From positions 1 to 51,684 of the forward strand of contig JANWVF010000045.1 of assembly GCA_025056965.1 (NCBI GenBank): a stretch of 51,684 nt of DNA, given 5' to 3'. Shown here piece after piece: positions 1 through 51,684 of the stretch. The notes under the pieces are model-generated. The model made no database searches. It was not told where the DNA came from and worked only from the letters and a program-made list of their open reading frames with translations. The position numbers and the translations under genes are program-made. This stretch comes from Thermoflexales bacterium. GTDB taxonomy: Bacteria > Chloroflexota > Anaerolineae > J036 > Brachytrichaceae. The number at the start of each line of letters is the position of its first letter. Position 1 is the first letter of the stretch.

Positions 1-25
1 GTCGAGCGGAAGGCCTATAAAGCCC

Positions 26-55
26 TTGACGGCGCGCCTTCGTCCGTGTTAGAAC
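26..55 (+). promoter_or_regulatory. Probable promoter of the riboswitch-controlled TenA-like gene
   Basis: A TTGACG -35-like hexamer at 26-31 is followed after 18 bases by TAGAAC at 50-55. A TG dinucleotide one base upstream of the -10 gives an extended -10 element. Transcription would start near 62, about 25 bases before the TPP aptamer. The prediction rests on consensus matching and the position of the aptamer. Confidence 0.45.
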
Positions 56-83
56 AGCGCATAGGACAACTAAACAACTAACG

Positions 84-184
84 ATCACGCGGGGAGCTCG
101 GTGTGACCGGGCTGAGAGGAGCGCTGTGTAGCGTTCGACCCGTTGAACCTGATCCAGGTAATGCTGGCGCAGGGATGTGGTGGA
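84..184 (+). ncRNA. TPP riboswitch (THI element)
   Basis: The stretch carries the conserved parts of the thiamin pyrophosphate aptamer in order: GGGGAGCTCGG near 91, CTGAGAGGA at 112-120, GACCCGTTGAACCTGATC at 137-154, then GGTAATGCTGGCGCAGGGA. These correspond to the pyrimidine- and pyrophosphate-sensing arms. The outer closing helix can form between ATCAC at 84-88 and the GTGGTGGAT end. The element sits between a candidate promoter and an intrinsic terminator, so ligand binding should favour termination before the downstream gene. The class is recognisable with high confidence; the exact boundaries are approximate. Confidence 0.93.
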
Positions 185-199
185 TGATTCCGTTTAAGT

Positions 200-233
200 A
201 CACCCTCTGCACAGCAGAGGGTGTTTTTGTTTT
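200..233 (+). terminator. Intrinsic terminator of the TPP riboswitch expression platform
   Basis: A perfect 11-bp stem (ACACCCTCTGC at 200-210 pairing with 214-224) closes on a 3-base loop and is followed by TTTTGTTTT. It lies directly after the aptamer and just before the GGAGG ribosome binding site at 234-238. This is the layout of a transcription-attenuating riboswitch. An antiterminator pairing was not worked out. Confidence 0.92.
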
Positions 234-248
234 GGAGGTTAACCAGCG

Positions 249-1007
249 ATGACCGAACAACTCGTTACTCAACAACAAGATGCAGCCGAACTGCTCCGGG
301 AACTGAACCGAGAGCTAAATCCCCTCATGCAGCGCATCGTGACGCACCGTTACGTGCAGGCCCTAGAAGAAGGACGTGTGCCACGCGAAGCGTTGAAGAC
401 CTTGGCCACTCAGCAATACCACATCGTCTCTCACGGCTTGCAGAACATCGCGATGCTGCTGACCCGCTACGGCCACCAACCTAGCCGCAAGAAGCTCAAC
501 GAATTCCTGCAAGCCGAGTTTGCCGTGCGCGAAGCGGTGTTGGGCTTTGCCGAGGCGCTCGGTCTGAGCGAAGCCGACCTGCGCGCCGCGCCGATGATGC
601 TCGAGGCGATGATCTTCACCTACTACGGAACCTTCATGTGTCTATACGGCAGCGACGCGGATCTGATCACCGCGTTTTACTTCGATGCGAAGGTATGGAT
701 CGCCAATGCCACGCGCGTCGGCCGCGCGCTGCAAAAGCAATACGGCTTCAGCCGTGAGGCCGTGCACTTCTTCGAGATGTATGCCAACTATCTGCCTAAG
801 GACGAAGAGGTGCTGCCCTACATCCAAAGCGCGCTGGAGCGCGGAGCGGCGATGGGCGACTGTCCGGGATGCAAGCCGGATGAGCTGAATTTACAGCTCG
901 CCCTCGGGCGGGGCGTGACTGCCCAGCAGATTCGCGAATCCTCACGGCTGTTGCTGGAGAGCGAGTGGCATTTCTGGGAGGCGATGGCGAAGGTCGCCGG
1001 GATCTGA
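249..1007 (+). CDS. TenA/PqqC-like protein under TPP riboswitch control
   Basis: This 252-residue all-helical protein of the TenA/thiaminase II (PqqC-like) fold is most likely involved in salvage of thiamin or its pyrimidine breakdown products. The riboswitch just upstream is the strongest functional clue. The ATG at 249 follows GGAGG at 234-238. Family-like helices include the VTHRYVQAL segment near residue 31 and the TYYGTFM segment near 124. The Cys that acts as nucleophile in classical TenA is not visible where expected (segment 140-155 has none). The only cysteines are C131 and a CPGC pair at 205-208. It may use other acidic residues or act on a different substrate. It converges with the minus-strand dioxygenase-like gene 28 bases downstream. 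Confidence 0.8.
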   Translation: MTEQLVTQQQDAAELLRELNRELNPLMQRIVTHRYVQALEEGRVPREALKTLATQQYHIVSHGLQNIAMLLTRYGHQPSRKKLNEFLQAEFAVREAVLGFAEALGLSEADLRAAPMMLEAMIFTYYGTFMCLYGSDADLITAFYFDAKVWIANATRVGRALQKQYGFSREAVHFFEMYANYLPKDEEVLPYIQSALERGAAMGDCPGCKPDELNLQLALGRGVTAQQIRESSRLLLESEWHFWEAMAKVAGI

Positions 1008-1034
1008 AATGACCGTCCTCGGCAGCGAGGCCGG

Positions 1035-1706
1035 CTAACTCAACTTGAGGACGAAGTTGAAGAAGCCGGTCTTGCTGCCGTCGGCGTTGGTGCGCACCTC
1101 CATCAGGCACTCCGGGCGGAAGAGCGCATCGCGCGCGTTCAACCGCTCGCCGGGGAAGTACAGCTGCGTGGTCAGCACAGGTCGGTTGGGCGCTTGGACG
1201 CGCACGTGGAAGTGGCGCGTGCGGCCGGGGTAGATCCCCGGTTGGATCGTCTCCAGCGTATATCGCCCGGCCTCATCGGCAAAGAAGTGCCCGCGCAGCT
1301 TGTAACCGAAGTTATCGTAAACACCCGCGTCGTCGCAATGCCAAAAGTCCAGCATTGCGCCGGGGATGGGCCGACATGCCGTGTCCAGCACGTAGCCGGT
1401 GACGATCATGCGCATGCCGCTGATCCCCGGCTCTAGGAAGGAGTTGCGGCGCGGTGTGTTCGGGGTGTAGAACGGCCCGGCGGTTTGGGGCGGCGTAGGC
1501 TCGTCGTCGTCACAGGCGGGCGTTGGGGGCAGCGCGCCTGCGATTTCGGCGTCCGTCGCCTTAGGAATCGTCGGCGCCGGCTCAGAGGTCGGCGATGAGG
1601 GAGGCGCGGCGGGTGCACACGCGGCGAGGGCGATACCCGATGAGGCGATCAGCATCGCGCGCAGGAAGCTGCGCCGGTTCAAATTGTTCGCAGGGGGCTT
1701 GAGCAT
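1035..1706 (-). CDS. Secreted intradiol ring-cleavage dioxygenase-family lipoprotein
   Basis: This 223-residue protein has an N-terminal Tat-like signal (NRRSFLR at residues 9-15) ending in a lipobox with Cys30, then a Pro/Ser-rich linker. The intradiol dioxygenase domain follows from about residue 70. The four non-heme Fe(III) ligands of protocatechuate/catechol dioxygenases are visible: Tyr130 (GVYDN), Tyr159 (GIYPGR), His165 and His167 (RHFHV). The family cleaves catecholic rings between the hydroxyls. Extracellular lipoprotein members are known, but their substrates are poorly defined. ATG at 1706 is preceded by AGAGGT. It is a single gene, divergent from the oxidase operon. The fold is certain, the substrate is not. 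Confidence 0.85.
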   Translation of the reverse strand: MLKPPANNLNRRSFLRAMLIASSGIALAACAPAAPPSSPTSEPAPTIPKATDAEIAGALPPTPACDDDEPTPPQTAGPFYTPNTPRRNSFLEPGISGMRMIVTGYVLDTACRPIPGAMLDFWHCDDAGVYDNFGYKLRGHFFADEAGRYTLETIQPGIYPGRTRHFHVRVQAPNRPVLTTQLYFPGERLNARDALFRPECLMEVRTNADGSKTGFFNFVLKLS

Positions 1707-1857
1707 CTTTTGACCTCTTCGCAGCGAACATAGCTTAAATTCCTTTGGCGCGCATCAGGCCTGGATGAATTCAAGATGAGTCGGAACTAAGAGCGCGATT
1801 AGGTCAAACGTCATGCTCGCGTTACTGTTGAAGATCACGTGACGAAGAAGTTGCCTA

Positions 1858-1866
1858 TGCTAGAAT
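1858..1866 (+). promoter_or_regulatory. Extended -10 promoter of the cytochrome oxidase operon
   Basis: TG-C-TAGAAT (TG at 1858-1859, hexamer 1861-1866) is a good extended -10. It lies 32 bases before the subunit II ATG at 1899. No good -35 is seen at normal spacing, which fits extended -10 promoters. The RBS AGGTAGGA sits just before the ATG. This rests on consensus only. Confidence 0.35.
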
Positions 1867-1898
1867 CTTCGCCGGTTCAGTAACGTATAGAGGTAGGA

Positions 1899-2897
1899 AT
1901 GGTTTCCCCTGTAACGCGCGACGCAGCACTCATCAACGATCTCTACAACGTTATCCTTATCTTCGCGATTATTGTCTTCATCCTAGTCGAAGGCCTGCTC
2001 ATCTACTCGGTCATCCGGTTCCGCCGCCGCAGCGCCGATGAGATGCCGCAACAGATTCACGGCAGCCGGACGTTGGAGCTGGTCTGGACGGTCGTCCCGG
2101 CTATCGTCATCGCGGTGATCTTCGCGCTGTCCGTGGATACTATGAGCCGGATGACGGCGCGCGGCACGCTATCCAACCCGGTCGCCCACGTGCACGCCAT
2201 CAACGATGTCGCGGCGCGGCAGCGCGTGGAGCGCGCCCAGCCGGTGGACTTGGTCATCGAGGTAATCGGCCGCCAGTGGGTATGGCAGTACAAGTACCCC
2301 GGCGGCGACGGCGTGATGACGAACGAAGAGCTGGTCGTCCCGGCCAACAAAAACATCCGCCTGGACATGACCGCGGCAGACGTCATCCATGCCTGGTGGA
2401 TGCCGCAGCTCGGCCCGATGATTTACGTCAACCCGGGCGAGATGTCCTACGTGTGGTTCAACGTGCCGCCCGGCGAATACATCGGTCAATGCAACGTGTA
2501 CTGCGGCGTCGCCCATGCCCGCATGATCTCCAAGGTCAGAGCCCTGCCGCAGGCCGAATACGACGAATGGTACGCCAAACAGGCCGCCGCCAGCTCGGCA
2601 GCGACCCGCCCCGGCGATCCGGAGATCGGCAGGGATCTGTTCATGAACGGCTCGTGCATCGCCTGCCACTACATCGAGGGCACGAAGGCCCAAGGCAAGG
2701 TCGCGCCTCGTGACCTGACCAAATTCGCCACCTATCCCACCATCGCCCAGCTCGACGGCTTCGAGAACAACGCCGAGAATCTGGCGAAGTGGCTGCGCGA
2801 TCCGCAAGCGATCAAACCCGGCACGGCGATGCCCAATCTCAACCTGAAGGCTCAGGAGATCGAGGACTTGGTGGCCTATCTGCTGAGCCTTAAATGA
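1899..2897 (+). CDS. ctaC: Cytochrome c oxidase subunit II with fused cytochrome c domain
   Basis: Subunit II of a caa3-type heme-copper oxidase accepts electrons through CuA at the outer membrane face. Two transmembrane helices (about residues 16-40 and 60-82) precede the cupredoxin domain. CuA ligands are His164, Cys198, Cys202, His206 and Met209. A C-terminal cytochrome c domain has CIACH at 253-257 and axial Met311 in GTAMPNL, so the electron donor is built in. The CuA loop reads CNVYC. The Glu that in A-type oxidases supplies a CuA carbonyl and a Mg ligand (bovine Glu198) is Val200. The loop resembles CNQYC of Thermus ba3. It is the first gene of the operon, with ATG preceded by AGGTAGGA. 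No cleavable signal is obvious. Confidence 0.95.
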   Translation: MVSPVTRDAALINDLYNVILIFAIIVFILVEGLLIYSVIRFRRRSADEMPQQIHGSRTLELVWTVVPAIVIAVIFALSVDTMSRMTARGTLSNPVAHVHAINDVAARQRVERAQPVDLVIEVIGRQWVWQYKYPGGDGVMTNEELVVPANKNIRLDMTAADVIHAWWMPQLGPMIYVNPGEMSYVWFNVPPGEYIGQCNVYCGVAHARMISKVRALPQAEYDEWYAKQAAASSAATRPGDPEIGRDLFMNGSCIACHYIEGTKAQGKVAPRDLTKFATYPTIAQLDGFENNAENLAKWLRDPQAIKPGTAMPNLNLKAQEIEDLVAYLLSLK

Positions 2898-2945
2898 AGA
2901 AATAAAACACAATCCATCCCGATTGTCACTTTTGGATTTTGACTT

Positions 2946-4565
2946 ATGGCAAGCATCAGCATTCCCATCCCCCTGCGCGAGCGCGCCAAGAGCGGCGTGC
3001 TTGGCTGGTTGGCGACCGTAGATCACAAGAAGATCGGCATCATGTATATGGTGATGTCGTTTGCGTTCTTCATCGCCGCCGGCTTGATGGCGCTGCTCAT
3101 CCGCCTGCAACTGGCCGCGCCCAACCTACAGGTTGTGGATCCGAACACCTATAACCAGCTGTTCACCATGCACGGCTCGGCGATGATCTTTCTCTTCACC
3201 ATCCCGATGCTGGTGGGCGGCTTCGGCAATTACTTCGTGCCGCTGATGATCGGCGCGCGCGACGTAGCCTTCCCGCGCCTGAATGCCTTCAGCTTCTGGA
3301 TCACGCTGGGCGCCGGCCTGGTCATGCTCATCGGCTTCGTCTTCGGCGCGCGCTCGGATGCGGCCTGGACGGCCTACGTGCCCTATTCGACCAAGGCCTA
3401 CTCACCAACCGTGGGCATGGACATCTGGCTCATCGGCATCATCCTGCTCGGCATCGGCTCGACGTTGGGCGCGGTGAACTTCCTGGTCACTGTCTACAGC
3501 ATGCGCGCGCCGGGCATGACGGCTTGGCGCATCCCGATGTTCGTGTGGGCCATGGCGACGACCGCCGTTATGGTGCTGCTGGCGACGCCTGTGCTCACGG
3601 CTGCGCTGATCATGCTGGTGGCCGACCGCAACTTCAACACGCAGTTCTTCGTGGCCAACCGCGTGCAGCTCTGGCAGCACATGTTCTGGTTCTACTCTCA
3701 CCCGGCGGTCTACATCATGATCCTGCCGGCCATGGGCATCATCTCGGAGATCATCCCGGTGTTCTCGCGCAAGCCGTTGTTCGGCCTGCGCGCCGTCGTG
3801 ATTAGCACGGTGATCATCGGCCTGTTGGGCTTCACGACGTGGGTGCACCATATGTTCGTCAGCGGCGTGGATCCGGCCATCGAGCGCTTCTTCATGTTCA
3901 CCACCATGGTGATCGCCGTGCCGACCGGCGTGAAGGTGTTCAACTGGTTGGCCACGTTGTGGGGCGGCTCGCTGAACTTCAAGACGCCGCTGCTGATGTG
4001 CCTAGGTTTCCTGGCGACTTTCGTCATTGGCGGCATCAGCGGGGTGATGCAAGGCTCGATCCCAATTGACCAGTATGTGCACAACTCCTACTTTGTGGTG
4101 GCGCACTTCCACTACGTGCTGTTTGGCGGCAGCGTGTTCGGCATCTTCGCCGCGCTCTACTACTGGGGGCCAAAGATCACCGGCCGCATGTTCGACGAGA
4201 AGTTGGGCAAGCTGCACTTCTGGCTGATGTTCATCGGCTTCAACATCACCTTCTTCCCGATGCACTTCCTAGGGCTGCAAGGGATGCCGCGGCGCATCGC
4301 CACCTATGACCCCGGCCGCGGCTGGGAGCTGGGCAACCTCATCGCTACCATTGGCGCGTTTATCCTGGCGTTCTCGGTGCTGATTTTCATCATCAACGCG
4401 ATCAAGCTGCGCCATGGCGAGCGCGCCACTGACGATCCCTGGGAGGGCAACACGCTGGAGTGGAGCACATCGTCGCCTCCGCCGGAGTACAACTTCCTCG
4501 AGATCCCAACGGTGACGAGCGATCGTCCGCTGTTCGACGAGCGCATGCGCACGCCGCATATGTGA
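2946..4565 (+). CDS. ctaD: Cytochrome c oxidase subunit I, A2-type
   Basis: This is the catalytic subunit of the terminal oxidase (539 residues, 12 helices) and reduces O2 while pumping protons. Visible ligands are His76 and His389 for the low-spin heme, His387 for the high-spin heme, and His252, His301 and His302 for CuB. Tyr256 is the cross-linked Tyr. Helix VI reads YSHPAVY, so the usual D-channel Glu is replaced by the YS motif of A2 oxidases. The K-channel Lys330 (TGVK) and the D-channel entry Asp106 are kept. At the Mg site the canonical His-Asp pair is His379-Asn380, matching the Glu loss in subunit II. The start at 2946 lies 48 bases after ctaC, with a poor Shine-Dalgarno. Confidence 0.97.
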   Translation: MASISIPIPLRERAKSGVLGWLATVDHKKIGIMYMVMSFAFFIAAGLMALLIRLQLAAPNLQVVDPNTYNQLFTMHGSAMIFLFTIPMLVGGFGNYFVPLMIGARDVAFPRLNAFSFWITLGAGLVMLIGFVFGARSDAAWTAYVPYSTKAYSPTVGMDIWLIGIILLGIGSTLGAVNFLVTVYSMRAPGMTAWRIPMFVWAMATTAVMVLLATPVLTAALIMLVADRNFNTQFFVANRVQLWQHMFWFYSHPAVYIMILPAMGIISEIIPVFSRKPLFGLRAVVISTVIIGLLGFTTWVHHMFVSGVDPAIERFFMFTTMVIAVPTGVKVFNWLATLWGGSLNFKTPLLMCLGFLATFVIGGISGVMQGSIPIDQYVHNSYFVVAHFHYVLFGGSVFGIFAALYYWGPKITGRMFDEKLGKLHFWLMFIGFNITFFPMHFLGLQGMPRRIATYDPGRGWELGNLIATIGAFILAFSVLIFIINAIKLRHGERATDDPWEGNTLEWSTSSPPPEYNFLEIPTVTSDRPLFDERMRTPHM

Positions 4566-4587
4566 GCGCCTGCTCGTCGGGAAGCAT

Positions 4588-6414
4588 ATGCTCATGCGCG
4601 AGCACCGCACCTTGGGCCGCCTGACCCTGGCAGCGTTGATCGTCACGCTGCTGCTGGTCGTGGCCGGCAGTGCCGTGCACGTCTCGGACGACGGCCCGCG
4701 TTGTCTCGACTGGCCGCTGTGCTTCGGCACGCTCCTTCCTGTAGACAACAGCCGGGCGCTGGTGGAAGTCGTCCATCGCGCGTTGGCCGGGCTGACCATC
4801 ATCCTTCTCATCACGGTCGTCGCCTTAGGCCTGCGCCGCCGGCCTCGACCAAGCCGCGCCTGGCTCACGCTCGGCCTGGCCTCGCTCGCCATGACGAGTG
4901 CCCAGGTTGCCCTAGGAGCGCTGGTGGCGTTGCAGCCTTGGCCGACACAACAACCGCTGGTTTCAACCTTGCACGCGGTCGCCGGCTTGATGACCCTGGG
5001 CTGCGTGACCGGCATGTATGTTGAGTCACGCTGTCCGAAGGCGGTTGACGACTCCTCAAACGTGGATGCGTCGGCGCAACGGCTTCGCCGCGCCACCCGC
5101 AGGCTAGCAGCGATGACGTTCGTCGCGCTGGTCACCGGCGCCCTAGTCTCCGGCAACGGTGCGGCCATGGCCTGCGGCCAGACCTTCCCGATCTGCAACG
5201 GCGGCTGGTTGCCGAATGGCGGCAGCCTGACGCTTGTGAACTGGTTGCACCGCGCGTCGGTGTTCGCGCTTGGCTTGTTCGTCGTCGCGCTGGCCGGCCG
5301 CCTGCTGGGCAAAGCGTCGCGCGCCGGGCTTGATATCCGCATTCGGATCGTGGGCTGGGCCTTCATCGTTGCCTTCCTGGCAGTGGGCGCGGTGGGCTGG
5401 CTGATGGTGGCCTTGACCCGCCCGGCGATCTTGGCTGCCCTGCATAATGCGGCATCGGCCGGCCTGTGGATGAGCGCAATAGCCCTGGCCATGCTGGTCG
5501 AGCGTCTACCGATCAGGCTCACGGAGCCGGCCGGCGAGCTTCTGCCGGCTTGGCGCCAGACGATCAAGGACTATGTAGCCTTGACCAAGCCGCGGGTCAT
5601 CTCGCTGTTGTTGTTCACCACCTTAGCAGCGATGTTCATCACGCCCGCCGGCGCACCGCCTTGGTATCTTGTGGCCTGGACGCTGCTCGGCGGCTACCTC
5701 ATGGCCGGCGGCGCCAATGCGGTGAACATGGCCTATGACGGCGACATTGACCGCGTGATGGGGCGCACCAACAAGCGACCTGTGCCCAGTGGCCGAGTTC
5801 CACCGCGCCGCGCCCTCGTCTTCGGCATCGCGCTAGCCGGCCTGTCATTCGCCATCTTCATCCTGTTCGTCAACTGGCTGGCGGCCCTCTTGGCCGTGCT
5901 CGGCTTTCTCTATTACACGGTGATCTACACGCGCTGGCTGAAGCGCAGCACCTGGCAGAACATCGTGATCGGCGGCGGCGCCGGGGCGATCCCGCCGATG
6001 ATCGGCTGGGCGGCGGCCAGCAGCCAGCTTTCGCCGGCAGCCTTCCTGCTGTTTGCCATCGTGTTCTACTGGACGCCGCCGCACTTCTGGGCGCTGGCGC
6101 TGCTCAAGCGCAAAGACTATGCCGTGGCCGGCGTGCCAATGCTGCCGGTGGTGGCCGGCGAGGCGGAGACCGCGCGCCAGATCCTCATCTACGCGTTTGG
6201 CATGTTTGCGCTGACGCTTGCGCTGGCGCCAGTGCAAGGGATGAGCGAGCTTTATCTAGCGGGCGCAGTCGCACTCGGGGCATGGTTCTTGTGGTTGGCC
6301 TGGCGGGTGAACCACGACCACACCCCCCGCGCAGCCTTGAGGCTGTATGCGTACTCGTTGCTCTACCTGTTTGCCCTCTTCGCCGTGATGATGATAGATC
6401 GCATCGCTTTTTAG
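4588..6414 (+). CDS. Fused heme A synthase (CtaA) and heme O synthase (CtaB)
   Basis: This 608-residue membrane protein joins two consecutive heme A enzymes. Residues about 1-295 are CtaA/COX15: Cys39 and Cys45 in CLDWPLC, E60-V-V-H63-R64, and a second-half NWLHR. This half oxidises heme O to heme A. Residues about 315-608 are CtaB/COX10, a UbiA-type protoheme IX farnesyltransferase. Its Asp-rich motif is at 380-396 (Asn380, Asp384, Asp388, then RTNKRP), with a second one near YWTPPHFWALAL. The fusion order is the reverse of the reaction order. It is translated 22 bases after ctaD. There is no frameshift, so it appears to be a true bifunctional protein. Confidence 0.94.
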   Translation: MLMREHRTLGRLTLAALIVTLLLVVAGSAVHVSDDGPRCLDWPLCFGTLLPVDNSRALVEVVHRALAGLTIILLITVVALGLRRRPRPSRAWLTLGLASLAMTSAQVALGALVALQPWPTQQPLVSTLHAVAGLMTLGCVTGMYVESRCPKAVDDSSNVDASAQRLRRATRRLAAMTFVALVTGALVSGNGAAMACGQTFPICNGGWLPNGGSLTLVNWLHRASVFALGLFVVALAGRLLGKASRAGLDIRIRIVGWAFIVAFLAVGAVGWLMVALTRPAILAALHNAASAGLWMSAIALAMLVERLPIRLTEPAGELLPAWRQTIKDYVALTKPRVISLLLFTTLAAMFITPAGAPPWYLVAWTLLGGYLMAGGANAVNMAYDGDIDRVMGRTNKRPVPSGRVPPRRALVFGIALAGLSFAIFILFVNWLAALLAVLGFLYYTVIYTRWLKRSTWQNIVIGGGAGAIPPMIGWAAASSQLSPAAFLLFAIVFYWTPPHFWALALLKRKDYAVAGVPMLPVVAGEAETARQILIYAFGMFALTLALAPVQGMSELYLAGAVALGAWFLWLAWRVNHDHTPRAALRLYAYSLLYLFALFAVMMIDRIAF

Positions 6415-6502
6415 CAAATCGCAAGTCGGCGACCGGACGTCAACGATGGTTCTTAGGCGTCGTGGATCCTGCCGGTCGCGTTTGTTCATAGGACTACGCT
6501 GC

Positions 6503-6619
6503 ATGATTCCAAAACATACGAATCCCAGGGCGGTGGTGATGACGTTGATCAGTTTCGGCCTGTTAGCGATCGGCGTCATACTCGGCCTGCTCTGGGTGAA
6601 CATTTACAGCGTCAAGTGA
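6503..6619 (+). CDS. Small single-helix membrane protein in the oxidase operon
   Basis: ATG at 6503 opens a 38-codon frame ending with TGA at 6617. It begins MIPKHTNPRAVVMTL and continues with a hydrophobic helix of about 20 residues, ending WVNIYSVK. AGGA lies about ten bases upstream. It sits alone between the CtaA-CtaB fusion and the subunit IV-like gene, with all neighbours on the same strand. Its size and topology fit a tiny accessory subunit or assembly peptide of the oxidase, like the one-helix subunits of caa3/cbb3 enzymes. I recognise no specific family, so the function is inferred from position. Confidence 0.55.
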   Translation: MIPKHTNPRAVVMTLISFGLLAIGVILGLLWVNIYSVK

Positions 6620-6637
6620 CTGCCTTAGCACCGTGAG

Positions 6638-6946
6638 ATGGACATGACCGTTGAAGAAAAGACTCGCTCTGGGACTGCCGTCGTCGCCTCCGCCGACGAC
6701 GTACCGCAGGCACACTCCGGACTCGCCTCGGCCGATAGTGCCGGCCATAGGCATGCTGAGCCGCACATGCCGGCGCCGAGCCTTTCACCGATCATCCTCG
6801 CCGCGGGCATGACGCTGGCGGCCTTTGGCATCGTGCTGCACCCGATCATGCTTGCGCTAGGCATCGTGGGCATCCTCGTCGGGCTAGGCACTTGGCTCTA
6901 CGATGAGATTGTTAACGCGAGCTCAGCGACCGCCGATCACGAGTGA
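6638..6946 (+). CDS. Small two-helix membrane protein, cytochrome oxidase subunit IV-like
   Basis: This 102-residue protein has a polar N-terminal half rich in Ala, Asp and His (about residues 1-50). Two transmembrane helices follow from about residue 51 to 92, starting at the SPIILAAG segment and ending at the TWLYDEI segment. It ends in a short acidic tail. The layout and operon position match the small subunit IV found beside subunit III in caa3 oxidases. The stop overlaps a possible GTG start of subunit III (GTGA at 6943-6946), suggesting coupled translation. The role as an oxidase subunit is inferred from context. Conserved metal sites are neither expected nor seen. Confidence 0.65.
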   Translation: MDMTVEEKTRSGTAVVASADDVPQAHSGLASADSAGHRHAEPHMPAPSLSPIILAAGMTLAAFGIVLHPIMLALGIVGILVGLGTWLYDEIVNASSATADHE

Positions 6947-6966
6947 GCGTAGGCAAGGATGTTCCG

Positions 6967-7572
6967 ATGGCACAGGTGAGCTTGAGAGATCGCAACCTCA
7001 CACAGACGCGAGACGTTGCACCGGCGCGTCAAAAGAACGTCGGGCTGCTGGGCGTCAGCCTGTTCATCGCCTCCGAGTCCATGTTCTTCCTAGGCCTGTT
7101 TCTGGCCTGGTTCTTCATGCGCAACACGAGCGACGCTTGGCCGCCCGCCGGTGTGACGCCGCCGCCGATTGCGCCGGCGATCTTCAACACTGCCGTCGCG
7201 CTACTGAGCGCATTCGCGGTTGGACTGGCTGATCGCGCCATCGCCCGCGACGATCGGCGTGGGCTGGTAGGCGGAACGGTCGTGGCCGGCGCCCTGGGCG
7301 TGATCTTCATGGCAGTCCAAGCCATCGAGTTCACCGAACTGGCGACGCTGGCTCAGAGCAGCGCCTACGGCTCGGCGTTCACGTTTCTGCTGCTCTTCCA
7401 CGTCCTGCGCGTGTTCGTCGGCGTGATCTTGATGGCCGTGCTGCTGGTGCGCGCGCTGATCGGCCATTTCTCATCCAAACGTCGCCTGTTGGTGCAAGCC
7501 ACGGCGATGTACTGGTACTTCATCACCGGCGTGTGGCTGGTCGTATTCGCCGTGCTGTATTTGATCGGATAG
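6967..7572 (+). CDS. ctaE: Cytochrome c oxidase subunit III
   Basis: This 201-residue membrane protein of the COX3 family has five predicted helices, the short bacterial form. It stabilises the proton-uptake side of subunit I. The segments LGVSLFIASESMFF near the N terminus and the helix IV region LLLFHVLRVFVGV (with the conserved H-x2-R pattern) are typical. The ATG at 6967 is chosen because AAGGA lies at 6955-6959. A GTG at 6943 overlapping the preceding stop would add eight residues. The last motif (MYWYFITGVWLVVF) is the conserved C-terminal helix. It lies in the operon with ctaC, ctaD and the fusion. Confidence 0.92.
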   Translation: MAQVSLRDRNLTQTRDVAPARQKNVGLLGVSLFIASESMFFLGLFLAWFFMRNTSDAWPPAGVTPPPIAPAIFNTAVALLSAFAVGLADRAIARDDRRGLVGGTVVAGALGVIFMAVQAIEFTELATLAQSSAYGSAFTFLLLFHVLRVFVGVILMAVLLVRALIGHFSSKRRLLVQATAMYWYFITGVWLVVFAVLYLIG

Positions 7573-7581
7573 CACTGTCGA

Positions 7582-8076
7582 ATGGAGGTCGCCCGTATCG
7601 CCCTGCGCTGGGTGATCGTTGCATTAGTTGCGGCATCATTTTTGCTCATTGTGACGGTCGCACTGGTGCGTTTGGAAGCGCAGCGTACGGCGGTGCGCAC
7701 CGTCGAGCTACAGTTGCCCATGGATAGCATCGCCGTGGTGCTGAGCGCGGAGGGCTTAGGGGCGCAGATCGTCGAGCCTGCCGAACTGCGCATCAAGCTC
7801 GACCCATACCCGCCGCGCGCAGGTACGCCGGCCACCGTGACGCTGGTGGCCCTCGATCGTCGAACGCATGGGCTGATGACTATCACGCCGACGCTGAGCA
7901 TCGCAGAGCCGGCGCAGGTGGAAGGCCGCGACTACCCGATGGCGCGGCAGAGCAACGGCGCATACGTCGCTTCTGGGGCGCTCTTTCCCCGACCTGGTTC
8001 GTGGCGCCTGCGCGTGAACATTGACTTCGGCGCGCTGGAGACCTACCGCATGTTGGCGCTCGTCGAAGCCAGATGA
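7582..8076 (+). CDS. Membrane-anchored FixH/YtkA-like protein at the end of the oxidase operon
   Basis: This 164-residue protein has one N-terminal helix (about residues 8-30) followed by an all-beta extracytoplasmic domain. The end, with the PGSWRLRVNIDF stretch near residue 141, resembles the YtkA/FixH fold that occurs beside cytochrome oxidases and copper-handling genes. It starts 9 bases after ctaE on the same strand, so it probably helps oxidase assembly or copper delivery. No Met- or His-rich metal site is visible, so copper binding cannot be claimed. The assignment rests on fold resemblance and operon context. No SCO1 or Cox11 gene is present in the window. Confidence 0.55.
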   Translation: MEVARIALRWVIVALVAASFLLIVTVALVRLEAQRTAVRTVELQLPMDSIAVVLSAEGLGAQIVEPAELRIKLDPYPPRAGTPATVTLVALDRRTHGLMTITPTLSIAEPAQVEGRDYPMARQSNGAYVASGALFPRPGSWRLRVNIDFGALETYRMLALVEAR

Positions 8077-8084
8077 ATGCGTAG

Positions 8085-8756
8085 TCACATCGCGACCGGC
8101 TCGATGAGCGAAGGATCGTCGTTCTTGACGTTGTTGACGCGCGACGAAACTGCATAGGCCTTCATGCGCTCCGCCGGGAAGGGCCGGAGCAATGACGTCA
8201 GGAAGGCGCTATCGTCGTTGTCGTGGCTCAGCCAGTCTTGCTCGTGCTCCGGGGGCAGTATGACTGCCATGCGGTCGTGAAGCGATGCGATGAGGTCATT
8301 CGGCGTCGTGGTGATGATCGTGCAAGTCCTCAGCCCCTCTCCTTCCGGTGTCTTCCAAATGTCCCACAGCCCGGCCAGCGCAAACGGCTCGCCGGATGTG
8401 AGCGTGACCCGCATCGGCGTCTTCGATCCATCGGCGTTTTTGCGCCACTCATAGAAGCCGTCGGCCAAAACCAAGCAGCGTCGTCTTCGCAGCAGCGTGC
8501 GAAAGGCCGGCTTTTCGGTCAGCGTCTCGGCGCGCGCGTTGATCATGCGCGAACCGATGCGCGGATCTTTGGCCCACGACGGGATCAAGCCCCAGCGCGC
8601 CGCCGATAGCGTGCGCGGCGACTCGTCGTAGATGACGGCGACGTTCTGCGTCGGCGCGATGTTGTAGCGTGGCTTCACGACGAAATCTGCGCCGGTGAGG
8701 CCGAACCGCGCCATCAGCACTTCGGAATCCGTAGTGAGGGTGTAACGTCCGCACAT
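8085..8756 (-). CDS. SRAP/YedK (HMCES)-family abasic-site crosslinking protein
   Basis: This 223-residue SOS-response-associated peptidase family protein protects abasic sites in single-stranded DNA by forming a thiazolidine crosslink. The defining residues are present: Cys2 right after the start Met, Asn73 in INARAE, Glu103 in GFYEW and His160 in SLHDRM. The length matches bacterial YedK. The stop lies 8 bases from the stop of the FixH-like gene on the other strand. It is followed in the same direction by the glycosidase-like lipoprotein gene and has no functional link to the oxidase operon. The family assignment is firm. Confidence 0.95.
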   Translation of the reverse strand: MCGRYTLTTDSEVLMARFGLTGADFVVKPRYNIAPTQNVAVIYDESPRTLSAARWGLIPSWAKDPRIGSRMINARAETLTEKPAFRTLLRRRRCLVLADGFYEWRKNADGSKTPMRVTLTSGEPFALAGLWDIWKTPEGEGLRTCTIITTTPNDLIASLHDRMAVILPPEHEQDWLSHDNDDSAFLTSLLRPFPAERMKAYAVSSRVNNVKNDDPSLIEPVAM

Positions 8757-8769
8757 CGAGGAGGAGCGC

Positions 8770-9915
8770 TCATCTGCTCGTCGCCGCGCGCAGCGCCTGC
8801 ATCACCGGCCTCTCGTTCCCCTGCGCGTCGAGCAAGGAGAAAAACTTCATCTGCTCGCAAGGGTCGGGATACTGCGCCGAGCGGCTGAAGTCGTAGTTCC
8901 ATAGGAACATCGGTCCCATCCACGGCCAGTTGCGCCGGGCGAAATCGAAGGCGCGCACCACGTATGCGGCCTGCTGCTGGCGCGAGACGCGCTGCCAATC
9001 CAGCTCCGGCCACGAACAAGATAAGCCTTCCTCGCGTGGATCGGCCAACCAGCCGAACTCGGTAGCCCACATCGGCTTGTCGCCCGCGCCATATTGCTCC
9101 ATGAGCCGGCGATGCGCCTCGGCGCGACGGAACAGCAAGCCACTCGCCTGCGGATCGTCGGGGTCGTGTTCCGGCGCGTAGGCGAAGCCGTACGGGTGAA
9201 AGCCATAGCCGTCCATGTAGCCGGCGATGCCGGCCTCGAACAGCGCGCGAGCGTAGCGCAGGTCGTCCATGGCGCCGTTCCCGTCGCCGCCTGTGGGCGC
9301 GATGCCGGCCGAGATCACCAATGCGTCGGGGTCGGCGCTTTTAATGCGCGCATAGGCGATGGCCAGCAGCCGAGCGTAGAGGGCCGGATCGGGCGGCCGG
9401 CCGCCCCATTCGCGGGAAAGGTTGACCTCGTTGCCGATCGAGTAGGCATGGATCACGCCGCGCCGCTCACGGGCCAGGCTCTCGAGTTGATCGGCCCACC
9501 GATTGATTGCCTCTACGTCGCCGCTAATGGCCTCCCCGAGCGACACGCGGTAGAGCACCTTGTAATTTGCGATCGGGTGGTCCGGTGGATTGAAGACCTG
9601 AATCCAGCCGAAGCCTAGCGGCTCGAGCCGCTTAAGGCTCTCATAGCCGTAGTCCACCACGTTAATGCCCGCGCCCGACAACGAGATTTTCGGCAGCGGG
9701 GAAGGAATCTCCGTTGAAGGCGCCTCAGCCGGCCGAGGCGTCTGCGCAGCAGAAGTCGGTCGCGCAGCGGAGGGCACATCCGGCGAGGCATAAACGGTCA
9801 CCGGTATGTCGCCCGGCGTCGTGTTGAGCGTCGTGGGCGAGGGCTGAGCGCAAGCGACGAGGATCAGTGCCCCGCCGACCAAGCCGGCGCAAGCCAGGCG
9901 CGTTCGCTTGTGCAT
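8770..9915 (-). CDS. Lipoprotein with glycoside-hydrolase-like TIM-barrel domain
   Basis: This protein has 381 residues from ATG 9915. A lipobox (LVAC, Cys22) is followed by a Pro/Thr-rich linker to about residue 75 and then a beta/alpha barrel. Two candidate catalytic acids sit in typical clan-A contexts: Glu163 in YSIGNEVN (acid/base) and Glu286 in WATEFGW (nucleophile). HPYGF at 240 fits the substrate cleft. It resembles GH39/GH5-type proteins of unclear specificity, probably acting on extracellular glycans. The frame stays open to 10281, but that extension has no signal peptide first and overlaps the next gene, so 9915 is preferred; ATG 9933 is possible. A glycosyltransferase gene lies nearby. 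Confidence 0.75.
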   Translation of the reverse strand: MHKRTRLACAGLVGGALILVACAQPSPTTLNTTPGDIPVTVYASPDVPSAARPTSAAQTPRPAEAPSTEIPSPLPKISLSGAGINVVDYGYESLKRLEPLGFGWIQVFNPPDHPIANYKVLYRVSLGEAISGDVEAINRWADQLESLARERRGVIHAYSIGNEVNLSREWGGRPPDPALYARLLAIAYARIKSADPDALVISAGIAPTGGDGNGAMDDLRYARALFEAGIAGYMDGYGFHPYGFAYAPEHDPDDPQASGLLFRRAEAHRRLMEQYGAGDKPMWATEFGWLADPREEGLSCSWPELDWQRVSRQQQAAYVVRAFDFARRNWPWMGPMFLWNYDFSRSAQYPDPCEQMKFFSLLDAQGNERPVMQALRAATSR

Positions 9916-10055
9916 CGCGCCGAAGCCTACCATAGCGCCGGGGCGGGTGCCTTTGGGGCAAGAAGGGAGCGCAAGCCGCCGCACGGCTGATGAACCCGCA
10001 TGCCACACCGACGAAGCTGCGCCGCCCGGCTTTGTCGCAGAGCCGCGGCTTCGCG

Positions 10056-10694
10056 TCACAGCAACTGCTCCAGCGCAGGCGCAAGTTCGACCCGCCGTCC
10101 GCCATCCTCCGCGGCGCGGATGGCGTCGTGGAGGACGTGTCGCAGCGCGGCGCGCCCGTCGTCGGCCGGATGCGCGCTTCCGTCGAGCATGCAACGAAGT
10201 GCATTCAGGCAGGCCAAGTAGAGCGTGAGCGGCTCGGCTCGCGTCAGCCGCGCTTCGTATTCGTCTTGCCGGCCGGCCCATGCGCCGCGTCGTCGTGCCA
10301 GCAGTGCCTCGAACTCCTCGCTCAGCACCGTAGCCGGGTCTTCTTCCTCGACCAGGTGCAAAATCGGCGCTTCCGAGGTGATGACGCAGTGAGTGCGGTC
10401 AGGCCATGTTTCGACGACCGCGTCTCCACCGAAGCTAAAGAATATCACCGGTTTGCCCACGAAGTCGCGCAGGGTGATGCGACCGGCGCAGACCCGATAG
10501 CTTGCCGCATGCCAGGGATGGTGAATGTCCATCTGCCGCACGCCGCCGAAGTACGCCACCGGCAAGTGCAGCTCGCGCGTGTCGTAGTGGCGATGCGTCG
10601 GCGCAGCGAAGAGGTTCACATCGAGGCGCGGGTAGCCCGGCTCGCCGGGCCGCAGCGCGGGATGGAGATAGTATCCCAGTTCGTCGTTGTTCAC
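10056..10694 (-). CDS. Hypothetical protein of unknown family
   Basis: This 212-residue protein starts at a GTG (10694), 24 bases after the stop of the GT39-like gene, and no strong Shine-Dalgarno is seen. There is no signal peptide or transmembrane helix. The N-terminal half has several His residues (THRHYDTRELHLP, QMDIHHPWH) and a FFSFGGDAVVETWP stretch. The C-terminal half is helical, acidic and Arg-rich. I do not recognise a domain. Codon usage is like the neighbours and the frame is intact, so it is probably a real cytoplasmic protein co-transcribed with the glycosyltransferase. Confidence 0.6.
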   Translation of the reverse strand: MNNDELGYYLHPALRPGEPGYPRLDVNLFAAPTHRHYDTRELHLPVAYFGGVRQMDIHHPWHAASYRVCAGRITLRDFVGKPVIFFSFGGDAVVETWPDRTHCVITSEAPILHLVEEEDPATVLSEEFEALLARRRGAWAGRQDEYEARLTRAEPLTLYLACLNALRCMLDGSAHPADDGRAALRHVLHDAIRAAEDGGRRVELAPALEQLL

Positions 10695-10718
10695 GCTGAC
10701 GGCGCAGTATGCACCAAC

Positions 10719-12653
10719 TCACTCTACGATGACCGTCGCCAGCATCACGGCGTCGGCATGATCGCCGTTCGTGCGCAGGCGCTCGCCCGTGTCCGGATCG
10801 TACAAGCCGACGATGATGTGCAACGGCCCGCGATACTCCGCCGGCAGCGCCAGGCCATGGTTGTCGCGCACGGCCTCGCCCGGCGGCCAGGTCGCCATCG
10901 GTCGCAGGTCGTTCAACGGCTGCGCGTCGTGTTGGGCGATGACGCTGCCATCCGCAGGGCGAACGGCATGCACGAACACCTTGTAGTTCCTGCCGACGGG
11001 CGCTTCGGCGCGCCAGGTGAGTGCTACGGGAACGATGGCCCCGGGCGCGATCGAACGGGGCAGATGCGCTGCCTGCAGTGCGACATCGCCCCAGCGCGCG
11101 TCGGCAGTATCGGCAGGCCGGAGTTCACCTCGCGCGACGCCGTATAGGCCGTAGAACACTTCCTCCTCACCCCATTGCGCATGCGCCGGGTAAAAGTTCG
11201 AGTCCATCCATCCACGCAGGTCGCCGTTTCGGCCGGCCAACCCGCGATAGAGCACGATCCACAGCCGATCGCGCTGCTGCGCCGCCTGAGCGATGCGTGA
11301 CTCCCAGCGTTCGCGTGGCTCGATCACCGGATCCCAGGTCAGTGCGTAGGACCAATCCGCATCGCCTGTCTGCCGATCCAATGCATAGAACCCGGCCGGG
11401 CTGAGGACGTTGAAGAAGATGAGGTCGTCGGGGCGCGCGAACGGCGCGATGTGCGCGCGATAGGTGTGCGGGTTATACGGGTCGAACACCTCGAGCGTCT
11501 TGGCATAAACGAATGAGGTGCTCGTCGGCCAATAGATCGCTAGCAGCGCCGAGCCGAGCAGAAGGGGAGGAACGAGGCGCATCGCTGTTCGTCGCTCGCG
11601 CCTCGCGCCGGGCGCGTCAGCCGCCAGAAGCTGATCGAATGCCCATCCCAGCAGCATTGCCACGGCCGGCGTCGCACAGATCAGCATGCGCGCGTTGAAC
11701 GCCCACTGTCGCGCAGCGAATGCGACGCCCAACAGCGTAAGGCCGATCATCATCAGCGGCAGCGCCAGCAACCCCAGCGGCCGCCGCCGAGTCGCAGCCG
11801 CAGCCACGCCGGCGACGATGATCAGCCCGATGACCAGTGGCGCAGCGATGCCGATCCGCTGCGCCATCGTCAGATCGAACACGCCCTGGCGCACGAAGTA
11901 ACTCACCGGGAATTGTTGGCCGATGTTCGTCGTGGCTTCGGCTGCCGCGCGGCCCAGGAACTGCGGCACGGCGAAGGCGCCCCATGGCGCGAAGAGGCAG
12001 GCAGCAAGGCCGATGGCTAGGGCAATGCGCCGCGCGGCGCGGCGATCGCGCGCGAAGGCGACCCGCCCGATCGCGTCAATCGCGATGGCCACCAAGGACC
12101 AAAACGCATGATAGAGCGTCAACATCGCGCCCGCCATGCCGATCACCCAGGCAGTGAAAGATCGGTGCCGCGACCCGGCACCCCCTGCCGATCCGCTGAT
12201 CCCCAGCTCGCGGCAGGCGCCGTATGTCGCCAACAACACTAGCGACGGCGCGAGCGCATACATGCGCACGACGCCGCCGTAGTACACCGCCAGCGGCATC
12301 CAGGCCATGAAGAATGCCGCCAGGACGGCGGCGCGCCGCGCGCGCGCCCAGGCACACACCGTAACGTACGTCAAAGGGATCGCCGTCGCGCTCAGCAGCG
12401 CGGAAAGGTAGCGCGCTGCGAATAAGTCATGGCCGGTCGCGCGCTGCCACGCGCTCAGCAAGAGGTAGTACAGCGGCGGGTGTACGTCGGCGGCGGTAAT
12501 CGCGAGCTGCTCGACGATGGGCAGGGAAGCATGGGCGACCGACCAGCCCTCGTCCCAGCGCGGCGGGATCGTGTCGTTGAGGGGCAAGCGCAGGGCGAAG
12601 CCCAGCAGCGTCGCCAGCGCTGCCCACATCGAGCTGTGGAAGAAGAGCTTCAC
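10719..12653 (-). CDS. GT39/ArnT-like membrane glycosyltransferase
   Basis: This 644-residue polytopic protein belongs to the GT-C class, which transfers a sugar from a polyprenyl-phosphate donor at the outer face of the membrane. The first extracytoplasmic loop carries the diagnostic Asp-Glu pair in RWDEGWS near residue 34, followed by DVHPPLYYLLL. About ten to eleven helices follow. The C-terminal 220 residues are soluble and beta-rich, unusual but known in Chloroflexi and cyanobacterial family members. It starts with GTG at 12653. The neighbouring glycosidase-like lipoprotein suggests a role in glycans or glycoproteins. Acceptor and donor cannot be read from the sequence. Confidence 0.82.
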   Translation of the reverse strand: MKLFFHSSMWAALATLLGFALRLPLNDTIPPRWDEGWSVAHASLPIVEQLAITAADVHPPLYYLLLSAWQRATGHDLFAARYLSALLSATAIPLTYVTVCAWARARRAAVLAAFFMAWMPLAVYYGGVVRMYALAPSLVLLATYGACRELGISGSAGGAGSRHRSFTAWVIGMAGAMLTLYHAFWSLVAIAIDAIGRVAFARDRRAARRIALAIGLAACLFAPWGAFAVPQFLGRAAAEATTNIGQQFPVSYFVRQGVFDLTMAQRIGIAAPLVIGLIIVAGVAAAATRRRPLGLLALPLMMIGLTLLGVAFAARQWAFNARMLICATPAVAMLLGWAFDQLLAADAPGARRERRTAMRLVPPLLLGSALLAIYWPTSTSFVYAKTLEVFDPYNPHTYRAHIAPFARPDDLIFFNVLSPAGFYALDRQTGDADWSYALTWDPVIEPRERWESRIAQAAQQRDRLWIVLYRGLAGRNGDLRGWMDSNFYPAHAQWGEEEVFYGLYGVARGELRPADTADARWGDVALQAAHLPRSIAPGAIVPVALTWRAEAPVGRNYKVFVHAVRPADGSVIAQHDAQPLNDLRPMATWPPGEAVRDNHGLALPAEYRGPLHIIVGLYDPDTGERLRTNGDHADAVMLATVIVE

Positions 12654-12673
12654 GGCGCCGAGTCAGATTCGCT

Positions 12674-13588
12674 TCAAGCGACGTTGCGCTTTAGGCTCAT
12701 CAGCGCGATGCCGGCCAGCGTCAGCGCTGCGCCGAGCAGCGTGATCCACTGCGCCGTCTCGCCTAGCAGCAGCAGCGCCAAGATGGTCGAGCCGATCGGC
12801 TCGCCCAGCACCGGGATAGTGCCGTACACTGCCGGCAAGCGACGCACCGACCAGTTGAACGAGGTGTGGCCGATGAGCTGCGGCATCAGTGCGAGCAGGA
12901 CGATCCAGAGATAGGCCACGGGATCGCGAGTCGTCAGCGGCGTTCCGGTGAGCAGCGCGACGATCATCAACGCGATCGCTGCCGCGCCATAGACCAAGGT
13001 GACGTAGGCCAGCAGCGAGAACTTGCTGCGCAAGGCGCGGGCGATGATGAGGTAAGGCGCCATGCATAGCGCGCCGATCAGCGCGAGCGCGTTGCCCAGC
13101 AGTGGGTTCTGCCCCGGCGCAGTGCCGCTGTTGTCGGAGAGGCCGATGAGGACGCCGCCGAGCACGGCGACGATCATGCCGACGATGACCCATCCGCCGG
13201 GCGGCTCCTTCAAGAACAGTGCCGATGCCGCGGCGACAAACAGCGGCGAGAGCGACACCAGCACCACCGAGCTGACGACGCTGGTGAATTCAAGTGAGAA
13301 GATCCACGTCGCGAAGTGTCCGCCCAGAAAGATGCCGCCGATGGCGGCGGTGAGCAGGTCACGCTTGGATAGCGTGCGGAGTTCGTGGCTGCGCCGAGTG
13401 AGGGCGAACGGCAGCAGCGCGAGCGCGGCGATCGTTAATCGCAACGCGGCGATGGCTAGCGAATTGGCGCCGGCTTGCTGGGCAAAGCGAACCAGGATTG
13501 AGGCAGTTGAGACGGCGACCACGCCGATGAAGATGCCGATCGCCGGCGAGAGGGATGGCCACGCCAGGGTCGTAGTGGGAGTCGCCAC
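12674..13588 (-). CDS. EamA/DMT-family transporter
   Basis: This is a drug/metabolite transporter superfamily protein of 304 residues from GTG 13588, with ten helices arranged as two EamA repeats. The conserved GEP and AxxSALFLKEPP-like motif at the end of repeat one and VLGEPIGSTILALLLLGE in repeat two are visible. Such carriers export amino acids, nucleotide bases or other metabolites. The frame is open to an ATG at 13705, but the extra 39 residues are polar, Arg-rich and overlap the upstream gene's stop at 13656. The GTG just before ATPTTTLAW is therefore preferred. The gene lies 20 bases upstream of the glycosyltransferase. Confidence 0.85.
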   Translation of the reverse strand: MATPTTTLAWPSLSPAIGIFIGVVAVSTASILVRFAQQAGANSLAIAALRLTIAALALLPFALTRRSHELRTLSKRDLLTAAIGGIFLGGHFATWIFSLEFTSVVSSVVLVSLSPLFVAAASALFLKEPPGGWVIVGMIVAVLGGVLIGLSDNSGTAPGQNPLLGNALALIGALCMAPYLIIARALRSKFSLLAYVTLVYGAAAIALMIVALLTGTPLTTRDPVAYLWIVLLALMPQLIGHTSFNWSVRRLPAVYGTIPVLGEPIGSTILALLLLGETAQWITLLGAALTLAGIALMSLKRNVA

Positions 13589-13655
13589 AGCACAATTATC
13601 ACAAAACGCCAACTGCCAGACCGCGCGGCGCCAACGGAAGCCAGGCGCCGCGCGT

Positions 13656-14147
13656 TCAGCCCGATTTCTTGAAATAGCGACGGTAGCGCCGCCACAAGCT
13701 CGCATGGTAAATCAGCACGTAGAGCGAGACGACGATGGCGAACACGCCGCCGATCAGGCCGGCGATCGTCGTCTTATACCTCTCGTGAGGCACATTGACG
13801 AAGCTGCCGAACAGCATCAGTTCCCGCCAGGTGATCAGCGCGGTGAAGACTAATCCAAGGATGGTGAAGAAGGCCAGATAGGCTTCTGGCACGGGTGCGC
13901 CAGACTCGTCCGGGGTGTCTCGTCGCAGCAGCCACCAAGCGATCGCCCAGCAGGTGAGGCCGACGACGCATGTCGGCCCGCTGAGCAGCATCACCTCGCG
14001 CAGATTGACGTCGCCCATGCCCCAGAAATTGTCCGTTGGACTATCTGAGAAGATGAGACGTGGGACGCTCCAGCACAGGAAGAGCGCGCCCAGGTAGGCA
14101 GCTGTTAAGCCGAGGAAGGACACGATTCTCAGCAAACGCAGCCACAT
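13656..14147 (-). CDS. Hypothetical four-helix membrane protein
   Basis: This 163-residue integral membrane protein has helices at about residues 8-28, 53-75, 88-108 and 127-148. Short polar loops separate them, and a basic C-terminal tail (WRRYRRYFKKSG) should be cytoplasmic by the positive-inside rule. I recognise no conserved family motif. It lies between ssnA (24 bases upstream in transcription order) and the EamA gene. It may be the tail of the nucleoside operon, but a role there is not supported by anything in the protein. Confidence 0.6.
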   Translation of the reverse strand: MWLRLLRIVSFLGLTAAYLGALFLCWSVPRLIFSDSPTDNFWGMGDVNLREVMLLSGPTCVVGLTCWAIAWWLLRRDTPDESGAPVPEAYLAFFTILGLVFTALITWRELMLFGSFVNVPHERYKTTIAGLIGGVFAIVVSLYVLIYHASLWRRYRRYFKKSG

Positions 14148-14171
14148 GCCGGTGACCTCGTGAGAGAGCGC

Positions 14172-15521
14172 TCACATGCTTGCTACCCGTTGCCAAGCTC
14201 GGTCGGCGGCTTCGCGGGCTTTGGCGACGATCTCCGCCTCGTCCAGCGTGAGCAGGGTGCGGTTGGCCATGATGACTTGGCCGTTACAGATGGTGTGGGT
14301 GACCATGCCGCCGTGGACGCCAAAGAGCAAGTGCCATGCCGCGTTCGCTGCGTTCAGCTCCGTGAACGGTTTGTAGTCCACGAAGATGATGTCGGCCGGC
14401 GCGCCGATCTCCAACGTGCCGCGCATCTCCGGCCAGAAGCACTGTGCGATCTTGGCGTTGTTGCGGTAGGTCATCCGAGCGACTTTGTCCGCGCCCAAAG
14501 CGCGCGGGTCACGCGCATGGATCTTGTGCAGCAGGTCGCACACCTTCATTTCGGCGAACGCGTCGTTGGAGAACCCGTCGTTGCCCAAGCCGACGCAAAT
14601 GCCACGCTCCAACATCGCGTCCACCCGCGCAACGCCCACGCCGTTATTCATATTGCTGCGCGGCTGATGAGTGACCTTGGCTTGGTAGTTGGCCAGCACC
14701 TCCATCTCGCGCTCGCTGATGTGGACACAATGCGCGCAGATCGTCTTGTCGCTCAGCGCGCGGTGGATCGCCAGGCGCTCGACCACCGATACGCGGTATC
14801 GGCGGTAGCTATCGTCTTCGTCGGCTATGTCTTCGGCGACGTGCAAATGGATTGGGATGCCGAGCTGCTGAGCCTTCTCGGCGCAGGCGTTGAGCGTGTC
14901 GTTGCCGACGGTGAACGAGGCATGAATGCCCATCGCGGCGGCTAAGTAGGGCGACCGCGCGCGCGCGACCGAAAGCGCGAAGCGGACGTTCTCTTCGATG
15001 CCGCGTCTGGCTCCGTCAAGGCCATTGCGTTCGGTGACTTCGTAGCACAGAGCGGCGCGCAGGCCGGACTGCCTCACGGCTTCGGCGATGGCATCGAGCG
15101 AGCCTTCGATCGCGTTTGGGCTGGCGTGGTGATCAATCAGCGTGGTAGTGCCGTGCTTGATCGCGTCCACCAGACACACCAGCGCCGAGTAGCGCACGCC
15201 CTCCAAGTCCAGCGCGCGGTCGAGCTTCCACCATAGCTTCTGCAGCACCTCGATGAAGTTGCGCGGCGGATCGCCGGGGATGGCCATGCCGCGGGCGAAC
15301 GCACCGTAGAAGTGCGTGTGGGCGCAGATGTTGGCCGGCAGGATGAGTTTGCCTTCCGCGTCCAACACCGGCCGGGTGCGCAACAGCTCCGCGTGCCTCA
15401 GTTGCAATTTATCCGTCGGGCCGATGTCGGTGATCATGCCATCCAGTACGAGCAGAGCGCCATTTTCGATCACGACGTTGGGTTCGGTCATCGTGATCAC
15501 CGTTCCGTTTGTGATGAGCAT
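14172..15521 (-). CDS. ssnA: SsnA-type amidohydrolase (purine/nucleobase deaminase-like)
   Basis: This 449-residue metal-dependent amidohydrolase belongs to the TRZ/ATZ/SsnA group, which hydrolyses amino or chloro groups on heterocyclic rings. Metal-site motifs are present: CAHTHFYG near residue 67 (HxH), HLHVAED near 225, a His in CAHCVH near 250, and the conserved Asp in LGNDGFSND near 300. The N-terminal MLITNGTVIT and C-terminal beta sandwich match SsnA, which occurs in purine-catabolism clusters. AGAGGA precedes the ATG. It follows a nucleoside-type ABC importer, so deamination of an imported purine or related base is likely. The exact substrate is unknown; guanine-like bases are candidates. 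Confidence 0.78.
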   Translation of the reverse strand: MLITNGTVITMTEPNVVIENGALLVLDGMITDIGPTDKLQLRHAELLRTRPVLDAEGKLILPANICAHTHFYGAFARGMAIPGDPPRNFIEVLQKLWWKLDRALDLEGVRYSALVCLVDAIKHGTTTLIDHHASPNAIEGSLDAIAEAVRQSGLRAALCYEVTERNGLDGARRGIEENVRFALSVARARSPYLAAAMGIHASFTVGNDTLNACAEKAQQLGIPIHLHVAEDIADEDDSYRRYRVSVVERLAIHRALSDKTICAHCVHISEREMEVLANYQAKVTHQPRSNMNNGVGVARVDAMLERGICVGLGNDGFSNDAFAEMKVCDLLHKIHARDPRALGADKVARMTYRNNAKIAQCFWPEMRGTLEIGAPADIIFVDYKPFTELNAANAAWHLLFGVHGGMVTHTICNGQVIMANRTLLTLDEAEIVAKAREAADRAWQRVASM

Positions 15522-15591
15522 CGCGTCCTCTTGTCGAAAACGAGTGCAACCGAGTCAAGTATGCCGTCGAAAGCAGAAATCGCCAACGCAC

Positions 15592-16044
15592 TCAATCTAC
15601 GTCGCCCAAGTCCTCCATCAGCTTCACAAAGCGATCGCTGCGCGAGGTGAGGTCGCCGATCTCCAGCGCGTTCATCAGACGGTCGCCGGTCGTCTGGATA
15701 AACGTGATGCGCCGCCAACGCAGCGATGGAATCGGCCGCGGCAGTCGTTGCAGGGGGCCGAGTTGCATCTTGTAATAGAGTTCATTGGCGCGGGGGTGGC
15801 TCGGCTCATCGGGGAACAAGTCCACCCGCCGCACCAACTCGTGGCCGCGCACGGCAGCGTATTCGTGGATGGCCCACTTCTCGTCGCCGAACTTTTCGGT
15901 AAGGTAGAAAGCTAAATAGTCAGCTAGATACTCGCTCGGCGCGTGTTTGACCGGGATGCGATACCAGTGATCCCAGCGCGCGATCTCCAGGTCGCGCGGG
16001 TGGTTGATGAGGCAGACCAGCACGCGAGCGTCGGGGGCGATCAT
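15592..16044 (-). CDS. Conserved-looking hypothetical protein in the nucleoside transporter operon
   Basis: This 150-residue soluble protein has its ATG overlapping the stop of the upstream permease gene by four bases, a sign of translational coupling. It begins with a hydrophobic strand (VLVCLINHPRD), followed by WDHWYRIPV and a LAFYLTEKFGDEKWAI stretch. Its Trp/Tyr content suggests a compact globular fold. I recall similar N-terminal segments in Chloroflexi and cyanobacterial proteins of unknown function, sometimes joined to nuclease-like domains, but cannot name a family. No catalytic motif is visible. Confidence 0.6.
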   Translation of the reverse strand: MIAPDARVLVCLINHPRDLEIARWDHWYRIPVKHAPSEYLADYLAFYLTEKFGDEKWAIHEYAAVRGHELVRRVDLFPDEPSHPRANELYYKMQLGPLQRLPRPIPSLRWRRITFIQTTGDRLMNALEIGDLTSRSDRFVKLMEDLGDVD

Positions 16045-17330
16045 GCTTTGTCGTAAGGTTTTCCATCGGCCGCGGGTGGCGTGGTGCGGCCGATGAGGCC
16101 GGCCAGCGCAATCATCGTCGCGATATACGGCGCCATCAGTAGGAACTGTGATGGAATGGGCACGTTGAGGATCGCCAGTCGGCTTTGCAGCGAGTCGGCA
16201 AAGCCAAAGATCAGTGCTGCACCAAACGCGCCGAAAGGCGTCCAGTTGCCGAAGATCATCGCCGCGAGGGCGATGAAGCCGCGTCCGGCTGTCAAGCCTT
16301 CGTCGAACCGCCCGACCGAGCCGAGGGTAAAGTAAGCGCCTGCGAATCCGGCCAGCGCGCCGCTCAGCAGCACGGCGATGTAGCGCGTGCGAAAGACATT
16401 AATGCCCAGCGTGTCGGCGGCCTTCGGATGCTCCCCGACTGCGCGCGTGCGCAGACCCCAGCGGGTGTAGAACAACGCGATGTGGATGACGACGAGCAAC
16501 CCAAACATCGCATAGGTGAAGAAGTTGTTGTCGAAGAGGATCGGGCCGATCACGGGTATGGCCGATAGCAAAGGAGTCGGCTCGGATCGGAAAGTGCCGG
16601 GGTTGTTCAGCTCGGGGAATTCGCTGAGGAACTTGGCCGAGATGAAGCTGGTGATGCCGACTGAGAAGATATTGATGACGGTGCCACTGATGATTTGATC
16701 CACCTTATAGCGGATGGACAACACGCCGTGGAAGAGTGAGAGCAGCACCCCCGTGAGCACGGCAGCGATGACGCCGATCCACAGACTGCTTGCCACGCTG
16801 CCGGCGATCGTCGCCGTGAGCGCACCGGCGAGCATCATGCCCTCGATGGCGATGTTGACAACGCCGGATCGTTCCGACATGATGCCCGATAGCGCGCCAA
16901 GCGTGAGCGGCACGGCACGCAGCAGGGTGCTGTTGATCATCGCTGCCAGGTTGATGGATTTATCGCTGGTCGCCCAAGTCAGGAACGAGGCGATGAAGAA
17001 AAGGATGATGAGCCCAAAGATAGCGTTGCTGGCCTTGCCGAAGCCGCGGACGATTTGATAGCCGCCGATGAATAGGCACGCGGATGACAAGATGGTGATC
17101 GTCGCTTGGGTTGGAACAACCAGGTCGCCCACCCGAACCACGGCTGTGCGACCTGTGTTCAAACCGAAGGTGCTCACCGCGGTCGGGTCAGCGTTGATCG
17201 CGAAGAGCGCAAAGCCGGCCAGGCCGAGCAGCAGCATGATGAAGCCGATCACGCGGTGTCGCTGGCGCTCGGCTATCGCGGCCAGCTGTGCCTGCGTGTA
17301 GCGGGGGGGCTGAGCAGTCGTCGTCGCCAT
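16041..17330 (-). CDS. Nucleoside-type ABC transporter permease (second)
   Basis: This 429-residue permease of the BPD_transp_2 family (as in B. subtilis NupQ/YufQ and other BMP-linked importers) has about ten helices. The conserved region around ALSGIMSERSGVVNIAIEGM near residue 142 is a hallmark of this family. So are GENPKAADTLGIN-like (here GEHPKAADTLGIN) and ALAGFAGAY. It pairs with the upstream permease and the double ATPase to form an importer for purine nucleosides or similar ligands. The N-terminal 110 residues, with extra helices, are longer than in some members. The ATG is at 17330 with no clear Shine-Dalgarno. The gene order BMP, ATPase, permease, permease is the classical one. 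Confidence 0.93.
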   Translation of the reverse strand: MATTTAQPPRYTQAQLAAIAERQRHRVIGFIMLLLGLAGFALFAINADPTAVSTFGLNTGRTAVVRVGDLVVPTQATITILSSACLFIGGYQIVRGFGKASNAIFGLIILFFIASFLTWATSDKSINLAAMINSTLLRAVPLTLGALSGIMSERSGVVNIAIEGMMLAGALTATIAGSVASSLWIGVIAAVLTGVLLSLFHGVLSIRYKVDQIISGTVINIFSVGITSFISAKFLSEFPELNNPGTFRSEPTPLLSAIPVIGPILFDNNFFTYAMFGLLVVIHIALFYTRWGLRTRAVGEHPKAADTLGINVFRTRYIAVLLSGALAGFAGAYFTLGSVGRFDEGLTAGRGFIALAAMIFGNWTPFGAFGAALIFGFADSLQSRLAILNVPIPSQFLLMAPYIATMIALAGLIGRTTPPAADGKPYDKA

Positions 17331-17372
17331 GGTGATCGAGTAGTCAAGTCTCCTAGTTGCCGGCCTCCGGCG

Positions 17373-18821
17373 CTATCGTCCCCATCCGCGCGTGAATACA
17401 ACCTCGCCTTCGCCCGGCTTGACGATCCGGTAGATCGCCCGGATGATGGCCGGCGCAGCCATGAACGCGATCACCAGCGCTTGAATGACGATGATGATGT
17501 CTATCGGAATTTGCGCGACGTTCTGCATGCGGGTGCCACCGCTGCGCAGCGTGCCGAACAGTAACCCGGCCAGCACTACGCCCAGCGGGTGGCTGCGGCC
17601 GAGCAGCGCCAGCGCGATGCTGTCGAAGCCATAGCCCGAGGAGAACGCATTGGCCAAGTTGTAGTTCACACCGAGCACCTCGTTCGCGCCGGCCAGTCCG
17701 GCGAGTGCGCCCGACATACACATCGCTAAGATGATGTTGAACGCGATGTTCATGCCTGCGTAGCGCGCGGCGTTCGGGTTCGCGCCCACCGTGCGAATTT
17801 CAAAACCCCAGCGAGATTTGAACAAAAACCACCAGATAAAGGCAGCTACGCCAAGCGCGATGAAGAATCCCAGATGGAAGCGGATTGGATCGGGGAAGAG
17901 GCGCGGCAACTGTGCCGACTCGGCGATGAAAGGGCTAACCGGCACCGCGCCCGGACGCTTCATCGGCCCGTTCAACAACCACTCACTCAGCCGGAAGGCG
18001 ATGTAATTCATCATGATCGTGTTGATGACCTCGTGCGCGCCTACCCGCGCTTTGAGGAGGCCGGGCACCAATCCCCAGATCGCGCCGCCTAATGCGCCCG
18101 CGCCGAGCGCCAATGGGATATGCACGACGGCCGGCAAGCCGGTGATCGCATAGCCAACGAAGACCGATGTGAGCGCGCCGATGAACAACTGACCTTCGGC
18201 ACCGATGTTGAATAGGCCGCAGCGAAATCCCAGCGCCACTGCCAGCCCAGCGAAGATATACGGCGTAGATGCCACCAACGACTCGGAGATCGGGTAAAAC
18301 GCCAGGCCGATTGCGCGCGCATCCCCGCTGCTCAGCGCGGCGACGATCTGCAGCGGATTGCCCAGCGAGCCTTCGAGCAATGCGCCGTATGCGCTGGTCA
18401 CTGCGTTCCATGCTAGCCAGAGCACCGGCCCGAAACCGATGACCACTAGCAGCCCGATTACCGCGCCGATCGTCAGCACGGCAGAGACGACGCCGAACCA
18501 GCGCGCTTGGCCCACGTTTCCCACAAACCGCAACCTGCTGAGGATGATCTCCGGCCGGCGGCTGAAGGCTGTGCCGCCGACGAGAACGGCGACCGTCATG
18601 ACCAAGAGGATGTAGCCGATCGCGTTCAATCGGCTCGTCGTGTCGGCCAGTGCTTCCAAAACTTTGAAATCGCTCAGGGCGATGATGAAACCGCCGACGA
18701 GGAACGCAGTGAGAAGCGCCAATGCCGGTAACTGGATCGCCTCCCAGGCGCGCTGCCATAGAGACCGATGCCGCGCCTCGGTAACCGGCGGAATAACCTC
18801 TCTGAGAACGGATTCTGCCAC
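17373..18821 (-). CDS. Nucleoside-type ABC transporter permease (first)
   Basis: This 482-residue inner-membrane permease of the same BPD_transp_2 family (NupP/YufP type) starts at GTG 18821 behind a strong GGAGGGAG. The family signature GLAVALGFRCGLFNIGAEGQ lies near residue 190. The cytoplasmic coupling segment is ANPNAARYAGMN, and the late helix motif is GLAGANEVLG. About 11-12 helices are predicted, with an extended N terminus of four helices. It is encoded 33 bases after the ATPase. Together with the 16041 permease it forms the heterodimeric channel. The ligand is set by the BMP lipoprotein, and a nucleoside is the usual one. Confidence 0.93.
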   Translation of the reverse strand: MAESVLREVIPPVTEARHRSLWQRAWEAIQLPALALLTAFLVGGFIIALSDFKVLEALADTTSRLNAIGYILLVMTVAVLVGGTAFSRRPEIILSRLRFVGNVGQARWFGVVSAVLTIGAVIGLLVVIGFGPVLWLAWNAVTSAYGALLEGSLGNPLQIVAALSSGDARAIGLAFYPISESLVASTPYIFAGLAVALGFRCGLFNIGAEGQLFIGALTSVFVGYAITGLPAVVHIPLALGAGALGGAIWGLVPGLLKARVGAHEVINTIMMNYIAFRLSEWLLNGPMKRPGAVPVSPFIAESAQLPRLFPDPIRFHLGFFIALGVAAFIWWFLFKSRWGFEIRTVGANPNAARYAGMNIAFNIILAMCMSGALAGLAGANEVLGVNYNLANAFSSGYGFDSIALALLGRSHPLGVVLAGLLFGTLRSGGTRMQNVAQIPIDIIIVIQALVIAFMAAPAIIRAIYRIVKPGEGEVVFTRGWGR

Positions 18822-18854
18822 GCTTTGCTCCCTCCTCTTGCTGCCGGATCTACC

Positions 18855-20414
18855 TTAAGTCACCACTTCGACGCGCTGTCGTCGCTCCGGTGCGGGCGTC
18901 GTCGCCGGATCGGCGCCGGCCATCAATAACCCGAGATATTCTTTCGTCGCGGTTTCGGCATCTACGACGGCAACCACGCGGCCACGATACATGACCGCGA
19001 TGCGGTCGGACAGGGCCAGAATTTCATCGAGTTCGGACGAGATGAGCAGCACAGCTGCGCCTTCGTCCCGCTTGCGCACGATCTGTTGATGAATGTATTC
19101 GATTGAGCCGACGTCTAGGCCGCGCGTCGGCTGAGAGGCAACCAGCAATTTGACCGGGCGGGAGAGCTCGCGGGCGACGATGACCTTCTGCTGATTGCCG
19201 CCGGAGAGCGCGGCGGCCGGCGTCTGCACGCTCGGGGTGCGCACGTCGAATTGCTGCACTAGTCGTGCGGCCTCCTTCTGGATCGCTTGCTCGTCAATCA
19301 CGACACCCTTGGCGAAGGGCGGTTTGTAATATTCCTGCAGCGCGATGTTGTCGGCCACGGGATAACTCAGCACCAGCCCGTCGCGCTGGCGGTCCTCAGG
19401 CACGTGCGCGACGCCCAGTTCGGTGATGCGGCGAGGTGACGCGCCGGTCACGTCGTGGCCGAGGATGTGAATGCTGCCGCTGACCGGACGGCGCAGGCCT
19501 GTGATCACTTCGACCAACTCGGTCTGGCCATTCCCCTGCACGCCGGCCACGCCCAAGATTTCGCCGGCGCGCACCTCGAGCGTCACGTCGTCCACAGCGA
19601 CGTTGAGCCGGTCGTCAAGCACTTCGAGGTGTTCTAAACTCAGCACGACCTCGCCGGGCTTCGCCCGTGCCTTCTCTACCTCTAGGGATACCTCGCGCCC
19701 GACCATCATCGCTGCAAGCGAAGCTTCGGTTGTCTGTGCCGGCGTCGTGCTGCCGACCACCCGACCGGCGCGCAGGACGGTGATGCGATCTGCCGTGGCC
19801 AGCACCTCTTTCAACTTGTGCGTGATGAAGATGAGTGATTTGCCCTGATCCACCAGCGAACGAATGACTTTGAAGAGGTCGTTGACTTCTTGCGGCGTTA
19901 GCACTGCTGTCGGCTCGTCAAGGATGAGGATGTCCGCGTTGCGGAAGAGCAATTTAATGATCTCTACGCGCTGTTGCACGCCGACGGGCAGGTCTTTGAC
20001 ATACGCATCTGGATCCACCTCGAGCCCATACTGCTTGGAGAGGTCACGGATGCGTTGCGCCGCGCCGCGCCGGTCGAGGAAGACCCCGGCAGTGAGCATC
20101 TCGTCGCCGAGCATAACGTTTTCGGCGACGGTGAGCACCGGCACGAGCATGAAGTGCTGGTGTACCATGCCGATGCCGGCGCGAATAGCATCACTGGGGC
20201 TGTGAATCTTGATCGGCCGACCGCGCACAATAATTTCGCCCTCGTCCGGTTGATACAGACCATAGAGGATGTTCATCAACGTGGACTTGCCGGCCCCATT
20301 CTCGCCGAGCAAAGCGTGGATTTCATTCTGCTCCAGCGTCAGCGAGATACGGTCGTTAGCCAGGACGCCTGGGAAGCGCTTGGTAATGTTGCGCAGTTCA
20401 AGGACGGGGGCCAT
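18855..20414 (-). CDS. ABC transporter double ATPase, nucleoside/sugar type
   Basis: This 519-residue protein has two nucleotide-binding domains and energises the importer. Domain 1 has Walker A GENGAGKST near residue 38 and Walker B LILDEPTAVL near 165. Its degenerate signature is LPVGVQQRVEI. Domain 2 has the altered Walker A GVQGNGQTE near 290 and a good signature LSGGNQQK near 405. Such asymmetry is typical for the NupO/YufO/RbsA group. The ATG at 20414 is 71 bases from the BMP gene stop, with a strong hairpin between them. The GNGQTE loop lacks the Lys of Walker A, so ATP hydrolysis probably relies on one composite site. Confidence 0.94.
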   Translation of the reverse strand: MAPVLELRNITKRFPGVLANDRISLTLEQNEIHALLGENGAGKSTLMNILYGLYQPDEGEIIVRGRPIKIHSPSDAIRAGIGMVHQHFMLVPVLTVAENVMLGDEMLTAGVFLDRRGAAQRIRDLSKQYGLEVDPDAYVKDLPVGVQQRVEIIKLLFRNADILILDEPTAVLTPQEVNDLFKVIRSLVDQGKSLIFITHKLKEVLATADRITVLRAGRVVGSTTPAQTTEASLAAMMVGREVSLEVEKARAKPGEVVLSLEHLEVLDDRLNVAVDDVTLEVRAGEILGVAGVQGNGQTELVEVITGLRRPVSGSIHILGHDVTGASPRRITELGVAHVPEDRQRDGLVLSYPVADNIALQEYYKPPFAKGVVIDEQAIQKEAARLVQQFDVRTPSVQTPAAALSGGNQQKVIVARELSRPVKLLVASQPTRGLDVGSIEYIHQQIVRKRDEGAAVLLISSELDEILALSDRIAVMYRGRVVAVVDAETATKEYLGLLMAGADPATTPAPERRQRVEVVT

Positions 20415-20433
20415 CTAACCGGTGGATGAGTTA

Positions 20434-20472
20434 AAAGAGAGACCGGGCTTCTGCTCGAAGTCCGGTCTCTCC
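20434..20472 (-). terminator. Intercistronic hairpin terminator between BMP and ATPase genes
   Basis: On the minus strand an arm of about 14 bases, GAGAGACCGGACTT, pairs with its complement across a 7-base loop (one G-U pair), and TTTTAAC follows. The element lies after the BMP lipoprotein stop and before the ATPase start within one operon. A leaky terminator or mRNA-stabilising stem here would give more binding protein than membrane components, as in many ABC importer operons. Confidence 0.75.
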
Positions 20473-20485
20473 AAAACATGAGCAA

Positions 20486-21598
20486 CTATGGTTTGGTCTT
20501 GATCGTGCCGTCAATGATCCCCTGGATGATGCCGGGAAGATCGTCTTTGACTTTCTGTGGGACGATGGCGTCGAGGTCGTGGAACGGCGCGATGCCGACG
20601 CCGTTGTTAGCCAGCGTAGCGACTTTAGTCCCGCCGCTGAATGTGCCGTCGGCGATGGCGCGCGCTGCTTCGACGACGCTCACGTCGAGCCGCTTGAGCA
20701 CGCTGGTCAGCACGATGCTCTTATATTCGGGCGCGGACTCGTACCAGTCGCTGTCCACTCCGATCAGATAGGCACCGCCTCGCTCCAAGATTGCTGCGGC
20801 CGTGCCCAAGCCGACCGGCCCGGCGACCGGCATGATTACGTCGGCACCCTCGTCCATCAGCGTCTCACCCATGCGACGTCCGTCGTCGGTGCTCTCAAAG
20901 TTGCCGGTGAATAGGCCGTCGCCTTTGGCGCTGTCCCAGCCCAAGACCTGGACGTTGGCGTTGTTCTTCTGGTTGTAGTACTTCACGCCCTGCTCGAAAC
21001 CAATCATGAAGTCGGTGACGGGCGGAATGTTGATGCCGCCGAAGGTGCCGACCTTACCGGTCTTAGACACGGCTGCAGCGACGTAGCCGGCGAGAAACGC
21101 ACCCTGGTCGGTGGCATACACCTGGCCCCACACGTTGGGAATGGGAGGATCGTAGGTGAAGTCGAGAATTTGGAACTTCTGATTGGGATTGGCTTCGGCA
21201 GCAGCTTTCGTCGCGTCACCCAGCAGGAAGCCAACGGTTACGATCAGGTCACAGTTGGAAGCCAGGAATTCGTTGATGTTCTTCTCGTAGTCGGTCTGCT
21301 GCTGCGACTCGAGGTAACGAGCCTCGGCGCCGAACTCCTTGGCGACTTGTTGTGCGCCAGCCCAGGCAGTCTGGTTGAAGCTCTTGTCGTCAATGCCGCC
21401 GACGTCGGTCACTTGGCAGATTTTGCCGATCTTGCCGGCAGGCGCCTCGGTCGGTGCGGCCGGAGCTTCCGTTGGCGCAGCAGGTGCCTCGGTCGGCGCC
21501 GGAGGTTGAGTTGGCGCGGCGGGTGTCGGCGGGGTCGTGCCGCAAGCGGCTAAGAGCAATGCTGCCAGTGCGGGGAGCGTAATGAGTGACTTTCTCAT
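20486..21598 (-). CDS. BMP-family (BmpA/PnrA-like) nucleoside-binding lipoprotein
   Basis: This 370-residue extracellular solute-binding lipoprotein carries ligand to the ABC importer. The signal peptide ends in LLAAC with Cys19. A Pro/Thr/Ala linker with three APTEAP-like repeats runs to about residue 55. The BMP domain starts with KICQVTDVGGIDDKSFNQ, whose Asp-rich loop and Phe contact the nucleoside in PnrA-type proteins. The start at 21598 (MRKSLIT) is chosen because of the signal sequence and the upstream AAGGAGAAG. The open frame extends to 21715 without signal-like sequence. A promoter candidate lies 84-111 bases upstream. The specificity is purine nucleoside by family and by the neighbouring SsnA, not proven. 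Confidence 0.93.
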   Translation of the reverse strand: MRKSLITLPALAALLLAACGTTPPTPAAPTQPPAPTEAPAAPTEAPAAPTEAPAGKIGKICQVTDVGGIDDKSFNQTAWAGAQQVAKEFGAEARYLESQQQTDYEKNINEFLASNCDLIVTVGFLLGDATKAAAEANPNQKFQILDFTYDPPIPNVWGQVYATDQGAFLAGYVAAAVSKTGKVGTFGGINIPPVTDFMIGFEQGVKYYNQKNNANVQVLGWDSAKGDGLFTGNFESTDDGRRMGETLMDEGADVIMPVAGPVGLGTAAAILERGGAYLIGVDSDWYESAPEYKSIVLTSVLKRLDVSVVEAARAIADGTFSGGTKVATLANNGVGIAPFHDLDAIVPQKVKDDLPGIIQGIIDGTIKTKP

Positions 21599-21681
21599 CT
21601 TCTTCTCTTCTCCTTTGTTAGGGTCTTCGGAACATTCAGCGAGTGCGCTGCTTCGCACATCCGCGCTCGCCATGACGACGG

Positions 21682-21709
21682 ATTCTACGGTAAAGAGTAG
21701 TTTGAGCAA
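21682..21709 (-). promoter_or_regulatory. Candidate promoter of the nucleoside transporter operon
   Basis: On the minus strand TTGCTC (21704-21709) and TAGAAT (21682-21687) are spaced by 16 bases, pointing to the BMP lipoprotein gene. The -10 has one mismatch to consensus and the -35 is moderate. It lies in the 129-base gap after the PLP-enzyme gene, so the importer may be transcribed separately from the upstream genes. Confidence 0.35.
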
Positions 21710-21727
21710 ACTCATCCGTGCGCCCGT

Positions 21728-23125
21728 TCAACCGCGCAAGGCAGCGATCTTCCGGTCTAGTTCGGGAATCTTGGCCTGCTCGGCCAGCCACCACTCCGGA
21801 TCGAGCTGGGCGTTGAGTTCCTCGACGGTCTTGCCCTGCTGTTCGACCCACGTGTAGTACTTGAGGTTGTGCCACTGGCGACGATTGTCCGGCGTGCCGT
21901 CCTTGATCCAGTCGGTCTTTTGGCGATGAAGCACTTCGCCGATGCAAGCCTCGGCAGCCGCCGGCGTCAACGGGTGGCGCGCCTCCCAGTCCTGCATCAC
22001 CGAGCGGTAGCGGTCCGGTCCATCGGTGGCCACCGTCACGATGACGTCGCCCTTGCCTAAGCCGAAGTGCTTGGCCGTCTTGATCGCGCCGATCAGGTTA
22101 CAGACGCCGCTGATGCCGAAGGTGGCTTCAATCCGGCGCGCCGTCTCACCGTCTATGCCGAAGTGCCTCGTCAGCACCTCGCCGCCCAGCGGATGCGTGA
22201 ACACTTGGAGCACGCGCAGGCATTCGACGTCGTCTATGCAGGCGAGCGCGTCCATGTTGGTGACGTGATGAATCCAAGTCACGTGTTTGTCGCCGATGCC
22301 CTGGATCTCGTGGCTGCCGTAGCCGTTGTTGTAAAGCGTCGGGCATTGAATCGGTTCTAGGCCGACGATTTTGCAATCGGGGAAGACTTGTTTCAGCCGA
22401 TCTCCGGCGCCGATCGTGCCGGCGCTGCCCATGGCGGAGCAGAACGCCGCGATGCGGCGCGCCCCCAGCTGCGCGCGCAGCTCTTCCTGCAACTCAACGA
22501 TGGTGTTGCCGGTGACGTAGTAGTGAAAGCGGTAGTTCCCCATCTCGCTGAACTGATTCATGATGCGCACCGAGTCCGGGTGTTCGCGCATCAGCCGCTT
22601 GCACTCGTCGTAGATCTCTTTCACGTTGCTTTCGCTGCCGTAGGTCTTGATGTAACTCGCGCCGTAGCTTTCGATCTTCTCGAACCGCTCGCGGCTCATG
22701 CCCTCCGGCAAAATCACCATGCTCTTGAAGCCGGCGCGCGGCCCAACCCACGATCCGCCGATGCCGTAGTTGCCGGTGCTGGGGAAGACCAACGTGTGCT
22801 TCTGGGGTTCGATCTCGCCGTTGACGTACTTCTCGATCAGCACTGAATAGGCCGGGCCGACCTTGTGACTGCCGGTCGGGAAGTCTTTCGCCACCAGCAC
22901 CACGATCTCAGCATCCACGTTGGTCAGCGCGCGCGGCATCACTAGGTAATTGACCTGCGGCTTGCCGTTGCACAGATCGGCGTCCGGCTTGAGCCAGTGA
23001 ATGTTGAACAAGTTGATCGGATCCAGTGGAGCTGCGGTGCGCGCTTGGGTGGCGCGTTCGCGAATAGCGGGGTCTACCCGCTGCGGATGCAACATCTCTT
23101 CAAACGTGGGAAACAAGACGTTCAT
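21728..23125 (-). CDS. PLP-dependent fold-type II enzyme (cysteine synthase/threonine synthase-like)
   Basis: This 465-residue enzyme of the tryptophan-synthase-beta/cysteine-synthase superfamily has its PLP Lys in the TGSHKVGPAY segment near residue 93. The substrate loop FPSTGNYGIGG is near 120, and the phosphate-binding Gly loop is SAMGSAGTIGAG. It is longer than cysteine synthases (about 310 residues) because of a C-terminal extension of about 100 residues. It catalyses a beta-elimination or replacement on an amino acid substrate that cannot be fixed from sequence. A YgeX-like ammonia-lyase function would suit a purine-catabolism setting, but that is a guess. ATG 23125 is preferred over 23146 because GGAG lies seven bases upstream. 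Confidence 0.78.
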   Translation of the reverse strand: MNVLFPTFEEMLHPQRVDPAIRERATQARTAAPLDPINLFNIHWLKPDADLCNGKPQVNYLVMPRALTNVDAEIVVLVAKDFPTGSHKVGPAYSVLIEKYVNGEIEPQKHTLVFPSTGNYGIGGSWVGPRAGFKSMVILPEGMSRERFEKIESYGASYIKTYGSESNVKEIYDECKRLMREHPDSVRIMNQFSEMGNYRFHYYVTGNTIVELQEELRAQLGARRIAAFCSAMGSAGTIGAGDRLKQVFPDCKIVGLEPIQCPTLYNNGYGSHEIQGIGDKHVTWIHHVTNMDALACIDDVECLRVLQVFTHPLGGEVLTRHFGIDGETARRIEATFGISGVCNLIGAIKTAKHFGLGKGDVIVTVATDGPDRYRSVMQDWEARHPLTPAAAEACIGEVLHRQKTDWIKDGTPDNRRQWHNLKYYTWVEQQGKTVEELNAQLDPEWWLAEQAKIPELDRKIAALRG

Positions 23126-23214
23126 ATGAAATCTCCAGTCAGACAAGTTGACAACTCCAAATCACGACGCACTAGGCATAGGTTACCCGCTGAAGGGCGT
23201 TGCAAAGGGGCGCG

Positions 23215-24030
23215 TCAAGCGTCGCCAAGGGTGATGCTGAGCCCGGCGACCGGCACGAACACATGGCCGTCGAACTCGCGCTGTGCTTCCTCGATCAGCG
23301 CGTGCTCTCGGCCCTCATAGATCGCGTCAATGTGCACGAGCGCCAGGCGCTGCGCGCCGCAGGTGCGAGCGTTGCGGCCAGCGATTTGTGCTGTGCTGTG
23401 ACCATACGCACCGTCGGCATACTCCGGGTTGAGCGTGGCGCTGTAGGTTGCCTCATGGACGAGTAGCTCGGCATCGCGCCCCAGCAAAGCGATGTTGTCG
23501 TTTGGGCCGGTATCACCCGTGAAGGCAACGACGTGCTTCCCGAGTTGGTTGCGCGTCTCGATGCGTAAACCGAGCGACGGCGCGAAGTCCGAATGGGCCA
23601 TGGGCGCGGTGGTCAGCATGATGTTCGGATGAATCTGCGTCCGGCCGATGCTCTCCTGCGGCACGCTGATGCGCGGCGCGCTTTCGGCCACGCCCTCCAC
23701 CGTCCCATAGCTCACGGCCATCAGCGCGTCGAGCGCGTCGAATGTCTGAGGGCTGGCGATGAGCGTGGGCGCTTGCAGTTTCGGATCTTCGCTGAGCTCA
23801 TACCACAACATCAGCATCGGATAGCCCAACACGTGGTCGCCGTGGCGATGGGTGAAGAAGACGTGCGTGATCTGCGCCGGCGAGATGCCTACTGCGTCGA
23901 GTTGCTGGAGGATCGCCGGCCCGCAGTCAATCAGGATGTTTTCGTTGCCGGCTCGGACGAGATAGGCGGCATTGGTGCCGTTGCGCATCGGGATCGCCGC
24001 GCCTACGCCCAAGAAGATTACCTCAATCAT
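23215..24030 (-). CDS. RNase Z-like metallo-beta-lactamase-fold hydrolase
   Basis: This 271-residue metallo-hydrolase of the RNase Z/ElaC-like clade has the metal motif THRHGDH near residue 61 and a second ligand His in APMAHSDF near 146. The ligand Asp is in FTGDTGPND near 175 and the last His in LVHIDAIYE near 240. Members act as tRNA 3' endonucleases or arylsulfatase/phosphodiesterase-like enzymes. The exosite arm needed for tRNA processing is not evident, so a small-molecule phosphodiesterase or lactonase is equally possible. ATG 24030 (MIEVIFLG) is preferred over the 24087 start because the domain begins there and GGAGG lies upstream. Confidence 0.85.
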   Translation of the reverse strand: MIEVIFLGVGAAIPMRNGTNAAYLVRAGNENILIDCGPAILQQLDAVGISPAQITHVFFTHRHGDHVLGYPMLMLWYELSEDPKLQAPTLIASPQTFDALDALMAVSYGTVEGVAESAPRISVPQESIGRTQIHPNIMLTTAPMAHSDFAPSLGLRIETRNQLGKHVVAFTGDTGPNDNIALLGRDAELLVHEATYSATLNPEYADGAYGHSTAQIAGRNARTCGAQRLALVHIDAIYEGREHALIEEAQREFDGHVFVPVAGLSITLGDA

Positions 24031-24064
24031 GCTGCTGACGCCTTCCTCCGCACGATGCGCGCGC

Positions 24065-24766
24065 CTATTCATATCGCCACAGGTCACCCTGAGCGCGCCT
24101 GACGGCGAGCGAGGCCGGCCTCGCTCCGCCCTGAGCCGTAGCGCCGTGCTCCGACATGGGCTGGATACTCAGCGCTGAGCCGGATATCGAGAAAGTGTAA
24201 GTCGCATTCGACTTGACCGGAGCGCCGCCGCAAAGCGTCTCTAGGTCGTGGACGGCGCGATCGAGATGGTTGACGAGGATGGCTAGTTCGGCGATCCCCT
24301 GAGCGCCGTTAGGATGGCTGCGCTGCTCGCCGGTCGGGACGCGCAGCTCACGAGGGGTCAAGTCCTCGATGAGGAACGGCAATCCCTCAGCGCCCTGCGG
24401 CGGCCAGCTCGTGCGCCAGCGAATCGTAATGCCATCGGGACGTTGTCGCCCGCCCTCGACCGGCGCCGTGTAGTCAAGCCCGCGGACGTTGATCTGTTGC
24501 ACGAACGCCGGCAGGTCGCTCACGGCTACTGCGTAGTCAATGAGCCCAGGGGCGGAGCGGAAGCGATCCCAGCGGTGGGACGTAGCTGCGGGGGTGCGAA
24601 AGGCGAGCAGCTCGATGTAGCTGCCGTCGGCGAAACAGATGAGCGCGTTGTGGGTCAAGCCGTCGGCATGTACCCCACCCGGCGTGACGGTGAAGCCGTC
24701 GTCGCGCCATCGGCGTTGTGCTGCATCGAGGTCATCAACCAGGATGACGACGTGGTCGAGTTTCAT
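24065..24766 (-). CDS. Glyoxalase-like (VOC superfamily) protein
   Basis: This 233-residue protein has a canonical VOC beta-alpha start (MKLDHVVILVDDLDAAQRRW), which fixes the start at 24766 although the frame is open to 25075. The segment GGVHADGLTHNALICFADG and the second half starting GIAELAILVNHLDRAV form paired beta-alpha-beta modules. The layout fits the glyoxalase-like domain (PF13468 type), which is usually not catalytically characterised. A metal-binding His/Glu set is incomplete, so activity is uncertain. It stands first in the run of minus-strand genes leading to the nucleoside importer. A structured 380-base non-coding stretch precedes it. Confidence 0.75.
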   Translation of the reverse strand: MKLDHVVILVDDLDAAQRRWRDDGFTVTPGGVHADGLTHNALICFADGSYIELLAFRTPAATSHRWDRFRSAPGLIDYAVAVSDLPAFVQQINVRGLDYTAPVEGGRQRPDGITIRWRTSWPPQGAEGLPFLIEDLTPRELRVPTGEQRSHPNGAQGIAELAILVNHLDRAVHDLETLCGGAPVKSNATYTFSISGSALSIQPMSEHGATAQGGARPASLAVRRAQGDLWRYE

Positions 24767-24847
24767 GCCGGAGAAAGTATAGACGGGTGTGTAGCCAGGC
24801 GCACCTACTATGGCTATGTGCTCGTCCTCGCCGTCATCGCGGTCGTG

Positions 24848-24880
24848 GGTGGCGCTAACCGTTAGCTGGGCATCGCCACC
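24848..24880. repeat. Nested palindrome
   Basis: Outer arms GGTGGCG (24848-24854) and CGCCACC (24874-24880) pair perfectly. Inside them GCTAAC-C-GTTAGC (24854-24866) is itself a 13-base palindrome. The element lies 82 bases upstream of the glyoxalase-like start. It could be an operator, an mRNA leader stem or a REP-like unit. Confidence 0.6.
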
Positions 24881-25001
24881 TTCTAACAAGCGCGCCCGGC
24901 CCTGCATCGGCGGCTGTTTGGGCACGACTGTGGCATCCCAGCCTATGACACCTTTCGACGACTTGGCGACGGATGTCAGGCAGGTAGCCCATCGGGTTGG
25001 G

Positions 25002-25116
25002 CTGATGGGTGAAATGACGATTTCAGGTCTTGCACGGATAGTGATGGCTGCTGCTATGGTGTTTACCTTGTTCAACCGCCGATTCGCTTTGGCATCTTAG
25101 ACACTTCACCCATCAG
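25002..25116. repeat. 12-base perfect inverted repeat pair
   Basis: CTGATGGGTGAA at 25002-25013 recurs as its reverse complement at 25105-25116, enclosing 91 bases. The 115-base unit has the shape of a miniature inverted-repeat element or a deleted insertion sequence. No target-site duplication is obvious. Confidence 0.55.
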
Positions 25117-25145
25117 TATCTAATTTGAGTTACTCTCCGGATTGA

Positions 25146-26009
25146 TCAGAATTCTTGCTGTTGTTCAACCGCAAGTCGCTCAGCTTCGTCTTCGGGAATG
25201 GCTAGTGCCACATGCAGTGTGTTCGCGCTAATCCGCGGCGGTTCACCCACCGGCACCAAGTCGCGTTCCAGTTCAACCACGGTGTTAGTCAATCGCCCGA
25301 TGCCCGATGCTTCCACCTCGACCACATCGCCGATGTTTACCGGCCGCGAGTTGGCTGGCGTGCCCGTAAGCAGGAGATCGCCTTCCTCTAGTGTGATCAG
25401 CCGTGAGAGATCGGCGATCTGATACGCAAACGAGAAAATCAGGTCGCTGCCGGTGTGTGCTTCTTGCACCACGCGACCGTTCACATACGTCCTTAGGGTG
25501 ATGTCGTTCGGGTCAATGTCGGCCGCATCTACGATGAACGGTCCGACCGGACAAAAGCCATCGTGCCCTTTCACGCGCAACATACTGCCGCGGTCGGCGT
25601 GGCGAAAGTCGTGCACACCCCAATCGTTGGCCACTACGTAGCCGCGCACGTAGTCTAGCGCGCCCTCCATCGGCACGTTGCTGCACCGACGACCAATCAC
25701 CACGCCGATCTCGCCCTCGTAGTTCAGGAATTTGCAGCCGCGCGGGCGCGCCACTGTTGCGCCATGATGCGAGAGCGACGACGGCGGCTTCATGAAATAT
25801 GATGGATATTCAGGGATGCGCTTCATCTTGTATTCCATGCATCGGCTGCGATAGCTAAGGTGGCAAGCGATGATCTTACTGGGCCGCACTGGTGGCAGGT
25901 AACGCGCCTGCGCTGCGGGCACGCGTTTGCCCGAGGCAAGCACAATGTCATCACCTTGCAGCGTGCCCCACGTGGGCACGTCTTCGTGCATGATTAGTGC
26001 GCGTTTCAT
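25146..26009 (-). CDS. FAH-family enzyme (HpaG/HpcE-like isomerase/decarboxylase)
   Basis: This 287-residue fumarylacetoacetate hydrolase family protein hydrolyses, isomerises or decarboxylates ring-cleavage products in aromatic catabolism. The metal-site Glu pair lies in NYEGEIGVVIG near residue 96-106, and the third ligand Asp in VANDWGVHDFR near 128. The usual end motif is LLTGTPANSRPVNIGDVVEVE. It is closest in pattern to 2-hydroxyhepta-2,4-diene-1,7-dioate isomerase / 5-oxopent-3-ene-1,2,5-tricarboxylate decarboxylase. Its ATG overlaps the preceding gene's stop by four bases, so translation is coupled. It is the last gene of the catabolic module and probably acts after extradiol cleavage and aldehyde oxidation. 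Confidence 0.85.
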   Translation of the reverse strand: MKRALIMHEDVPTWGTLQGDDIVLASGKRVPAAQARYLPPVRPSKIIACHLSYRSRCMEYKMKRIPEYPSYFMKPPSSLSHHGATVARPRGCKFLNYEGEIGVVIGRRCSNVPMEGALDYVRGYVVANDWGVHDFRHADRGSMLRVKGHDGFCPVGPFIVDAADIDPNDITLRTYVNGRVVQEAHTGSDLIFSFAYQIADLSRLITLEEGDLLLTGTPANSRPVNIGDVVEVEASGIGRLTNTVVELERDLVPVGEPPRISANTLHVALAIPEDEAERLAVEQQQEF

Positions 26010-26806
26010 CGCAGCAGCATCTCCTTATCGTGCTGCGCTACTACTGTTACGCCATCTACGCTGTAGCCAAAGCTGAAGCGATAGCCCTTGATGATCTCCT
26101 TCGGGGCAATAGCTTGCAGGTCTTCAATCGTGTCGTCGTAGAGCCGCAGCTCAGCATCGCCTTCCCAGCACTCGCTGAACTCGCGGTCGTAGCCACCCGC
26201 GCGCACCAGCTCGAACACATCAGGGCGCAGGCCGCTCGCTGCCGGGAAGTGGCGCGTGTTGTACATCGGTGGTGCGTTCACCTTTGGTCCTTCTTTGCTG
26301 ATCTGACGCAGGGTGACCACCGCGCGGGCGATCTGCCGGTCGTTGGCAGTACAAGTTGCGCCGAAGCGCCCACCCGGCGCGATCTTCGGCGTTGCCTTGC
26401 CGCATGGGAAAACGCGCGTGATATGGATCGAGCCGAGCTTCTTCGGGAAGCCCTGGATGTAACCGCGGAACATAGCAAAGTCTTTATCCACCCAGATGTA
26501 GGCGCAGCGGCTAACGGGCTGGCCTTTGTATTTGCCACCGATCACCAGAAAGAACTCGCGGTACTGACATTGGATCGGATCGACGATCTCGTGAAAATCG
26601 TCCGAGCACGATTGCCAATCGGCGAAGATCGCGGCCACAGCGCCCGGATCATCGGCCGGCTCCAGTTCTGGCGGCAGCAGTGCGATGACGCCATCGGGGT
26701 TAGTGCGATATTCAACGATCAGGAAATCGCCGGAATAGTGCCACGGCGGTGGCGGCACTAGGCTGGCACGGCCATCGGGAGAGAGCGGATAAGAGTAGCC
26801 TTTCAT
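26006..26806 (-). CDS. Acetoacetate decarboxylase-family enzyme
   Basis: This 266-residue protein has the ADC fold. The Schiff-base Lys region is GYIQGFPKKLGSI with Lys122/Lys123, and the partner Glu84 is in QYREFF, as in acetoacetate decarboxylase (Lys115/Glu76). Members decarboxylate beta-keto acids or, in the wider superfamily, catalyse aldol-type reactions on pyruvate. ATG 26806 is chosen because AAGGTG lies ten bases upstream; an ATG at 26848 overlaps the preceding gene. The start lies four bases after that gene's stop and the end overlaps the FAH gene, so the three are tightly coupled. The substrate is probably a ring-cleavage-derived keto acid. Confidence 0.82.
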   Translation of the reverse strand: MKGYSYPLSPDGRASLVPPPPWHYSGDFLIVEYRTNPDGVIALLPPELEPADDPGAVAAIFADWQSCSDDFHEIVDPIQCQYREFFLVIGGKYKGQPVSRCAYIWVDKDFAMFRGYIQGFPKKLGSIHITRVFPCGKATPKIAPGGRFGATCTANDRQIARAVVTLRQISKEGPKVNAPPMYNTRHFPAASGLRPDVFELVRAGGYDREFSECWEGDAELRLYDDTIEDLQAIAPKEIIKGYRFSFGYSVDGVTVVAQHDKEMLLR

Positions 26807-26810
26807 GTTT

Positions 26811-27908
26811 TTATTCACCTTCTGGTCGCGACGAGACTGCCGCGACAAATGCTGTGTTCAAAATCGATTGCAGGCGCGTCGTCCACCGGTCGCGTCCGGT
26901 GCGCACGTGCGTGTTGGACAAGACGGCAATCACTACATCGTGCTGTGGGTCAATCATCAGCATGCAGCCGCTGGCGCCGCCGTGACCGAAGGTACGCGGC
27001 GAGGCTAGGTCGCAGTACAGCCCGGGCGTCGCCTCGGTTTGCAACGCCCAGCCCAGCCCCCAAGGCACCGGAGCATCGGGGCTGAGACCACTGAGCGAGA
27101 TGTGCGTGCCAAATACGCCGCCAGTCTGGTCGCGCGTCATCGCCTGCACGGTGGCCTCTGTGTGGATGCGCGGCCCACCAGGTGTGAAGTGCAATGTGAA
27201 CGCCAGCAAGTCGCGCGCAGTCGCAAACGTGCCGAAGGCAGGATGTGCCAGTTGGCGTGCGTAGTGCGAGTTGTACATTGCGCCGTCGGTATCCTCGGCC
27301 ATCACACCACGGATGTGCGCAATGCGATCGTATTCCGTTGTCGGCGGCGGCATGAAGGTGTCGCGCAGGCCCATCGGGTCAATCACCAGCTCTTGCACTA
27401 GTTCGGCAAAGCGGCGACCAGTGACTACCTCGGCCATATGCCCGGCCAGCAGTGTGTTGTAATCGGCATAGCTGATGGACGAGCCAGGCGCGAACAGCAA
27501 CGGCGCAGTGTAGGCCTCTTCAATCAGCTCAGCCACAGGTGTGTGTGCCATCAACCGCGCCTCCATTTCGGGTGATTCGTAGATGAGGCCAGAGGTGTGG
27601 GTGAGCAAATGTCGCAGCCGCACTTGTTCGCGGCCATCGCCGGTGAACCTGGGCAGCACATGGCACACCGGCGTGTTGAGCGTGAGCATGCCCAGCTCCA
27701 CCAACCGCATGATCATCGCAGTCGAATACACCTTGGAGATGGATGCTAGTGGCCATAGCACGCTAGCACCCGAAGGCAAGCCAGGTGCAGCTTCGCCGGC
27801 ATAGTATTCCACTGCAATTTGCCCATGATGGGCCGCGATGACCGCGGCGCCTGCAAACCCGCCATCTGCGATATGTCGCTCGACGACGGCCCGCACGTGC
27901 TCCGACAT
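26811..27908 (-). CDS. Serine hydrolase, class C beta-lactamase-related
   Basis: This 365-residue protein of the Pfam Beta-lactamase/EstB group lacks a signal peptide, so it is probably cytoplasmic. The Ser-x-x-Lys nucleophile motif is ASISK near residue 55. The second motif, usually YxN, reads YAD in ISYADYN. The third is HGG in TFGHGGASG. Relatives are esterases, D-aminopeptidases or amide hydrolases. In this module it could cleave an amide or ester, for instance a gamma-glutamyl amide made by the ligase encoded upstream. That is inference. The stop lies four bases before the ADC-like start. Confidence 0.82.
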   Translation of the reverse strand: MSEHVRAVVERHIADGGFAGAAVIAAHHGQIAVEYYAGEAAPGLPSGASVLWPLASISKVYSTAMIMRLVELGMLTLNTPVCHVLPRFTGDGREQVRLRHLLTHTSGLIYESPEMEARLMAHTPVAELIEEAYTAPLLFAPGSSISYADYNTLLAGHMAEVVTGRRFAELVQELVIDPMGLRDTFMPPPTTEYDRIAHIRGVMAEDTDGAMYNSHYARQLAHPAFGTFATARDLLAFTLHFTPGGPRIHTEATVQAMTRDQTGGVFGTHISLSGLSPDAPVPWGLGWALQTEATPGLYCDLASPRTFGHGGASGCMLMIDPQHDVVIAVLSNTHVRTGRDRWTTRLQSILNTAFVAAVSSRPEGE

Positions 27909-27950
27909 TTACGTTCTCTGGCTACAGCACGCAACGCCCCTTTAACAAGC

Positions 27951-28880
27951 TTACACTTCTACAAACGAATGTGCGCTGGCACGTTCTTTCTCCACCGAAG
28001 CCGGGTCGAAGCGGAAGTAGCTGCGCGGCGGCAGTACGCCCCATGTGTTGGATGAATAAGCATTATCGGGATACACTTGAGGTTGGTGATCTTCGTCCAG
28101 CACCTGCATATCGCAATATAGCTCGATGAAATGCTCTTCTTCCCACATGCGCCAATACGAGGCAAGGTTTTGTGCCATGCCGTGGCGCAACGGCCCCCAT
28201 GTGATGTAGCGCCCGTGCTTGCAGATGTGATCGAGCGCGATGCGCATCTCGCCCCAGTCCACGAGCTCGAAGGCGATGTGGTGAATGTGGTTGTAGCCCT
28301 TCTCCAAGAATGCCAGCACGTGGTGGCGCGAGTCAATGTGCAACCACACTGCGGCGTCGCCAATCCAGTCGGTTAGCCGGAAGCCCAGCACGTTGGTGTA
28401 CCACGCGAAGACGCGCTTCACGTCGGCAGTGAGGTAATTCACATGGCCTAGCCGCCGTGGATGATAGCCGCGCAGCGTGGTGGTGGGGATCATCACAGCT
28501 GGGCGCACATCGGCTGGCAATCGTCGTTCGACCAACACGACGTGATTGCCGTCGGGATCGCGCAGCAGCAGGCCATGCCCGCGCACTGGCACAGCGATAT
28601 CTTCCGGCGACTCGCCGCGCTCAATGAGTATGCGGCGCGCTTCAGCTAGGCTCATCCCCGGCACGAGCTCGTAGGCCACATAGTCCACACCAGGCAAGCG
28701 GCCGTCGGCTGGTGTGAAGGCCACGCAGAAATCTTCGTGGGCGCAGCGCATGATTGCGCCATTGCCCATTCGCTCGCCGTGCAGGCCGAGCAAAATCTCG
28801 TAGCGATGCATCGCCTCATCCACGTCAGCCACGGCGATGCGCACATGGTGAAGATTGATACACAATCGGGGGTTGTTCAT
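27951..28880 (-). CDS. Extradiol ring-cleavage dioxygenase (type I, VOC fold)
   Basis: This 309-residue Fe(II)-dependent dioxygenase of the catechol 2,3-dioxygenase type has two VOC modules. The metal ligands of the C-terminal module are visible: His146 in RLGHVNYL, His201 in NHIHHIAFE and Glu253 in HFIELYCD. The catalytic His candidate is His200 or the nearby SRHHV. ATG 28880 follows a perfect GGAGGT and overlaps the P450 stop (ATGA). It should cleave a catechol next to its hydroxyls to a semialdehyde, which the module's aldehyde dehydrogenase could oxidise, as in the HpaD/HpaE pair. Which catechol is not readable. Confidence 0.85.
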   Translation of the reverse strand: MNNPRLCINLHHVRIAVADVDEAMHRYEILLGLHGERMGNGAIMRCAHEDFCVAFTPADGRLPGVDYVAYELVPGMSLAEARRILIERGESPEDIAVPVRGHGLLLRDPDGNHVVLVERRLPADVRPAVMIPTTTLRGYHPRRLGHVNYLTADVKRVFAWYTNVLGFRLTDWIGDAAVWLHIDSRHHVLAFLEKGYNHIHHIAFELVDWGEMRIALDHICKHGRYITWGPLRHGMAQNLASYWRMWEEEHFIELYCDMQVLDEDHQPQVYPDNAYSSNTWGVLPPRSYFRFDPASVEKERASAHSFVEV

Positions 28881-30142
28881 AGCGACCTCCACGATACGCG
28901 CACCGGCAGATGTTTGATGCCGGAGATAAAATTCGAGCGCAGCCGCTCAATCGGCCCAGCCAGCTCGATCGATACGATGCGCGGCAGTAGTTCTTCCAGC
29001 AGTATGCGAATTTCCGCGCGCGCCAAGTGTTCACCCAGGCACTTGTGCGGCGATTGCAGCCCAAAGGCCAGATGTTCGTTAGGCTTGCGCAACACGTCGA
29101 AGCGATACGGGTCGGGGAACTGGCGTTCATCGTAATCGCCGGAGATGAACCAGATCACGACCTTATCGCCTGCACGGATGCGACGACCGCCCAGCTCGGT
29201 GTCTTGCGTGGCCGTGCGGCGAAAGTGCATCGTCACCGTGCCCCAGCGCAGAATCTCTTCGACGGCAGTCGAGATGTGCTGCGGTTCGCGCTGCAGCAGC
29301 GCCAGTTGATCGGGATGCTCGATCAGCGCATGCATGCCTGCAGCCATGGTGTAGCGCGTGGTGTCGTTGCCTGCCGCCACCAACAGCGTGAAGAAGTTTT
29401 TGAATTCGTGATCGCTGAGCGGTTCGCCATCGCGCTTGGGCTGCAGTAACATCGAAATTACGTCGGTGCCAGGGTTGGCCTTTCGCTCCGCCGCCAGCTT
29501 CTCGGCATAGGCAAACAGCTCCAGGCTCACCGGACTGCGAAAAGGCAGCAGCCGGTAGTCCGACGTGTCCACCTTGTCCACTGGGTAGTTGGTGAACTCA
29601 GGGTCAGCGTTGCCGATAAGCGCATCACCGTTGCGTACCAGCCAAGGCAGGTCGGCCTCGGGCAGGGCGAGCATGGAGCCGAGCATGCGCATAGGCAACT
29701 GCCGTGCGATTCGCTCGACGAAGTCAAATTCGCTCACACCGTGTAGATCATCTATCACCGCGCGCGCCATCTGCCGGATGACAGGTTCGTAGGTGGCGAC
29801 TTGGCGTGGGGTGAAGGCCGGATTCACCATGCGGCGATAAGCAGTATGCTTCGGCGGGTCGAGCTCCATCATCGTGGTGCGCGCTTTCAACTCGTCCGGC
29901 GCCATATCTTCTAGACGGATGCCGCGTGCGCTGCTGAACAGATGTGGCGAGTGGCTAACGTGCAAAATGTCGTGATAGCGCGTTACGGCCCAAAAGCCGC
30001 GTCCATCGTGCTCATCCCACCAGCTCACTGGATCCTCGTCGCGCAGGCGCTTGAACGTGGCATGAGGCACACCGGACACATACACATCGGGATCGGTGAT
30101 ATCGGCGAATCGGTCTTGTGTGTTCAGTTCTAGTCTCGTCAT
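28877..30142 (-). CDS. Cytochrome P450, CYP125-like
   Basis: This 421-residue soluble bacterial P450 has the I-helix AGNDTTRYT near residue 243, ExxR in EEILRW near 290 and the heme Cys in AFGLQSPHKCLGEHLAR near 355. The Cys loop has one residue more than the common FGxGxHxC form, as I recall for CYP125 proteins. The N-terminal DPDVYVSGVP and the RMVNPAFTPR stretch also recall that group. ATG 30142 follows AGAGGG; a GTG at 30151 is less likely. It is translationally coupled to the extradiol dioxygenase, so it probably hydroxylates the aromatic substrate or a precursor. No ferredoxin or reductase gene is nearby. Confidence 0.9.
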   Translation of the reverse strand: MTRLELNTQDRFADITDPDVYVSGVPHATFKRLRDEDPVSWWDEHDGRGFWAVTRYHDILHVSHSPHLFSSARGIRLEDMAPDELKARTTMMELDPPKHTAYRRMVNPAFTPRQVATYEPVIRQMARAVIDDLHGVSEFDFVERIARQLPMRMLGSMLALPEADLPWLVRNGDALIGNADPEFTNYPVDKVDTSDYRLLPFRSPVSLELFAYAEKLAAERKANPGTDVISMLLQPKRDGEPLSDHEFKNFFTLLVAAGNDTTRYTMAAGMHALIEHPDQLALLQREPQHISTAVEEILRWGTVTMHFRRTATQDTELGGRRIRAGDKVVIWFISGDYDERQFPDPYRFDVLRKPNEHLAFGLQSPHKCLGEHLARAEIRILLEELLPRIVSIELAGPIERLRSNFISGIKHLPVRVSWRSL

Positions 30143-30292
30143 ACAGAACACCCTCTACGGCGTTACCGGTGCGCTACGGAGAGCACAACCTACATCTCAA
30201 CTTCGGCTTCCTTGCGCATTAACGCCAAGCTGCGGCTGCATACTCGTGCTCAGTGGGGCGCGCGCCGATGCTCACTCGCACTGTAGCCTGGT

Positions 30293-31576
30293 CTACAAGA
30301 ACGGCAGGTAGTACTTCAATTCCCAGTCGGTGACGGCGTAGGCGAACTTCTCCCACTCGGCGCGTTTGGTCGCCACAAATTGCGCTACGCTCTCTGGGCT
30401 GAACGCTTCGACGAATTCTTTGTCGGCCTCCAGCGCCTCTAGCGCAGCGCTCAGGTTAGTGGGGGTGTGACGATTGGTGCTCTGGTGCTCTAGACAGTCT
30501 TGCTCTTCGGCAGGCGGCGGGGTGAGGTTGTTCACTACACCCAGCCGCGCAGCCTGCAACACGGCGGCGGTGGCGTAGTAGGGACTGGCTGCGCCATCGG
30601 GCATGCGATGTTCGATGCGAGTGGCCTTGCCACGTTCGTGCGGGATGCGCACAGTGACGCCGCGATGATCGTATCCCCAGTTGGCCCAGAAGCCGGCCAG
30701 TTGCGCAGGCTTCAACCGCTTGTAGGCGTTCACCGTCGGTGCGCATAGGGCAGTCATGCCTTCGTGATGGGCGATCAACCCGGCGATGCACTGGTGCGCC
30801 AACTTTGACAAGCCATCGGGCGCTTCGGGGTCAGCCATGGCGTTGTGGCCGTACTTGTCGCGCAGCGAGAAGTTGACGTGCAGGCCGCTGCCGCCGCGGT
30901 CGGCAAATGGCTTACCGATGAACGTGAGCAACAGGCCGTGCTTAGCAGCGATCTCGCGCGCCATTAACTTGAACAGGAAGATATTGTCCACGGCGCGCAG
31001 AGCATGATCGTGCACCAGCGTCATCTCGAATTGCGGCGTGTCATATTCGCTGTTGATGCTTTCGATGGGCAGGCCGCATCTGTCGGCAGTGGCCATGATC
31101 TCGTCGAATAGCCCGACCGGATCAACTGCGTGGCCGGTGCCGTACACGTAGGCAGTGGGGGTATGCCATTCCGTCCAGCCGCCGCGGCCGTCGGGCTGCA
31201 TGACGAAGGCCTCCAGCTCGATGCCGACGATGGGCTGATAGCCAAGCGCTTCCCAGTCAGCGATGGCCTTGCGCAACACACTGCGTGGGGCGTGACGCAA
31301 CGGCTCGCCGTGATAAAACGCATCGCCTACCACTACGCCGGTATCGGGTTCCCAGCCGGGGCGCACCTCATCCATTGAGAATTTCAAATCGAAGTCAGGC
31401 AAGCCTTCGAGCAACTTGGAGCCGGGCGCAGGCACCATTGTTCGGTCGAATGCCAACGCGAATAGCGCCGTGCAATGGCGTGCACCGTTAGCAGCCACTG
31501 CGGCTGGCAAATACTTGCCGCGCGCAAGCCCCAGATGATCGGGGAACAAAGCGCGAATTCGTTTGTAGTTTGTCAC
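30293..31576 (-). CDS. Glutamine synthetase-like gamma-glutamyl ligase
   Basis: This 427-residue protein of the GlnA family starts at GTG 31576 behind AAGGAGG. Metal and glutamate motifs are present: IELEAFV near residue 119, EYDTPQFEM near 175, GSGLHVNFSL near 230, VRIP near 310 and EHRMPDGAASPY near 325, where most GlnA have Asn in place of the Ser before PY. The protein is shorter than type I GS and lacks an obvious adenylylation loop. Sequences like this include PuuA-type glutamylpolyamine and AtdA1-type glutamylanilide synthetases. Next to an amino acid decarboxylase it probably glutamylates an amine. The amine is unknown. Confidence 0.85.
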   Translation of the reverse strand: MTNYKRIRALFPDHLGLARGKYLPAAVAANGARHCTALFALAFDRTMVPAPGSKLLEGLPDFDLKFSMDEVRPGWEPDTGVVVGDAFYHGEPLRHAPRSVLRKAIADWEALGYQPIVGIELEAFVMQPDGRGGWTEWHTPTAYVYGTGHAVDPVGLFDEIMATADRCGLPIESINSEYDTPQFEMTLVHDHALRAVDNIFLFKLMAREIAAKHGLLLTFIGKPFADRGGSGLHVNFSLRDKYGHNAMADPEAPDGLSKLAHQCIAGLIAHHEGMTALCAPTVNAYKRLKPAQLAGFWANWGYDHRGVTVRIPHERGKATRIEHRMPDGAASPYYATAAVLQAARLGVVNNLTPPPAEEQDCLEHQSTNRHTPTNLSAALEALEADKEFVEAFSPESVAQFVATKRAEWEKFAYAVTDWELKYYLPFL

Positions 31577-31618
31577 AGAAGCCTCCTTAAGGTTAAGAGC
31601 AGAACCTTGTGTATCAAA

Positions 31619-33769
31619 CTAGCGGGCACGCGATCGCTGCTTTGCCATTACCTCGCCCACTATCAGCCGGGCAACTTTGTGCAGATGCCGTACGAAATCA
31701 GCCAGGTAGTCCATGCCCGCTTCGAGTGCTGTCGGGTAAAGCGGGTTCATGGCCGTCGAACGTAGTACCACTAGCGACGACTTAGCATATTCGTCCGGGT
31801 CAATGTGCAGTGCGCGCAACAGCGGCAGCAGCGCATCGCGGCTATATCGCGCCGGCTCGAATACGGTGCGCGAGACGAAATACTCTTTGTCATATGGCAT
31901 CTGCACGCCGCGCGCGGGCTTGGGAATGTCACAGGCTTCGTGAATGCGCCGGTTGATCTGGTTGATCACGGCCAACGGCACGTGAGCAGGGACGAACGCG
32001 TCACCTTGCCGAACCATCGGCCGAGCGATGAAGCACACGATGTTCGTATCCGGCTCGCACAGCGGGATAAACGCAAACGGATGCGCAGACGGTGTGCCGT
32101 AATTGGCTTCGTAGCGCTGGAAGTTCGCGCGGTGTTGTGCCAGATGCCAGTACAGTTTGCGCGCGCTCAACACACTGGCACGCATGATGCTGCCATGACC
32201 CTGCGCATCGAGCGGAATGGTGGTGTGGGCCAACCAGCACGCCGTCGCAGCTGCGCCGGGCTTCGATCCTTCCAAAATATACGGCCCGACGGCGTTGATC
32301 TCGGCCATGGCGTCAATTGCCTTCACCCCCTCGGTTTCCTCCGAGATGTAACGCGCATGCTGGGTCATCAGCTCGGTCACTAGGCCGTTCTTGAACGCGA
32401 CTACTCCTGCCGGGTATGGCACATGCCCGAGCTTATGCGGATCGACCACGATCGAATCGGCCAGTGGCAAAGCGAGAAAGGCGCGATAGACCTCTGGGTC
32501 ATCCCACGCGACGGTTGCGCGTGTGCCGGGATTGATGACGTCGCGAGCGGCGATAGCACGCCGGAAGCGGTTGACGGTGGCTGCGCTGGCGAGTTCGCCC
32601 TTGTGATCAGCGGCGATGTCGTGGCCGCAAAACAACGCGCGAATGTAACCGCCCCAGGCTGCGTCGGCGTGGATCCAGAAAGACTGATTGTGCGTGCGCG
32701 CTCGCTCGGCCCGGATGGCGCTCAGTGTGTGGATTGGATCAACCGCGCCTTCTTCAGTGGTGCCGACCACGCCAATCACCGCAGCCACATACTCACGCGA
32801 ATCGAGCGAATCAAGCATGGCACGCAGGGCAGTAGTGTCGATGCGGAATTGACGGTTGACTGGCACGGCACGCAGGCAATCTTCGCCATAGCCCAGCACA
32901 TGCATCACTTTGAACAGACAGTAATGCGCCGCCGCCGAAGCGAAGATTACCGGCCGCATGCCGGCCTTGCGCACCACCGCATCGAACCCACGCAACTTGA
33001 CGTTATAGGCGCTGCGCCGCACGAACTCGTTCAAGCGCGAGAGCACGCGCCGCTGTGAGCGCCCCAATGTATTTACCTCGTAGCGTGCCAGCGCGCGCAA
33101 GAGGCTGATGGCTGTGTCGGGTGGCAAGTGAATCAGCTCCGCGGGGCTTAGATCGACGACGCGCGCAGGCTGGCCGTTGGCAGCTTGTATGGTGAAATCG
33201 GGCGCGTGTCGTTTGCAGTAGTCGCGCACCATGAACGGCGTAAACTGCACCATGCGCGCCACCCAGAGCGCCTCCAGGTTAGCCACAGTGCCGCCGGAGC
33301 AGATGTGCGCCCAGGCGCGTTCCGGCGCGTAGCCCAGCATGGCTGCTACCATGCGACCTACTTCCAGCTCCAGCCGCACTGTCACCGGTGCAGCTTCGTC
33401 GGTGACGTTGTTCGGGTTATAGAGCATGCCCGCGAAGTAGCCTAGCACCGCGGGGATGGTTTGCTCGGAGGTCATGTGCGCGATGTAACGCGGCGAATAA
33501 AACGGGTAATCGGCCTTCAGGTTGCTTAGGATGGTGTCCACGCATGCGCTGAGTTTGTTCTGCCAGGATTCGTGCTCGCGTCGCAGCTCGTGACGTAGAA
33601 CCACCGGATCTTTGGGGAAGTAGTTCCGGCGCCAGTGAACGTAATCCTGAAAGATGTAGGTGAGTGTGTTGAAGACAACGTCGCTGTGTTCGGACTTGGG
33701 ACCCAGGAACCACGCGGTGAGCGGATCACTAGCATGACTAGCATTATGGGCGCGCCACAGGTCTTTCAT
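31619..33769 (-). CDS. PLP-dependent group II decarboxylase, tyrosine decarboxylase-like
   Basis: This 716-residue aspartate-aminotransferase-fold decarboxylase has its PLP Lys at Lys446 in VVDPHKLGHVPYPAG, and HADAAWGG supplies the Asp that binds the pyridine. The VDPHK-x-G-x2-PY pattern and the length above 600 residues match bacterial tyrosine decarboxylases rather than glutamate decarboxylases. It probably turns an aromatic amino acid into an amine. ATG 33769 (MKDLW) has AGGAGG nine bases upstream. An ATG at 33778 overlaps the previous stop (ATGA) but would leave no RBS spacing. The frame upstream to 33922 is a shadow of the preceding gene. Confidence 0.87.
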   Translation of the reverse strand: MKDLWRAHNASHASDPLTAWFLGPKSEHSDVVFNTLTYIFQDYVHWRRNYFPKDPVVLRHELRREHESWQNKLSACVDTILSNLKADYPFYSPRYIAHMTSEQTIPAVLGYFAGMLYNPNNVTDEAAPVTVRLELEVGRMVAAMLGYAPERAWAHICSGGTVANLEALWVARMVQFTPFMVRDYCKRHAPDFTIQAANGQPARVVDLSPAELIHLPPDTAISLLRALARYEVNTLGRSQRRVLSRLNEFVRRSAYNVKLRGFDAVVRKAGMRPVIFASAAAHYCLFKVMHVLGYGEDCLRAVPVNRQFRIDTTALRAMLDSLDSREYVAAVIGVVGTTEEGAVDPIHTLSAIRAERARTHNQSFWIHADAAWGGYIRALFCGHDIAADHKGELASAATVNRFRRAIAARDVINPGTRATVAWDDPEVYRAFLALPLADSIVVDPHKLGHVPYPAGVVAFKNGLVTELMTQHARYISEETEGVKAIDAMAEINAVGPYILEGSKPGAAATACWLAHTTIPLDAQGHGSIMRASVLSARKLYWHLAQHRANFQRYEANYGTPSAHPFAFIPLCEPDTNIVCFIARPMVRQGDAFVPAHVPLAVINQINRRIHEACDIPKPARGVQMPYDKEYFVSRTVFEPARYSRDALLPLLRALHIDPDEYAKSSLVVLRSTAMNPLYPTALEAGMDYLADFVRHLHKVARLIVGEVMAKQRSRAR

Positions 33770-33774
33770 CGCAA

Positions 33775-34281
33775 TCATCCTCCTGCAAACAACTCGTCCA
33801 GCCGCTTGAATACGTCGATGAGCGCGCGCACTTGACCATGACCCATCGGCACATAGCGCGACGTGCGCGGGAAGGCCATATACACCCACGCCGCGCCCAT
33901 TTGCGTGGTGCGCGCGCGCCAACCTGTGCTGTCTTGTATCAACACGAACTCAATGAAGTCGAGCGTCGTCAACCGCTCACGCACCACTGCATCGCGCAAG
34001 AACGCATTAACAACAGCCGCGTTGCCGCGGCGGGCACGGGCCTGCACACCGGTGCGGGTGATGACGCCCGTATGCGTCAGGTGCACTTCGCACTCGCCAG
34101 CGGGTGTGTTGGCGAAAGCGTACTCGAACTGCATCACCGCCGTGCACATGAGGAGGCCACGCTGCTCACACACGCGCAGCGCGATCGGCTGCGACAATTC
34201 CGGCACGCGCAGACGATCTCCATCAATGCCCCCGGCTATCGCCTTGAACTCCTGGGATAACCTTTGCGTAAGCGATTGCAT
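33775..34281 (-). CDS. Hypothetical protein, possibly DUF3156-like
   Basis: This 168-residue soluble protein has a basic N terminus, a central RTGVQARARRGN stretch, and a C-terminal part with MGAAWVYMAFPRTSRYVPM. The FPrtxRYVPM motif recalls the uncharacterised DUF3156 family found beside amino acid permeases, but I cannot confirm it. The gene starts 4 bases after the permease stop and overlaps the decarboxylase start region, so it is part of the same transcript. No active-site motif is visible. It could be a small binding or regulatory component of this catabolic module. Confidence 0.65.
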   Translation of the reverse strand: MQSLTQRLSQEFKAIAGGIDGDRLRVPELSQPIALRVCEQRGLLMCTAVMQFEYAFANTPAGECEVHLTHTGVITRTGVQARARRGNAAVVNAFLRDAVVRERLTTLDFIEFVLIQDSTGWRARTTQMGAAWVYMAFPRTSRYVPMGHGQVRALIDVFKRLDELFAGG

Positions 34282-34285
34282 CGGA

Positions 34286-35722
34286 CTACGATAGTCCCTC
34301 TTCCTTCAAGATCGTCTCCGGCTCAACGCGGTCGAATGGTCGCTCGCGCCTCACCAGCACTAGCCACACGAACGCGAACACAGCACACACCGCCAGCATG
34401 ATGACAAACGGCACGTAGATCTGCTCGGAAGTGAGGAACGGCGGCGTGATGAACCCGATCGTTATCAGCATGCCAAGCGTAGCGATGATCTGCAGCAGCG
34501 GATACAGTGGCGCCTTGTACGGCCGATTGAGGTCGGGCCGACGCGCGCGCAGCACTATGACCGAGATGTTCACCAGCACATAGCCAAAGATCCACGCGCA
34601 CACACCGGCCAGCACGAACGCGATGACGCTGTTGATGTTGCCCTGAATTGAAATTGCGCCAATGATGGGGATGAGGGCCGCGAGGATGATGCCAACCCAT
34701 GGCGTCTTGAAGCGCGGGTGCAGATATCCAAAGATAGATGGCATCGTGCCATCTTTGGCCATACCGTATAGGATGCGTGGAATGCCGGCCAGCAGCGTGT
34801 TCACTGTGGAGCAGCCCGCCAGAAACGCCGCGATTCCCAGCCACAGTTTGCCAATGGGACCGAGAATGGCTAGGCCAAACGCTGGGATGGCCAGCGGCGT
34901 GTCAAATGTGAACACGCCCGGCTCAACCTCGGTGTTAGGCACTTGTCGCGCGATGCCCGCGCCATACACGAACATCGCCGCTGCGACCATCGTCACGCCC
35001 AGATACATCGCCAGCGGAATTGTGCGGTTGGGATTTTTCAGTTCGGGTGCCAGCGGCGTGACGTATTCCACGCCCACGAACAGAAACATCGCTAGGCCCA
35101 CCATTGCCAGCACGCTGTTGAGGTCGGTGCCGACGTTCGATTCGCCGAAGAAGCCGGTGACGCCGGACTGTGGCGCTCTTAGCACCCCGATCAACCCGAA
35201 GCTGAACAGCGTCACCCACATAACACCGGTCATAAGAGTCTCGATCCGCCCGAATACGTTTACGCCTAGCATATTGATTACCATGAATACCAGCACCACC
35301 AGCGTGCCGATGATCCACGTTGATTCGGTCGGCAAGGTGAGGTCGAAGTTCACTCGCGCAAACAGGCCAATTGATGCCACTTCGGCAGTGCCAGCGAACA
35401 CATGCACGACGAGATAGGCTGCCAGCGTAGCCATGATGGCCAGCAATCGGCCCAGGCCGGCGGCTACGTAGTCATACACCGCGCCCGATGTAGGCAGGAT
35501 GCCTGCGGCCTCGGCAAAGCTGGAGCTCTGGCACAACATGATGACGTAGGCGATGAGGATAGCGATGGCAAAGACCCAGCCGCCTGCGCCGTAGCCCTGC
35601 GTCGCGGTGAGCAGCACCGACGACGCAATGATGAGACCAATGGCTGCAGCCAGTGCGTCGGGGAAGCCAAGCGCGCCGAGCGCTAGTTTGGGAGTGTGCT
35701 CGTCTGTGGGTTTTATAGACAT
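34286..35722 (-). CDS. APC-superfamily amino acid/amine permease
   Basis: This 478-residue permease has 12 transmembrane helices. Helix I has the unwound substrate-binding segment AAAIGLIIASSVLLTATQG. Cytoplasmic loops include PELKNPNRTIPLA near residue 230 and the conserved RILYGMAKDGTMP near 325, which mark the amino acid-polyamine-organocation group. It should import the amino acid or amine that the module degrades. ATG 35722 follows AGGAGA with normal spacing. It is the third gene of the module, 27 bases after the aldehyde dehydrogenase. Substrate specificity cannot be read from sequence; an aromatic amino acid would suit the downstream decarboxylase. Confidence 0.92.
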   Translation of the reverse strand: MSIKPTDEHTPKLALGALGFPDALAAAIGLIIASSVLLTATQGYGAGGWVFAIAILIAYVIMLCQSSSFAEAAGILPTSGAVYDYVAAGLGRLLAIMATLAAYLVVHVFAGTAEVASIGLFARVNFDLTLPTESTWIIGTLVVLVFMVINMLGVNVFGRIETLMTGVMWVTLFSFGLIGVLRAPQSGVTGFFGESNVGTDLNSVLAMVGLAMFLFVGVEYVTPLAPELKNPNRTIPLAMYLGVTMVAAAMFVYGAGIARQVPNTEVEPGVFTFDTPLAIPAFGLAILGPIGKLWLGIAAFLAGCSTVNTLLAGIPRILYGMAKDGTMPSIFGYLHPRFKTPWVGIILAALIPIIGAISIQGNINSVIAFVLAGVCAWIFGYVLVNISVIVLRARRPDLNRPYKAPLYPLLQIIATLGMLITIGFITPPFLTSEQIYVPFVIMLAVCAVFAFVWLVLVRRERPFDRVEPETILKEEGLS

Positions 35723-35749
35723 GCGATTCTCCTGAGTGATGGGGGATGC

Positions 35750-37222
35750 CTAAGCAAACGTGCCAATGCGATAACACACGTTCTTAACGTCGCAGTAGAA
35801 GTCGAAGCTCCACAGGCCGCCTTCGCGCCCGATGCCACTATGACGCGCGCCACCGAACGGTGCTGCTAAGTCGCGCACGAAGAAGCAGTTCACCCACGCT
35901 GTGCCCGCTACTACAGCATTTGCCACGCGGTTGGCCCGCGCTTCATCGCGAGTGAAGATCACTGCTGCCAGGCCATATTCGGTGTCGTTGGCCATTGCAA
36001 TCGCTTCGTCTTCGTCGTGGAAGGCTTGCAGGGTGAGCACCGGCCCGAACACTTCCTTGCGCAGAATCTCGGCGCGGGGCGGTACATCAATGAACAATGT
36101 CGGCTCGAAATACAACCCACCGAGTTGCGGGTTCACTTTGCCGCCATACACCAGTCGCGCGCCGTCACGCACGGCGCCGTCCACAAATCGCTGCACCCGC
36201 GCTAGGTGATCGGGATGGATAAGCGGCCCAAACTCGTTGCCTGCCACGCGGGGATCGCCATACTTGATATGTGGCGCGCGCTCGATCATGCCTTCGAGGA
36301 AACGATCGTAGATGCCATGCTGCACCAGCAGGCGCGTGCCCGCTAAACACACCTGGCCGGCGTTGTCGTACTGGCCGAGGGCAGTCTTCAGCGCCAGCTC
36401 GAAGTCGGCGTCGTCGAAGACGATGAAGGGGCTTTTGCCGCCCAGTTCAAAGCTGACCGGCGTGAGGTTCTTCGCGGCCGCTGCGCCGATCAGCCGTGCA
36501 GTCTCGGGTGAGCCAGTAAAGGCGATGCGCTCGACGTCTGGATGCGCCACCAGCGCCGCGCCGGCCTCTTCGCCGATCCCCTGCACTACGTTGATCACGC
36601 CCGGCGGCACGCCTGCCTCGAGTGCACAGTCGGCGAGGAGCGACGCGGTGAGCGGCGCCCACTCCGGCGGCTTGAGCACGACAGTATTGCCCGCAGCCAG
36701 CGCCGGGCCAATGCGCCACGTGGCTAGCATAAGCGGCGCATTCCAGGGTGTGATCACCGCCGTCACGCCAGCTGGGTCGTAGCACACGCGGTTGTGCGCA
36801 TTGGCCGGTTGGGTGTCCCATTCAGCTGGGCGCAGGTTTTCGGCGTAGTCGGCGAAGAAGCGAATGTTATAGGCTGCGCGCCTCATCACGCGCAGGCGCA
36901 TCGCCTCGAGCAGCGAGCCGTTATCGTGCGTTTCGACTAAGGCAAGGTCGTCGTTACGTCGCTCAATTGCGTCGGCGAGGCGGCGCAAAATGGGTCCGCG
37001 CCCGTGCGGCCCCAGCGCGGCCCATCCCGCGAAGGCAGCTTTGGCCGCAGCTACAGCCTGGTCCACTTCCGCTTCGCCGCCAGCGGCGACGTGGGCCAAC
37101 ACCGTCTGGTCAATCGGAGAAATGTCAATGAACCGCCTGGCTGAACCAACACGCTGGTTGTTGATGAAGTGATCAGTTTTGACAGCGATGCCGGCAACAA
37201 TGGCCTGAGATGAGTCGGCCAC
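35750..37222 (-). CDS. NAD(P)-dependent aldehyde dehydrogenase (HpaE/BetB-like)
   Basis: This 490-residue ALDH superfamily enzyme oxidises an aldehyde to an acid. The catalytic Cys292 lies in AGQVCLAGTR. The general base Glu is in FELGGKSP near residue 258, the Rossmann Gly motif FTGSPETARLIG near 235, and Asn in TPWNAPLM near 160. It starts with GTG at 37222 behind GGAG. Patterns fit the 5-carboxymethyl-2-hydroxymuconate semialdehyde or betaine aldehyde dehydrogenase branch. In this module it would oxidise a semialdehyde made by extradiol cleavage, or an aldehyde from an amine. A MarR-like operator palindrome lies 33 to 49 bases upstream. Confidence 0.93.
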   Translation of the reverse strand: MADSSQAIVAGIAVKTDHFINNQRVGSARRFIDISPIDQTVLAHVAAGGEAEVDQAVAAAKAAFAGWAALGPHGRGPILRRLADAIERRNDDLALVETHDNGSLLEAMRLRVMRRAAYNIRFFADYAENLRPAEWDTQPANAHNRVCYDPAGVTAVITPWNAPLMLATWRIGPALAAGNTVVLKPPEWAPLTASLLADCALEAGVPPGVINVVQGIGEEAGAALVAHPDVERIAFTGSPETARLIGAAAAKNLTPVSFELGGKSPFIVFDDADFELALKTALGQYDNAGQVCLAGTRLLVQHGIYDRFLEGMIERAPHIKYGDPRVAGNEFGPLIHPDHLARVQRFVDGAVRDGARLVYGGKVNPQLGGLYFEPTLFIDVPPRAEILRKEVFGPVLTLQAFHDEDEAIAMANDTEYGLAAVIFTRDEARANRVANAVVAGTAWVNCFFVRDLAAPFGGARHSGIGREGGLWSFDFYCDVKNVCYRIGTFA

Positions 37223-37254
37223 AGAATACTCCAGATTGATAGATGTCTAACGAT

Positions 37255-37271
37255 CTTGAATACTAGTCAAG
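37255..37271. promoter_or_regulatory. Candidate MarR-family operator
   Basis: CTTGAATACTAGTCAAG is a 17-base near-palindrome with perfect 5-base arms CTTGA/TCAAG and a TA-C-TA core. It lies in the 61-base gap between the marR-like gene and the aldehyde dehydrogenase. MarR proteins bind 16-20 base palindromes often containing TTGA/TCAA. Position and form suit control of the catabolic module. Confidence 0.5.
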
Positions 37272-37283
37272 TGGCGAATAAAG

Positions 37284-37877
37284 TCAAGCCGATCGTCGGT
37301 TGCGCTTTCTGTTCACACTTGTCTTGCGCGCGCGCGTAGCCGCGCGAGATGTGCCTTGAGGCGATTGAGGCTCGGCTGTGTCGTTGCGAGTGATGCCATC
37401 CACGACTTTGCGCAGCAAGCGGGCGATCTCGGCGCGCTCTTCGGGATCGAGCACGCTGGAGATTTCCTGTTCGCCGCGGTTGAAGCGCGGGAAGAGTTCC
37501 TTGATGAGCGCTTCGCCTGCAGGCGTGAGCGAGGCAGTGACTAGCCGGCCATCATCCGGCGATGATGCGCGCACGCACAGGCCGCGCCTTTCCAGCATGG
37601 TCAGGTTGCTGGTGATGGTCGGGCGAGACACGCCCTGCAACCGGGCGATGTCGCGCACTTCGGCCGGCCCCCACACCCATACAATGAACAAGGTCGAGAA
37701 GCCTGACCATGTCAACCGGTAGCTCCGGAGCACCGAGCGTTCGAGCTTGAGCTTCATTGCCATGGCCGCCCGCCAGATGTTGGAAGCGACGGCCAGAGCA
37801 GGATAGTCAATGGGCAGGCCGGAGATGCGGCGCATGATGTCGCGCTCCTCCGGCCGCAAGTCGTCACTCACGCGCAC
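37284..37877 (-). CDS. MarR-family transcriptional regulator
   Basis: This 197-residue winged-helix regulator has the HTH near residues 80-98 (VRDIARLQGVSRPTITSNLTML). The wing includes SSPDDGRLVTASLTPAG, a typical MarR D-x-R segment. The N-terminal helix forms the dimer interface. The tail from about residue 165 is basic and disordered (RATRARKTSVNRKRNRR), unusual for the family. It starts at GTG 37877, where a -10-like TAGAAT at 37885-37890 would give a nearly leaderless transcript; ATG 37835 is an alternative. It stands first in the catabolic module and probably represses it until an aromatic ligand is present. Confidence 0.85.
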   Translation of the reverse strand: MRVSDDLRPEERDIMRRISGLPIDYPALAVASNIWRAAMAMKLKLERSVLRSYRLTWSGFSTLFIVWVWGPAEVRDIARLQGVSRPTITSNLTMLERRGLCVRASSPDDGRLVTASLTPAGEALIKELFPRFNRGEQEISSVLDPEERAEIARLLRKVVDGITRNDTAEPQSPQGTSRAATRARKTSVNRKRNRRSA

Positions 37878-37895
37878 AACGAAGATTCTATCCGC

Positions 37896-38337
37896 CTAGC
37901 GGCGTGATGCTGAGTTCGGAGAGTGCCTGAATCCGAATGCGCGCGCAGTCCCGCGAATAGCGTGAGTGATGCGCGGATGCGCCTGCTTGAACAACCCCCG
38001 CCGATTCCAGTGTTGACAAATAGCGTAACTGCCCACCGCAATGCCTCCACACAGTGCAGAAAGCGTCGCGTGCGGCGTGCCAAGCGCGCCAGATCCTGCC
38101 GAAACCTAGCATAGCCCGCCTTAGCCGCAACGGTCTGTGACTTGCCCAGCGCAACCAGCTGTAATCCGTCACGGTAGTCTGAAGCGTTTAGGCACTGAAG
38201 CAGTGGCATGCGCCCGTGATGTTGCCCCAGTTAGCTACCGATTGATGATGGATGTGCAGATTGCGCCCGATGCATCGGAAGCTCTGATCGTCCCGTTTCA
38301 GCCACTCGTGACGCCTCTCCACTAGCTGACCAACCAT
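37896..38337 (-). pseudogene. Degraded IS1-like transposase remnant
   Basis: Three overlapping minus-strand frames together give pieces of an IS1-type transposase. From 38337 to about 38200 an HTH-like segment reads IGRNLHIHHQSVANWGN. From 38209 onward another frame reads KSQTVAAKAGY, then RFRQDLARLARRTRRF, then LHCVEALRWAVTLFV. After a frameshift near 38015 the end reads QHWNRRGLFKQAHPRITHA with a stop at 37896. The LaRLaRrTrrF and hWNRR patterns are typical of the C-terminal part. The DDE core between the HTH and this part is missing, so it is a dead copy with two frameshifts and an internal deletion. It abuts the marR gene. Confidence 0.65.
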
Positions 38338-38485
38338 ATAATGGCAACATCCATCGTGCACATGCAGGGTTTGCCAGAGAAGTTCAGGCACCGCACAGCG
38401 CCGCCACACACGCTGCGCTTCTCTGCTACTCGCAGGCATAGGAACGCTTGCTTCGTCATGAAAGTAAAAGTGGAGGAGCAAACAC
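38210..38485. other. Upstream region of RCC1 genes
   Basis: The left part is the N-terminal piece of the transposase remnant. The rest has no gene. A TATAAT at 38337-38342 without a matching -35 is the only promoter-like signal. GGAGG at 38472-38476 is the RBS of the first RCC1 gene. Confidence 0.5.
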
Positions 38486-40765
38486 ATGAACAGGCTTGGA
38501 GCAGGAGCGGTGCTTGCACTCGGGGCACTTCTCCTCGTGGCGCCTACTGCGCAAGGCAGATTAGCGCTGGGCATGCGCGCTTCCGGCGCGATCTACGGCA
38601 GCCGCGTGGCTGCGCCTAGCCAACAGGCCGCATCGCTGAGCGGCGCTCAAACGCTTGCCCTCGGCGGATACCACACGTGCGCCTTGATGGAGGCAGGTGA
38701 GATCCTGTGTTGGGGCTACAACATCCATGGTCAGCTCGGCGATGGGGAGACGATCAGCGATCGCGCCAGACCGGGGAGAGTGGTGCAGCTTCGCGATGTG
38801 CGCGCTGCCGCCAGCGGCTGGTTTCACACCTGCGCCATCACACAGACAGGCGGGGTTCAATGTTGGGGGAACAACCTCGATGGTCAGCTCGGCAACGGCG
38901 GCAGGATAAGCAGCAATGCGCCCGTCGCCGTGCTCGGCCTGGATGGAGGGGTGCGCGCGCTCGCCGCCGGCGCCTATCACACCTGTGCCCTAATGGAGGA
39001 TGGAGCCATCAAATGCTGGGGCGCAAACAGTTCCGGACAGCTGGGCAACGCGACGACCGACTCGAGCGACAGGCCTGTCGAAGTATCTCAACTCAGGCAG
39101 CCAGCTCAAGCGATCACCTCCGGCGAGCTGCACACCTGCGCCGTCGTGCAAGGCGGGGAAGTGTGGTGCTGGGGGAGCAACGACGCGGGGCAGCTGGGCA
39201 GCGACGGTGAAGAGAGCCTCACGCCTGTTAAGGTCGTCGGATTAAGTGGCGCCGCTCGGGCGATCAGCGCCGGCGCGCGCCACACCTGCGCGTTGCTAGA
39301 CAGAGGCGCAGTTCAGTGCTGGGGCAACAATGCCAATGGCCAGCTGGGCAACGGCGAGACCGAAAGCAGCTCGAGGCCGGTGACCGTGCAAGGGCTGAGC
39401 AACGCCCGCGCCATCGCTGCCGGCGGATATCACACCTGCGCATTGACTGCAAACAACGACGTGCGCTGCTGGGGGGCAAATAACCTAGGGCAGATCGGCG
39501 ACCGCACGACCGACGACCGCACGGTGCCGGTCGTCGTGCAAGATGTGAGCAACGCGCGCGCCATCGGCGCGGGCTTGTATCACACCTGCGCCGTGGCGCA
39601 GCGCGGCGAGATTCGCTGCTGGGGCTTGAACGACACCGGGCAGCTGGGCAACGGCGAGGCTGCAAAGGCGCTTGACCCTGTGAATGTCAGCGGTTTGACG
39701 AGTGCTGCGCGCGCCCTCGCTGCCGGCAGCGAACATACCTGCGCGCTGGCAGCCGACGGCGGCATGCGCTGCTGGGGCGCGAATCTCTTTGGGCAACTAG
39801 GGGACGGCAGCCAGCAGAACCGCGCGACGCCTGTCGCCGTGTCGGGCTTGAGCGGACGCGCGCGCGCCATCGTTGCGGGGGACAACCACACCTGCGCGCT
39901 CATGGAAGGCGGCGACGTGCTGTGTTGGGGACAAAACCAGTCCGGCCAGTTGGGCAATAACTCCACGGATAGCGCGCGCACTCCTGAGCGCGTGCTCAAC
40001 CTATCTCGCGACGTGCAGAGCCTCGCTGCGGGCGGTCAGCACACCTGTGCCCTGACCGCCGCCGGCGGGGTGTTGTGCTGGGGAAGCAACCGCTACGGTC
40101 AGCTTGGCGACGGGACGACGACTGACCGGCTCGTGCCGTCATCCGTGCCCGGCCTGACCGGTAGTGTGCGCGCTGTGGCAGCAGGCGCGAGTCATACTTG
40201 TGCGCTCGTAACGAACGGCGTCCGCTGCTGGGGCAGCAATATCTTCGCTCAACTCGGCAACGGGCACACCGATGGATTCAGTCCGACGCCGGTGGACGTC
40301 ATCGGTCTTGGAGCTGACGTTCAGGCGCTCTCCGCCGGCGATGGTTACACCTGTGCTCTGCTGCGTGGCGGCAGCCTGCGCTGCTGGGGGCTAAACGAGT
40401 TTGGTCAACTCGGTGATGGCACGCTGCTGATGCGCCTGGCGCCCGTCCAAGTCCGGCGGTTGAGCGGCAGCGCGCAGGCAGTCTCGGCAAGCGGTGCGCG
40501 CCATGCCTGCGCCGTCGTCTCCGGCGGCGTGGCCTGCTGGGGCAGCAATAATGAAGGTCAACTCGGCGTCCGGCGAGTCGCGCAGAGCAGCACCCCTGTC
40601 CTCATAGCGGGTTTGAGCAACGTGCAGTCCGTAGCGGTGGGGCAATATCACACATGCGCCCTGACTCGCACAGGGGGCGTTCAGTGTTGGGGGCTAAACG
40701 GCAGTGGACAAGTCGGCAACGGCGCGCCGGGCTACCGCGCACAGCCTGTGAGCGTCATCCGATAG
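38486..40765 (+). CDS. Secreted 14-blade RCC1-repeat protein (first copy)
   Basis: This 759-residue protein has a signal peptide (MNRLGAGAVLALGALLLV) followed by 14 tandem RCC1 blades of about 50 residues. Each follows the pattern AAG-x2-HTCAL ... CWG-x-N-x2-GQLG-x-G. Fourteen equals two seven-bladed beta-propellers, joined head to tail. Each blade keeps two Cys about 9-12 residues apart, probably a disulfide, which suits an extracellular location. RCC1 propellers bind proteins or ligands; no catalytic motif is visible. ATG 38486 has GGAGG nine bases upstream. A close paralogue starts 31 bases after the stop, pointing to one operon made by gene duplication. Confidence 0.88.
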   Translation: MNRLGAGAVLALGALLLVAPTAQGRLALGMRASGAIYGSRVAAPSQQAASLSGAQTLALGGYHTCALMEAGEILCWGYNIHGQLGDGETISDRARPGRVVQLRDVRAAASGWFHTCAITQTGGVQCWGNNLDGQLGNGGRISSNAPVAVLGLDGGVRALAAGAYHTCALMEDGAIKCWGANSSGQLGNATTDSSDRPVEVSQLRQPAQAITSGELHTCAVVQGGEVWCWGSNDAGQLGSDGEESLTPVKVVGLSGAARAISAGARHTCALLDRGAVQCWGNNANGQLGNGETESSSRPVTVQGLSNARAIAAGGYHTCALTANNDVRCWGANNLGQIGDRTTDDRTVPVVVQDVSNARAIGAGLYHTCAVAQRGEIRCWGLNDTGQLGNGEAAKALDPVNVSGLTSAARALAAGSEHTCALAADGGMRCWGANLFGQLGDGSQQNRATPVAVSGLSGRARAIVAGDNHTCALMEGGDVLCWGQNQSGQLGNNSTDSARTPERVLNLSRDVQSLAAGGQHTCALTAAGGVLCWGSNRYGQLGDGTTTDRLVPSSVPGLTGSVRAVAAGASHTCALVTNGVRCWGSNIFAQLGNGHTDGFSPTPVDVIGLGADVQALSAGDGYTCALLRGGSLRCWGLNEFGQLGDGTLLMRLAPVQVRRLSGSAQAVSASGARHACAVVSGGVACWGSNNEGQLGVRRVAQSSTPVLIAGLSNVQSVAVGQYHTCALTRTGGVQCWGLNGSGQVGNGAPGYRAQPVSVIR

Positions 40766-40796
40766 GACAAGTAGAACGAGAGGAGTGTTTGCGAAC

Positions 40797-43061
40797 ATGA
40801 ACCGCTCCATAAGGTTGTTTGCCGTGCTCGCCTTTGGCATGAGCCTGGCCGTTGCGCTTCCCGCTCATGGCAAGTCCACTGGCGAGGTCGCGCGCCAATC
40901 CATACCCTCCGTCTTAAGCGCCCGCACCCTCGCGCTCGGCGCAAATCACACCTGCGCCATCACTCTCCAGGGCGGTGTGAAGTGTTGGGGAAGCAACAAT
41001 CAAGGTCAACTTGGAGACGGCACGCAGGAGGACCGCGCCGCGCCCGTAGATGTGCGCGGCTTGCGCAGCGGCGTCCGCGCGATCACCGCGGGCGCTGCCC
41101 ACACGTGCGCTCTGATGGATAACGGCAGCGTGAAATGCTGGGGCGCCTGGGCGCCGAGCCGCGTCGAAGCTGAGCGGCGCAGCAGCACTACGCCCGTAGA
41201 CATCCCTGATCTGGACAAAGGCGTAATGGCCATCGCAGCAGGTGGAGAACACACCTGCGCGCTGACCCGCGACGGCAGCGTGCTGTGTTGGGGTGAGAAC
41301 TACGCAGGCCAGCTTGGAATTGGCCGACTGTTCGGTAGCTATGCCAGGCCAACCAGGGTGAAAGAGCTAGGCGGCATCGTGCAGGCCGTCGCAGCCGGAA
41401 GAAGTCACACCTGCGCGCTGCTGCAGAGCGGCGAGCTTGAGTGCTGGGGCGATAACAACGATGGTCAGCTTGGCCTGGAGATGGTGTCAACGGGAGGCAT
41501 GGTGTCGCCCCAGCGCGTGCGGGCGCTGCGCGGCAAAGCCGTCGCCGTCACTGCTGGGGCACAACACACTTGTGCCCTCACCGATCGCGGCGAGGTCTTC
41601 TGCTGGGGCAACAATGAAGAAGGCCAACTCGGTGATGTCACCCTCATGCGGCAGGGCGCGATCTCACGGGTGATTGGGCTACCGAGACCCGCGCGGCAGC
41701 TTTCCGCGGGTGACTGGCACACATGCGCGGTATTGACCGACGGCAGCGCCGTCTGCTGGGGCGAAGGCGACTTCGGAAAGCTGGGCGATGGTACGTCATG
41801 GCTCAACAGTGCCGTTCCCGTCGCCGTGTCCGGGCTGAACGGAGGCCTGCGCGAGGTGGCCTCAGGCGGCCATCACACCTGTGCAGTGCTCAGTAACAAT
41901 CAAGTGCTGTGTTGGGGGTCGAACCTCGACGGTCAACTCGGCACGCGCCGGTCCGGTCAAAGTCGCGCACCCACTAATGTCGTCGGGCTGACGAGCGCCG
42001 CTCAAGTCGCCGCCGGGGGATCCTTCACCTGTGCGCTCACCCAAGCAGACAGCGTGCGCTGTTGGGGCGCCAACTTCTCCGGCCAGCTCGGCAATGCCGG
42101 CACAACCGATAGCGCGACCCCGGTGGATGTCGTTGGCTTGAGCGCAGGCGCGCGCGCCGTAGATGTAGGCCCGAACCACGCCTGCGCGATCACGGCGGGC
42201 GGCGGCGTGCGCTGTTGGGGCTACAACTGGGCAGGGCAGCTTGGCGACGGCACGACCGATAACCGAAGCCAGCCGGTCAGCGTGCAAGGGTTGACCGGCG
42301 TGCGCGCGGTGTCCGTCGGCGCGGTGCATACTTGCGCCTTGCTCGAAGCAGGCAACGTGCGCTGCTGGGGCAGCAATGAGTATGGACAGCTCGGTGAGGA
42401 TGCGGTTACGCAGCGCCGAACCCCTGTCGCCGATGTGCGGCTGGAGGGCAGCGCACGCGCGATCGCTGCCGGCGACAACCACACCTGTGCGCTGATGACG
42501 AACGGCAAGGTGAAGTGCTGGGGCTACAACGGCCGAGGTCAGCTCGGCAACGGCAGCACGATCACGAGATCTGTAACCCCTGTGGAAGTCCAAGGCCTCG
42601 ACGGCGAGGTTGTCGCGATCGGTGCCTCAACACACACATGCGCCCTGATGCGCGACGGCAGCATGCGCTGTTGGGGGGACAATCTTTACGGTGCGCTCGG
42701 CGACGGGACGCGCTTGGACGCGCAGACGCCCGTGCGCGTCCAAGGATTAAGCGGCAAAGCGCGCGCCATGGCGCTGGGAGGCTTCTTCACCTGCGCCCTG
42801 CTGGAGAACGGCAGCGTGCAGTGCTGGGGGAGCGACCTGTATGGACAGCTGGGCAAGGCCGCGGCGGTGCAGCAAAACACCCAGCCGGTTGCGATCCAAG
42901 GGCTGGCAGGAACGGCGCAATCCATCTCAGCAGGCGATGATCACGTCTGCGCGGTTCTGAGCAGCGGCGCAGTGCAATGCTGGGGAAGGAACTTCTACGG
43001 CGAGCTCGGGAATGGCACGTCCGGATATCACACGGTACCTGTAGAAGTCGCATCGCAGTGA
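40797..43061 (+). CDS. Secreted 14-blade RCC1-repeat protein (second copy)
   Basis: This 754-residue paralogue has a signal peptide ending near ALPAHGKS and again 14 RCC1 blades with paired Cys. Blade 2 is degenerate, with CWGAWAPSRVEAE in place of the usual GQLG. Blades 6, 12 and 14 vary (GKLG, GALG, GELG). ATG 40797 is chosen because AGGAG lies 11 bases upstream; the GTG at 40785 would sit directly on the Shine-Dalgarno. It probably forms a double seven-bladed propeller outside the membrane, perhaps binding the same partner type as the first copy. The loops between the conserved strands differ strongly between blades, where binding specificity would lie. Confidence 0.88.
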   Translation: MNRSIRLFAVLAFGMSLAVALPAHGKSTGEVARQSIPSVLSARTLALGANHTCAITLQGGVKCWGSNNQGQLGDGTQEDRAAPVDVRGLRSGVRAITAGAAHTCALMDNGSVKCWGAWAPSRVEAERRSSTTPVDIPDLDKGVMAIAAGGEHTCALTRDGSVLCWGENYAGQLGIGRLFGSYARPTRVKELGGIVQAVAAGRSHTCALLQSGELECWGDNNDGQLGLEMVSTGGMVSPQRVRALRGKAVAVTAGAQHTCALTDRGEVFCWGNNEEGQLGDVTLMRQGAISRVIGLPRPARQLSAGDWHTCAVLTDGSAVCWGEGDFGKLGDGTSWLNSAVPVAVSGLNGGLREVASGGHHTCAVLSNNQVLCWGSNLDGQLGTRRSGQSRAPTNVVGLTSAAQVAAGGSFTCALTQADSVRCWGANFSGQLGNAGTTDSATPVDVVGLSAGARAVDVGPNHACAITAGGGVRCWGYNWAGQLGDGTTDNRSQPVSVQGLTGVRAVSVGAVHTCALLEAGNVRCWGSNEYGQLGEDAVTQRRTPVADVRLEGSARAIAAGDNHTCALMTNGKVKCWGYNGRGQLGNGSTITRSVTPVEVQGLDGEVVAIGASTHTCALMRDGSMRCWGDNLYGALGDGTRLDAQTPVRVQGLSGKARAMALGGFFTCALLENGSVQCWGSDLYGQLGKAAAVQQNTQPVAIQGLAGTAQSISAGDDHVCAVLSSGAVQCWGRNFYGELGNGTSGYHTVPVEVASQ

Positions 43062-43098
43062 GCCCTGCGAGGACGGATGAGATCGGCACACTGCCGAG

Positions 43099-43125
43099 CC
43101 TGCCGGCGCGACGGCTGCCGGCAGG
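43099..43125 (+). terminator. Possible hairpin after the RCC1 pair
   Basis: A 9-base stem CCTGCCGGC (43099-43107) pairs with GCCGGCAGG (43117-43125) across a 9-base loop, 38 bases after the second RCC1 stop. No T-run follows, so it may only stabilise the mRNA end. The rest of the gap to 43330 shows no gene. Confidence 0.35.
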
Positions 43126-43536
43126 GCGCATCGCGACTCTGGTTGACCCAATTTTCTGAAGTGCTCCCCGCAAAAAGACCTGCGCGATCGGTAACCCTCC
43201 ATGCAATCAAGTTGCCCGGAGTTTCATCGGGGGCATATCGTTGGGGCATCCGGCGCGGCAAGCACAGGCGCGCGGCAGATAGGTTCGGCGCGATGCCCTC
43301 ATCGAGCATTCGTTCTTAAGGAGCGGTGCAATGTCGCATTCCCATGCTCAATCTACCCAACTGACCTGCCCGCACTGCAACCGGCCCTTCGACGCCGAAA
43401 TTTGGCTCATCGTGGATGCCGCCGAGCGCCCCGATCTATTCGATAAGGTCAAACAGGGCAAGCTATACGACCTCACCTGCCCCACTGCGGTTTCGTCGAA
43501 CAGGCGGATGCCCCGTTCCTGCTCTACCTAGATATT

Positions 43537-43580
43537 CCTCTCCCCCTGGGAGAGGGGTCGGGGGTAAGGGTACTCTTCTC
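43537..43580. repeat. Dispersed palindromic repeat inside the pseudogene
   Basis: CCTCTCCC and GGGAGAGG (43537-43544 and 43548-43555) form an 8-base hairpin. It is followed by GGTCGGGGGTAAGGGT, the recognisable form of a dispersed intergenic repeat seen in many high-GC bacteria (peptide reading PLPLGEGSGVRV). It interrupts the CpXC gene. Confidence 0.6.
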
Positions 43581-44256
43581 TCTCGCCCAACACACCTCTG
43601 CCAAACAGGACGGAGAAGCTGCCCGCGGAGCTGGTCGCGCGCCTGCTCGAGAGCCTGGGCGAGGCCTAGCAGGACGAGTGGCTAGTGCAAATGCTGGTCA
43701 TTCCGCTCCCTGGGCTGCCTGCCGCTTTGAGCGACGATCCTGAAGCCGCCTTGCGCCAAATGGCTGAACAGGCTGCCGCTGCCTTGGAGCAATTGCGCCA
43801 CGAGCAACCGGAAACGTATGCCCGACTAGAACCATCTGCCTACCAATTCTTTGAGGGTGCTCGCCTGTTCCAAACCATGCAGGAATTTCTCCAGGCCGAG
43901 ACCTGGGCCGAATCACAACGCATTCTCGAGCAACACCCTGAGCTTCTGGAAGAACGCGCTGAAGCTCTGCTAGAGCGGCTCATCCGGGCTGCCCGCATAC
44001 ACGGGCATGAAAACGCCGCGAAGCTGTTGGACGAGCATCGCGCTATCTTGCGCCGCTGCCGTGAGATAGGAATCCTGCGTGCCTTTGCGGAGAAGATGCG
44101 CTCGCCGGAAGGCTGGCCAGCGCCGAAGTGGCCGGACTGACCCCTGGGCAGTTGACCCTGCCCGAAATCTTCGCCCTGCGCCTGGAATGTCCTCGCTTGG
44201 CCGTGCTTTCGGCCTGTGAAACCAGATCAGGAGTAAGCCAGTCCCCAGCGGTTTGG

Positions 44257-44285
44257 TTGACACAGAGACGCGACCGCATGAAAAT
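44257..44285 (+). promoter_or_regulatory. Candidate promoter of the LCP gene
   Basis: A perfect TTGACA (44257-44262) is followed after 17 bases by GAAAAT (44280-44285, 4 of 6 matches). It lies about 118 bases before the LCP ATG, inside the decayed CHAT gene. Consensus evidence only. Confidence 0.35.
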
Positions 44286-44402
44286 GACCGCGCGATTTCT
44301 AGAAGAGGTGGAGAGAAGTCCGCAGCTCGGTTGCATCGCTGTTCGCCATTTCTGCCTTTTAACCCGCTTGCTTGCTGAAGCTATGCTGCGCCAAGTTTAA
44401 GT

Positions 44403-46412
44403 ATGAAGTGCATTTGTTTGCTCCGTTGGCTCGCCGGCGCCCTCGTCATGGCATGGCTGGTCGGTGCCACTCCGGCACGCGCGCAGAACCAGCCACCGCC
44501 CTCTCAACCTGTGCCAACACCTAAGCCAGTCCCTCCTCCGGCGCGCAAGATCGTCCTGCCCCCTAGCACGTTCAACATTGCCTTACTGGGCGTAGACACC
44601 CGGCCGGGCCGCGGGATGATGAATACCGATGTCATCATCATCGCCAGCGTCAACCCCGACGTGCCGATCGTCACCTTGCTCTCGATTCCACGCGACACCC
44701 CGGTTTACATCCCCGGCGTCGGCGTGCACAAGGTCAATCAAGCCTACGCCATTGGCGGCCCCGATCTGTTCAAAGAGACCATCCGCTACAACTTCGGTTT
44801 GGATATTGCCAACTACGCGATGGTCAACTTCACCGGTCTGGTGCGTGCCGTGGATGCGCTGGGCGGGGTGGACGTGATTGCCACCTGCCCGATTCAACAC
44901 AGCTTCCCGCGCGATCCTTATTACATGGGCGGCAGCATCGTCGCCAGAGACTATGTGGATACCTTTACCGGCGAGGTGTGGCCGGCTGGCTCGCGCGTGC
45001 CGCTGCTGCGCCTAGACCTGCCCAAGCCCGGTGTGTATCGCCTGAACGGATTACAAGCGCTGGCCTACGTGCGGGCGCGCTACAACATCCCCGGCGGCGA
45101 CTTAGATCGCGGTCGGCGTGAGCAGCGTTTGGTGCGCGCCTTGTTGGCCAAGGCCCGCCAGGTCGGCTCGCTCACCAAGCTCACCCAGCTATACAACGCC
45201 GTGCGCGACTACGTGGAGACCGACTTGACGTTGGAGAGCATTCTGCGCTATGCGCTGATGGCCGATAAGATCGGTGATGCCGTCGTGCGCAGCCGTTACC
45301 TAGTCGGCTATGACGCGGCCGGCGCGGCGCTGGAGGGTGCACCGACGAGATCGAGTAGCCGCTTGGAATACATCCAGAAGGCGCTGAGCGTCGCACTCAA
45401 CCAGCGCATCAACGACGGCATCCCGATCGAAGTGCTGGACGGCGTTGGCGATCCGGGCTTCGTGCTGGCGGCTGCCGATCGCTTGAAGGAATTGGGCTTC
45501 GTGGTCACGGCCATCAAGCCGGCCGGGCAGCCCTACGCGCACACGATTGTGATTGACCACACGACGACACAGAAAGGCAGCGCGCTGCCGCTCCTGCTGC
45601 GCACGTTCGGCATTAAACAGAGGAACGTCGTCCCCCAGCCGAACTCGGATGGGCCGCGCTTTACGGTTATCGTCGGTGCGGACTTCAACCCTTGCTACTA
45701 CGCCAAGTCCCTGTCGGCGGCGGGCAGCCAGCCGGTCAAGCCGCAAGAGCCGCCCTTAGAAGCGACGCTGCCGTCTCTAGAGACCTCGGTTGTCGTCACC
45801 GACACGGCGCATATCGAGCAAGCCGTGGCCGAGTCGCTCAATCAGACAGCCGTCGTAGTCACGGCCACGGCGTTGCTGGAATCCGCAGCTTCTGCTGCAG
45901 CCCCATTAGCCTCGCCGGAGGTCTTGCGGCCTACCTTCTCGGTGCCCTTGGGAGATGTCGTTAACGTCCGCAGCGCACCCACTTTGCGCTCGCGCACGCT
46001 AGGTCGGCTGCGCGGTGGATTCACTAGCGAGATCCTCGGCCGCAGCGTGGACGGCAACTGGCTCCAGTTTCAGATGCCGCGCAGTGGTCGCCTGGCCTGG
46101 GTGAACAAGAACGTCGTTCACATCGAAGGCTACTTCCAGGAAGTAGCTGTGAAAGATGAGAGCCAGTTGCCGCCTGACCCCGACGTGCCGCGCATCGTCG
46201 TCCCGGCGGGCAGCGTAGTGAACGTGCGCGGCGGCCCCGGCCTGAGCTTCAAAGTGATAGGCCGCATGCGCGCGCGCCAATCGGCGCCAATCATCGGGCG
46301 CAGCAACGATGGCGCATGGTGGCAGATCGAGTTCGCCGGGCAACCGGCATGGATCGCGGCGCGTTACGTGCGCGTTACCGGCAACGTCGGCACTGTGCCA
46401 AAGGCGGGATGA
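44403..46412 (+). CDS. LytR-CpsA-Psr (LCP) family protein with two SH3 domains
   Basis: This 669-residue extracytoplasmic protein has an N-terminal hydrophobic signal (about 1-27), a Pro-rich linker, and an LCP domain at about 55-265. The polyprenyl-phosphate site residues are visible: Asp65 and Arg68 (GVDTRPG), Asp76 (NTDVI), Arg97-Asp98 (SIPRDTP), and later RARYNIPGGDLDRGRREQ. A LytR C-terminal domain follows at about 335-440. Two SH3b domains follow at about 510-575 and 595-660, each with an NVR motif (VVNVRSAP, VVNVRGGPG). LCP proteins attach glycopolymers to the wall. The SH3 domains probably bind wall peptides. It converges with the M42 peptidase gene 19 bases downstream. Confidence 0.93.
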   Translation: MKCICLLRWLAGALVMAWLVGATPARAQNQPPPSQPVPTPKPVPPPARKIVLPPSTFNIALLGVDTRPGRGMMNTDVIIIASVNPDVPIVTLLSIPRDTPVYIPGVGVHKVNQAYAIGGPDLFKETIRYNFGLDIANYAMVNFTGLVRAVDALGGVDVIATCPIQHSFPRDPYYMGGSIVARDYVDTFTGEVWPAGSRVPLLRLDLPKPGVYRLNGLQALAYVRARYNIPGGDLDRGRREQRLVRALLAKARQVGSLTKLTQLYNAVRDYVETDLTLESILRYALMADKIGDAVVRSRYLVGYDAAGAALEGAPTRSSSRLEYIQKALSVALNQRINDGIPIEVLDGVGDPGFVLAAADRLKELGFVVTAIKPAGQPYAHTIVIDHTTTQKGSALPLLLRTFGIKQRNVVPQPNSDGPRFTVIVGADFNPCYYAKSLSAAGSQPVKPQEPPLEATLPSLETSVVVTDTAHIEQAVAESLNQTAVVVTATALLESAASAAAPLASPEVLRPTFSVPLGDVVNVRSAPTLRSRTLGRLRGGFTSEILGRSVDGNWLQFQMPRSGRLAWVNKNVVHIEGYFQEVAVKDESQLPPDPDVPRIVVPAGSVVNVRGGPGLSFKVIGRMRARQSAPIIGRSNDGAWWQIEFAGQPAWIAARYVRVTGNVGTVPKAG

Positions 46413-46431
46413 CGAACGCGACGAAGCCCTT

Positions 46432-47496
46432 TTAGTGCAGGGTGAAATCCGTCTCCGCGGTGAGCTCCCTCACGAACGCAGCGATGAGCTTTGCGGCGCT
46501 TTCAACGTCGCTCAGCGCGATCATCTCATTCGGTGAGTGCATGTAACGATTGGGAATGGAGATGATGCCGGTCGCCACGCCGCCGCGCGAGAGGTGAATG
46601 GCGTCGGCGTCGGTGCCGGTGCCGCGTGGGCTGGCTTCTACGACGTAAGGGATGCTCTCGCGCTCCGCTAGGCCGATCAGCATGTCGAACACGACAGGGC
46701 TGCCCGCCGACCCGCGCGAAATGACCGGCCCGCCGCCCAGCTTCACATCGCCGGAGCGCCGCTTGCTCGCGTCCGGATGATCGGTGGCGTGCGTCACATC
46801 CACGACGATGGCTGCCTGAGGGGCGAACGCAAAGGCCGAGGTGTATGCGCCGGCGAAGGTGATCTCTTCCTGCACCGTGGCGACTGCGGCGACCGTCGCG
46901 ACCGGCCGAGCCTGAGCCAGCAGCCGCAGCGCCTCCAGCACAGTGAACGCGCCGATGCGGTTGTCAATGCTGCGCGAGACGATGCGCCCGTTGGGGAAGT
47001 CATAGACAGGTGCATCAATCACGCCGGTTGTGCCCACCCGCACGCGCGTCAGCGCCTCGTCGCGGTTCTTCGCGCCGATGTCAATCCATAGGTCCTCGAT
47101 CTTGCTAGCTTTGTCGCGCTCTTCCGGCTTCATGAGGTGGATAGCCTTCTTGCCGATCACGCCGATCACATCGCCTTGCTTGCCGAGCAAGCGTATGCGC
47201 TGGCCAACCAACACCTGGGCATCCCAGCCGCCGATCGGCGCGAACCACAAATAGCCCTCGTCATCCACGTGGGTGATCATCAAGCCGATCTCGTCAATGT
47301 GACCGGCCAGCAGCACGCGCGGCGCACCCGGCGCGCCGTTGAGCACGGCGTAGGAATTGCCCCGCACGTCGGCACGCACGTCATCGGCGAAGGTCTTCGC
47401 CTCCTCCCGCCAGATGCGCGCCGGGCCGGCTTCGTCTCCCGATGGACCGGGCGCGCTCAGCAGTCGCTTGAGAAATGCAACGGAGTGCTCGTTCAT
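46432..47496 (-). CDS. M42-family aminopeptidase (glutamyl aminopeptidase/endoglucanase-M type)
   Basis: This 354-residue cytoplasmic dinuclear metallo-aminopeptidase usually forms a dodecameric TET shell that trims peptides. Metal-site motifs are present: AGHIDEIGLM near residue 66 (His, Asp), SIDNRIGAF near 180 (bridging Asp), VQEEITFAGA near 215 (catalytic Glu pair), VVDVTHATD near 240 and PNRYMHSPNEM near 318. The open frame reaches 47577, but those residues overlap the divergent SGNH gene. MNEHSVAFLKRLL at 47496 starts as family members do. ATG 47526 is possible. The family is certain, the peptide preference is not. Confidence 0.93.
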   Translation of the reverse strand: MNEHSVAFLKRLLSAPGPSGDEAGPARIWREEAKTFADDVRADVRGNSYAVLNGAPGAPRVLLAGHIDEIGLMITHVDDEGYLWFAPIGGWDAQVLVGQRIRLLGKQGDVIGVIGKKAIHLMKPEERDKASKIEDLWIDIGAKNRDEALTRVRVGTTGVIDAPVYDFPNGRIVSRSIDNRIGAFTVLEALRLLAQARPVATVAAVATVQEEITFAGAYTSAFAFAPQAAIVVDVTHATDHPDASKRRSGDVKLGGGPVISRGSAGSPVVFDMLIGLAERESIPYVVEASPRGTGTDADAIHLSRGGVATGIISIPNRYMHSPNEMIALSDVESAAKLIAAFVRELTAETDFTLH

Positions 47497-47524
47497 ATCG
47501 CGCGGATTATCCACGATGCTCGGC

Positions 47525-48490
47525 ATGTGGCACGTTAAAATCGCGTCTGTGGGCAGGAGAGTCCTGACCGTGATCACGTGTGCCTTGTTGATCGGCTGCG
47601 CGCCGGTTCAGCCTGCTGCCTCGCCGCCATCGCGGCCTGCGCCGCCAGTCTTCGGGCAGTTCGATCCGAGCACGACGCGCGACATTGACGTGGACGCGCT
47701 GCCGGTGTTGCCGGAGATCACGCCGGCGCTGGCAGAGTCGCTGCGCGCGATTTACCGCGACGGCCTCGCCAAAGGCAACAACCCGCGCGTGTTCGCCAAG
47801 CTGGGCGACTGCATGACCGAGAATGAGTATTTCTTGGTTCCGCTCAGCGCCGGGCGTTATGAGCTGGGCGACTATGCGGCGCTGAAGCCGACACTTGAGC
47901 ATTTCTTGGGCGTTCCGACGCGCGCTAACGGCGGCCGACCGTGGGACAAGGATTCGTTCGCTACCGTCGGCCTAGCCTCGGCCGGCGGCTTCAACGTGGC
48001 TGGCCCGCTCGATCCAACCTGGTCTAATCCCGAATGGTGCGCCGCCGACGAATCGCCGCTCCAATGTGAGCTGCGCGTCTCCAAGCCGGCCTTCGCCGTC
48101 GTCATGTTCGGCACGAACGACGTCAACACCACCGACCTGGCGACCTACGACTTCTACCTGCGCACCATCATCAGTCAGACGCTGGATGCCGGCGTGATCC
48201 CGATCTTGAATACCTTCCCAACGCGACCGGAGAACCCGGACAAGACCCGCCAACTCAACCAGATCGTGGCCAAGGTGGCCCAGGACTACGGCATCCCCTT
48301 AGTGAACCTGAATCGCGCGTTGGCTGCGCTGCCTAACCAGGGGGTAGATCCCAAAGACACCACCCACCTGACCGTGCCGCCGGATGGCCGCGTAGATATT
48401 TTTTCGGGCGAACACCTGCGCTATGGCTTCACCGTGCGCAACCTGGTGACGCTGCAGGCTCTAGATTTAGTGCTGAAGACGGTCAAGTAG
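47525..48490 (+). CDS. SGNH-hydrolase-like lipoprotein with Cys in place of the nucleophilic Ser
   Basis: This 321-residue lipoprotein (lipobox LIGC, Cys25) has an SGNH/GDSL-fold domain. Block I reads KLGDCMT with Cys96 where the catalytic Ser of GDS is expected. Block III FGTNDVN and block V DTTHLT (Asp-x-x-His) are normal. The neighbour at 48935 has the same domain with a regular GDS, so the exchange is specific. A Cys nucleophile could give a slow or thioester-type hydrolase, or the protein may only bind its ligand. ATG 47525 gives a full signal peptide; GTG 47549 is an alternative. It is divergent from the M42 gene, with no free promoter space. Confidence 0.72.
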   Translation: MWHVKIASVGRRVLTVITCALLIGCAPVQPAASPPSRPAPPVFGQFDPSTTRDIDVDALPVLPEITPALAESLRAIYRDGLAKGNNPRVFAKLGDCMTENEYFLVPLSAGRYELGDYAALKPTLEHFLGVPTRANGGRPWDKDSFATVGLASAGGFNVAGPLDPTWSNPEWCAADESPLQCELRVSKPAFAVVMFGTNDVNTTDLATYDFYLRTIISQTLDAGVIPILNTFPTRPENPDKTRQLNQIVAKVAQDYGIPLVNLNRALAALPNQGVDPKDTTHLTVPPDGRVDIFSGEHLRYGFTVRNLVTLQALDLVLKTVK

Positions 48491-48896
48491 ACCTATAGCC
48501 GCACATCCGCCACTCGCCGCCTTCTTGAACCACTTTGAACTGACGCTCGGCTAGGTCGAACTCGCGGCGTTCGCCGTCGTAGTTAGTGACGATTTTGCCG
48601 TTACAGGCGACGAACGCCGTGTTGCCCTCGGTTGCGGCGGTGCGACAGGCCAGCGCATCTAGGGCCGGGCTGCGCCCTTTGATCGAGGTTGCTTCTAAGC
48701 GCGCGCTCGGCTCCCACGCTGCGCACGACAGCGTGATCATGCGGTCTACATCGCCCTTCACGCGCGCCTGCAGATAGGCTTCGATGCGCTGAGCCGGGTC
48801 GCCGGCCGGCGCGTCGCCACAGGCGACCAGCGCGATGCTCAGCCCAATGGTTGCCATCAACGTCAACGTCTTGCTCGCCTTGCGCATGGCGCGCAT
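48483..48896 (-). CDS. Small putative lipoprotein
   Basis: This 137-residue protein has a signal peptide ending in IALVAC (lipobox Cys about residue 29) and a soluble domain of about 105 residues. That domain starts with an amphipathic helix (RIEAYLQARVKGDVDRM) and ends in beta strands (RQFKVVQEGGEWRMCGYRS). Four Cys in the mature part could form two disulfides. The shape resembles NTF2/DUF4878-type lipoproteins, which are common and uncharacterised; I cannot confirm this. ATG 48896 follows GGTGA; 48887 is also possible. Its stop overlaps the end of the SGNH lipoprotein gene by 8 bases (convergent). Confidence 0.65.
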   Translation of the reverse strand: MRAMRKASKTLTLMATIGLSIALVACGDAPAGDPAQRIEAYLQARVKGDVDRMITLSCAAWEPSARLEATSIKGRSPALDALACRTAATEGNTAFVACNGKIVTNYDGERREFDLAERQFKVVQEGGEWRMCGYRST

Positions 48897-48934
48897 GGTA
48901 TCACCATCGGCACGCTTCGATACAATGCGCGCCG

Positions 48935-50428
48935 ATGCAGCGTCGTTCACGCGCGCCATCCTCGGTTGTCGCCGCGCTTTTCGCCCTGCTAGCGCTGATT
49001 GGCTTGGCGCTGATTGTGGTCGGCCTTGAACGTGGCGCGCCTGCGCCCGCGCCGGTCGGCAACATCGCGGTAACCATCTACCCGACGCGGCCGCTGCCAA
49101 CGGCCGTGCCCCCACCGCAGGTCGCCGCGCCCACCGAGGCGCCGACTGCCGCCCCGACGCCCACTCCCCGTGTGACCCAGTATGTGGTGCAGCCGAACGA
49201 CACGCTGTGGGACATCGCCATTCGCTTCGGCTTCGCCACGCTCGACCCAATCATCGCGGCCAACCCGGGCATCAACCCCGACTTCCTCTCGCTCGGCCAA
49301 GTCATCAACATCCCCGGCGCCGACTTTGTGCCGCCGCCTCGCCCGCGGCCGACCGCTGCGCCGGTTCAGCCGCCGCAGCCGGCTGCGCCGAGCTACTTTG
49401 TGATGGGCCGCGTGTTGCCCGATGCAGGCGGTCTGCGCCTGCGCGCCGGCCCAAGCTACGAGAGCAGCGTCATCACTCGGCTTGGGCCTAATACCGAGTT
49501 GAAGATCCTCGGCCAGGTGGCCGGGCAGAGTTGGTTGAAGGTGATCACGCCGAACGGCACCGAGGGCTATGTGGACGCGCGCTATGTGAGCATCGGTGGT
49601 GCGACGGTGCTACCGACGTCGCCCGTCCCGGCTACCCCGGCCGCCGAGCCGGCCTCGGCAACCGGAGTAGCCGGCCCGCTCGAATATCCATACCTCTCCG
49701 ACATCTCGCCGCGCGTGCATCAGATCTTTCGGCTCGGCCAGGCGCGCGGCAACCGCCCCAACGCTTTCTCGGTCGTCGGCGACAGCAACTCGCAGCACCC
49801 GGCCTTCCTCAAGCCGTTCGATTGGGGCAACTACAACCTAGGCAGCTATGCCTACCTACAACCTACGGTGGATTTCTTTCGCGGCTCGTTCGCCCACGAC
49901 AGCCCGGCGGCAGTCGGCGGCTTCAACACGGCGAAGGTGCTTGACCCGGCCCATGCGCCGGCCTACTGCAACGGCCAGTCGCCGTTGGAGTGCGAATACA
50001 ACCGCACTCGTCCCAGCATCGCGCTCATTCTGCTCGGCACGGGCGACCAGCACAACTGGCAGAACTTCGAGAGCAACTATCGCCGCATCATCGAAATCTC
50101 AATCAACATGGGCGTAATCCCGGTGCTCATCACGAAAGCCGACGACCTGGAATCGCGCGACAGCAACGCGCCCTACGGTTACATCAACGGCAAAATTGCC
50201 CAACTGGCCAGCGAGTATCAGGTGCCGCTGCTGAACCTGCGCCAGGTGGTGCAGCGCCTGCCTAATGGAGGCACGATTGGCGATGGCTTTCACTACAACT
50301 TTCCCGCCGACAACCGCAGCGCATGGTTTACGCCGGACTATCTTCAGTATGGCTACAACCAACGCAACCTGACTGCGCTGCAAGTGCTGGACGTGCTGCG
50401 ACGCAGGGTAATCCAACCGGGGACGTAG
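48935..50428 (+). CDS. LysM-SH3b-SGNH envelope protein
   Basis: This 497-residue protein has an N-terminal membrane anchor (about residues 11-30), a Pro/Thr linker, one LysM domain at about 82-128 (YVVQPNDTLWDIAIRFGF start) and one SH3b domain at about 154-222 (LRLRAGPSYESS). A C-terminal SGNH-like domain runs from about 250. Block I is VVGDSNS with Ser284, block III LGTGDQ and block V DGFHYN (Asp-x-x-His), so the Ser-His-Asp triad is complete. LysM and SH3b bind peptidoglycan, so it may esterify or de-esterify wall glycans. It is the paralogue of the 47525 lipoprotein. The ATG at 48935 is chosen because the anchor starts there. Confidence 0.82.
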   Translation: MQRRSRAPSSVVAALFALLALIGLALIVVGLERGAPAPAPVGNIAVTIYPTRPLPTAVPPPQVAAPTEAPTAAPTPTPRVTQYVVQPNDTLWDIAIRFGFATLDPIIAANPGINPDFLSLGQVINIPGADFVPPPRPRPTAAPVQPPQPAAPSYFVMGRVLPDAGGLRLRAGPSYESSVITRLGPNTELKILGQVAGQSWLKVITPNGTEGYVDARYVSIGGATVLPTSPVPATPAAEPASATGVAGPLEYPYLSDISPRVHQIFRLGQARGNRPNAFSVVGDSNSQHPAFLKPFDWGNYNLGSYAYLQPTVDFFRGSFAHDSPAAVGGFNTAKVLDPAHAPAYCNGQSPLECEYNRTRPSIALILLGTGDQHNWQNFESNYRRIIEISINMGVIPVLITKADDLESRDSNAPYGYINGKIAQLASEYQVPLLNLRQVVQRLPNGGTIGDGFHYNFPADNRSAWFTPDYLQYGYNQRNLTALQVLDVLRRRVIQPGT

Positions 50429-50446
50429 GGAGCGCGCTGCAGCGCG

Positions 50447-51679
50447 TCAGATCACGCGCACGCGCAGCGACTTCAGGCCATGGAAGTGATAGGCGTTGCG
50501 ATACTCCGGCTGCTCAACCAGCTCCAGGCCGGGGATGCGCCGCGCCAATGTGCCGAGCGCAATATCCAGCTCCAGCCGCGCCAGGGGCGCGCCCACGCAG
50601 AAGTGGATGCCACCGCCGAACGAAACGTGCGGGTTGTCGGCTCGCCCGATGTCCAACGTGTTCGGATCGCGGAAGCGTTGTGGGTCGCGGTTGGCGGCGC
50701 CGAGCAAGAGCGCGATCGTATCGCCGAACTTAAAAGCGTGCCCGTTCCAACTTAGGTCGTCCAGAACCCAGCGCGTGAATAGGTGCAGCGGCGTGTCGAA
50801 GCGCATCAACTCCTCGGCGGCGGAGCGGCTCAGCGATGGATCGGCAACGAGCCTCTCCCACTGGTCGCGGTGGGTTAGCAAGGCGAACACGCCGTTGCCG
50901 ATCACGTTCACGGTGGCTTCGTGGCCGGCGTTCAGCAGTTGCATGCAGCCGGAGATCAGCTCGTGTTCGGTCAGCCGGTTGCCCTGGTCTTCGGCCTCGA
51001 TCAGGCGGGTGATCAGGTCGTCGGTGGGGTTGCGCCGCCGCGCTTGCACCAGCTCGCTGAGGTAGGCATAGAACTCCTGTGTGGCCTGCACGGCCCGACG
51101 CTCTTGTTCGGGAGTGTGGCCCAGCTCATACATGGCGACCATCGCGTGCGACCAGCGCAACAGGTGATCGCTCATCTCCACCGGCACGCCCAACATGTTG
51201 GCAATGGTGACCACGGGGATCGGCGTGGCGTAGGCCGGCAGCAGATCTGCCTCGCCCTGGGCGAGCATCGTGTCAATCAGTTGGTCGCACAGCGCCTGAA
51301 TCTGGGGGCGCAGGTTCTCGATCTGCCGAGCCATGAACGCTTTTTGCACCAGCCCGCGCAGCCGAGTGTGATCCGGCGGCTCCATCTGGATCATGGTGGC
51401 GTTGTCCACGTCGTAGAACGGTTTGAGTTCCTCAGGGATGGGCGGCCAGCCCAGTTCTTCGCGCGTGCGCAGGTGCGTGATCTGCCGGCCGAAGCGCCGG
51501 TCGCGCAGCAGGGCGTTCACGTCTTCCCAGCGGGCGAAGCACCATAGGTCGAAGTCTTCCCAGTAGAACGGCTGCGGCAGTTGGCGCAGGGCGTCGTAGT
51601 ACGGATAAGGGTCGTTATAGAAGTGTGGGTCGCGCGGATTCAACCGGATGTTTCGACCGCGTATCTCCATGTGCAGCAT
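50447..51679 (-). CDS. Cytochrome P450 (second)
   Basis: This 410-residue soluble bacterial P450 has the I-helix AGHEATVN near residue 246, ExxR in EELMRF near 285 and the regular heme loop SFGGGIHFCVGAPLAR near 350, which ends with the proximal Cys. The conserved MEPPDHTRLRGLVQKAF near 100 is typical of CYP107-like class I enzymes. It is distinct from the catabolic-module P450 in the Cys loop and I-helix. The start at 51679 is only five bases from the window end, so upstream elements are not visible; ATG 51670 (MEIRG) could also start it. It is convergent with the LysM-SGNH gene. The substrate is unknown. Confidence 0.92.
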   Translation of the reverse strand: MLHMEIRGRNIRLNPRDPHFYNDPYPYYDALRQLPQPFYWEDFDLWCFARWEDVNALLRDRRFGRQITHLRTREELGWPPIPEELKPFYDVDNATMIQMEPPDHTRLRGLVQKAFMARQIENLRPQIQALCDQLIDTMLAQGEADLLPAYATPIPVVTIANMLGVPVEMSDHLLRWSHAMVAMYELGHTPEQERRAVQATQEFYAYLSELVQARRRNPTDDLITRLIEAEDQGNRLTEHELISGCMQLLNAGHEATVNVIGNGVFALLTHRDQWERLVADPSLSRSAAEELMRFDTPLHLFTRWVLDDLSWNGHAFKFGDTIALLLGAANRDPQRFRDPNTLDIGRADNPHVSFGGGIHFCVGAPLARLELDIALGTLARRIPGLELVEQPEYRNAYHFHGLKSLRVRVI

Positions 51680-51684
51680 GGTTC

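Follow-up and report, generated by a model that had tools for sequence, protein, structure and literature searches.

A predicted gamma-glutamyl-masked catabolic route for aromatic amines in an eleven-gene module from a Thermoflexales bacterium

In the Puu putrescine pathway of Escherichia coli (PuuA-B-C-D), a homologue of glutamine synthetase (GS) adds a gamma-glutamyl tag that is kept through oxidation. Isopropylamine is gamma-glutamylated by IpuC during its degradation, and in P. aurescens TC1 the ipuC gene is grouped with genes for an amidotransferase, a P450, a ferredoxin, and a reductase. In the degradation of aniline (AtdA) and 1-naphthylamine (Npa), the amine is a ring substituent that has already been lost when the ring is cleaved. 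In both of these systems, GoaS-type gamma-glutamylation of the aromatic amine precedes oxidation and meta-cleavage (PMC11335346). Meta-cleavage is also the basis of the homoprotocatechuate (hpa) pathway and of phenol degradation in Saccharolobus solfataricus, where FAH-family and ADC/MppR-like enzymes co-induced with catechol 2,3-dioxygenase have already been proposed to take part, with suggested roles as decarboxylase and aldolase (PMC7820114).

Here we describe a module of eleven genes in a 51,684-nucleotide stretch of DNA from a Thermoflexales bacterium (the window). Each enzyme family in the module is already known, but we know of no described pathway in which the amine is kept glutamate-masked through ring cleavage or in which an ADC-family enzyme replaces the meta-cleavage hydratase and aldolase. 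The original prediction, made from the sequence, knew of no described pathway with this set of genes, and none was found in the open literature searched (most subscription journals lie outside it), nor was any catabolism of gamma-glutamyl-tyramine or gamma-glutamyl-dopamine. We consider it probable (roughly 0.6) that together the eleven genes specify the full breakdown of an aromatic amino acid, L-tyrosine being the likeliest, with the corresponding amine as an intermediate. The module is a run of minus-strand open reading frames (25146–37877), from a MarR gene at 37877 to an FAH gene at 25146:

37284..37877, minus strand: MarR-family regulator, which opens the run (PF01047, 2.4e-12)
35750..37222, minus strand: HpaE-like aldehyde dehydrogenase, ALDH (Aldedh, 1e-156)
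34286..35722, minus strand: APC amino acid/amine permease (AA_permease_2, 2.5e-36)
33775..34281, minus strand: DUF3156 protein, the gene after APC (PF11354, 5e-19)
31619..33769, minus strand, start corrected from 33922: TyrDC/ncAAAD-type PLP decarboxylase (TIGR03811, 281.6 bits)
30293..31576, minus strand: predicted GS-like gamma-glutamyl-amine ligase (Gln-synt_C, 1.9e-88)
28877..30142, minus strand: CYP125-like cytochrome P450 (p450, 2.7e-27)
27951..28880, minus strand: VOC-type extradiol ring-cleavage dioxygenase (NCBIfam HpaD 101 bits, catechol 2,3-dioxygenase 92 bits)
26811..27908, minus strand: serine beta-lactamase/esterase-type hydrolase, BLA (PF00144, 4.7e-63)
26006..26806, minus strand: ADC-superfamily MppR-like enzyme (PF06314, 4.7e-56)
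25146..26009, minus strand: FAH-family enzyme, HpaG C-domain-like, last gene (PF01557, 1.2e-61)

The Pfam domains are, in order, MarR, Aldedh, AA_permease_2, DUF3156, Pyridoxal_deC with a TyrDC C-terminal domain, and Gln-synt_C for the first six genes, followed by p450, Glyoxalase (extradiol type), Beta-lactamase, ADC, and FAA_hydrolase. Reading frames and domains together bear out the eleven minus-strand genes and families originally predicted, and the closest PDB group bears out the CYP125-like P450. The predicted four-base overlaps are seen between the ADC and FAH genes (26006–26009) and, if ATG 28880 is taken as the extradiol start, between the P450 and extradiol genes (28877–28880). The decarboxylase reading frame as called (31619–33922) is too long; read from ATG 33769, which AGGAGG precedes by about 8 nt, the gene encodes a 716-aa protein. 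For the ADC gene, ATG 26806 is the most likely start, and the product is then 266 aa long. The conserved unit ends at the FAH gene, and the three genes downstream (Glyoxalase_3, metallo-beta-lactamase, and PALP) have no counterpart beside the module in 80 related loci. No window gene reaches an NCBIfam equivalog cut-off.

Enzyme families, several active-site motifs, co-localisation, and gene replacements can be read directly from these loci; what the substrate is, in which order the steps run, what each enzyme does, and when the tag is lost we infer. Tyrosine or tyramine would be imported by the APC permease, tyrosine would be decarboxylated to tyramine by the TyrDC-like enzyme, and the GS-like ligase would convert tyramine to gamma-glutamyl-tyramine. 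Ring hydroxylation by the P450 would give gamma-glutamyl-dopamine, the ring of which the extradiol dioxygenase would open next to the side-chain carbon. The resulting semialdehyde would be oxidised by the HpaE-like ALDH, after which the FAH enzyme would act as both tautomerase and decarboxylase and the ADC enzyme would carry out hydration and a Schiff-base retro-aldol reaction to yield pyruvate and gamma-glutamyl-4-aminobutyraldehyde. An aldehyde dehydrogenase would then form gamma-glutamyl-GABA, from which the beta-lactamase-like hydrolase (PuuD in relatives) would free GABA and glutamate. As a protecting group, the tag would prevent cyclisation between the amine and the aldehyde produced by ring cleavage. 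Given these FAH and ADC roles, the formula balance ends at pyruvate and gamma-glutamyl-aminobutyraldehyde, the PuuC substrate. Import, decarboxylation, gamma-glutamyl tagging, hydroxylation, ring cleavage, degradation, and untagging by the serine hydrolase made up the logic of the original prediction, which appears, as far as sequence comparison can speak to it, to agree with every comparative test run.

With the Puu pathway, the module would share the intermediates gamma-glutamyl-aminobutyraldehyde and gamma-glutamyl-GABA, and PuuC- and PuuD-like genes occur in related clusters. Unlike in that pathway, the substrate would be an aromatic amine and the aldehyde would come from ring cleavage and retro-aldol reaction; no PuuB gamma-glutamylputrescine oxidase is encoded among the eleven genes. 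Isopropylamine degradation differs in its aliphatic amine and absence of ring cleavage, whereas the AtdA and Npa systems use a Rieske dioxygenase, not a P450, and have neither a decarboxylase nor an ADC enzyme. The HpaD-like extradiol enzyme, HpaE-like ALDH, and HpaG-like FAH enzyme would act in the same logical order as in the hpa pathway, but all fall below the equivalog cut-offs, HpaBC is absent from the module, and the expected substrate is a gamma-glutamyl amide. The phenol pathway of S. solfataricus resembles the module in its FAH-family and ADC/MppR-like enzymes but involves no amine, tag, amino acid decarboxylase, or P450.

The best PDB matches of the window decarboxylase are 6ebn, an aromatic amino acid decarboxylase, and 5hsi, the TyrDC of L. 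brevis. The equivalents of H241, D328, K392, and Y398, PLP-site and substrate-loop residues whose roles are described for the L. brevis enzyme (PMC4904194), are identical, with Trp in place of Y331 and apparently Thr in place of S586; the bacterial tyrosine decarboxylase equivalog TIGR03811 is not reached (281.6 versus 905.3 bits). Three distinct decarboxylase types have been recruited into the module across related clusters, and the closest solved structures of all three (from the window, locus L048, and S. lunaelactis) are aromatic amino acid decarboxylases. When the window enzyme was used as bait, the 99 relatives searched gave weak PLP-domain matches at best, so this decarboxylase is not common to the sampled class. 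It is conceivable, though doubtful, that growth depends on a different phenethylamine or the parent amino acid: L-DOPA/dopamine, phenylalanine/phenethylamine, or an externally supplied amine of plant or animal origin. TyrDC also accepts DOPA (PMC4904194), L048 carries a DOPA-decarboxylase-like gene (714 bits), many clusters have no decarboxylase, and some have no P450 within the stretch read; the clusters of S. lunaelactis and Brevibacillus, with a decarboxylase and no P450 seen nearby, would fit a catechol already present. Tyrosine remains our preferred substrate: the single hydroxylation expected of the P450 in most clusters best suits a mono-phenol such as tyramine, and the window decarboxylase is TyrDC-like.

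The GS-like enzyme keeps the equivalents of the metal and glutamate residues E130, E132, E213, E221, H270, R322, R340, R345, E358, and R360 (E. coli GlnA numbering, counted with Met1). Its ammonium-site residues are replaced (D50 by Cys, where the alignment is less certain, S53 by Ala, Y179 by Val, and E327 by Leu), as they are also in PuuA and IpuC, to which it is 26% and about 34% identical. GS homologues of this type make up the GoaS class, for which activity on organic amines has been reported (PMC11335346). Given the lost residues, an enzyme acting only on ammonia, which the original prediction named as a refuting result, is disfavoured. The neighbouring P450 has an AAGNDTT sequence and the heme Cys motif; GS–P450 adjacency is conserved across phyla. 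No ferredoxin partner is encoded in the window cluster.

The extradiol dioxygenase aligns with XylE, and its 2-His-1-Glu ligands (H150, H204 or H205, and the Glu of IELYC) and RHG motif are conserved; it scores 101 of the 321 bits of the HpaD equivalog. In plasmids, the same protein as bait returned distant HpaD and VOC proteins alone, which was uninformative. Other clusters have a LigB-type extradiol enzyme in place of the VOC type, the two never occurring together. An intradiol enzyme would have broken the model; the "catechol 1,2-dioxygenase" annotated in clusters of Novosphingobium and S. lunaelactis is LigB-type extradiol by Pfam, so the annotation is misleading and the intradiol reading was rejected. 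The ALDH has its catalytic Cys within GQVCLAG, scores best with HpaE (544.6 bits, under the 638 cut-off), and is 60% identical to its S. lunaelactis pSLUN1 counterpart. For the FAH enzyme, which has the metal-site motifs YEGE and NDWG, the HpaG-C score is 212.6 bits (cut-off 276) and the closest PDB entry is HpaG, 1gtt. The closest structure to the ADC enzyme is MppR (228 bits), with K136 aligned to the Schiff-base lysine K156; that lysine is invariant in five module ADCs and PKK is invariant in A1, although the MppR equivalog TIGR04460 is not reached (249 of 380 bits). ADC relatives in Sinorhizobium and Bradyrhizobium (39–41%), which have no module, were used as a negative control. The predicted absence of isomerase, hydratase, and aldolase partners stands for the genes, since HpaF, HpaH, and HpaI are missing from the eleven, but probably not for the functions, which the FAH and MppR-like ADC enzymes would cover.

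In the beta-lactamase-like hydrolase, the SISK, YADYN, and GHGG motifs are conserved. Homologues of 58% or closer are confined to clusters without PuuD, and BLA and PuuD never occur together, an exclusion based on few BLA clusters. Streptomyces clusters encode a PuuC-like ALDH (49–51% to E. coli PuuC) and a PuuD-like hydrolase. Neither is in the window cluster; a family-by-family search of the source genome found a PuuC-like ALDH (49% to that of S. canus) and a PuuD-like gene outside it, unlinked. A point against the pathway is that the top-scoring match of the second ALDH of Brevibacillus is phenylacetaldehyde dehydrogenase. In its favour, matching steps show non-orthologous replacements (VOC versus LigB, BLA versus PuuD). 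We think it unlikely that untagging precedes ring cleavage, with the serine hydrolase or PuuD acting on gamma-glutamyl-dopamine and the extradiol enzyme cleaving free dopamine, an early loss of the tag like that in aniline degradation. PuuD-like amidotransferases do accompany GS–P450 pairs in neighbourhoods free of ring-cleavage genes (Ruegeria, Sagittula, and Mesorhizobium), and thus other gamma-glutamyl amides can be substrates. However, the Streptomyces second ALDH most resembles PuuC, an enzyme known to act on the tagged aldehyde, and by general chemistry a free amine and a semialdehyde are expected to cyclise.

Retention of the tag through ring opening underlies our broader proposal, tentative and a little short of even odds, of a widespread aerobic pathway. 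The tag on a phenethylamine would be kept through hydroxylation and ring opening, and the FAH enzyme and an MppR-type aldolase, as a short lower pathway of two enzymes, would join the Puu route at gamma-glutamyl-aminobutyraldehyde, turning an aromatic amino acid into pyruvate and GABA. The gene-neighbourhood search suggested with the original prediction found related sets, in shuffled gene order, in at least six phyla (Chloroflexota, Deinococcota, Acidobacteriota, Actinomycetota, Pseudomonadota, and Bacillota) and on plasmids of Novosphingobium and Streptomyces. Across 52 ADC-anchored loci or records, each 18 kb or longer, FAH was nearby in 50, P450 in 46, HpaE-like ALDH in 44, GS in 41, and a VOC or LigB extradiol or M29-like gene in 39; the other 13 had no recognised ring-cleavage gene. 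These counts are based on tblastn matches because greedy longest-ORF calling yielded antisense ORFs in high-GC loci. Recurrence of the same families near ADC in this many long loci indicates that the grouping is not due to chance.

It is quite improbable that two units merely lie side by side, a GS–P450 amine-modifying detoxification system and a homoprotocatechuate-type ring cleavage. The two tightest similarity correlations are indeed GS–P450 (r = 0.91) and ADC–FAH (0.86), and GS–P450 pairs exist with no ring-cleavage genes close by, as noted above. Against this, ADC–GS (0.68) and ADC–P450 (0.69) similarities also correlate, matched by 0 of 1000 permutations, and the upper and lower gene sets are interleaved in L046–L048, L051–L053, and L055–L059. 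In L048 the order on one strand is ALDH-TyrDC-ADC-FAH-extradiol-DOPA decarboxylase-APC-DUF3156-amidotransferase-GS-P450-PuuD, and L046, L047, L051, and L052 are reshuffled yet as mixed, so the genes form one unit in those clusters. Independence of the upper (31619–37877) and lower (25146–30142) halves, named beforehand as what would refute the prediction, fails for these nearest relatives. That the module instead makes a secondary metabolite (a betalain-like compound or a pyrrole derived from dopa) is very improbable: biosynthetic clusters do include extradiol dioxygenases and MppR-type enzymes, and MppR is the nearest ADC structure, but synthetase, ligation, and export genes do not recur, the ALDH, FAH, aldolase-type, PuuC, and PuuD enzymes are catabolic, and some clusters have GABA-transaminase-like genes next to them.

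If the catabolic route holds, it would give a function open to testing to many genes whose annotation goes no further than glutamine synthetase family protein, cytochrome P450, acetoacetate decarboxylase family protein, or similar names, and a physiological role to the GoaS class and to non-decarboxylating ADC enzymes. It would link tyramine or dopamine degradation to GABA formation, with a reach from uncultured Chloroflexota and Deinococcota to culturable Actinomadura, Rhodococcus, Streptomyces, Kordiimonas, and Brevibacillus.

The structure prediction for the DUF3156 protein (pLDDT 46) was too low in quality for use. MarR homologues occur in many related clusters (53–59% in L047, L048, L051, and L052). 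The APC permease has a 70–73% homologue within the L046–L048 clusters, and in all three it is adjoined by a homologue of DUF3156.

The eleven genes follow one another without interruption on the minus strand of the window, from 37877 down to 25146, and are tightly spaced, which confirms the originally predicted run with its four-base overlaps. In transcription order they are as follows.

Genes 1–4, minus strand: MarR regulator, HpaE-like aldehyde dehydrogenase (ALDH), APC permease, DUF3156 protein.
Genes 5–8, minus strand: TyrDC-like PLP decarboxylase, glutamine synthetase-like (GS-like) ligase, CYP125-like P450, VOC-type extradiol dioxygenase.
Genes 9–11, minus strand: serine beta-lactamase-like hydrolase, ADC-superfamily enzyme (ADC), FAH-family enzyme (FAH).

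Two gene starts were corrected, that of the decarboxylase to 33769 and that of the ADC to 26806. The module end was placed at 25146 because in none of 80 related loci does the module have neighbors corresponding to the three genes past FAH. The cluster has a GC content of 60.5%, lower than the 62.8% and 64.3% of its flanks. Outside the conserved module, 20486–25075 encodes a Bmp/PnrA-type substrate-binding protein with an ABC ATPase, a PALP enzyme, a metallo-beta-lactamase-fold protein, and a Glyoxalase_3 protein. On the other side, two RCC1-repeat proteins of ~760 residues, with 12–14 repeats each, are encoded in tandem on the plus strand (38486–40765 and 40785–43061) and adjoined by a LytR-CpsA-Psr protein with SH3_3 domains (44403–46412). 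In Chloroflexota clusters, the DUF3156 protein (window 33775–34281; 4585–5127 in related locus L046; 15615–16196 in L048) accompanies the APC permease and is a possible accessory to transport or decarboxylation.

A catabolic module of this kind is real and conserved. Five module ADCs were aligned and the alignment run against 84,980 species genomes, which yielded 80 loci, spread over Chloroflexota, Deinococcota, Acidobacteriota, Actinomycetota, Pseudomonadota, and Bacillota. Carriers that can be cultured include Actinomadura kijaniata, Rhodococcus rhodnii, and Kordiimonas marina. In the 52 loci or records that reach at least 18 kb, FAH is a neighbor in 50, the P450 in 46, the HpaE-like ALDH in 44, and the GS-like ligase in 41; GS, P450, ADC, and FAH occur all together in 35. 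ADC homologues outside the module, at 39–41% identity, are without module neighbors. The protein similarity matrices are correlated (GS–P450, r = 0.91; ADC–FAH, 0.86; ADC–P450, 0.69; ADC–GS, 0.68), with the observed values reached in 0 of 1000 permutations. From the GS-like protein we also reached S. lunaelactis plasmid pSLUN1 and a Novosphingobium megaplasmid that carries MarR, ring-cleavage enzyme, P450, GS, ALDH, ADC, FAH, a second ALDH, and a ferredoxin. On an S. canus plasmid the set is nearly complete, including two ferredoxins and a ferredoxin-reductase-like gene. A comparable ADC is present in only 5 of 400 genomes sampled from the window's phylum, so within that phylum the module has a sporadic distribution and probably moves horizontally.

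The original prediction treated the upper (31619–37877) and lower (25146–30142) halves as one unit, and the alternative of independent halves fails for L046, L047, L048, L051, and L052, which intermix genes of both. In L048, a single strand carries ALDH-TyrDC-ADC-FAH-extradiol-DOPA decarboxylase and continues with APC-DUF3156-amidotransferase-GS-P450-PuuD; the other four loci have different orders. The GS–P450 pair also stands by itself, accompanied by an amidotransferase or a hydrolase like it, in Ruegeria, Sagittula, and Mesorhizobium, and in P. aurescens, ipuC, for the isopropylamine ligase, lies with an amidotransferase, P450, ferredoxin, and reductase. These cases suggest that an older sub-module exists for the hydroxylation of gamma-glutamyl amides. 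Loci L035, L042, L044, and L144 hold GS-P450-amidotransferase sets with ring-cleavage genes absent nearby and may hydroxylate other gamma-glutamyl amides.

The module, apparently undescribed in the open-licence papers covered, is best read from its sequences as a putative route that degrades tyrosine/tyramine, or a closely related compound, under gamma-glutamyl protection by meta-cleavage to pyruvate and GABA. Such a route would combine two known kinds of pathway in altered form. In the GS-like enzyme the residues for metal and glutamate are retained and those of the ammonium site are lost, as in PuuA of the E. coli putrescine pathway and in IpuC; such enzymes have been classed together as glutamyl-organic-amide synthetases (GoaS; PMC11335346). 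The window decarboxylase matches Protein Data Bank entries for a non-canonical aromatic amino acid decarboxylase (ncAAAD) and L. brevis tyrosine decarboxylase (TyrDC), with equivalents of H241, D328, K392, and Y398 conserved. The additional L048 decarboxylase has DOPA decarboxylase as its top match there (714 bits), a third type, nearest to TyrDC and ncAAAD, is found in the S. lunaelactis cluster, and L051, L052, L061, and others have further PF00282 decarboxylases whose specificity is less certain. Together these decarboxylase types point to an entry amine of the phenethylamine type. One hydroxylation by the P450 would convert tyramine to a catechol, and where a cluster has no P450, DOPA or dopamine may be the starting compound.

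The isomerase, hydratase, and aldolase noted earlier as missing could be supplied from within the module, by an HpaG-like FAH and an MppR-like ADC. FAH resembles the HpaG decarboxylase/isomerase. The window ADC is nearest to MppR and other ADC-superfamily structures, its K136 aligning with MppR K156. MppR is an aldolase, and an enzyme of this type working in the cleavage direction could account for the hydration as well as the retro-aldol step. The meta-cleavage of phenol in S. solfataricus has likewise been proposed to use a FAH and MppR-like pair (PMC7820114). None of the eleven genes reaches an NCBIfam equivalog cut-off, and thus none is assigned to a named equivalog.

From gamma-Glu-tyramine, hydroxylation, ring opening, oxidation, decarboxylation, hydration, and pyruvate loss give C9H16N2O4, the formula of gamma-glutamyl-4-aminobutanal, a balance that is a mark of consistency and not proof, as other positions of ring attack yield the same formula. 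This aldehyde is the PuuC substrate. The S. canus and S. lunaelactis clusters include, besides a PuuD-like hydrolase, an ALDH that shares 49–51% identity with E. coli PuuC. The window cluster has no linked PuuC and no P450 redox partner; elsewhere its genome encodes several PuuC-like ALDHs and class III aminotransferases.

Removal of the tag had been assigned to the serine hydrolase, and its distribution relative to PuuD supports that candidacy. Among 14 carrier genomes searched, homologues at 58% or above occur only in the L046 genome and three Deinococcales genomes, and within the stretches read no cluster holds both hydrolases. The L047 cluster is without the serine hydrolase and has a PuuD gene 1.8 kb past the stretch read. 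The pattern, from few clusters and with unlinked PuuD-like genes in some carrier genomes, including the window's, is that expected of non-orthologous replacement. The tag may leave before or after ring opening.

In the window the extradiol enzyme is of the VOC type, elsewhere of the LigB type, and the two were never found in one locus. Genes named "catechol 1,2-dioxygenase" in L034 (12676–13533) and L036 (560–1534) are LigB-type extradiol enzymes by Pfam, the database name being misleading. Acidimicrobiia clusters (L076, L078, L080, L081, L103) have ADC, FAH, P450, and ALDH, often without a recognized extradiol enzyme; instead they share a Pfam-less protein that by eye resembles M29/NicX-like proteins, together with an acyl-CoA-dehydrogenase-like protein, perhaps as another solution to ring cleavage. 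An LLM-class luciferase-like oxidoreductase recurs within the module in clusters of Chloroflexota and of Actinomycetota, those of Actinomadura among them (L041, 5294–6217; L046, 7951–8880; L047, 15156–16091).
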